This document shows positions 1 through 34,324 of a DNA stretch of 34,324 bases, piece after piece. The number at the start of each line of letters is the position of its first letter. Positions within the stretch are counted from its first letter, which is position 1. The notes under the pieces were generated by a model. The model searched no databases. It was not told where the DNA came from and saw only the letters and a program-made list of their open reading frames with translations. The translations under genes were made by a program, and so were the position numbers. Source of the DNA: Chromatiaceae bacterium (GTDB taxonomy: Bacteria > Pseudomonadota > Gammaproteobacteria > Chromatiales > Chromatiaceae); the NCBI GenBank assembly GCA_007693535.1, contig REDK01000065.1, forward strand, positions 1 through 34,324, written 5' to 3'.

Positions 1-223
1 GCCCCAGCAGCCACCAGCCCGGCGCCGGCGGCCAGGGCGCCGGGACGGCCGGCAACTGGATGTCGCGCAGGTCCAGGTGCGCCAGCGCCGCCGCGGTCGC
101 GGCCGGGTCGCCCACGCCAGGATTGGCCAGCTGCTGGTTCACCAATTGCTGGTTCGGCCGCGGCGCCGGCGCCCCGTCCAGCGCCGCCGACAGCCGCAGG
201 TTCGGACCCGCCGACCTGCTCAT
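1..223 (-). CDS. DUF4381 domain protein, N-terminal part (runs off the window)
   Basis: The frame opens with ATG at 223 and stays open to the window edge, so only about 74 N-terminal residues are visible. The region near residues 51-73 reads LRDIQLPAVPAPWPPAPGWW, which is the typical start of DUF4381 proteins: a short 'LRDI.LP' segment followed by a Trp/Pro-rich stretch leading into the membrane helix. Its start codon overlaps the stop of the DUF58 gene (ATGA at 220-223), so the two are probably translationally coupled. In MoxR operons a DUF4381 gene commonly follows DUF58 and precedes VWA (Bat-type) genes, which would lie beyond the left edge. The molecular role of DUF4381 is not established; a membrane component acting with the MoxR chaperone is the usual assumption. 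Confidence 0.8.
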   Translation of the reverse strand, partial: MSRSAGPNLRLSAALDGAPAPRPNQQLVNQQLANPGVGDPAATAAALAHLDLRDIQLPAVPAPWPPAPGWWLLG

Positions 224-1235
224 CGCGACCCCCAGGGGATGCGGCCGCTGCCCAGGCCTGCGGCCAGTTGCGCCACCGGATCGGCGTCGGTGGTGCAGCG
301 CAGCAGCGGGATGCCGAGATCCCCGCTCAGGGCCATGACCCGCTGCTGCAGGGCCTGGCAGGCGGCGGCATAACGGGCGCGGCCGCTGCTGCTGATGGTC
401 TCCAGCAGGCCGCGCCCGTGCCCGTCGCTGACCGGATAGCGCCCGGGCGGCGGCGGTGCCAGTTCCAGCGGATCGGCGATCCAGATCGCGGTCAGGTCGT
501 TATGCTGGGCGAGCCGGCGCAGATGGCGGGCACTCTCGGCATCGCTGCCATGGAAGTCCGAGAGCAGGAAGATCAGGCTACCGGGACGGACGACCCGGCG
601 TAGCCGCCCGAGCGCGCGGCCGAGGGTGCCGGCCGGTGCCGCCGGCCGGGCCAGCGCGGCGCTTGGATCACCGGCGGCGACCAGCGCGCGGATCAGCCGC
701 AACTGCCCGCGGCGCCCGCCGGCAGGGGCCAGTTCCAGATGGCCCTCGGCACCGGCCGCCGCCCCCGACAGCAGCGCGCCGATGCGATCCCCGTGGGCGA
801 TCGTCGCCCAGCCAATCAGGGCCGCCAGGCGCGCCGCGAGCACCGACTTGAAGACGCCCTGGCTGGCGAAGAACATGCTGGGCGCGAAATCCGCCAACAC
901 CATCACCGGGCGCTCGCGCTCCTCGTCGAAGCGCTTGACATGCGGATGGCCGGCGCGCGCGGTGACCCGCCAGTCCATGGTGCGGATGTCGTCGCCGGGC
1001 TGATAGTGGCGCGACTCGCGATAGTCCATCCCGCGCCCACGCAGGCGCGTGCGATGCATCCCGCCGAGGGGCGCGCGCGCCGTCTGCCGGGGGGCCGGCA
1101 ACAGCCGCCCGGCGCGCCCGCGCAGCGCGATCAGGTCGTGCGGATCGACCCGGATATCGGCATGGGCCAATGCGACCGCCGCCGGCGTCCCCGACCACGG
1201 CAGCGCACCCGCCCCGGCCTGACCCTGGCGCCGGT

Positions 1236-1239
<4 letters not shown>
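220..1239 (-). CDS. DUF58 domain protein of a MoxR operon
   Basis: A 339-residue protein. The conserved DUF58 core is visible at about residues 70-125: MDYRESRHYQPGDDIRTMDW (71-90), then an Arg-rich ARAGHPHVKRF stretch and the acidic VMVLADFAPSM segment, which resembles the first strand and metal site of a VWA-like fold. I chose the GTG at 1239 because it overlaps the MoxR stop (GTGA at 1236-1239). The frame extends to an ATG at 1284, but that start would sit inside the MoxR coding sequence. DUF58 proteins are encoded beside MoxR AAA+ ATPases and are thought to be clients or partners of the chaperone. No N-terminal transmembrane segments are visible, unlike some longer DUF58 proteins, so this is probably the short cytoplasmic form. 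Confidence 0.88.
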
Positions 1240-2245
<1,006 letters not shown>

Positions 2246-2246
<1 letters not shown>

Positions 2247-3250
2247 CAGGACGGGCTCCGGGTTGGGCGCTCGGGGTTGGGCGGCGGGGGTGCGGATGCT
2301 GGGGATTCGGATGCTGGGGATTCGGATGCTGGGACGGTCGGCAGCGCGCCTGGGGCAAGCAGGATGCGGCGCGCCTGCAGCGTCCCCAGCGCCTCGGTCA
2401 GCGCCGCCGCGGCCGTCGGCCGGTCGGACTGCGCCAGCGCGTCGCGGGCGCGCAGCAGGGCCACCCTAGCGCGCTCTGGGGCTAGCGTCAGCAGGTCCAG
2501 GCGCACCGCCTGGCGCGCGCCGCCCGCGGCCAGCGTCGGGGTGGCGGCCAGGGACGCCCGCAGCCGCGCCAGGGCGACCTCCTCAGGACCGTCCAGCATC
2601 GCCGCAGACAGGGCCTCGAGGCGACCGGCCGGTGCCAGCTCGAGGGCGGTGCCGTCGGCCGCGGCCAGCCGCGCCGTCATCAGCACCTGCCGCGCCTGGG
2701 GTGTCGCACGCGCCGGCGTCCTGAGCGCGACCAGCGCCGCGCCCGAACCCGCGCCCGACCCGGTGGCTGGGCCATTGCTGGCGCCGGCGGCGGCCACATG
2801 GTCCCAGTCCGGCTCCCAGTCCGGCTCCCGGTCCAGCTTCCGGTCCGGCTCCCGGTCCAGCTTCCGGTCCGGCTCCCGATCCGGCACCGCGCTCAGCTCG
2901 GCCAGCAGCGCGATGGCTGCCTCCAGCAGCGCCACCGCCTGCGGCCGCTGCTCCGCCCCGAGGGCGGCCTCGGCGGCCTGCATGTAGCGCATCGCCGCCC
3001 GCGCCGCAGCGGCCTGCATCTGCGCCATCTGGCCGGCACTGACGCCGGCCTCCAGGCGCTGGCTCAGGCTGCTCGCAGCGCCCGGCGTCGGCCTCCCGCC
3101 GGGTCTGGCCGGCCAGGCCGGGGCGTTGCCGCTCGCTGCCGGCGGCAGCCAGTAGCTGCGACCGAGGGCGATGGCAGCAACCAGGGTCAGCGCCGCCAGC
3201 CCTGCCCAACCCAGCCGTCGGTAGAGACCCGGCGGCGCCGGTGCCCGCAT
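2246..3250 (-). CDS. Membrane-anchored protein of unknown function, first gene of the MoxR operon
   Basis: I do not recognise this 334-residue protein. From the ATG at 3250 it begins with a basic stretch (MRAPAPPGLYRRLG) and one hydrophobic segment at about residues 10-28, consistent with a single N-terminal anchor and the rest outside the membrane. The middle is Ala-rich and probably helical. About residues 120-147 form a low-complexity acidic/basic repeat (DREPDRKLDREPDRKLD), encoded by near-identical 12-18 bp units at about 2800-2890. A second small repeat (SESPASESPAS) lies near the C-terminus at about 2290-2335. The frame could extend to a TTG at 3322, but ATG 3250 has a G-rich stretch a few bases upstream and is more likely. 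Coupling to moxR (TGATG) suggests a shared function. Confidence 0.6.
2800..2890 (-). repeat. In-frame short tandem repeat coding for an Asp/Arg/Pro array
   Basis: Plus-strand units of the form ccggctcccggtccagctt recur with small changes over about 90 bases. Read on the minus strand they encode alternating PDRE/PDRK/LDRE steps. All visible unit lengths are multiples of three, so the reading frame is kept and unit number could vary without destroying the protein. Confidence 0.75.
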
Positions 3251-3356
3251 CTTGCCCCCCAGCGATGAGCGTCGATCTGCGCTGACGGGCGCGCCCGTCG
3301 TTCGCGCTGCAGTCTCCACCAACCGCCCTTACCAACGGGGTACCGGAACATTACAA

Positions 3357-3445
3357 CCGGTTCAGAAGTGGGCCGGTTCAGAAGCAGGCCGGTTCAGATG
3401 GGGGCCGATGCAGATAGGGGCGCTCAGATTCGGGACGCTCAGGTC
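3357..3445. repeat. Degenerate 16-bp tandem repeat between divergent operons
   Basis: CCGGTTCAGAAG occurs at 3357-3368 and 3373-3384, and a variant (CCGGTTCAGATG) at 3389-3400. More diverged copies follow at 3405 (CCGATGCAGATAG), 3421 (CGCTCAGATT) and 3436 (CGCTCAGGTC). The starts are 16, 16, 16, 16 and 15 bases apart. The array sits in the 299-base spacer between the divergent MoxR operon and speA, which contains no convincing gene. It may be a minisatellite or a phased set of regulator sites. No clear sigma-70 promoter stands out next to it. Confidence 0.8.
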
Positions 3446-3549
3446 CGGAGACTCGCGGCCCGGCCGCGTTCGTCCGCGCGCACCGGCCCTAGCCCCGGCG
3501 ATGCCTTACCATGGGCGCCGATCCCAGTCAGCCCGATCAGGAGTCCAGC

Positions 3550-5460
3550 ATGGACCAGCCAGTTGCCGATCCCCAGCCCCCCTGCGCGGCGATCTACGCC
3601 ATCCGCCGCTGGGGCGAGGGCTATGTCGAGGTCAATCGCGCGGGCCATCTAGCGGTGCGGCCGGACCCGCACGGCCCCACCGCCGTCGATCTGGTCGCAC
3701 TCACCCGCCACCTGCACGAGGCCGGCCTGTCGCTGCCGGTACTGGTGCGCTTCGACGACATCCTGCGCCATCGCGTGCGCACCCTGCGGCAGGCCTTCGC
3801 CAGCGCGATCACCGCCGCGGGCTACCAAGGCCGCTATCGGCCGGTCTATCCGATCAAGGTCAATCAGCAGCAGAGCGTGGTGCGGGCCATCCTCAGCGCC
3901 GGCGGCATCGGCCTGGAGGCCGGCAGCAAGCCGGAACTGATGGCGGTGCTGGCGCTGGTGCCGGCCGGGCAGCCGCTGATCTGCAACGGCTACAAGGATC
4001 GCGAGTACATCCGCTTGGCCCTGATCGGGCGGCGCCTGGGCCTGGAGGTCTATCTGGTCATCGAGAAACCCTCGGAACTCGAGCTGGTGTTGGAAGAGGC
4101 CGCCCGGCTGCAGGTCGAACCGCTGCTAGGGGTGCGCGTGCGCCTGGCCGCCGCGGCCGCTGGCAACTGGCAGAACAGCGGCGGCGAGAAGGCCAAGTTC
4201 GGCCTCTCCGCCCCGCAGGTGCTGGACCTGGTCGCACGGCTGCGTGCGGTCGATGGGCTCGGCTGGCTGCGCCTGCTGCACGCCCATCTGGGCTCGCAGA
4301 TCCCCAACCTGGCCGACATCCGCGCGGGCGTCGCCGAACTGGCCCACTTCTACGCCGAACTGCAGACCCTCGGCGCCGGCCTGGATACCCTCGATCTGGG
4401 CGGCGGCCTGGGGGTGGACTACGAGGGCACTCATACCCGCGCCTACTGCTCGATGAACTACGGTGCGGCCGGCTACGCCGCCGCCATGGTCGCGACCGTC
4501 GCCGACGTCTGCCGCGCGCGCGGGCGGCCCGAGCCGGACCTGGTCACCGAGTCCGGCCGCGCCCTGACCGCCCACCATGCGCTGCTGATTACCGACGTCG
4601 TCGACCGCGAGCAGGCCGGCGGGCGCGACTGCCAGCCGGACGCTGCGGCCAGCACCGACCCCGACCTGGCGACCCTGGAGACCGCCCTGGTACAGCTCAC
4701 CGATCCCGCCGCCGACAGCGCGCCCTTGCCGCTGTTCGAGCGCGCCGAGGCGGCGGTCCTCGGCGCCCGCGCCCGCTTCGCTGACGGCGCCCTCGACCTG
4801 ACCGGTCGCGCCCGCGCCGACGACCTCTATGCCGCCATCTGCCGTCACCTGCGCGGGCGGCTGTCGCCGCGCAACCGGCGCCAGCGCGAACTGCTCGACC
4901 GGCTCAACGCCGACTTGGCCGACAAGCTGTTCTGCAACTTCTCGCTGTTTCAGTCGCTACCGGACGTCTGGGCACTGGGGCAGATCTTCCCTATCGTCCC
5001 GCTGCAACGCCTCCATCAGCCCCCCACCGAGCGCGCCGTGATCCACGACCTCACCTGCGACAGTGACGGCTGCATCGCCCAGTACGTGGACCAGGACGGC
5101 CTCGAGGCGAGCCTGCCCATCCACGCCTTCGACCCGCGCCAGGAGACCTACCTGCTCGGCATCTTTCTGATCGGCGCCTATCAGGAGATCCTGGGCGACA
5201 TCCACAACCTGTTCGGCGACACCGACGCGGTGGTGGTGGAACTCGACCCCACGGCCGCCGACGGCTGGCGGCTCAGCGACATCGAGCGCGGCGACTCCGC
5301 CGACGCCCTGCTCGCCAGCGTCCATTTCGAGCCGCGCGCCCTGCTCGCTCAGTACCGGCGCCGGCTGGAACAGGCCAACCTCGACCGCGCCACCCGCGAG
5401 GCGCTGTTCCTGGAACTCAAGGCCGGGCTCTACGGTTACACCTATCTCGGCAGCCTATAG
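3550..5460 (+). CDS. speA: Biosynthetic arginine decarboxylase
   Basis: Decarboxylates arginine to agmatine, the first step of the agmatine route to putrescine, using PLP. The 636-residue protein matches the usual SpeA length. YPIKVNQ (residues 100-106) carries the PLP lysine (Lys103). HLGSQIPN and the glycine-rich GGGLGVDYEG bind cofactor phosphate in this fold, and CDSDG near residue 503 holds the C-terminal active-site cysteine. The N-terminal IRRWGEGYVEVN segment is also typical. I chose ATG 3550 over the in-frame ATG at 3511 because AGGAG lies about eight bases upstream and conserved sequence begins soon after. No agmatinase or agmatine deiminase gene is adjacent, so the rest of the pathway lies elsewhere. 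Confidence 0.96.
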   Translation: MDQPVADPQPPCAAIYAIRRWGEGYVEVNRAGHLAVRPDPHGPTAVDLVALTRHLHEAGLSLPVLVRFDDILRHRVRTLRQAFASAITAAGYQGRYRPVYPIKVNQQQSVVRAILSAGGIGLEAGSKPELMAVLALVPAGQPLICNGYKDREYIRLALIGRRLGLEVYLVIEKPSELELVLEEAARLQVEPLLGVRVRLAAAAAGNWQNSGGEKAKFGLSAPQVLDLVARLRAVDGLGWLRLLHAHLGSQIPNLADIRAGVAELAHFYAELQTLGAGLDTLDLGGGLGVDYEGTHTRAYCSMNYGAAGYAAAMVATVADVCRARGRPEPDLVTESGRALTAHHALLITDVVDREQAGGRDCQPDAAASTDPDLATLETALVQLTDPAADSAPLPLFERAEAAVLGARARFADGALDLTGRARADDLYAAICRHLRGRLSPRNRRQRELLDRLNADLADKLFCNFSLFQSLPDVWALGQIFPIVPLQRLHQPPTERAVIHDLTCDSDGCIAQYVDQDGLEASLPIHAFDPRQETYLLGIFLIGAYQEILGDIHNLFGDTDAVVVELDPTAADGWRLSDIERGDSADALLASVHFEPRALLAQYRRRLEQANLDRATREALFLELKAGLYGYTYLGSL

Positions 5461-5473
5461 CCGCGATCATCCC

Positions 5474-5512
5474 GCCGGGGCACTCCGATGCCCCCGGCGC
5501 GGTCGGAGTGCC
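5474..5512 (+). terminator. Stem-loop region after speA with two alternative stems
   Basis: A perfect 10-bp inverted repeat pairs GGCACTCCGA (5479-5488) with TCGGAGTGCC (5503-5512). A competing stem pairs GCCGGGG (5474-5480) with CCCCGGC (5492-5498). The two share bases and cannot form together. The element lies between the speA stop and the next gene's ribosome site. There is no U-tract, so it may be a weak or factor-assisted terminator, or an RNA-stability element. Confidence 0.5.
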
Positions 5513-5544
5513 GGTAGACCTTCTCAACCGACACGGAGTCGTGC

Positions 5545-7002
5545 ATGCGTCCCGATCAGTCCCCGTTCTCCTCGCTGCCGGCATCCCTGCTGGCCCTGCT
5601 CGCCCCGCTGACCCTGCTGGCCCTGCTGACCCTGCTGGCCGCCCTGGGGCTCGGCGGCTGCGAGCAGCAGTCCGCCGCGGTCACCAAGGCCGCACCGGGG
5701 CCGATCCCGGCCACCCGCCAACGCCCCGGCGATGCCGCCGCCGGCTACGATGCCCTGGTCAACCGCTCGGTGGTCACCTGCGGCCTACCCTACTCGGCCT
5801 ATGTCGCCAGTACCGGCAACCCGGCCCCCGAGTTCGCCCTGCCAGGGCGGCGTGGGCGCAACGCCGAGCTGCCCTACGCCCTGACCGCCTTCACCGCCCC
5901 CAGCGGGGTGGAGCTGGTGACCAGCAACTGCCTGGGCTGCCATGCCGCCCCGTTGAACGGCGAGTTGGTGATCGGGCTCGGCAACGAATTCCTGGACTTC
6001 ACCGCTGATCCGGTGCTGGCGGTGGAGGCCGCCGGCGCCTTCGTCGATGATCCCGCCGAGGCCGCGGAATGGCAGCGCTGGGCCGATCGGCTCGGCACCA
6101 TCGCCCCCTGGGCCATGACCGACACCATCGGCGCCAACCCGGCGGTGGCCCTGACCTTGGCCCTGATGGCCCATCGCGACCCCGCCAGCCTGGCCTGGTC
6201 CGAGAGCCCGTTGATCGCCCCGCCGCCCACCCCGGTGTTGCCAGTCAGCGTGCCGCCCTGGTGGAACCTGGGCAAGAAACACGCGATGTTCTACAACGGC
6301 GAGGGCCGTGGCGATCATGTGCGCTACATGATGCTGGCCTCCACCACCTGCACCGACAGCGTCGCCGAAGCAGCGGCCATCGACGCCTGGTTCGGCGATG
6401 TGCGGGCCTATCTGGCCAGCCTCGAGCCGCCGCCCTACCCCTACCCCATCGATACCGGGCTGGCTGCGACCGGCGCCGCGGTCTATCGCGACGCCTGCGC
6501 CACCTGCCATGGCCAGGATGGCGACTATCCGAACGAACTGATCGGCCTGGAGGAGGCCGGCACCGATCCCCTGCTGGCCGAGAAGGGCTATCACGAGGCC
6601 GACCGCTTCATCCGCTGGTTCAATCGCTCCTGGTATGGTCGCGGCGCCGCCACCCGCACCGAGCCCGCGCTCGGCTATGTCGCCCCGCCCCTGGACGGCA
6701 TCTGGGCCACCGCCCCCTATCTGCACAATGGCTCGGTGCCAACCCTGGCCGCGCTGCTCGACCGCCACGCCCGCCCCACCTATTGGCGCCACGCCGACCC
6801 GCGGCCGGACTATGACCAAGACGCCCTCGGCTGGCGCTATGAAACGCTGCGCCAGGGCCGTGAGCAGTTCGCCAGCCTGGATGAACAGAAATGGGTGTAC
6901 GACACCACCCGCCCCGGCTATAGCAATCAGGGCCACGACTTCGGCGATGACCTCGATCCCGCGCAGCGACGTGCGCTACTGGAATATCTGAAGACGCTGT
7001 AG
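5545..7002 (+). CDS. Di-haem cytochrome c lipoprotein (cytochrome c peroxidase/RoxA-like)
   Basis: A 485-residue exported protein. The N-terminus has a long Leu-rich signal with repeated LTLLALL steps ending in the lipobox LGGC (Cys39), so it is probably a lipoprotein. Two CxxCH haem sites are present: CLGCH (Cys129-His133) and CATCH (Cys318-His322). The second half has WWNLGKKHAMFYNGEGRG and the segment LDGIWATAPYLHNGSVPTL, typical of C-terminal domains in the di-haem cytochrome c peroxidase/MauG/RoxA superfamily. It probably handles electrons or peroxide-type oxidation in the periplasm; the substrate cannot be read from sequence. GGAG lies about nine bases before ATG 5545. It follows speA in the same direction but is separated by a stem-loop, so co-transcription is uncertain. 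Confidence 0.85.
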   Translation: MRPDQSPFSSLPASLLALLAPLTLLALLTLLAALGLGGCEQQSAAVTKAAPGPIPATRQRPGDAAAGYDALVNRSVVTCGLPYSAYVASTGNPAPEFALPGRRGRNAELPYALTAFTAPSGVELVTSNCLGCHAAPLNGELVIGLGNEFLDFTADPVLAVEAAGAFVDDPAEAAEWQRWADRLGTIAPWAMTDTIGANPAVALTLALMAHRDPASLAWSESPLIAPPPTPVLPVSVPPWWNLGKKHAMFYNGEGRGDHVRYMMLASTTCTDSVAEAAAIDAWFGDVRAYLASLEPPPYPYPIDTGLAATGAAVYRDACATCHGQDGDYPNELIGLEEAGTDPLLAEKGYHEADRFIRWFNRSWYGRGAATRTEPALGYVAPPLDGIWATAPYLHNGSVPTLAALLDRHARPTYWRHADPRPDYDQDALGWRYETLRQGREQFASLDEQKWVYDTTRPGYSNQGHDFGDDLDPAQRRALLEYLKTL

Positions 7003-7231
7003 ACCTGGCTGGTGCTACGGTCCGAGTTGGGGAACCGGGACGCGCACCGACCCTTTCAGCCGCTGATCGTCTCGACCTCAAGGCCGACCCGCTCAATCGC
7101 AGTCATCGGCGCGGAGCTGGCTGCACGCCTGGAGACCGATCGGCAGTCGCTGACGGGGCAGCGCGTCGGGCATGGGCACGGCTGTCTGGGTTGGGCGTGC
7201 GCGAATGGGAGTTGTAAGCGATTGCTGTCGA

Positions 7232-8272
7232 TTATGGACTCGGATTGGGCTGCGTCTGATGCACCGCCTCGATCTCGGCGAGCACCTCTGCCGACAGGAC
7301 CAGCTCGCTGCTGGCCAGATTCTGCTCCAACTGCGCCAGGCTGGTGGCACCAATGATGTTGGCAGTGACGAAGTGGCGACTGGTGACAAAGGCCAGCGCC
7401 ATTTGCGCCGGGTCCAGGGCATGGCGGCGAGCAATCTCCACATAGGCCGCGGTGGCCTGCTCGGCCTGCGGATTGGAGTAGCGGTCGAAGCGCTGATACC
7501 GGGTCAAGCGAGCACCGGCCGGGCGCGCGCCATCGAGATATTTGCCGGAGAGGACGCCGAACCCGAGCGGAGAATACGCCAGCAACCCGCACTGCTCGCG
7601 CAGGGCGATCTCGGCGAGGCCGATCTCGAAGGTGCGATTGAGCAGGCTGTAGGGATTCTGGATGGACTGCACCCGCGGCAGACCATCGCGTGCGGCCAGG
7701 GCCAGCGCGTGCATGGTGCCCCAGGGGGTCTCGTTGGAGAGGCCGATGTGGCGCACCTTGCCGGCCTGCACCAGATCCGCCAGGACCCCCAGGGTCTCGG
7801 CCAGCGGCACGCTGTGGTCCTGCGCGGGCGGGGTGTAGCCGAGACGACCGAAGAAATTGGTCTCCCGGTCCGGCCAGTGTAGTTGATAAAGATCCACGTA
7901 GTCGGTCTGCAGGCGCCGCAGGCTCGCCTCCAGCGCGGCCTCGATGTTGGGCCGGTCGAGCCGATTCGCGCCGCCGCGCAGATAGGGCAGCCAATCCCCG
8001 GGTCCGGCCACCTTGGTGGCCAGGATCACCCGCTCGCGCTGGCCACGGGCAGCCAGCCAGTTGCCGATCATGGTCTCGGTCTGGCCATAGGTCTCGGCGC
8101 GCGGCGGCACCGGATACATCTCGGCGGTATCGATGAAGTTGACCCCGGCGGCGACCGCCCGATCGAGTTGAGCGAAGGCCTCGGCCTCGCTGTTCTGCTC
8201 GCCGAAGGTCATGGTGCCCAGGCACAGGGCGCTGACCTCGAGATTGCTGTTGCCAAGGCGACGGTATTGCAT
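7232..8272 (-). CDS. tas: NADP(H)-dependent aldo/keto reductase, Tas type
   Basis: A 346-residue aldo/keto reductase closely resembling E. coli Tas in length and at the N-terminus (MQYRRLGNSNLEVSALCLGT, then MTFGEQNSEAEA and AEMYPVPP). The catalytic tetrad is visible as Asp48, Tyr53, Lys88 and His133. NADPH-binding features follow in the C-terminal half (ANIIGATSLAQLEQNL). It would reduce a carbonyl compound in the cytoplasm; the physiological substrate of Tas is not well defined. ATG 8272 has CGGAG about five bases upstream. The gene stands alone: the next gene on this strand is separated by about 250 bases holding a gene remnant. The 229 bases on its downstream side (7003-7231) hold nothing I can identify. 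Confidence 0.93.
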   Translation of the reverse strand: MQYRRLGNSNLEVSALCLGTMTFGEQNSEAEAFAQLDRAVAAGVNFIDTAEMYPVPPRAETYGQTETMIGNWLAARGQRERVILATKVAGPGDWLPYLRGGANRLDRPNIEAALEASLRRLQTDYVDLYQLHWPDRETNFFGRLGYTPPAQDHSVPLAETLGVLADLVQAGKVRHIGLSNETPWGTMHALALAARDGLPRVQSIQNPYSLLNRTFEIGLAEIALREQCGLLAYSPLGFGVLSGKYLDGARPAGARLTRYQRFDRYSNPQAEQATAAYVEIARRHALDPAQMALAFVTSRHFVTANIIGATSLAQLEQNLASSELVLSAEVLAEIEAVHQTQPNPSP

Positions 8273-8310
8273 AAACGCTCCGGTGAGGGTTGACAGGGAC
8301 GTTCGGGCAC

Positions 8311-8328
8311 GCCCGAGCGGCGTCGGGC
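8311..8328 (-). terminator. Small GC hairpin between the sucrose synthase remnant and tas
   Basis: GCCCGA (8311-8316) and TCGGGC (8323-8328) form a 6-bp stem with a six-base loop, just after the stop codon of the remnant. No T-run follows, so terminator function is tentative. Confidence 0.3.
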
Positions 8329-8344
8329 AAGCGCGGGGAATCCC

Positions 8345-8464
8345 TCAGACCGAGACGGCCCGCGCCAGCGGTCGGTCCTGCAGCCCGCAGAACAGCTGCC
8401 GGTAGAACAGCTGTCGGTCACGGTGGCTCTCGGCGCGTTCCAGATCGGTGACGAACGGCCAGAA
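8345..8464 (-). pseudogene. Remnant of a sucrose synthase C-terminus
   Basis: On the minus strand, 8464 to the TGA at 8345-8347 reads FWPFVTDLERAESHRDRQLF, then a short duplication, then CGLQDRPLARAVSV. This follows the C-terminal pattern of sucrose synthases as I know it: FW..V..LER.E.R....FY.LK.R.LA..V. No start codon, glycosyltransferase domain or further recognisable sequence lies upstream; the fructokinase gene ends about 60 bases away. A 15-bp tandem duplication (8389-8418) inserts five residues inside the conserved tail. I read this as the end of a deleted sucrose synthase gene. Its position directly downstream of a fructokinase fits a former sucrose cleavage operon. The match is short, so convergence by chance is possible. 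Confidence 0.6.
8389..8418. repeat. 15-bp tandem duplication inside the sucrose synthase remnant
   Basis: AGAACAGCTGCCGGT (8389-8403) is followed at once by AGAACAGCTGTCGGT (8404-8418), with one mismatch. Removing one copy restores a better match to the expected sucrose synthase tail (RQLFCGLQDRPLARAV). Confidence 0.85.
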
Positions 8465-8523
8465 GCGCTCCGTCGCGGGAGATCGGGATCGCCAGCCAGC
8501 CCCTGCAGCACGCCGCCAACCCG

Positions 8524-9417
8524 CTATGATGCCCACTGCGCCAACCAATCGGCGTAGAAGCCGGGATCGCTGACGGTCGCCCCGCGCCGCCCGACGATGG
8601 CCTGGGCAAAGGCCTGCGCCCGCGCCAGTGTCAGCGCCAATGGCCAGTCCCGCAGCAGGCCGAGGATCAGCACCGAGGCGAAGCCATCGCCGGCCCCGAC
8701 CGCATCCACCACCTCCACCGCGCCACCCGGGGCAACGCGCTCGACCTGACCGTCGGCGGCCATCGCCAGCGCCCCCTGGGCGCCGAGAGTCACGAACAAC
8801 AGGTCCAGTTGATGCCGCTCGCACAGCGCCCGCGCACGCGCCTCGACGTTGTCGCCGGCCGGGGCCAGCAGGGCCAGTTCATCGGCATTGAGCTTGACCC
8901 AGCGGGCGCGCTCCAGCAAGGCGATGACCAGGGTGGTGTCCCACCAGGGGGCGCGCAGATTGACATCGATGAACACCGCCGGGTCACCCTCGGCACAGAG
9001 GGCCGCGAGGGCCGCCGCTGAGGTCGGCTGCCGCAGGGCCAGGGTGCCGTGATAGAGCAGCGCCCCGGGCGGGGCCTCGGGCAACGCGCCGGCATCGATA
9101 TGATCGTAGGCACGATCGCTGACGATCTCATAACTGGGCTCGCCGCCGGTCAGGCTCACCTGGACCAAACCGGTGGCATGGTCGGGGTCGCGCTGCAGGC
9201 CGCTCAGGTCCATGCCGTGGTCGGTCATGGCCGCGACGATGCGCTCGCCGAGGGCGTCGCTGCCGACCCGGCTGACGAAGCAGGGTGCGGTGCTGAAGCC
9301 CTGCAGATGCCAGGCGACATTGAACGGCGCCCCGCCGAGCACCTGGCTGCCATCCGGGAAGCAGTCGAACAAGGCCTCGCCGAAGATCAAAGGGGACCGG
9401 GTGCGATCGAAGGCCAT
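8524..9417 (-). CDS. PfkB-family carbohydrate kinase, probable fructokinase
   Basis: A 297-residue ribokinase-fold sugar kinase. It begins with the fructokinase-like IFGEALFDCFPDG and LGGAPFNVAWHL (substrate-side Gly-Gly, residues 28-30). The PfkB signature DAVGAGDGFASV (238-249) carries the catalytic base Asp244 and the anion hole. LNADELALL (176-184) is the usual N-x-x-E region. Phosphorylation of fructose to fructose-6-phosphate is the likely reaction, supported by the adjacent sucrose synthase remnant, since sucrose cleavage yields fructose. ATG 9417 has GGAG about six bases upstream. The downstream partner has been lost but the kinase looks intact. Another hexose substrate is possible. 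Confidence 0.87.
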   Translation of the reverse strand: MAFDRTRSPLIFGEALFDCFPDGSQVLGGAPFNVAWHLQGFSTAPCFVSRVGSDALGERIVAAMTDHGMDLSGLQRDPDHATGLVQVSLTGGEPSYEIVSDRAYDHIDAGALPEAPPGALLYHGTLALRQPTSAAALAALCAEGDPAVFIDVNLRAPWWDTTLVIALLERARWVKLNADELALLAPAGDNVEARARALCERHQLDLLFVTLGAQGALAMAADGQVERVAPGGAVEVVDAVGAGDGFASVLILGLLRDWPLALTLARAQAFAQAIVGRRGATVSDPGFYADWLAQWAS

Positions 9418-9520
9418 GGGCGGCTCCGTCTAACGGGAATCAAGGATAAGGCGGGATGCTATGGGGTAGTGGCGGCGGTCGCAAGCAGCCTGGTCAAGAG
9501 GGAGTCAGCGGTTCAGGAGC

Positions 9521-9542
9521 GCGGCCGGCCCGGACCGGCCGC
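9521..9542 (-). terminator. Hairpin between the SDMT and fructokinase genes
   Basis: GCGGCCGG (9521-9528) and CCGGCCGC (9535-9542) form a perfect 8-bp stem with a six-base loop, 64 bases beyond the end of the SDMT gene. There is no T-run, but its position suggests an end to the betaine operon or a partial barrier before the fructokinase gene. The rest of the 188-base spacer holds no gene. Confidence 0.45.
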
Positions 9543-9605
9543 TCACCGGTCGCGGCCATGGATGGGTCCTGGCGCCGGTTCGGTTGAGGTTCGGTCAGGC
9601 GGGGA

Positions 9606-10463
9606 TCAGTCGGCCGGCTTGCGGAAGTGGAAGATGCCCCAGGCGAGGTAGTTGAGGGTACCGGCATCGATCCAATGCCCGAGCCCGGTGATCATCCGTT
9701 CGATGTAGTCGGCGGAGACCTGGTCGGCCAGCATCGGCCGCTGCCGTTGCAGCTCGTCGCGCACGCGCTGGTAATGGTTCACCAGTTGCCCGGTCAGATC
9801 GCTGAAATCCACCTCGTGCAGGCCCAGATTGGTCAGGGCCTCGCGATAGAAGGCCGGTGATCCTAGCGATGCGAGATGGATGCGGTCGAGGACCGGCTGC
9901 AGGACCCCGTCTGGGCAATCGTCGGCCTGCATCGGATCGGTGAAGACCAGTTCGCCGCCGGGACGCAAGACCCGGGCTGCCTCCGCCAGTACCTGCGCGC
10001 GGCGGCCGCTGTGCAGGATCGCATCCTGGGACCATACCAGATCAAACTGCCGATCCGGGGCCGGCACCTCCTCGAAGCTGCCGGTGATCACCTCGATCAA
10101 CTGGTCCAGCCCGGCTGCGCGGTTCATGGCGCGATCACGGGCGTTCTCGGTCTCGCTCAGATTCAGCGCCGTGACCCGGCAACCGAAGGTCTGCGCCAGA
10201 TAGCGGGCGGCCCCGCCGTAGCCGGCACCGAGGTCGAGCACCCGGCTCTGCGGCCCCAGTGGCGCGACCATCCCCGCCATGCGCTCGACGGTGCGACGGC
10301 TGGCCGCGGCGATCGGCTCATCGGCCGCCTCATAGAGGCCGATGTGGATGTCCTCGCCACCCCAGACATGGAAGTAGAAATTGTCCGCATCGCTGCTATC
10401 GTAATAGGCGCGCGCGGTTTCGACCGCGGTTGACAGGCCGCTGGCGGGCTGGGTCTCGTTCAT
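9606..10463 (-). CDS. sdmt: Sarcosine/dimethylglycine N-methyltransferase (SDMT)
   Basis: Transfers methyl groups from S-adenosylmethionine to sarcosine and dimethylglycine, finishing glycine betaine synthesis from glycine. The 285-residue protein has SAM motif I VLDLGAGYGGAARYLA (75-90), the acidic end of the next strand region (LNLSETENARDRA), and motif IV-like LVWSQDAILHSG. The N-terminus YYDSSDADNFYFHVWGGEDI and the C-terminal WIDAGTLNYLAWGIFHFRKP are characteristic of the Halorhodospira-type SDMT. The start ATG at 10463 overlaps the GSMT stop (ATGA at 10460-10463). The same frame is open further upstream, but that sequence lies inside the GSMT gene. Together the pair lets the cell make betaine without choline, mainly for salt tolerance. 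Confidence 0.93.
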   Translation of the reverse strand: MNETQPASGLSTAVETARAYYDSSDADNFYFHVWGGEDIHIGLYEAADEPIAAASRRTVERMAGMVAPLGPQSRVLDLGAGYGGAARYLAQTFGCRVTALNLSETENARDRAMNRAAGLDQLIEVITGSFEEVPAPDRQFDLVWSQDAILHSGRRAQVLAEAARVLRPGGELVFTDPMQADDCPDGVLQPVLDRIHLASLGSPAFYREALTNLGLHEVDFSDLTGQLVNHYQRVRDELQRQRPMLADQVSADYIERMITGLGHWIDAGTLNYLAWGIFHFRKPAD

Positions 10464-11278
10464 TCCGACTGCCCCCCCTGTACATAGCGCTTCTCGGCGA
10501 CGTGGATAAAGAAATCCGGCTCTTCGTCGCGATAGGTCTCCTGAAAATCGCCATAGGTGGTGACCCGCTGGAAGCCGACCTCGTGCAGCAAGCGGCGGAC
10601 ATACAGCTTGCGTAGTGGAAACATATTGAGATGGAATACGCGCTCGCCGGGAAACTCGTAGCGAAAGCGGGCCAGGCTGTCGTCGACGTGCTCCGGCGTC
10701 GCCCGGACATCGTCCCCGCAATAATAGAAGTTATGGCTGGGCTCGATGCGATGATCGAGCAAGGCATCATAATTGCGCTGATCCAGGATCAGGATGCCAT
10801 CGTGGCGCAGGGTGGCATAGAACTCGGCCAGCGCCTTGCGCCGATCGTTCTCCTCGTGGAGATGGGTGAAGGAGTTACCGAGACAGATCACCGCGTCGTA
10901 GTAGTCATGGATGTCGCGGTTCAGCCAGCGCCAATCGGCCTGCGCCGTGCGCAGCAGGAAATCGCGGCGGCGGGCGTTCTCGAAGGCCTTGGCCAACATG
11001 GTCGGACTGCCGTCGGCACTGGTGACCTCGAACCCGGACTGCAACAGGCGCAGCGAGTGGAAACCGGTGCCAGTAGCCACATCCAGCACCTTGCGCGCCC
11101 CGTGCTCGCGCAGTACGCGGATGAAGAAATCGCCCTCGGCGCGCGCGCGCCCATCCCAGTCGATCAACTGATCCCAGAGATCGACGAAGGAATGGACATA
11201 TTCGCGGCGATAGGCATCGGTATCGCGCACCGCGAGGGGATCACGGCCGTAGTCCTGCTCTGAATGACTCGGTTTCAT
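10460..11278 (-). CDS. gsmt: Glycine/sarcosine N-methyltransferase (GSMT)
   Basis: Methylates glycine to sarcosine and dimethylglycine with S-adenosylmethionine, the first half of the three-step betaine pathway. The 272-residue protein carries motif I VLDVATGTGFHSLRLL (64-79), then TSADGSPTMLAKAFENAR, and CLGNSFTHLHEENDRRKAL. Both these segments and the N-terminal YGRDPLAVRDTDAYRREYV are typical of the halophile GSMT family. GGAG precedes ATG 11278 by about seven bases. It is the first gene of a two-gene unit with SDMT and probably carries the operon promoter in the long spacer upstream. Expression is likely to respond to salt, as in related organisms, but no defined osmotic control site can be read here. 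Confidence 0.95.
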   Translation of the reverse strand: MKPSHSEQDYGRDPLAVRDTDAYRREYVHSFVDLWDQLIDWDGRARAEGDFFIRVLREHGARKVLDVATGTGFHSLRLLQSGFEVTSADGSPTMLAKAFENARRRDFLLRTAQADWRWLNRDIHDYYDAVICLGNSFTHLHEENDRRKALAEFYATLRHDGILILDQRNYDALLDHRIEPSHNFYYCGDDVRATPEHVDDSLARFRYEFPGERVFHLNMFPLRKLYVRRLLHEVGFQRVTTYGDFQETYRDEEPDFFIHVAEKRYVQGGQSE

Positions 11279-11756
11279 CTTGACTCCACATAGTCGGTTG
11301 ATGCGCCGGCCACGGTCGTGGCGACGCGGTTTGAAAACCCCGCCATGATGGATGCCCCAGGGCGCTTACCGGGCGCGGTAACCCACGCCGCGCGAACCGA
11401 CCCATAATCGATCCAAGACCGACGCGACCGGGCAGCGCCGCAGCCGCGGCAGATGGTCGAGACGCACCGCCGCGAGCGTCTGGGACAAGACGAGGTGGCA
11501 CCAGGGGTGGCGCCGTGATGACAGTTGCAATAACTGCGGAGATGGCCGCTAGGGCCGAGGAACGAGCCCCATCAGTATAGCCGCATTTCTCGCCGCATTC
11601 ACAGACCCGGCCCGGGGTGCGTGCCAACAGGACGGCAGCGCACCGGCGCCGGGAGCGTGACGGGAGGCTACCGGGTAGGGCGTCGGCAGCAGGCCGGGAA
11701 CCGTGGCCAGCCGTCACGCTGGCGCAAAATGGCAGCGATTGCGGCGGTGCCCGCGC
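11279..11756. other. Gene-free spacer upstream of GSMT, possible promoter
   Basis: This 478-base stretch separates the GSMT start from the end of the symporter gene. I see no convincing gene: the minus frame through 11241-11717 is Arg/Ala/Pro-rich and shows no family features. A TATACT hexamer on the minus strand (11579-11574) could be a -10 element for gsmt, with only a weak -35 candidate 16 bases before it. That would give a leader of nearly 300 bases. A small inverted repeat (TTACC...GGTAA) lies around 11367-11382. Confidence 0.35.
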
Positions 11757-13319
11757 TCAGGCGAAGGCAAGCACCAGGGCCAGCGTCAGCAGCAATAGCA
11801 GCAGGGCGGCCAGGCGATAGTCGCGCCAGATCGGCACCGGCGGATCGGGCCGCGCCATGGCTCGATCCCAGACCGCATTCACCGGTGCCGTGGCCGGCCA
11901 CCGCCAGGCGGTGAGCATGAAGATCAGCAGCGCCGCGCCGAACAGCAGCCCGGCCACCAGGGTGAAATGCAGCTCCAGCCAGCCAACCAGCCCGAGGCCG
12001 AACAGCAGCACCGAGAGGGCATGGCCACCGATCAGCGTGGACAGCGCGCTGACCGGGCCGCCGCGCCGCCATAGGGCACCGAGCAAGAACACCGCCGCCA
12101 CCGGCGGCACCAGATAGGACAAGGCCGTTTGCAGATAGTGAAACAGCCCGGCGAAATGACCGATCAGCGGCGCGGTGAAGGCGGCCAGCAGCATGAACAG
12201 GCCAATCGCAGCGCGACCGACCCAGGCCGTCGCCCGGGCACCGAGCCCGGGCCGCAGCGGGCGGATGAAGTCCAGGGTCAGCAGGGCGGCAGCCGCGTTC
12301 AGGGTCGAATCGATGCTCGACATCAGCGCGGCGAGCAGGGCCGCCAGGATCAGCCCCGACAACCCCGCCGGTAACAGGGTCGCAATCAGGGTGGGAAAGA
12401 CCTGATCCGGGTTATCCAACGGCGGCAGAATCATCGCCGCGATCACCCCGGGCAGTACCATGATGAACAGCACCGGCAGCTTCAGCAGTCCGGCCAGCAG
12501 CGCCCCGGCGCGGGCATGGGCGAGGCTGCGCGCACCCAACACTCGCTGCACGATGAATTGATTGGCACACCAGAAATAGAACCCCAGCACCGGCACCCCC
12601 ACCAGCACCCCGAGCCAGGGCAGGTCCGGGTCATCCAGCGGCAGGAACAGCGACAGTTGCTGCGGTGGCGTGGCCGCCACCAGGGCCGCCCAATCGAAAT
12701 CGATCGCGGCGAAGCTCAACCAGGTGACCAGCACCGCCCCGACGAGCAGCAGCAGGGCCTGGATCACGTCGGTATAGACCACCGCCGCCAGGCCGCCGGC
12801 GGCGGTATAGGCCCCGGCGATCAGGGCCAGCAGCAGGGCCGCGCTCAGCAGATCCAGCCCGGGCACCAGACTGGTGAGCACCACGGCCCCGGCGAACAGG
12901 GTGCCGGCGGTATCGATCAGGATATTACCGACCAGGGTCAGGGCCGAGACGTAGCGCCGGGCATAGCGGTCGAAGCGCCGCTCCAGGTATTCCGGCACCG
13001 TCCCGACCGGATCGCGCAGATACAGCGGCACAAACACTACCGCCATCAGCACCAGCACCGGGGCCGCCATCCATTCGTAGTTGGCCACCGCCACCCCCCA
13101 CACATAGGCGGCACCGGCCAGCCCGATCAGGGTGGTGGAGGAGATGTTAGACGCAAACAGCGATAGCCCCACCGGCAGCCAGTGCAGGCGCCGGCCGGCC
13201 AGAAACAGGTCATCGGCATCATGGGTACGCCGGGCGGTGATGACCCCGATGACGACGATCAGCAGCCCATAGCCGGCGATGACGACGAGATCGATCGCGG
13301 CGAGCGGGGTGGTTTCCAT
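11757..13319 (-). CDS. Sodium:solute symporter (SSS family)
   Basis: A 520-residue polytopic inner-membrane protein with about 13-14 hydrophobic helices. The N-terminal features match the SSS family: IGVITARRTHDADDLFLAGRR, then LHWLPVGLSLFASNISSTTLIGLAGAAY, a segment that forms part of the Na+/substrate site, and DPVGTVPEYLERRF. Later, LILAALLAALMSSIDSTLNA carries the conserved serine-rich helix of the second sodium site. It would import a solute with sodium. The motif pattern is closer to the sugar/inositol (SGLT) side of the family than to PutP, but I cannot name the substrate. Lying next to the betaine genes, it could serve osmolyte or carbon uptake. ATG 13319 is the first codon of METTPLAAID; no strong ribosome site is visible. 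Confidence 0.9.
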   Translation of the reverse strand: METTPLAAIDLVVIAGYGLLIVVIGVITARRTHDADDLFLAGRRLHWLPVGLSLFASNISSTTLIGLAGAAYVWGVAVANYEWMAAPVLVLMAVVFVPLYLRDPVGTVPEYLERRFDRYARRYVSALTLVGNILIDTAGTLFAGAVVLTSLVPGLDLLSAALLLALIAGAYTAAGGLAAVVYTDVIQALLLLVGAVLVTWLSFAAIDFDWAALVAATPPQQLSLFLPLDDPDLPWLGVLVGVPVLGFYFWCANQFIVQRVLGARSLAHARAGALLAGLLKLPVLFIMVLPGVIAAMILPPLDNPDQVFPTLIATLLPAGLSGLILAALLAALMSSIDSTLNAAAALLTLDFIRPLRPGLGARATAWVGRAAIGLFMLLAAFTAPLIGHFAGLFHYLQTALSYLVPPVAAVFLLGALWRRGGPVSALSTLIGGHALSVLLFGLGLVGWLELHFTLVAGLLFGAALLIFMLTAWRWPATAPVNAVWDRAMARPDPPVPIWRDYRLAALLLLLLTLALVLAFA

Positions 13320-13545
13320 CGCGAGCAGCGGCCTGACGGGTGCAGCAGTGGTGCTGGCACCCTAACCCAGGCCGGTCCCCGCTGACCAGCCCGCGCGCCG
13401 GCACCAGTCGCACCGGCCACCGGGGAACGCATGCAGCCCGCCGAGGCTGGCGAGCCCGTCTCCGTTCACTTCCTTGTCGCTGCCGTTGTCGCTGTCGCGA
13501 TCGTGGTCGTCAGCGACCGGCAACAGACTCAGGCTCGTCCCCGCA

Positions 13546-14157
13546 TCAACACATGCCGGCCACCGCGATCGCCTGATCGATGCGCGCATGGTCGTTGGGC
13601 AGGCGCAGCCCGGTGACCCGGCGCAGTCCGTCCAGGATGCCGCAGAAGGGACCGCCGGCATCCGCCGTCGGCGCGGTCTCGAAGCAGGCATCGTAGGCCA
13701 GGGCCAACTCGCCGACGAAGGCCTGACAGAGCGCCTCGGCCGCGCCGCCGTGATGGCCGCCGTTGGGGCCGCCACGATGGCCATTGGCAGGACCAGGCAG
13801 ATCGTGCACGGCAGCGGCGCAGGCGGCAGCCACCAGCGCCGGCACCGCCGTCGGGGCGACCTGCCGCAGGCGTTCGAGCAGGGCCGCGATCTGATAGTCC
13901 AGCGCTGCCAAGAACACCCGCCGTTCCAGCGCATCGCCGATGCCGCGGCGAATCAGTTCGGCCTCCAGCAACTGTCGTTGGGGGCGGGTCAGCCCGACCC
14001 CGGTGTCGGCTGGCAGTGGCGCCGCGGCGGCGGCCGCCGGCTCACCCCGTTGGCCGCCGCCGATGGGCGGCCACGGGGCCAGCGGCCACGGGGCCAGGGT
14101 CGGCCCGGGATGCCAGCGGTGCGAACCGAATAGTTGGTGCATGACGCAATCCCCCAT
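13546..14157 (-). CDS. Hypothetical protein with His/Gly-rich segment
   Basis: I do not recognise this protein of about 203 residues. ATG 14157 (MGDCVMHQLFGSHRW) is preceded by GGGGGA five to ten bases upstream; the in-frame ATG at 14142 (MHQLFGSH) is an alternative. The N-terminal part is Pro/Trp/Ala-rich, the centre is helical (QLLEAELIRRGIGDALERRV), and a low-complexity NGHRGGPNGGHHGG stretch sits near the middle of the second half. No signal peptide or membrane helix is apparent. The frame continues upstream to 14433, but that part translates the repeat spacer and is not believable. No function can be suggested; the 226 bases after it (13320-13545) hold nothing identifiable. Confidence 0.5.
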   Translation of the reverse strand: MGDCVMHQLFGSHRWHPGPTLAPWPLAPWPPIGGGQRGEPAAAAAAPLPADTGVGLTRPQRQLLEAELIRRGIGDALERRVFLAALDYQIAALLERLRQVAPTAVPALVAAACAAAVHDLPGPANGHRGGPNGGHHGGAAEALCQAFVGELALAYDACFETAPTADAGGPFCGILDGLRRVTGLRLPNDHARIDQAIAVAGMC

Positions 14158-14364
14158 GTTTTCCCCCGAAAGGCTGGCCCTGCATAATTGGAGCATAGCC
14201 GAAAAGAGGACAAATGGAACAGCGTGTTGCACGCGAAAGCTTAGACACCACCTGAATCCGTGCATGCGGCCGGGAGACACCCCGGGAGCGGCGGGCGGCG
14301 GCCACCCGGCGGCAGCGGCCGCGCGGGGCGTGCCCTCGTGGCTGTGATTGGGGGGCCGTCGCGA

Positions 14365-14547
14365 CCCGCACCCGCCAGGGGATTGCGAGGCGAGCGCAGA
14401 ATCCCCGACCAACCAACCACTGGCGTCATGCACGAGGCGTTCAACCTAGAAGCGGCAGTTGAACGGCCCGCACCCGAAAGGTGATGCCGAGGTGAGCGAA
14501 GAATTACATACCAGTCAATCACTTACGTGATGCACGAAGCGTTCAAC
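14365..14547. repeat. Two 81-bp direct repeats in an intergenic spacer
   Basis: Unit A (14365-14445) and unit B (14467-14547) are both exactly 81 bases and align without gaps, with 63 of 81 positions identical by hand count. Both begin CCCGCACCCG and end GCGTTCAAC. The intervening 21 bases belong to a 20-bp inverted repeat. The spacer 14158-14580 contains no convincing gene; open frames across it merely translate the repeats. This looks like a dispersed intergenic repeat family rather than an insertion sequence, since no transposase is present. Confidence 0.85.
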
Positions 14548-14560
14548 TGCCGTTTCTAGG
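14445..14560. repeat. 20-bp inverted repeat flanking unit B
   Basis: CCTAGAAGCGGCAGTTGAAC (14445-14464) is the reverse complement, with one mismatch, of GTTCAACTGCCGTTTCTAGG (14541-14560). Together they bracket the second 81-bp unit, giving it the look of a small element with terminal inverted repeats. Confidence 0.85.
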
Positions 14561-14586
14561 TTCAACTGCCGTGTCTCGGTTCAATC
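14541..14586. repeat. 19-bp tandem repeat adjoining the inverted repeat
   Basis: GTTCAACTGCCGTTTCTAG (14541-14559) is followed directly by GTTCAACTGCCGTGTCTCG (14560-14578) and a partial third copy, GTTCAATC. The array runs into the 3' end of the next minus-strand gene, whose stop codon is at 14581-14583. Confidence 0.85.
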
Positions 14587-15054
14587 ATCAGCGGTCGGGC
14601 CGGGTCGCGCTGCCCGGGCGCGGCGCTGCAGGTCGGCGAACCTGGCCTCGGCAGCCGCGATGCGCGCCGCATAGCGGGCAGCCAGGGCCGCGATTTCAGC
14701 CTCGAGGTCCTGACCATTGCGCACCTCTCCAGCCTCTCCGGGCTCGCGCTGCCAGGGATGTGCAGCCACCTCGGACGCTGCATGTCGGTCGGCGCGCAAG
14801 CGGGCCAGCGCCTCGTCGCGCTCCTTGCGCAGATCGCTCAGGTGGCCCTCGCTGCGCGCCACCTCCCGCATCATTGCCATCCACTCGGCAAAGGCGTCGT
14901 CGGCCAGGGCCGGCAGCGCGGCCGCCAACAGCCCTCCCAGGACCCATGCCCGTGCCCATGCCCGTGTCCGGAGTCGGCACCATCCCCCGGCCAGCCAGCG
15001 CGCCGCCGCGCACGGCCAGCCCCAGGGTCCGCTCTGCACTGATCGCCTCTGCAT
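14581..15054 (-). CDS. Small exported helical protein of unknown function
   Basis: A 157-residue frame. After a basic N-terminus, residues about 32-51 (RAWVLGGLLAAALPALA then DDAF) form a convincing Sec signal peptide with Ala-x-Ala cleavage. The mature part is charged and helical with coiled-coil character (WMAMMREVARSEGHLSDLRK; EIAALAARYAARIAAAEARF), suggesting a small periplasmic helical protein. The true start may be inside the frame, since the signal peptide would be unusually long from the first ATG. The gene follows the glycosylase gene by 54 bases on the same strand and may be the last gene of that operon. Its stop lies within the tandem-repeat array. I do not recognise a family. Confidence 0.6.
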   Translation of the reverse strand: MQRRSVQSGPWGWPCAAARWLAGGWCRLRTRAWARAWVLGGLLAAALPALADDAFAEWMAMMREVARSEGHLSDLRKERDEALARLRADRHAASEVAAHPWQREPGEAGEVRNGQDLEAEIAALAARYAARIAAAEARFADLQRRARAARPGPTADD

Positions 15055-15108
15055 CGGTCTCTCTGCTCGTGGTCGCGCTGCTCGTCATCGCGGTGCGATG
15101 GGGCGGGC

Positions 15109-15738
15109 TCAGTCGTTCCCGCCGGCGTCGGTATCGGCCAGCGCTGGCAGGATCACCCGCCAGGCCGCCAGCTTCTCGGCCAGGGTGCGCGCGGCATGGG
15201 CCGGGCTGGTGGACGGCAACCGCAGCCGCGGTAACCGCTGTTGGGCCGGGGCCAGCAGTGGCAGCACCCGGCGCTGGAACTCGCGCTCGGCAGTGGCGCC
15301 GTTGAAGGCGATCCGTGCGATCCCGGGCCAGGCCGCGAACAGGGCGACGAAGTCGTTGACCTGGATGCTATCCGGACGGATCGCCTGATCCAGACTGCCC
15401 TGGCGCTCGCAGGCGGCGATCACATCCCACAGGGCGATGCCATGCGCGACCAGGGCGCGGGTGCGCCTGGCATAGTCGGCCGCCGCGGGCAGCCCCAGCA
15501 GGTGGCACATGATGGGCCAAAAGGCGTTGCGGGGATGGCCGTAATACTGCTGCTGGCGCAGCGAGGCGAGCCCCGGCATGGAGCCCAGGATGAGCAGGCG
15601 CGGCTGCCCGCCGATGATCGGGGCGAGACCCTGGCGGCACTCGCCGACCGGCGCCTCGCGCCCCGGTTCACGCTCCGGTTCGCGTCCCGTTTCACGTCCC
15701 GGCCCACGCTGGGCACCTGTCTCTAGCCGCGCCCTCAT
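15109..15738 (-). CDS. DNA-deoxyinosine glycosylase (uracil-DNA glycosylase family 6-like)
   Basis: A repair enzyme expected to remove deaminated purine (hypoxanthine) from DNA. The uracil-DNA glycosylase fold motif appears as LLILGSMPGLASLRQQQYY (48-66), directly followed by GHPRNAFWPIM (67-77), the hallmark of the family that acts on deoxyinosine. LRLPSTSPAHA near the C-terminus matches the second UDG motif (LPSTSPA). The 209-residue length exceeds the usual 160-180 because of about 40 extra N-terminal residues, largely a low-complexity RETGREPEREPGREAP repeat. The start ATG at 15738 overlaps the stop of the transporter gene (ATGA at 15735-15738). The same frame continues far upstream but there only shadows the transporter. 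Confidence 0.85.
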   Translation of the reverse strand: MRARLETGAQRGPGRETGREPEREPGREAPVGECRQGLAPIIGGQPRLLILGSMPGLASLRQQQYYGHPRNAFWPIMCHLLGLPAAADYARRTRALVAHGIALWDVIAACERQGSLDQAIRPDSIQVNDFVALFAAWPGIARIAFNGATAEREFQRRVLPLLAPAQQRLPRLRLPSTSPAHAARTLAEKLAAWRVILPALADTDAGGND

Positions 15739-16625
15739 CCCAGCAGGATCAAGGCCACCCCGGCCAGCATCAGCAGGCCGGCCGGCAGCCGCGTGCGCAG
15801 CCCGTGCTCGCCGAACAGCAACACCCCGTAGAGGATGCCAAAGACCAGGCTGGTGCGCTTGACCGCGATCATGTAGGCCACCTCCACGAGCTGAATGGCA
15901 AGGAAATGGGTCAGCACCATCACCGCATTCAGGGCCGCCACCAGCAGCACCGCCAGTGGCCGCCGCCACAGGCGGCGCAGCGACGCCGATCTCCGCCCGG
16001 CCAGCGGCAGCGCGAACAGCACCGCCACCAGGGCGCCGATGACGGCGAAATAGAAGGCCCCGAACTGGCGCGGCCCCAGATAGGCCATCGCCGCCTTGCC
16101 GGTCACCGCGGTGCCGGCATAGAGCACCGCCACCGCCAGCATCATCCGCGCACCCGGCTCCCACCGAATGGCGGTCAACGGCCGCAGCCAACTGCGCCAG
16201 TCCGACCGCCGCGCGGCGCCGCTGTTCAACAGCCAGGCACCGGCCACCACCAGCAGGATGCCGCCGATCCCGGCGGCGCCGATGCGCTCGCCGAGCAGCA
16301 GCCAGGCCACCAGCACCACGAAGGCCGGGGTAAAGGCCAGATAGGGCAGCGTCAGCGACAACGGATGATCGCGGATGGCGGCCATATACAGCAGCATCGC
16401 GGCGATCTCCAACGGCACCGACAGGCCCATCCAGCCCCAGAAGGCGGCCGGCAACGTGCGCGGGTCCGGCAACCCCACCAACAGCGGCAACAGCAGCAGC
16501 CCGCTCAGCGTAAATCGCACCAGGGTGAGTTCGGCGGCCGAATAGTTCCGCAGCCAGGCCTTGGTGGCGGCATCCGCCGAGGCCAGGCTGAAGGCACACA
16601 GCAGCGTCAGCGCGAACCATTCCAT
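15735..16625 (-). CDS. EamA/DMT-family transporter
   Basis: A 296-residue integral membrane protein with about ten hydrophobic helices arranged as two similar halves, as in the drug/metabolite transporter superfamily. The first half contains SADAATKAWLRNYSAAELTLVRF and the second KRTSLVFGILYGVLLFGEHGLRTRL, where the 'G..ll.GE' pattern before the last helix is typical of EamA repeats. Such proteins usually export small metabolites or amino acids; the substrate is not readable. It lies between dusA (67 bases upstream) and the glycosylase gene (overlapping), so these genes are probably co-transcribed. Confidence 0.88.
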   Translation of the reverse strand: MEWFALTLLCAFSLASADAATKAWLRNYSAAELTLVRFTLSGLLLLPLLVGLPDPRTLPAAFWGWMGLSVPLEIAAMLLYMAAIRDHPLSLTLPYLAFTPAFVVLVAWLLLGERIGAAGIGGILLVVAGAWLLNSGAARRSDWRSWLRPLTAIRWEPGARMMLAVAVLYAGTAVTGKAAMAYLGPRQFGAFYFAVIGALVAVLFALPLAGRRSASLRRLWRRPLAVLLVAALNAVMVLTHFLAIQLVEVAYMIAVKRTSLVFGILYGVLLFGEHGLRTRLPAGLLMLAGVALILLG

Positions 16626-16692
16626 CCGGGCGGTGCGTCAGGCGCGTCCATCAGAGACCGACGCGGCGCGGCGACCGGCCGGCCAGCCGCCC

Positions 16693-17754
16693 TCACTCAC
16701 GCCCACTGCCGAGCACCGCCGCCGCCGCGGCCTGCAACACCGCCAGGCCGGCCCCAGGCCGGTGCGCCTGCTCGCTCAGGTGCCGGCGCCAGGCCTTGGC
16801 CCCGGGACGGCCGTGAAACAGCCCCAACAGATGGCGGCTCATGGCCACCAGCGGCACCCCATCCGCGAGTTCCCGCGCCACGTAGGCGAACAGGCCATCC
16901 AGCACCTCCGCCGGGGTCGGCGGCGGGGTCGTGGCGCCAAAGATCAGCTGATCGGCGCTGGCCAGCAGCCAGGGGTCGTGATAAGCGGCCCGACCGATCA
17001 TGACCCCGTCCAGCGGCGGCGCGCCCAGAGGCGGCGGCGCGGCCGGGGCGAATGCCAGCGGCAGGGTGGCGCGACCCGTTGCCTCAGGCGCCAGTCCCAG
17101 TTCACGCCGCGCCTGGGTCAGGTCCAAGATGCCGCCATTGAGCACGATCGGCAGCCGCGGGAAATCCTGCTTCAGGCGCCGCACCAGGTCGTAGCGCAAC
17201 GGCGGCACCTCGCGATTCTCGCGCGGGCTCAGGCCCTGTAGCCAGGCCTTGCGGGCATGCACGATCAGGGCCGAGCAACCGGCCGCCGCCAGCTTGTCGG
17301 TGAAGGCCGCCAGCGCCTCGTAGCTGTCCTGGGTATCGATCCCAATGCGGGTCTTCACCGTCACCGGCACCGCCACCGCGGCACGCATCGCCGCCACCGC
17401 CGCCGCCACCAGCTCCGGTTCGGCCATCAGGCAGGCACCGAAGCGCCCGGACTGGACCCGGTTCGACGGACAGCCCACATTGAGGTTGATCTCGTCATAG
17501 CCCCAGTCCTCCCCCAGGCGGGCGCACCAGGCCAGTGCGTCCGGATCGGCCCCGCCCAGTTGCAGGGCCAGCGGATGCTCGACCGGATCGAAGCGCAGAT
17601 GGCGCGCCTGGTCACCGTGCCGCAGCGCGCCGGTGGTCACCATCTCGGTATAGAGCAGGGTCTGGCGCGTCAGCAGCCGCGCCAGCGCGCGGAAATGACG
17701 GTCGGTCCAATCCAGCATGGGCGCGACGGCAAGGCGGCGATCCAGGCCAGGCAT
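16693..17754 (-). CDS. dusA: tRNA-dihydrouridine synthase A
   Basis: Reduces uridines in the tRNA D-loop (U20/U20a in E. coli) with FMN and NADPH. The 353-residue protein starts with LAVAPMLDWTDRHFRALARLL, has the catalytic cysteine in INLNVGCPSNRVQSG (Cys95), the flavin/tRNA lysine in VKTRIGID, and the DusA-specific VHARKAWLQGLSPRENREVP. The C-terminal GVMIGRAAYHDPW is also typical. It carries about 25-30 extra Ala/Pro-rich residues between the NGGI strand and that last motif, which look like a loop insertion. ATG 17754 was chosen because conserved sequence begins within ten residues. The next genes on the strand, the transporter and glycosylase, probably share its transcript. Confidence 0.95.
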   Translation of the reverse strand: MPGLDRRLAVAPMLDWTDRHFRALARLLTRQTLLYTEMVTTGALRHGDQARHLRFDPVEHPLALQLGGADPDALAWCARLGEDWGYDEINLNVGCPSNRVQSGRFGACLMAEPELVAAAVAAMRAAVAVPVTVKTRIGIDTQDSYEALAAFTDKLAAAGCSALIVHARKAWLQGLSPRENREVPPLRYDLVRRLKQDFPRLPIVLNGGILDLTQARRELGLAPEATGRATLPLAFAPAAPPPLGAPPLDGVMIGRAAYHDPWLLASADQLIFGATTPPPTPAEVLDGLFAYVARELADGVPLVAMSRHLLGLFHGRPGAKAWRRHLSEQAHRPGAGLAVLQAAAAAVLGSGRE

Positions 17755-18290
17755 GGGTCAAACTCCGGCAACAGAAAGACGGACGAGCGCGGGCGTAGCG
17801 CCCCACTCGCGGGCGTGCAGCTTGCCTGCAACCAGCGGCTTGCGCCAGTCGCGGCTGCGGTAGCAGTCGGTGTAGCAGACCGCGTCGAGGTCAGCCGGGC
17901 CTTGGCACTCGCCCGTCAAGGTGACGACCACCCCGGCGCATGCGCCGCCCGACGGCCGCAAACGAAGGCCCCGCGGGGCCGGGCCGAGATTGGCCGGCCC
18001 GGCCGCTCAGCCGCGTCTCCCCGGCAGGCTGGTACGGGCAGGCCAGTGCGGGCAGACCGGTGCAGACCCAGCGCGGTTGCGAGACGCCGGGCGATTGGGG
18101 CTACACTTGCGACCCACCGCGCCGAGGGACCGCTGCCCAGCGCCCGCGCGGACCCGACGACAGCGCAACGGAGACGGCACGGCCCCCGCGCCGGGGACCG
18201 AACAGACGCATGGCCATCGCCCCGCCCAGCCCATTCGGTCGCGGTTGCCCGCCTCGGCGAGCGCAGGCCTTACCTGCGGTTGTCGGCGCC
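17755..18290. other. Spacer between dusA and the VWA-led cluster
   Basis: This 536-base divergent spacer should hold promoters for both directions. A minus frame across 17758-17961 ends just before dusA and encodes a Cys/Tyr-containing peptide (AVCYTDCYRSRDW...), but it lacks an ATG start and I cannot match it to a family; it may be a gene scrap. The plus frame of the VWA gene is open upstream to 17940, but that part is Arg/Pro-rich and not believable as protein. Confidence 0.4.
18077..18107 (+). promoter_or_regulatory. Weak sigma-70-like promoter candidate for the VWA cluster
   Basis: TTGCGA (18077-18082) and TACACT (18102-18107) match the -35 and -10 consensus at four of six bases each, with a long 19-base spacer. 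It lies about 185 bases before the chosen VWA start. This is a candidate only. Confidence 0.22.
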
Positions 18291-20783
18291 ATGAACCGCT
18301 TCGCGCGCGGGTGCTACCGCTGGCTCCTCGGACTCGGCCTGCTGGTAGGCCTGGTCGGCGGGGCCAGTGCAGCCAATCAGGTCGCCGTGGTGCTGGATAC
18401 CTCGCTGTCGATGCAGGTGCGTCTGCGCGACGGCACCGGCCCGAATGATCCTGGGCGGCTCGCGGTGCTCGCGACCATGCTGCTGTACGACCTGGTCGAT
18501 CCTAATCCGCGCCGCCCCGGCAGCCCGGACCACTTCGTGGTGTTCCCGTTTCAGTCTGACTGGCCAGCGCCGCGAGACCTCGGTGACGCGTTGCCCACCG
18601 GAACCGGCGTACCGATCGTCGCGACCGACCAGAGTGCGGCTGCCCGCGAGGCGTTCTGGGCGGCCCTGCATGCCCTACCCTACGATGGTCGCTATACCTA
18701 TTTTTATCCGGGCCTGCGCGCCGCATTCGCTGCCCTACTCGGGCGGCCGGCCGCGGCCGACGACCGACGCGTACTGGTGCTGGTCACCGACGGCGTGCCG
18801 GAGCCGGAGGCCATGGACCGGGAAGCGGCCGCGCTCACAGACCTGCGCCGCGAACTCCTCGCCGCCGGGGTCCAGCTATACGTGCTTGCCTTCGGCCCGA
18901 CTGCCCACCGCGACCGCGCGTTCTTCGATACCCTCTACGCCGACTCAGACGGCGCCGCACTCGGTGCCCTGTTCATCGATCCGAGCGGACACGACCTGGT
19001 GCTGAACATGACCCGGCTGTTCGCGGGAGCCTTCGGCTATCTGGTCGAACACGTCGGCGGCGGGGCGCGGCAGCGTACCCTCGACCTCGCCGGCGACGTG
19101 ACCCCGCCGAAGGTCGCGCTGCTCGCGTTGCGGCGCGATGGCGCGCCGCCGGCGCAGACCCTGGTGCCGGCGGTGAACTCCGCGCGCGGCCTGTTGACCG
19201 CCCGCGAGCTGGGCGCCGCCTATTCGGTGCAGGCCATCGAGGGGCTGCGGCCGGATCATCACTACACCTTCACCACCGACGGTGATGATGTCGAGGTAGC
19301 GATCCTGCGGCAGATCGCTACTGAACTCAGCCTGCTGCCGGGCCACTTCGAAGGCCCCGACGGGGCGATCCCGATGGACGCCGGTCGCCCGCTGCGACGG
19401 GTGGTGGCGGAGACGCCGTTCGTCTTGCGGGTACAAGCGCGCTCGCCGACCGGCACTCCGGGCAATCAGCCCGACTTCAACATCGCCGTCAAGCTGCACG
19501 GCCCGCTCGCGGCTGGCTGCAGCTATGATTGGAGCGACGACTTCGGCGCCCCGATCGCCGGCTCCCGGCGCCGCTTCGGCCCTGGCGTCACCTACGACGT
19601 GCGGCTGCGCTTTCGCGAAAACGATAAAGACCAGACCCAGCCCTACCGTGGCCACGTCGAAGTGAGCGCGCGGCATCGGGCCGGCCCCGGCCTGCCCGAG
19701 CAGGCGGTCGCCGCATTACGCTGCGCCACTGCCCATGCCTTGGAGGTTTGGCCCCGGCTTGCCTTTCGCACCTTGCCGCCCGACGCAACCCTCGACCCGG
19801 CGAGCCTTGCCCGACAACAACGCGGTTGCGCACGGTTTCGACTCGAACTCGACGACCCCGCCCGGCTCGGCGTGCTCGATACCGACACGCCGCGGCTGCG
19901 CGCCTGGCTCGACCCGTCCGCGGCGGCATTGGCTGCCGGCCCCTTCGCCGGTGCCGCATTCAGCCTCGACGGCAAGCCGCTCGGCTGGCCGGGCGCCGAT
20001 ACCCCCTGGCACGCCGGCCAGGCACTCACGCCGCCGCAGCTGCTGGGCGAGCACGAGTTCTGCGTGACCCTCGGCACCCCACAGATCGTCGAGCCAAGCG
20101 CAGACCTCGACCTGCCGCTGCAACTGATGCTCGATCACAGCCCCTATGACGATTTCCGCGTCATCGAGCCCTTTGTCGCCAAACTGCGCGTGCTCCCAGT
20201 GCGCCCGCCGAGCCTCGATCACTTCCCATGGGATGCGCTGTGGGCACTGCTGCTCGCGTTGCTCGCGTTGCTCGCGGCGCTGCGCTGGTGGCTGCCGCGC
20301 TATCCGCTGCCGCGCGCGTTCGCGGTCAGCCTGTGGGCGCCGCCCGCCACCGCCGACGGCCCTGCGGCGCCGCTCTGGCAACCGTTGCCGGAGCCGGCCT
20401 GGTGGCAACGACTGGTCGGCCTGAACCCGCCCCGACCGCTCCGCGATGGCGCCGATCACCTGGTCGGCTGGATCAAACCACTCGACCAAGAACTCTACAC
20501 GCTGCGGCCTGCGCCCGGGTTGGTAGTCAGCCAATCGACGGCCGATGGCAAGCTGACCCGGGTCGCGCCTAACCGCGGCGGTCGCACCGCGCTGTCGGTC
20601 TGGTCAGATTATCGGCTCGCCGGCGACCATGGCCGGTGCTGGTGGCTGCGGGTCGGCTATGCTGCACCGGCACTGGTGCACCGGCACTGGCGGACGCGCA
20701 GACCCGGCGATGACGGCGAGCGACTTCCACTCCCTCTGGAAACAAGCGCTGCAGGCCTTCTTACCGGCCTTCATGCATCCTGA
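18291..20783 (+). CDS. Exported, membrane-anchored VWA-domain protein, first gene of the tubulin-like cluster
   Basis: An 830-residue protein. From ATG 18291 it has a clear Sec signal peptide (GCYRWLLGLGLLVGLVGGASA, cleavage near residue 27). The VWA domain follows at once, with the MIDAS metal site DTSLS (Asp36, Ser38, Ser40), and the later VLVLVTDGVPE strand near residues 161-171. The domain ends around residue 240. A long, probably beta-rich middle follows, then one transmembrane helix at about 648-668 (LWALLLALLALLAALRWWL) and a C-terminal tail of roughly 160 residues. The predicted topology is periplasmic VWA, membrane helix, cytoplasmic tail. An earlier in-frame ATG at 18210 would put 27 residues before the signal peptide and is less likely. 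Such VWA proteins bind partners through the metal site. It leads a co-directional run of seven genes. Confidence 0.85.
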   Translation: MNRFARGCYRWLLGLGLLVGLVGGASAANQVAVVLDTSLSMQVRLRDGTGPNDPGRLAVLATMLLYDLVDPNPRRPGSPDHFVVFPFQSDWPAPRDLGDALPTGTGVPIVATDQSAAAREAFWAALHALPYDGRYTYFYPGLRAAFAALLGRPAAADDRRVLVLVTDGVPEPEAMDREAAALTDLRRELLAAGVQLYVLAFGPTAHRDRAFFDTLYADSDGAALGALFIDPSGHDLVLNMTRLFAGAFGYLVEHVGGGARQRTLDLAGDVTPPKVALLALRRDGAPPAQTLVPAVNSARGLLTARELGAAYSVQAIEGLRPDHHYTFTTDGDDVEVAILRQIATELSLLPGHFEGPDGAIPMDAGRPLRRVVAETPFVLRVQARSPTGTPGNQPDFNIAVKLHGPLAAGCSYDWSDDFGAPIAGSRRRFGPGVTYDVRLRFRENDKDQTQPYRGHVEVSARHRAGPGLPEQAVAALRCATAHALEVWPRLAFRTLPPDATLDPASLARQQRGCARFRLELDDPARLGVLDTDTPRLRAWLDPSAAALAAGPFAGAAFSLDGKPLGWPGADTPWHAGQALTPPQLLGEHEFCVTLGTPQIVEPSADLDLPLQLMLDHSPYDDFRVIEPFVAKLRVLPVRPPSLDHFPWDALWALLLALLALLAALRWWLPRYPLPRAFAVSLWAPPATADGPAAPLWQPLPEPAWWQRLVGLNPPRPLRDGADHLVGWIKPLDQELYTLRPAPGLVVSQSTADGKLTRVAPNRGGRTALSVWSDYRLAGDHGRCWWLRVGYAAPALVHRHWRTRRPGDDGERLPLPLETSAAGLLTGLHAS

Positions 20784-20868
20784 CCGCCGACAGGCTCGGC
20801 CAGATATTTGCTCCAGACTCAATGACATCGGACCCGGCCAGCGGTTGGCCGCGGCCCCGTCGATATGC

Positions 20869-20873
20869 AGGAG
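20869..20873 (+). promoter_or_regulatory. Ribosome-binding site that fixes the start of the tubulin-like gene
   Basis: AGGAG at 20869-20873 stands six bases before ATG 20880. It lies inside the codons that follow the other in-frame ATG at 20865, so 20880 is the better start. Confidence 0.8.
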
Positions 20874-20879
20874 ACACCG

Positions 20880-23800
20880 ATGGCGCGTGCATACATGGCC
20901 CAGCAGGGCAGCATCATCCCGACCCTATTCGTCGGGCTCGGTGGGATCGGCTCACGCATCGTCGATCGCATCGCCGCGCGCGCCCGGGACTTGCCGAACT
21001 GGGACAGTCAGCTCGCTGGGCTCAATGACTTCATCTCGATCGACACCAATGAAGTCGATCAGAACCAACTCACCCAGATCCCGCCCGGCAATCGAATCAA
21101 TATCGCTGCCTTCGACAAGGCCCGCGTGGTCGAGCATCTGCGCCACGCCCGCGACCTGCAGACCGGCGATTGGCTCGACGAGAGCTATCAGCCGCGGCCC
21201 GGCTTCAAGCCGGGCGCCGGGCAGATTCGCCTCGAGTCGCGCCTGGGGTTCTTTTATCACTCCCCCGAGATCCGCCGCCGCCTCGACGAACGGATCGGTG
21301 CCATGTTGCGTCCCAACAATACCTGGCGCCAGCAGCGCCCGCCCAAGATCCATGTCTATCTGTTCTGCTCGCTCGCGGGTGGCACCGGCTCCGGCAGCTT
21401 TCTCTCTGCGGCCTACCTGCTCGACGCGGTGATCCGGGAGCGCCAATGGCAACCGCGCCTGATTGCCAACCTGCTGCTCTCAACCCTGCTCACCGATCAG
21501 GTCGGTCCGGAACTGCATGCCGACATCCACGCCAACACCTATGCCGCGCTCAAGGAGCTGGAATACCTGACCAAGCTCGACTACGACCAGGTCAAGCAGA
21601 GCGGACGCACCTTCGATACCTTCGTCTATGTGCGCGATGAGCACGGCGATACCGTGCCACAGGTTACGCAGCGGCCATTCTTCATGACCTTCATCATGGA
21701 CCGCCCCCCGCACCTCGGGCTGCGCAACGCCGAACTCGCGATTGCCGATGCCGCCTGGCTGCAGGTATTCACGCCGATCATCGACAACCTTTCGGGCGAA
21801 CTCGACAACTACGAGAAGAATCTCGAAGGACTGACCCATTTCGCCGGTAATCTTGCCCACGTCGGCGAGGGCTTCAGCAAGAACTTCGGTGCCTATGGGG
21901 CGGCGGCGCTGGTACTGCCGGGGACCGACCTGCTCGACTATTGCGCCAGGCGCTTTGCCGCCGAGGCAATCCGCGGGCAGATCACCTTCGGCACCGACCG
22001 GCACGACCCCGACGACGAACGCGCGCAGGCGCTCGCCAAGCTCACCGTGGACTACGCCGATCCACGGTTCTTGAAGCTCTCGGAGCAGGGCCGCGAGGAG
22101 GCGATCAACGACGCCTTCGTGCGCTCGGTGCGCGAATTGAAGCGCCAGGACGCCAACGAGGACCTGACCGATGGCTACTGGTACCGACTAGTCGAACAGG
22201 TCGATGCCGGTCGCGTCACCGGCACCGACGAGAAGGGCGCAGAGCAGCGCGCCGAGACCCTGCTCACCACCGTCGAGCGCGCGCTGGCCGCCGCCCGCGC
22301 GCAGTTGATCACCCGGGTCAGCATCAAGGACCGCTCGATGTACTTCCCGAAGGAGAGCGTCAACGTCTACATCGACGCGATCGCCCGGCTCGAAGAGGAG
22401 GTGCGGATCGGCCACCAATTGGTCGCTGCCGAGGCCCCGGGTCTGATCAACGCCGCCGAGGCCGGGGAATTGGTGCTCGGGCTCAAACTCGACCCAATCG
22501 CCGAGCGTTACCTGGTGGTGCGGCTGCTTGAGGTCTGCGGCACCGACTGGCTACCGAGCGCCGAGGCGCAGTTCCGCAAGGCCGAGCGGGCCGACCTGCT
22601 CAGTAATCCGGCAGTGCGCAAGCGGTTGCGCGAGGAGATCTACGAGTCGTTGCAACGCGCCGCCAACACCCGCCGACTGTTCAATCGCGACCGCGACTTC
22701 GACCAGGTGCGCCAGGAGGCCGAGAACGAATACAACAAGACCCGCGGCGCCGCCGTGCGGCTGCTCGATGCCAAGGTACGCCTCGATCAGTTCCGTGCCC
22801 TGCACCGGTGGCTGCAGCGGCGCTCGCGCCAGTTCGTGCGCCTGGCGACACGGATGGACGCGCTGGTGCGTGAACTCGCTGCCGAGGCCGAGCGGTTGCG
22901 CAATGGCGAGCAGGCGCGGGTGCCACCATTCGCATTGCGGGTGGAGGTTCTGGAGACCCTCACCGAGCCGCGGCGGCGGCTCTGGGACGAGGTCTTCGAC
23001 CACCTGTTCGTGGCTGGCGGGCGGGCGCTGGCCACTTTCGACCGCCAGGTGCTCAGCGCTGCCATCACCCGCGAACTGGCGCCAGTGGTCGGCGCCGACG
23101 GGCGGGTGCGCGAGAAGGGCCTGGAAGAGACCGTCGGCGACCTCAAGCGCGCACTGATCGCGCTTGGCCAAGAGCGGCTCGGCCCGCGCCTGCTCGGCCG
23201 ACGCCTGTCTACTGATCCCCAGGGGGATGGCCTCGACCTGGCCGCCGGCCTCGACCTGGAGGCGCGCCTGGTACTGGCCGGCACCGGCAGCGGCGAGACG
23301 CCCCCGGCGGCCGCCATCGCCGACTATAAGAGGATGAAGTTCCGCGCCCTGAGCCAACTGGCCGGCGTACTCGCCCGGGTCAGCAGCGCCGACGCCAAGG
23401 CGCTGGCCGACGGCGTGGTGCTGAACCGCACCCGGCAATTGATCCTGGGCCTCGACGCCACCGCGGCCGGGGAAGGTGCGGCAACCTTCGTGCGCGAACT
23501 CACCGAGATCCTCGGCGAGGCCGGGCGCCAGGTGAAGAGCGCAGTCTGGCACGACCCGCGCCTAGTGATCGTCCATGACGTGGAATTGCCGATCCCGCTC
23601 TACTACTTCCCGGCCATCACCGGTGAGATCGAGGAGGCCTATCTGCGCGTTGCCGCCAACGAGCAGCGCGGCTACCACCTGCACACCGACCGACGCTGGG
23701 AACGCTCGCTGCCGAACCTGAACCCGCGCCGCTCGGAACTCGGGGTGAGCTGGGCGTTGGAGGTGCTCGCCGCGGGGCTGCTGACGCGCGTCATCCGCCA

Positions 23801-24230
23801 GCGCGACGACGCCAGCCTGACCTGGGTCTGGGCCGCGCCGGAGGCCGCAGCGCCGCCGTTCATGCCACTACACCGGCTGCTGGCGGTCGTGCTGTTCAAG
23901 CTCGGCGAACTACACGGGCGTGAACAGTTGCGCGCCCGCCTCGAGGAGCAGATCGAGACCGCCGCCACGGCGCTCGGCGACGAACGGCTAACGGAGCGCC
24001 GCGACCGGCTGCGCGCCTGGCTCGACGAGCAACTGGTGCGGGTGGATCTCGGCACCCTGCAGGGCACCGCCACTAAAGCCGACTACCTCGATCTGCCAGT
24101 GATCCGCGCGCTGCGTACCCTGATTGATGACCTGCACCGGCTGCCGGGACTCGGCGCCGCCGCACCGGGGCGTGCCGCGGCCGCACCAACCCAACCTGGC
24201 ACAGGTCCGACACCGTTGACCTTCGACTGA
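20880..24230 (+). CDS. Tubulin/FtsZ-like GTPase-fold protein (Tubulin_2 type)
   Basis: A 1116-residue protein. The N-terminus has a Rossmann-like first strand and loop, PTLFVGLGGIGSRIVDRI (14-31). Further on, LFCSLAGGTGSGSFLSAAYL contains AGGTGSG (166-172), a near-perfect version of the tubulin/FtsZ GTP-binding signature GGGTG[ST]G with Ala in the first position. These two elements at this spacing define the bacterial tubulin-like family that Pfam calls Tubulin_2. The tubulin-like part probably spans residues 10-400; the remaining 700 are charged and helical with likely coiled coils (about 560-700). No membrane helix is apparent, so it is probably cytoplasmic. It could polymerise or act as a GTP switch; neither can be shown here. 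It is encoded 96 bases after the VWA gene and 110 before the next gene, in the same direction. Confidence 0.87.
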   Translation: MARAYMAQQGSIIPTLFVGLGGIGSRIVDRIAARARDLPNWDSQLAGLNDFISIDTNEVDQNQLTQIPPGNRINIAAFDKARVVEHLRHARDLQTGDWLDESYQPRPGFKPGAGQIRLESRLGFFYHSPEIRRRLDERIGAMLRPNNTWRQQRPPKIHVYLFCSLAGGTGSGSFLSAAYLLDAVIRERQWQPRLIANLLLSTLLTDQVGPELHADIHANTYAALKELEYLTKLDYDQVKQSGRTFDTFVYVRDEHGDTVPQVTQRPFFMTFIMDRPPHLGLRNAELAIADAAWLQVFTPIIDNLSGELDNYEKNLEGLTHFAGNLAHVGEGFSKNFGAYGAAALVLPGTDLLDYCARRFAAEAIRGQITFGTDRHDPDDERAQALAKLTVDYADPRFLKLSEQGREEAINDAFVRSVRELKRQDANEDLTDGYWYRLVEQVDAGRVTGTDEKGAEQRAETLLTTVERALAAARAQLITRVSIKDRSMYFPKESVNVYIDAIARLEEEVRIGHQLVAAEAPGLINAAEAGELVLGLKLDPIAERYLVVRLLEVCGTDWLPSAEAQFRKAERADLLSNPAVRKRLREEIYESLQRAANTRRLFNRDRDFDQVRQEAENEYNKTRGAAVRLLDAKVRLDQFRALHRWLQRRSRQFVRLATRMDALVRELAAEAERLRNGEQARVPPFALRVEVLETLTEPRRRLWDEVFDHLFVAGGRALATFDRQVLSAAITRELAPVVGADGRVREKGLEETVGDLKRALIALGQERLGPRLLGRRLSTDPQGDGLDLAAGLDLEARLVLAGTGSGETPPAAAIADYKRMKFRALSQLAGVLARVSSADAKALADGVVLNRTRQLILGLDATAAGEGAATFVRELTEILGEAGRQVKSAVWHDPRLVIVHDVELPIPLYYFPAITGEIEEAYLRVAANEQRGYHLHTDRRWERSLPNLNPRRSELGVSWALEVLAAGLLTRVIRQRDDASLTWVWAAPEAAAPPFMPLHRLLAVVLFKLGELHGREQLRARLEEQIETAATALGDERLTERRDRLRAWLDEQLVRVDLGTLQGTATKADYLDLPVIRALRTLIDDLHRLPGLGAAAPGRAAAAPTQPGTGPTPLTFD

Positions 24231-24340
24231 GCCGCACCCGCCTCGTCTTTGGAGCGGGTCACTCAGCACGGATCACTCATCACCTGAACAAAGGCATCGA
24301 CGCGTTCGCTCGTTGTTGAACCGTTCCGAAGGAGTAGAGC

Positions 24341-26827
24341 ATGCCGGAGGCAGCACCGCCGGTACTCAAGCCCGCCATCCTGATCGGCCACGGCCGCTTC
24401 GGCCGCGCTGTGCTGCGTCGCCTGCTGCGTAAGACCGCCACGCGCGGCAGCCTGGCCTGGGCGACGCCGGCCGCCACCGGCACCGACTCCCACCGCCTGC
24501 GTGACCTGGCCTTGCTGTGGCTGCCAGAGGCACAGGAGCGCACACCAACCACGGACGGCGACCCGATCGAGCCGGATGCGACCGACGGCAACGCCGACTT
24601 TCTGCTCGACCTCTACCGGCAGATCCGCACAGTGCCGCCGCACCCCGGCGCGACCGAGCCGGCGCTCGCCGCGGCCGCCGCCGAGGCGGCGGCCTTCCTG
24701 CGCCGCCCCGAGGTGGTCGCCCTGCGCCCCGGCGATCAGCCCGGGCTGGACCTGATCGTGCTCGCCCATCTGGAGGCCGCCCCGGCGGTGGCGACCCTCG
24801 ACAGCCTGACCCGCGCGGTGCTGCGGCGGCTCGAACAGGACAACCCGGGCTGGCGCGTCGCGCAGACCGCCAATCGCCGGCTGCACTGTATCGCGGTGCT
24901 CGACTTCGACAACTACCGCGGTAGCGGGCCGGAGGCTGCGGCCCTGCGCCGGGCGCTCGGCCGCTCGCTGGAGGCCTGGCGGGCGGCGCTGACCGGCAAA
25001 CAGCCGGCGGTCGGCCGCTGTTATCTGCTCGACGGGCGTGCCGGCGATAGCCATCGCCCATCGAGCAGCCGCGTTGGCGAGGTCACCCTGTGGCTCGAAC
25101 TGCTGCTGTTCGCCGGGCTGCGCGGCGATGACAGGCTGAAATCCCTGTACGAGCACCCGGGCGGGGATCAAGGCATCGCCGCCGCGTTCGGGGTGCGATT
25201 GCTCGAGCGCAGCACCGGCTGGCTGAGCCAGTTGGCCGCGGCGCGCTTCGGCGCCGGCTGGCTGCCGTATCTGCGCGGCGGCGGCGAAACCGGCTGTCTG
25301 CACCCGCCACAACGGTTGGCCGCGGCCCTCGCGCCGTTGCTGGCCGAGGTCCAGGCCGGTGCGGCGAGCCACGCGCCGCTCGACGCGCGCTGGCGCCAGG
25401 CGACCGACGCCCTGGCCGCCGAACTCGCGGCGCTGCCGGCGCCAGCAGCCGCCGACTGGGTGACGCGGGTCAGCGCCGGCTTCGAGCGCGGCGCCCGGCA
25501 ATTGGCGCGTGAACTGCAGCGCGACGGGCTCGCGTGCATCCGCCGGCTGCGCGAGGCACATCTCGCCGACCACGGCAAGCCACTGATCGCGGCGATCGGC
25601 GCTGACCTGCACGATCAGTACCATCCAGTCCCGCTGCAGGCCGTCACCGACACCCTCGACGAGACCATTACCGCGCTGCAGGGTCAGGCGGCCCCGGCCG
25701 CCACCGGGCCCGCGGCGCCGCCGCGGCCGACCGCGGTGGCGCACGCGCATGCCGCCTTTCGCGCCGCCGAGGCCCAGTGGATTCGGGGCAACGGACGCGG
25801 CCTGGCCGGCTTCTGGCCGTTGTTCGCGCTCATCGGTGCGCTGCTCGCCACGCCGATCGCGCAGGACCTGGTGCGCCAACTGCCGCTCATCGCTGCGGCC
25901 GACTCGCCCTGGCAGGCGCGGCTGCTCGCCGCCAGCACCGTACTGGACCGACCGCTGACCCTCGCGCCAGCCTTGTTCGTCCTGCTCTGGAGCAGTCTCG
26001 CGCTGGGCCCGCAGCGTGCGGTGCGGCGCGGCATCGCGCGGGCGCGGGCGTTCTTTCTCGACCCGACCCGGGGCCAGCTCGCCGCCGCGCTGCGCGTCGA
26101 CTGCGACCAGCTCGCCGGGCTGCGCGAGCAGACGCGCGACAACGTGCGCGCAGCGCTCGCCGTCGACACCCTCGCCGTGCTCACCCGACTGCGCGCCCGG
26201 CTTGCCGCGCGCGCCGCGGAGCTGGACTGGCTGAGCGCACAGTTGCGCGAGTTCCAACGCATGCAGGGACTGGTGGACCCGACCGACCTGATCGTGCACC
26301 CACCGGCCGATGCCTGTCACCGCCTGGTCCTGGCCCCGGATGACCTGCAGCGCATGATGCAGATCCGCCCCGCCGTGGCGGCCCACTTCGAGGCCCATCA
26401 GCCCGACCTACCCGCGCCTTTCGCTGGCTGGGACGCGCCCTATTGCGCGGGTCTGCTGGACCTGTTCGGCTTCGTCGGGGCGCTGAGCGGGCGCTACCGG
26501 CAGGCCTTCGACGACGCCGCGAGCGGCGCGCCCGGCAGCGCCGGGACTGGCCCGGAGTGGCAGCTACGCCGGGCTGCGCTCGCCGATCTGCTCGCGCGGT
26601 CGGCGCCGGCGCCCGGCTTTCGCATCAGCGCCGATCAGCGAACCTCGACCGCCGTACGCTTCGCGGTCTTGCCGTCCGCCTGGCAGCGCGACGATGGGGT
26701 CCGCGAACTCCTCTCGCGGCACGGCTTCGACAGCGAGGCCTGGCGCCTGGGCAGCGACCCGGCGCGGCTCTACCTGCTGACCGTGGAATGGCACCTCGAC
26801 GCCACCGCGCTGGAAGGGGCGACATGA
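24341..26827 (+). CDS. Two-pass membrane protein with a divergent tubulin-like N-terminus (putative)
   Basis: An 828-residue protein I do not recognise with certainty. Its N-terminus, PAILIGHGRFGRAVLRRLL (11-29), parallels the preceding protein's PTLFVGLGGIGSRIVDRI: a hydrophobic strand, a G-x-G-x-x-G turn and an amphipathic helix. Around residues 180-200 a strand is followed by DFDNYRGSGPEAA, which might replace the tubulin signature loop, but the canonical GGTGSG is missing. Two hydrophobic helices at about 485-508 and 537-556 suggest a membrane hairpin, with helical domains on both sides. The start ATG 24341 has AAGGAG eight bases upstream. The stop overlaps the next start (ATGA at 26824-26827). 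A reasonable reading is a degenerate, membrane-bound partner of the active tubulin-like protein; a Rossmann-type nucleotide-binding protein is the alternative. Confidence 0.6.
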   Translation: MPEAAPPVLKPAILIGHGRFGRAVLRRLLRKTATRGSLAWATPAATGTDSHRLRDLALLWLPEAQERTPTTDGDPIEPDATDGNADFLLDLYRQIRTVPPHPGATEPALAAAAAEAAAFLRRPEVVALRPGDQPGLDLIVLAHLEAAPAVATLDSLTRAVLRRLEQDNPGWRVAQTANRRLHCIAVLDFDNYRGSGPEAAALRRALGRSLEAWRAALTGKQPAVGRCYLLDGRAGDSHRPSSSRVGEVTLWLELLLFAGLRGDDRLKSLYEHPGGDQGIAAAFGVRLLERSTGWLSQLAAARFGAGWLPYLRGGGETGCLHPPQRLAAALAPLLAEVQAGAASHAPLDARWRQATDALAAELAALPAPAAADWVTRVSAGFERGARQLARELQRDGLACIRRLREAHLADHGKPLIAAIGADLHDQYHPVPLQAVTDTLDETITALQGQAAPAATGPAAPPRPTAVAHAHAAFRAAEAQWIRGNGRGLAGFWPLFALIGALLATPIAQDLVRQLPLIAAADSPWQARLLAASTVLDRPLTLAPALFVLLWSSLALGPQRAVRRGIARARAFFLDPTRGQLAAALRVDCDQLAGLREQTRDNVRAALAVDTLAVLTRLRARLAARAAELDWLSAQLREFQRMQGLVDPTDLIVHPPADACHRLVLAPDDLQRMMQIRPAVAAHFEAHQPDLPAPFAGWDAPYCAGLLDLFGFVGALSGRYRQAFDDAASGAPGSAGTGPEWQLRRAALADLLARSAPAPGFRISADQRTSTAVRFAVLPSAWQRDDGVRELLSRHGFDSEAWRLGSDPARLYLLTVEWHLDATALEGAT

Positions 26828-29628
26828 TCGCCTGGCTGCCGCTCGCGCTGCTCCTTGCCCTGTTAGGCGTGGGCCTGCTAGCCGACCGCCTGGCCGCGCG
26901 CACGCTGCCGGACCGCGGTGCCTACTGGACGCGGGTCCTGCTGCTCGCGAGCCTGCCACTCGCACTCGCATTGCTCGCGAGCTGGCTGATCGAGGCCGTC
27001 GCAGCCCGTCGCTGGCAACAGGGCTGGCACCTGCTGTGGGATCAGCTGCATCCGGGCAGCACCTTCGGGCACCTGCTTGCAGCCACGGTGCCGCTCGGGC
27101 TCTGGCTGCTCGCGCTGGTCATCGCCGCCATCACCGGCAACCGTGCGGCGTCCGCCGGGCGCTGGCTCGCCGGATCGATCGGGCTGACGCCAACGCGCCA
27201 CTGGTTGCTCGCGGCGGGGGTCGCACCGCTCGCCATCCTGCTCGCGGCCGGCGCCGGACGGATCGGCGCGCCACCGCCGGCACCCGCCTACCCGCTCGCG
27301 CTGTGGGCGCTGGGCGCACTGACCGCCATTGCCCTCGGGATGATCGCGCTGAGCCACGCACCCGCACCCGCACCGGACACCACGCCGCCGCGCCGGCGCC
27401 GACCGCCAACCGACTCGCTGCCCAATTGGCCGACCATGCTGCGCGCCCGCGGCATCGCCTGCGAGTCACTCGTGCGGTGGGCGGGCGCGCCCGCCACCCC
27501 GGCCGACCCGACGTTGCTGCCGGCGGCGCTCGCCGCCCGGGCGCTGCCGGCCTCGTTGGTCTCGGCAGTCCTCGCGAGCCCGGGACACTGCTTGCTCGAG
27601 GCACCCGACGACGCCGGCCAACTGGAGGCGATCGCCGCCTGTGCCGAACGCGCCGCGGCGCGCGGTGATGCGGTGGTGCTGCTGATCTGTCCCGATGAAC
27701 CAGCGGCCCTGCGCGAGCGGCTGCTCGCGTTTCTGCCCGACCCCGAGGCCGCCACGCTGCTCGCACCCACCACCGGTGCCGACAGCCCGGCCTGGGTCTG
27801 GCTGACCGACGCGATGACGCTCTCGGACCGGCTGCTGCCGCGGTTTGTCGAACAGCCACGGCTGTTGCAGCGCGTTGGAACCCTGGTCTGGTGGGACCTG
27901 CACCGTTACTCCGGCGTGCTCGCCGCCAATTTCTGGGCCATCACCCACCGCTTCGACCGCCTGCTCAACCACCGCGGCGGGCCGCCACCGCGGCAACTGG
28001 CCTGTGTGCGCGGGGCCGCGGTGGCGGAGACCCAGCTCAGCGCCTTCGTCAACCTGTGCCTGCCCGGACGCTTCGAGGATGCCCAGACCGCGATCCCGGC
28101 CACCCCCAGCCAGCCACTCGATCTCTACCTGCTGGGTGCGGCCGGCGGGCCGGCGCAGGATCAGCGCGAGCCGTCGCTGGCGGCCGCAGCGGCCTCGGTG
28201 GCGGCCGGCTGGCCGACCCACGTCGCCACGCCGGGATCGGTCGACGCCCTTGGCATCGCGCGCTTTCGTGCCAGTCTCGGACCCGCCGCCGACCGCCTGG
28301 TGGAGCCGGTAGCGGCAGCCGCGCGCATCCTGGAGATCGATACCGAAACGGTACTCGATCTGCCCGACCTGATCGCTCAGACTGGGCGGCTGGCCGACAC
28401 CGCGCCGGTGCAGATCGGCCTGCTGCCGGCCTTCGGCAACCCCTATGTCGCGAGCCTGCTACAGCGGCTCGCGCGCGAGCCCGACCTGCTCGCCCGGCGC
28501 GCACGGCGCATGGTCGCAGCCGAGCCGCAACCGGGCGTGATCAAGCGCCACCTGCTGCTCGCGCTCAACGAGCTGGCCGATACCCCGGCACGGCTGGACA
28601 CCAGCTTCCGGCGCGAGCAGACCGGGCGGGTACAGGCGACGCTGCGCGCGCTGGCCGACAAGCATGAGTTACAGCGGCGCGAGGTGCGCTATCTGGCCGG
28701 CCCGCCAGGCCAGGCGCGCCTCGCCGTGGAGGTAGAGTACAGCTCGGTGCTGCCGCGCGATCGGGCGCCGCCGTTGACCAGTCTCGGCGACCGCCTGGTA
28801 GACCTCTACGATCCGGGTGCCGAGCCGGTACTAACCCGCATCGACCCGGAACGCCTGACCATCGAGGCCTATCCATGGCGGGTGTTCCTGCACCAGGGAC
28901 GACGCTATCGGGTGAGCCAATGGCAGGACGCGGCCGCGATCGCCGGCCCCGCCGGCAGCCTACGCGTGCAGTGCCGGCCCGAGGATCGCGCAGTGCGCAC
29001 CTGGCGGGTATTCGCCCCGCGTCTAAGCGCGACCCGCGGGATCGACGGTCGGCGCGACCTGCGCCTGCTCGGCCGCGGCGGCCTCGCCCGGGCCCTGGTC
29101 GAGACCACCTACCGCGAATGGGTCAGCGGCTATCTGGAATACGCTATCGACCCGGCCAGCGGGCACTGGGTCGAGGTCCAGCGGGCCGACTTCGCCGAGG
29201 TCGAAAGCCTGCCGTTGCCGACCACCGGGTTCCTGCTGCAACTGCCGGCCGCGCCCGCCACCGGCCACGGCCTGCATTCGCTCGCACAGGCCCTACGGCA
29301 CGTCTTCCCGGTGCATGTCGGCGTAGCCGAGGACGCGGTCGCCATCGTGCCCTTCGCTGGTCACGCCGACGACCTCGGTACCGGTCTGATGATCGTCGAC
29401 CTCTACCCGGGTGGGATCGGCCTGGTGCAATCGCTCGATCAGGATCTCAATCTGCTGCTGCGCCTGCTCGCCGACACCCGCGACTGGCTCGCCAATTGCC
29501 CGTGTCGACGCGACGAGGGCTGTGCACGCTGCCTGCAATCGCCGCTGGCGCGCAGCGCCATGGTCGATCCGCTCTCGCAGGCGCCGTCGCGCCGCGACGC
29601 GCTCGCACTCCTCGCCCTGATAGGCTGA
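26824..29628 (+). CDS. Membrane-anchored degenerate SF2 helicase with DUF1998-type Cys cluster
   Basis: A 934-residue protein. Five transmembrane helices lie at about 3-20, 38-58, 84-104, 126-146 and 156-178. A region then follows the layout of a DEAD/DEAH helicase whose active site is lost. The Walker A position reads APDDAGQL (260-267) where an ATPase would have a GxGKS/T loop, followed by the usual strand DAVVLLICPDEPAALRERLL. Motif II reads LVWWDLHRYSGVLAAN (354-369), where DEAH has become W-D-L-H. The C-terminus keeps four cysteines, C892-x-C894-x5-C900-x2-C903, the cluster that ends DUF1998 helicases, preceded by the typical DLYPGGIGLVQSL. ATP hydrolysis is therefore unlikely while the zinc-like site is intact. 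It probably works as a structural or nucleic-acid/protein-binding membrane component. The frame is open upstream to 26443, but ATG 26824 overlaps the previous stop. Confidence 0.7.
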   Translation: MIAWLPLALLLALLGVGLLADRLAARTLPDRGAYWTRVLLLASLPLALALLASWLIEAVAARRWQQGWHLLWDQLHPGSTFGHLLAATVPLGLWLLALVIAAITGNRAASAGRWLAGSIGLTPTRHWLLAAGVAPLAILLAAGAGRIGAPPPAPAYPLALWALGALTAIALGMIALSHAPAPAPDTTPPRRRRPPTDSLPNWPTMLRARGIACESLVRWAGAPATPADPTLLPAALAARALPASLVSAVLASPGHCLLEAPDDAGQLEAIAACAERAAARGDAVVLLICPDEPAALRERLLAFLPDPEAATLLAPTTGADSPAWVWLTDAMTLSDRLLPRFVEQPRLLQRVGTLVWWDLHRYSGVLAANFWAITHRFDRLLNHRGGPPPRQLACVRGAAVAETQLSAFVNLCLPGRFEDAQTAIPATPSQPLDLYLLGAAGGPAQDQREPSLAAAAASVAAGWPTHVATPGSVDALGIARFRASLGPAADRLVEPVAAAARILEIDTETVLDLPDLIAQTGRLADTAPVQIGLLPAFGNPYVASLLQRLAREPDLLARRARRMVAAEPQPGVIKRHLLLALNELADTPARLDTSFRREQTGRVQATLRALADKHELQRREVRYLAGPPGQARLAVEVEYSSVLPRDRAPPLTSLGDRLVDLYDPGAEPVLTRIDPERLTIEAYPWRVFLHQGRRYRVSQWQDAAAIAGPAGSLRVQCRPEDRAVRTWRVFAPRLSATRGIDGRRDLRLLGRGGLARALVETTYREWVSGYLEYAIDPASGHWVEVQRADFAEVESLPLPTTGFLLQLPAAPATGHGLHSLAQALRHVFPVHVGVAEDAVAIVPFAGHADDLGTGLMIVDLYPGGIGLVQSLDQDLNLLLRLLADTRDWLANCPCRRDEGCARCLQSPLARSAMVDPLSQAPSRRDALALLALIG

Positions 29629-29654
29629 GCCTAGACCGAGACAGGTAGGCTGAG

Positions 29655-32012
29655 ATGGACCAAGAACACGGCAAACCAGCGCTGCGTGCGCTACTCGCCG
29701 AGACCGAGCGACTATCCGCGCGGGTGGCACCAGCCGCGGACGCCTGGCACCGCCGGGTCGAGGCCCTGGCGGCCGCGCTCGCCCCCCGGCTACGGCCGTT
29801 CGCCTGGCCAGCGCGGACCGCCCAACTGGCGCGGTGGCGCGCCGAATACCAAGGCTGTGCGGGACTCGCCGATGACCTCATCGCGCTGCTCGCCGAGATC
29901 GAGCGGCAGCGCGCGGGCGAGCAGGCACTGCTCGCGACCACCAACGCCGCCACCGATGGCGACCTGGCCGGCTGGTTCGCGGCGCGCGCCGTGGCACGCA
30001 CCGAGCGACTCGGAACGTTGCCGGTCCCGATCGCCGATCGCGACGGGCTCGAGGCGGCACGGCAGATCCTAGCCGATCTCGGGAAAGCATCCGTCGCCGA
30101 GCGCAACCTGCTCGACCTCTATATCGAGGCCGCCCAACGCGCGGGGGCCCCCGGCGCAGCCGCCGGCCCGACGCGCGACCTGGCCGCGGCCCTGCCGGGC
30201 CTGCGCGCCGAACTCCTGGCCAGCCCGCGCATCCCGCCCGGCCAGCGACGGCTACCCGACCTGTTGGCGCCGGCCCGCGCACTCGATGCGCTGCCGAAGC
30301 CCGGTGCGTTACAGCAAGTGTTTCCGCGACTCGAAGGCCTGCGCGACTGGCTCGGTGTGCTGCGCGACGGCGCCGACGCCGACCTCGCCGGGGTCGCGGA
30401 CGCCGGGCGGGATTACCAGCGGCTGCGCGCAGGCTATCAGGAGCTGGCCCGACAATGGCGCACCCGGCCAGAAGCCGAGGTCAACGACCTGCTCGCCAGG
30501 CTCAGCGCGCTCGAGACCCGCATGCTGGCACTCGGCCAAGCAGAGCAGGTGCGGCTGATGGGACGCCTGACCCGGGCACTCGCGCTGTTCGAGCACGTCA
30601 CCGAACCCTCGCTCAGCGCGGCGCTCGATGAGCGTATCCGCGCGCTGCGGGCCCAGCACCCGACCGATCCCGCAGGCTTCCGGGGTTGGCGCGAGGCGGT
30701 CCGCATGACCGAGGTCGAGGTCGAGCGGGCCTTGGAGCAGGACGCCCCGGCGATTGTCGCCGAGTGCGAACGGCTGGCCGACGCGATCACGCGGGACCTC
30801 GCGGTGCTCGCCGCGCGCGCCCTGCCGGTCACCGCGGCGGCACGGCGGGAGGCCCTGCGCCGCGAATTGGCGGGCCTGCGTGAGCGGCTGGCGGAGCAGC
30901 GGGCAACCACCCTGATCGACACCCGCGCCGGGCTCGTCGCCATGCAAACGTCGGTGCAGGGGCTGCTGGCCGACACCGAGGCACGCGCGCACCGCCACGC
31001 GCACCGGCTGGCCGCCCTCGAGCACCGCGCCAGGCGCCTCGCAACGCTGGCTGCGGCGCTCGCGCTGCCACCCCCGCCAGCGCTCGACCCGCTGGCACCG
31101 GCGCCGACGCTGAACGCCGAGCGCCGGGCCCTGATCGAGCGCCGGGCGGCCATCATCGCGGCCGAGGAGCAACTGCGGACCAGCGCCGTGCCAGGCCTGG
31201 CCACCCGGCTCGGGGCGCTGCGCGCCGGGCACGCGCTGCTCGCGACTGCCGAAACCCGGCCGCCGCTGCCGACCGCACCGGACCAGCGCACGCCGCTGCG
31301 GGTGCTCCAAGTCCTGAGCGGGGAGCTGCCGCGCTGGGAGCAAGCGCTGGAGCAGGCGCTGGCCACCCGGGCCGATGACCTGGACCGGCAACGGGCCGAG
31401 CTGCGGGAGCAGCTCGCGGCCATCGCCGGCGCGCCGGGCGCTGGTCCCGACCTGTTGCTGGCCGATCGCGACGCGGCCGCGCGGTTGGCGGCTCGGCTGG
31501 TGCTCCCCCGACCGCCAGCGGCCTCGCCGCGCTCGCTGATCGGCCCCTGGCAAACCGAGGTCACGCAGGCCGCTGCCCTGGTTGAGCGCCTTGACCGGCC
31601 ACGGCTGACCCAGGCCCGGCACCACACGGACCTGCGGGCGCGCCTCGAACGACTGCGCGCTGACTGCTTCGAACTCGACGCCCCGGCCCCCGCCGCGCGC
31701 CCGTTGCTCGATCGGGTCTGGGCGCTGCTCGCCGAGCTGCCCGGGGTGGAGGTTGGGCATGGCCTGATGGAGGCGCAGTTGCAGGAGGCCGAGCGCCTGC
31801 TCGCGGCACTCGAACAGCACGGTGCTCGCCTTGCGGCGGCGAGTATCGAACAGGCCAGCGCGGCGCTGGCGCGCCAGCCCGACCCCGTCGCGCGGACGCT
31901 GCTCGAGGCACTGCGCGCCACCGCGGGTCGCCCGGATGCCGCGCTGCGCCGGCGGGCCTACGCTCATGCTGGCATCGATCCGATCGACCTCCCGCTGGAG
32001 GCCCCGCGATGA
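29655..32012 (+). CDS. Long helical protein of unknown function in the tubulin-like cluster
   Basis: I do not recognise this 785-residue protein. It is rich in Ala, Leu, Arg and Glu, with almost no stretch that would make a membrane helix, and has many heptad-like segments (for example near residues 270-310, 380-430 and 575-600), so it is probably an elongated helical or coiled-coil protein in the cytoplasm. It starts 26 bases after the degenerate helicase gene and its stop overlaps the start of the GTPase gene (ATGA at 32009-32012), so it is almost certainly part of the same operon. Tight coupling to the GTPase suggests the two products interact. A scaffold or effector role is a guess from shape and position only. 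Confidence 0.7.
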   Translation: MDQEHGKPALRALLAETERLSARVAPAADAWHRRVEALAAALAPRLRPFAWPARTAQLARWRAEYQGCAGLADDLIALLAEIERQRAGEQALLATTNAATDGDLAGWFAARAVARTERLGTLPVPIADRDGLEAARQILADLGKASVAERNLLDLYIEAAQRAGAPGAAAGPTRDLAAALPGLRAELLASPRIPPGQRRLPDLLAPARALDALPKPGALQQVFPRLEGLRDWLGVLRDGADADLAGVADAGRDYQRLRAGYQELARQWRTRPEAEVNDLLARLSALETRMLALGQAEQVRLMGRLTRALALFEHVTEPSLSAALDERIRALRAQHPTDPAGFRGWREAVRMTEVEVERALEQDAPAIVAECERLADAITRDLAVLAARALPVTAAARREALRRELAGLRERLAEQRATTLIDTRAGLVAMQTSVQGLLADTEARAHRHAHRLAALEHRARRLATLAAALALPPPPALDPLAPAPTLNAERRALIERRAAIIAAEEQLRTSAVPGLATRLGALRAGHALLATAETRPPLPTAPDQRTPLRVLQVLSGELPRWEQALEQALATRADDLDRQRAELREQLAAIAGAPGAGPDLLLADRDAAARLAARLVLPRPPAASPRSLIGPWQTEVTQAAALVERLDRPRLTQARHHTDLRARLERLRADCFELDAPAPAARPLLDRVWALLAELPGVEVGHGLMEAQLQEAERLLAALEQHGARLAAASIEQASAALARQPDPVARTLLEALRATAGRPDAALRRRAYAHAGIDPIDLPLEAPR

Positions 32013-33661
32013 GTGATCCCGACCGGCGTGAGCCCGATTGGCGCACCTGGCCGGCCCTGGCCGACCTCGGCCACCGTAACCGTTGGCGCTTCAACTGCGC
32101 CCAAGGGATCTGGGGCCGCGCCGCGACCGGCGCGGCCGCACCCAGCTGGCTGGCGGCCAGCGCAGGCTTCGACCCCGCCGCACAGGCGCGCGCCGCCGCC
32201 CTGCTGCCCAACGCCGGAGACGCCCCAGCGCCGCTCTGGTATTGGCATAGCGATCGGCAGGGCTGGCAGGCAGGGTGCGTTGGGCCAGTCCCACCCGGGG
32301 ACACGCCGGACCCGCGGTGCCGGGTCCTCGACTGGCCGCACCCGGTCGCGGCGCCGACCGCGGTGCCAACTGCGCTGGTAGCGCTCGCGCTGCTGCCGCG
32401 GGTGGCCGAACCCAGCGCAGTGCCGGCCGGGCCGCTACCCGTCGAGAACATCTGGTTGGATACCGACGGCGTCGCGGCGCTGATCGCTACCGGCATCGGC
32501 GCACTGGCCCGGCAGCTCGACTTCGAGCGCCTGACCGCGATCTACGCCGCCGTGCTCGACGGTGCGCCGCTGATAGCACTGCCGGCCGACCTGCCGGCCA
32601 GCGCGCTGGCGGTGCTGCTGCTGCCGCTGGAACCGGCGCTGGCCGAACGGATCAGCCTGTACTCGCGCGCGCCCACCTCCGGCCCTGATCCCACGGCACA
32701 GACCAGCGACTCGCCCGGCGCCGCCTCCCGCATCCACCTGGTCGGTCTGCCCGCCAAGGCGCCCCCGGGACCGGCCACGCCAGCCAGCCGCGCGCACGCC
32801 ACGCGACTGGCCGCGGCGCTGTTGGCAAATGACCCACAGCGGCTCGTCGGCGGCCCGACCGCGCCGGCACCGCGGGCGGCGGGTCCGCCAGCAGCGGAGC
32901 CTGCGACGCGGACGCTACGACTGTGGGGCGCAGCCTCCTCGGGCAAGACGGTGTATCTCGCGCAATTGTTCAGTTGCCATCGGCGCGGCGGCGACTGGTC
33001 GGTGCGGGTGCCACCCGACGGCAACGCCGAGTGGTTCGCCAAACGGCTGGACGGCTTTCGCCGGCAGGGGCACTTCCCGCCACCGACCCCGCCCGGAACC
33101 AGCGACCATCTGGCCTATTGGCTCGTCAATGAACGTACCGGCGAGCGGGCCGCCATCGCGGTCGAGGACCGCCCCGGTGCCGAGTCCGAGGTCGTCGACG
33201 CCGAGACCGCACGGCGCCTCGCCGCCGCGGACGGGCTCCTGCTGCTGCTCGACCCGCTGCGCGATGCCGGGCAGCAGGCCGATGAGGTGCGGCGCGGCCT
33301 GCTCGCGATGCAACAGGCACGCGGCAGCGCCGAGCGCGACCCGCGCCCGCTCGCGGTCTGCGTGTCGAAGTGCGACGCGCTGATCGAGACCATCGCCGAT
33401 TACCAGCGCGCCCGCGACGAGTCGGCGGCCTTCCTGCAACCGCACCTCGCCCCGGGGGTCAGCGAGGCACTGGATCATTACTGGTCGCCCGGGCGCTACC
33501 GGCTGTTCCCGCTGTCGGCAGTCGGCGTGCGGGAGCAGCATGGCGCGCTGCTGCCGGTGGTCTTCTACGACGAGCACCTGGACCTGCGCACCAACCATGC
33601 CGGGGTGCCGCTGAACCTCCTGGAGCCGCTCCTGTGGCTGCTCGCGGAGGCTGGGCCGTGA
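32009..33661 (+). CDS. P-loop GTPase with an N-terminal GTPase-associated domain
   Basis: A 550-residue protein with two parts. Residues about 14-240 form a domain with WPALAD, WGRAATG (35-41), WLAASAGF (47-54) and VLDWP (106-110); the next gene begins with a paralogue of it. Its layout recalls the GAP1 (GTPase-associated protein 1) families of bacterial conflict systems, though I hold that link loosely. Residues about 300-549 are a P-loop GTPase domain: Walker A GAASSGKT (307-314), a switch-2/Walker B region with DRPG (387-390, matching DxxG), and SKCD (453-456) in the place of the guanine-specificity motif [NT]KxD. All nucleotide-contact motifs look usable. The substitution of Ser for Asn/Thr in the last one is tolerated in several GTPases. 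It probably switches or regulates the tubulin-like complex. Confidence 0.8.
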   Translation: MSDPDRREPDWRTWPALADLGHRNRWRFNCAQGIWGRAATGAAAPSWLAASAGFDPAAQARAAALLPNAGDAPAPLWYWHSDRQGWQAGCVGPVPPGDTPDPRCRVLDWPHPVAAPTAVPTALVALALLPRVAEPSAVPAGPLPVENIWLDTDGVAALIATGIGALARQLDFERLTAIYAAVLDGAPLIALPADLPASALAVLLLPLEPALAERISLYSRAPTSGPDPTAQTSDSPGAASRIHLVGLPAKAPPGPATPASRAHATRLAAALLANDPQRLVGGPTAPAPRAAGPPAAEPATRTLRLWGAASSGKTVYLAQLFSCHRRGGDWSVRVPPDGNAEWFAKRLDGFRRQGHFPPPTPPGTSDHLAYWLVNERTGERAAIAVEDRPGAESEVVDAETARRLAAADGLLLLLDPLRDAGQQADEVRRGLLAMQQARGSAERDPRPLAVCVSKCDALIETIADYQRARDESAAFLQPHLAPGVSEALDHYWSPGRYRLFPLSAVGVREQHGALLPVVFYDEHLDLRTNHAGVPLNLLEPLLWLLAEAGP

Positions 33662-34324
33662 ACGCGGTGGATCTGCCGCCCTGGCCGGCCCTTGCCGACA
33701 CCCCAGCCCCACTGCCGGTCCTGGCACTGCGCCGCGGGCGTTGGGGCAAGGTGGCCGGCGGAACCTCCGACTATCGCTGGCTCGCCTGCTCGCCGGGGTT
33801 CGGTGCTGGCCGCACCGATCTCGCCGGGGCGCTGCGCCTCGGCGCCGAAGACCATCCGACCCGCGGCCTGCTCTGGCGCCGCCTGCCGGATCGGCTGCTC
33901 GCGGTGGCGGTCGCGCCGAGCCACGCCCGCGACAGCGCCGGGCGCCCAAGCCTGCTGCAGAAGCAGGTCCTCGAATGGCCGCTCGCATCGCCGCCATCCG
34001 GGGCCGCGCCAGCCGCCGGCCCCCCCTGGCGGCTGCCGCTACCAGCCGCGCTGGCGGCGCTCTGGCTGTTGCCGGCGATCGCCATCGACGACGACGGCGC
34101 CGGGCCTGCGGATGGCAACGACCCACGCTGGCGCGATCCGGCGTTCGCACTGCCAGCGGCGCCGACAGCGCTGCAACCGGATCTGACAATCACTCACGCC
34201 CGCATTGTCGACGGCGCCGCAGCACTGACCGCGCAGGTCCCGGCGCCGGTGCTCGCGGCCTGGTACGCGACGCTGCTCGCCGGTGGCTGCCCGGCGGTGC
34301 TGCCGGCGCCGGCCGCGCTGCCGC
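33658..34324 (+). CDS. Second GTPase-associated-domain protein, N-terminal part (runs off the window)
   Basis: The frame begins with GTG 33658, overlapping the GTPase gene's stop (GTGA at 33658-33661), and stays open for 222 codons to the window edge. Its N-terminus is paralogous to that of the preceding protein: WPALAD (9-14), WGKVAGG (29-35), WLACSPGF (41-48), VLEWP (104-108) and LPAALAALWLLP (128-139) align in order and with similar spacing. It also has SHARDSAGRP between these, a His/Asp/Arg segment the first copy lacks. No GTPase motif has appeared by the cut, so whether this copy carries its own GTPase domain is unknown. The overlap indicates translational coupling. Confidence 0.75.
   Translation, partial: MNAVDLPPWPALADTPAPLPVLALRRGRWGKVAGGTSDYRWLACSPGFGAGRTDLAGALRLGAEDHPTRGLLWRRLPDRLLAVAVAPSHARDSAGRPSLLQKQVLEWPLASPPSGAAPAAGPPWRLPLPAALAALWLLPAIAIDDDGAGPADGNDPRWRDPAFALPAAPTALQPDLTITHARIVDGAAALTAQVPAPVLAAWYATLLAGGCPAVLPAPAALP

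Follow-up and report, generated by a model that had tools for sequence, protein, structure and literature searches.

In the present study, a window of 34,324 nucleotides (the whole stretch of DNA that was analysed) from a Chromatiaceae bacterium was found to carry an operon on the forward strand that combines a tubulin-like gene with a relative of the YprA/MrfA helicases. The von Willebrand A (vWA) gene lies at 17940-20783; its Pfam VWA_2 score of 18.3 is below the cut-off of 27, and its true start is probably located inside the annotated frame, at the signal-peptide-like MNRFARGCYRWLLGLGLLVGLVGGASA. It is followed by the tubulin-like FtsZl1 gene (20865-24230; Pfam Tubulin_2, E 4.7e-40), in which the AGGTGSG loop is intact, by X828 (24341-26827), which has two central membrane segments and no Pfam family, and by the gene at 26824-29628, whose 934-aa product is given the working name PSH herein. 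Downstream are CC785 (29655-32012), a conserved gene without a Pfam family whose product probably contains a coiled coil, as judged by eye, and a double-GTPase family gene (32009-33661; DO-GTPase2, 33.0 bits with a cut-off of 27) encoding SSGKT and SKCD motifs; the DO-GTPase of locus L068 reaches 44.7 bits. The contig ends at 34324 inside a further frame. The start codon of PSH shares four bases (ATGA) with the stop codon of X828, and a second four-base overlap is observed further along the operon at 32009/32012, suggesting that these genes are probably translated together. The first 26 residues of X828 are similar to the T1 loop of FtsZl1 (33.9, compared with at most 22.7 in shuffles), although this may reflect any glycine-rich Rossmann start. 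X828 was also considered as a possible degenerate tubulin: the match ends after these 26 residues, the next part scores 17.6 against 25.1 shuffled, and a C-terminal piece scoring 22.5 against 15.0 shuffled covers 20 columns only.

The PSH frame extends from the ATG at 26824 to the stop codon at 29626-29628 without an internal stop. A first-pass annotation, made from the sequence alone, had described the product as a membrane-embedded helicase whose ATPase motifs have been lost; the coordinates, frame, APDDAGQL and WDLH strings and C-x-C-x5-C-x2-C cluster were all reproduced. The five membrane helices said to be fused in front were also recovered: the N-terminal region (residues 1-180; 26824-27363) contains about five segments by hydropathy, namely 1-19, 38-56, 85-103, 127-145 and 158-176, and a sixth hydrophobic segment at 231-249 is doubtful. 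The other 11 copies of PSH have four or five N-terminal membrane segments at the same hydropathy threshold, and the membrane topology and the inner-membrane location of the protein are predicted on this basis. Helices in this region are also present in the low-confidence model of PSH. The former Walker A site, APDDAGQLE, occupies residues 260-268 (27601-27627; APDDAGQL, residues 260-267), and the former motif II, WDLHRYSGVLAANFWA, occupies residues 357-372 (27892-27939; WDLH, residues 357-360). An OB/connector-like region (residues 600-735; 28621-29028), supported by profile comparison of residues 600-815, is followed by the MZB (DUF1998) zinc-binding domain assigned by Pfam (residues 820-904; 29281-29535), in which the CPCx5Cx2C cluster reads C892-P-C894-x5-C900-x2-C903.

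The loss of the ATPase motifs was evaluated against intact YprA helicases that were selected by homology of the C-terminal half alone, avoiding a circular choice by motif pattern. These controls comprise 24 distinct proteins, 13 of them from zinc-domain or PSH-profile searches and 11 from a search with a helicase model, which favours intact ones; L099 duplicates L034 and was counted once (25 rows represent 24 distinct proteins), and 15 additional YprA proteins with ends cut at the locus edge were excluded from the motif count. TxSGK[ST], DExH, SAT and QxxGRxGR are all present in 24/24 controls, whereas GK[ST], DExH and QxxGRxGR are each found in 0/12 copies of PSH. The genome of the window itself also encodes one intact YprA helicase (L034, 9724-12216). 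In the window protein, APDDAGQL lies opposite TASGKT of the intact relatives and WDLH lies opposite DExH. The Walker A place reads G-Q-x-E in all 12 copies, mostly as APDDAGQLE or close to it; this register was set by hand, and statistically weak profile alignments place it identically. The motif II place reads x-D-L-[HD]-x-YSGV in 11 copies, the first x being W, F, L or C, and WQVHEYTGV in the twelfth (L155). Among the first seven copies, YSGVLAANFW, together with its neighbour one residue off, is the most conserved ten-residue stretch, and the conserved peptides picked automatically by the search program coincide with what remains of motifs I and II. Two further losses had gone unremarked in the first-pass annotation: motif III is gone (SAT is absent from six of seven copies, and the lone SAT string, in P0001, sits elsewhere) and motif VI is broken, with only GR remaining in 11/12 copies. 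The four cysteines are retained in every copy together with G-Q-x-E.

This conservation also bears on whether PSH is merely a decayed helicase, a possibility that the first-pass annotation had left open. None of the 12 orthologues is intact, and the reading frames of all of them are open, without stops, across the full match. The dN/dS ratio is 0.11-0.28 in ten closer pairs, calculated from seven of the 12 copies with pairs involving the window or L068 excluded (dS about 1), and by this measure PSH is under purifying selection among close pairs. The conserved replacements, taken together with these ratios, indicate that the former motif sites are kept for another purpose. The loss of the ATPase centre probably preceded the spread of the family.

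The homology of PSH to the helicases extends unevenly along the protein. MZB is the sole Pfam family above cut-off (E 6.6e-9); it was found in 7/7 members scanned, and no DEAD or Helicase_C match was found in the same number. The NCBIfam DEAH helicase model TIGR03817 matches PSH with E 2.4e-9 and 36 bits, compared with a curated cut-off of 874, and phmmer against the PDB returned a single match, MrfA/YprA 6znp, in the zinc domain (E 5.4e-4); the motif II alignment with 6znp, IVIDELHTYRGV in PSH against LVWWDLHRYSGV, is not significant alone. In a profile-profile comparison with intact YprA, PSH reached E 2.3e-13 over 528 columns and scored 118.1, the highest of 25 column shuffles being 25.7. 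For its C-terminal part, the relationship to the helicases thus exceeds chance. When 12 PSH copies were compared piecewise with the 25 YprA rows, with the best of 25 column shuffles as the reference for each score, the zinc domain scored 74.2 (shuffled maximum 19.3), the OB-connector 30.4 (22.3), the winged-helix region 21.1 (17.6), RecA1 31.6 (22.5), with the signal coming from the motif II region only, and the core 32.7 (23.3). Other profile sets gave 34.7 against at most 21.6 and 36.2 against at most 22.5 for the OB-connector. The motif I half scored 14.6, below its shuffled maximum of 15.7, yet it aligns best in the Walker A register; RecA2 alone scored 17.2, below 18.6. RecA2 with the following region scored 18.7 against 18.2 with 12 copies and 23.0 against 16.7 with seven copies; in a comparison that used 13 YprA rows (20 shuffles), the same region scored 19.1 against 20.1 and the core 28.4 against 26.9. 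The probabilities given by hhalign outside the zinc domain do not exceed 62% (RecA1, 42%; OB-connector, 26-62%), a forced alignment of RecA1 that places LLEAPDDAGQ opposite VVATPTASGK has a probability of 5%, and a forced global alignment of a longer core covers 15 columns only. Independently of the zinc domain, the motif II stretch matches intact YprA in the expected place and order (BLASTP E 0.001, for a single pair). The tract from motif III to motif VI is approximately 40 residues shorter than that of the intact protein, a rough estimate from the sequences. The homology of the zinc domain to MrfA/YprA is certain on these alignments, and the motif II region and the OB-connector are probably derived from YprA. 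RecA2 is unproven and unsupported by sequence, and two RecA-like folds are not proven. The earlier statement that PSH keeps the order of helicase landmarks is borne out only in part: the motif II, winged-helix and OB-connector regions score above all shuffles, the motif I half does not, and RecA2 does not do so convincingly. AlphaFold, run on the single window sequence without an alignment, gave models too poor to judge the fold, with a pLDDT of 40.4 for the whole protein and 37.9 for residues 236-610. Within the latter model, residues ~247-305 (block mean pLDDT 54-67) form a strand-loop-helix-strand arrangement around APDDAGQ that would fit a P-loop remnant but is no proof of one.

The PSH orthologs were reached initially through the neighbouring tubulin gene and subsequently through a larger family scan. 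The tubulin route provided five loci with a 57%-identical tubulin (two Lamprocystis, two Thiodictyon and one Chromatiaceae MAG; L038 is the Lamprocystis purpurea locus), and full-length PSH relatives of 40-44% identity were observed in six of 11 tubulin-bearing genome entries searched, five distinct genomes besides that of the window. When 189 genomes belonging to the same family as the window were searched by profile, 12 copies of PSH were found in 10 genomes, representing four of 61 genera; the family is presumably Chromatiaceae, as its member G892 shares contigs and positions with G468, the genome that carries L038; genomes with two labels were counted once (G469=G407, G468=G892, G467=G916, G466=G925 and G470=G905). 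Among 398 genomes drawn from the phylum, PSH was found in the window's own genome only, and the one other match was a 22-bit match to the zinc domain. A single-sequence search of 55 relatives and 369 genomes of the class revealed, besides the window, only matches at the zinc-domain level (in one and three genomes, respectively), and among 96 genomes of the family searched by profile, nine had a match, two full-length and seven at the zinc-domain level (21-41 bits); in these searches only a few top candidates from each genome are scored, and an outlying relative could escape them. Pattern scans of the genome contigs, with P0001 as the only query, and of the viral contigs, with the alignment, found nothing, and plasmids gave no match.

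The association with a tubulin-like protein, on which the first-pass annotation had based its functional proposal, proved to be close. An FtsZl1 ortholog (55-72% identity) is present, in 12 copies, in exactly the 10 PSH genomes among the 189 of the family, and the copy numbers of the two genes are equal in each genome, with two each in G859 and G892. The other 179 genomes contain no such tubulin at E 1e-10 apart from a relative of 29% identity in G441, which is without PSH. When PSH and tubulin copies were paired within genomes by shared contig or nearness, the pairwise identities of the two proteins were correlated with r = 0.984 over 12 pairs, a value reached in 0/5000 permutations, and the two trees differ only in how the deep copies L068 and L155 are ordered. 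Half of these 12 pairs lie outside one gene row: the order tubulin-X828-PSH is uninterrupted in 6/12 copies, and X828 is directly upstream of PSH in 9/12. At L069 and L073, X828 adjoins the tubulin on another contig, and the contig of L134 is too short to judge. At the thresholds used, 178 of the 189 family members have neither gene, and the fit therefore exceeds what shared descent of whole genomes would give. The four genera involved amount to few independent events of co-occurrence. The AGGTGSG loop is present in 12/12 tubulins, and a GK[ST] loop is present in 5/5 double-GTPases examined, two of which have no clear [ST]KxD. More distant Tubulin_2 genes without PSH were observed in G441 and G463 and at extra loci in G407, and PSH is absent from all other FtsZl1 loci examined; thus, such systems do not need PSH in general. 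Two proteins from other FtsZl1 operons, of 1118 aa in Azospirillum and 704 aa in G407, were tried as distant PSH relatives and rejected. Both likewise carry N-terminal membrane segments, but their profiles scored 23.1 (shuffled maximum 21.5) and 13.9 (21.3), respectively.

Judged by its gene content, the operon is of the FtsZl1 type described by Makarova and Koonin in 2010 (PMC2875224), in which vWA, FtsZl1, GTPase and membrane proteins occur together; the window provides a Tubulin_2 gene with GTPase and vWA neighbours, the vWA match being below cut-off. However, the account of these operons in that paper names no helicase-derived component, and the word "helicase" does not occur in its searchable text, whereas the window operon has PSH. 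The tubulin-containing double-GTPase GAP1-N2 systems described by Kaur et al. in 2020 (PMC7159879) similarly combine tubulin-domain, vWA, DO-GTPase and membrane components, but this theme, as presented in the relevant part of that paper, is restricted to firmicutes and actinobacteria and occurs with GAP1 and FNIII proteins, and no GAP1 or FNIII Pfam family was found among the operon proteins scanned (all except the last gene, which is cut by the contig end). YprA/MrfA itself (TIGR03817, MZB, 6znp) shares with PSH the four-cysteine zinc domain and, probably, the OB-connector-like region and the motif II region with the next helix, in the same order. PSH differs in that the ATPase motifs are lost in all 12 copies, RecA2 is not recognisable by sequence, membrane segments lie in front and the gene has a tubulin-like neighbour. 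DrmB of DISARM is, according to the section on this protein in PMC12458937, also a DUF1998 subunit without ATPase; however, DrmB partners an active DrmA, whereas PSH carries a degenerate core itself and its operon contains no intact YprA gene, and the same section makes no mention of membrane segments in DrmB. The pseudohelicases Utp25 and D. radiodurans PriA are likewise helicase relatives without helicase activity, but belong to other families, and the openings of the corresponding abstracts mention neither membrane segments nor a tubulin link. The main text of the YprA survey (PMC12458937), in the portions covered, mentions neither tubulin nor transmembrane, and no PSH-like protein is described in the titles and abstract openings among the matches listed from the open-access literature (articles without supplements). 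The novelty therefore lies in a membrane-bound dead offshoot of YprA, since the tubulin operon type itself is already known.

Herein, we propose that PSH is a membrane-anchored, catalytically dead YprA/MrfA-type helicase that serves as a scaffold for a GTPase-run tubulin-like complex, a reading that we favour with some reserve. A helicase relative would have been recruited to the FtsZl1 GTPase system as a structural component, and its membrane segments would fix it in the inner membrane. Its cytoplasmic shell, consisting of the dead core, the OB-connector and the zinc domain, would form, together with X828, a docking platform for the tubulin-like polymer or complex, and the GTPases of the operon, namely the tubulin-like protein and the double-GTPase, would supply switching. 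Among the other readings, decay to a pseudogene has the loss of the catalytic motifs in its favour and is refuted by the 12 open frames, the selection in close pairs and the fixed replacement residues, leaving it a negligible chance. The same fixation, with GQxE in 12/12 copies and the DL of motif II in 11/12, could be expected of a working NTPase with unusual motifs, in which G-Q-x-E replaces GK[ST] and motif II has changed from E to D. However, the Walker lysine is gone, the magnesium-binding aspartate of motif II is now W, F, L or C, and motif VI is reduced to GR in 11/12 copies; we know of no SF2 ATPase that works without the Walker lysine, the motif II aspartate and motif VI, and we regard this reading as highly improbable.

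More weight must be given to the suggestion that only the OB-connector and zinc module is derived from YprA, and that the protein from the membrane segments to residue 600 is an unrelated fold in which the landmarks of motifs I and VI are coincidental. The motif I half and RecA2 alone fall below shuffles, the core is barely above them with the first YprA set, no DEAD or Helicase_C domain was matched, and the motif III-VI tract is short, all of which agree with this suggestion; nevertheless, the motif II stretch matches YprA without help from the zinc domain, and the motif I half finds its best local placement in the Walker A register, and we consider an unrelated fold unlikely. About as unlikely, in our estimation, is a membrane-bound nucleic-acid sensor in a defence-like conflict system, in which ATP-free binding of ssDNA or RNA near the membrane, by the dead core, the OB-connector and the zinc domain, would trigger the GTPases and tubulin-like assembly. 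YprA helicases are central in defence, with an OB-connector-DUF1998 canopy that moves on ssDNA, as stated in the pertinent sections of PMC12458937; tubulin-containing double-GTPase operons have been proposed as conflict systems in the relevant part of PMC7159879; and the zinc domain is the best kept part of PSH, with the OB-connector probably kept as well. In contrast, the DNA-contacting motifs Ia, IV and V are not recognisable by eye in PSH, the protein is slightly acidic after residue 180 (net charge between -1 and -17 across seven copies, compared with -8 to +14 in 13 whole intact helicases, a weak indicator), and PADLOC models matched 0/6 operon proteins at E 1. The tethering of DNA or RNA to the membrane, which the first-pass annotation had put forward beside that of a filament, gained no positive support for the same reasons of motif content and, weakly, of charge. 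A more specific version, in which the dead membrane YprA is the receptor of the tubulin system, sensing nucleic acid without ATP at the inner membrane and passing the signal to GTP-driven assembly, is a still more speculative option; if true, it would unite the FtsZl1 cytoskeleton with the defence family of YprA in a single machine.

Returning to the scaffold reading, the retention of PSH alongside a tubulin-like protein in some purple sulfur bacteria suggests a filament machine held to the membrane rather than DNA unwinding, with the zinc shell of YprA being reused without its motor. Proteins of this type call for caution against annotation as "ATP-dependent helicase". As to what the widespread FtsZl1 tubulin-like operons do, the parts of the two papers dealing with this question offer only proposals, either membrane remodelling or conflict (PMC2875224, PMC7159879). 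PSH, which is paired with this tubulin branch in every copy found, provides an experimental handle on these operons.

The most diverged copy of the inactive YprA-type membrane helicase (L155, 7452-10601; 36% to the window copy) carries APDLCGQAE as motif I and WQVHEYTGV as motif II, and the GQxE element and the cysteines are retained despite this divergence. Motif VI is broken in this copy, which lacks the GR kept by all 11 others. The partner gene directly upstream of the helicase in the window, X828 (24341-26827), begins with a glycine-rich strand-loop-helix, PAILIGHGRFGRAVLRRLL, that resembles the T1 loop of the adjacent tubulin-like protein; these 26 residues score above shuffles, and the part following them showed no score above shuffles against the same protein. 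X828 could be a degenerate tubulin carrying two membrane segments.

Downstream of the double-GTPase gene, the start of the last frame, cut by the contig end (33658-34324), resembles by eye that gene's product in its N-terminal half. At L068, another locus with a helicase copy, the product of the downstream gene (4095-5549) is similar to the GTPase protein of the window at E 2.7e-6 and had no Pfam match. The product encoded at this position may be a GAP1-like partner.

Elsewhere in the window, the minus-strand genes at 220-3322, for a MoxR-type AAA ATPase (PF07726), a DUF58 protein and one more product, look like an ordinary MoxR-DUF58 set. The gene at 3511-5460 presumably resembles arginine decarboxylase. 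Two adjacent minus-strand methyltransferases identified by Pfam (9606-11278) resemble, we assume, glycine/sarcosine and dimethylglycine methyltransferases, suggesting an organism adapted to salt.

On a Thermus oshimai plasmid (L128, 8395-21017), an FtsZl1 tubulin-like gene has a vWA neighbour. Next to it the annotation places brxL along with genes for a 3'-5' exonuclease and a RecQ helicase, a possible defence setting for FtsZl1-type systems there. Two genomes, G407 (L021-L023) and G463 (L024, L025), each contain three Tubulin_2 matches whose partners differ among the loci, with an OmpA-domain protein at L023, hinting that several tubulin-like systems operate in parallel within one cell.
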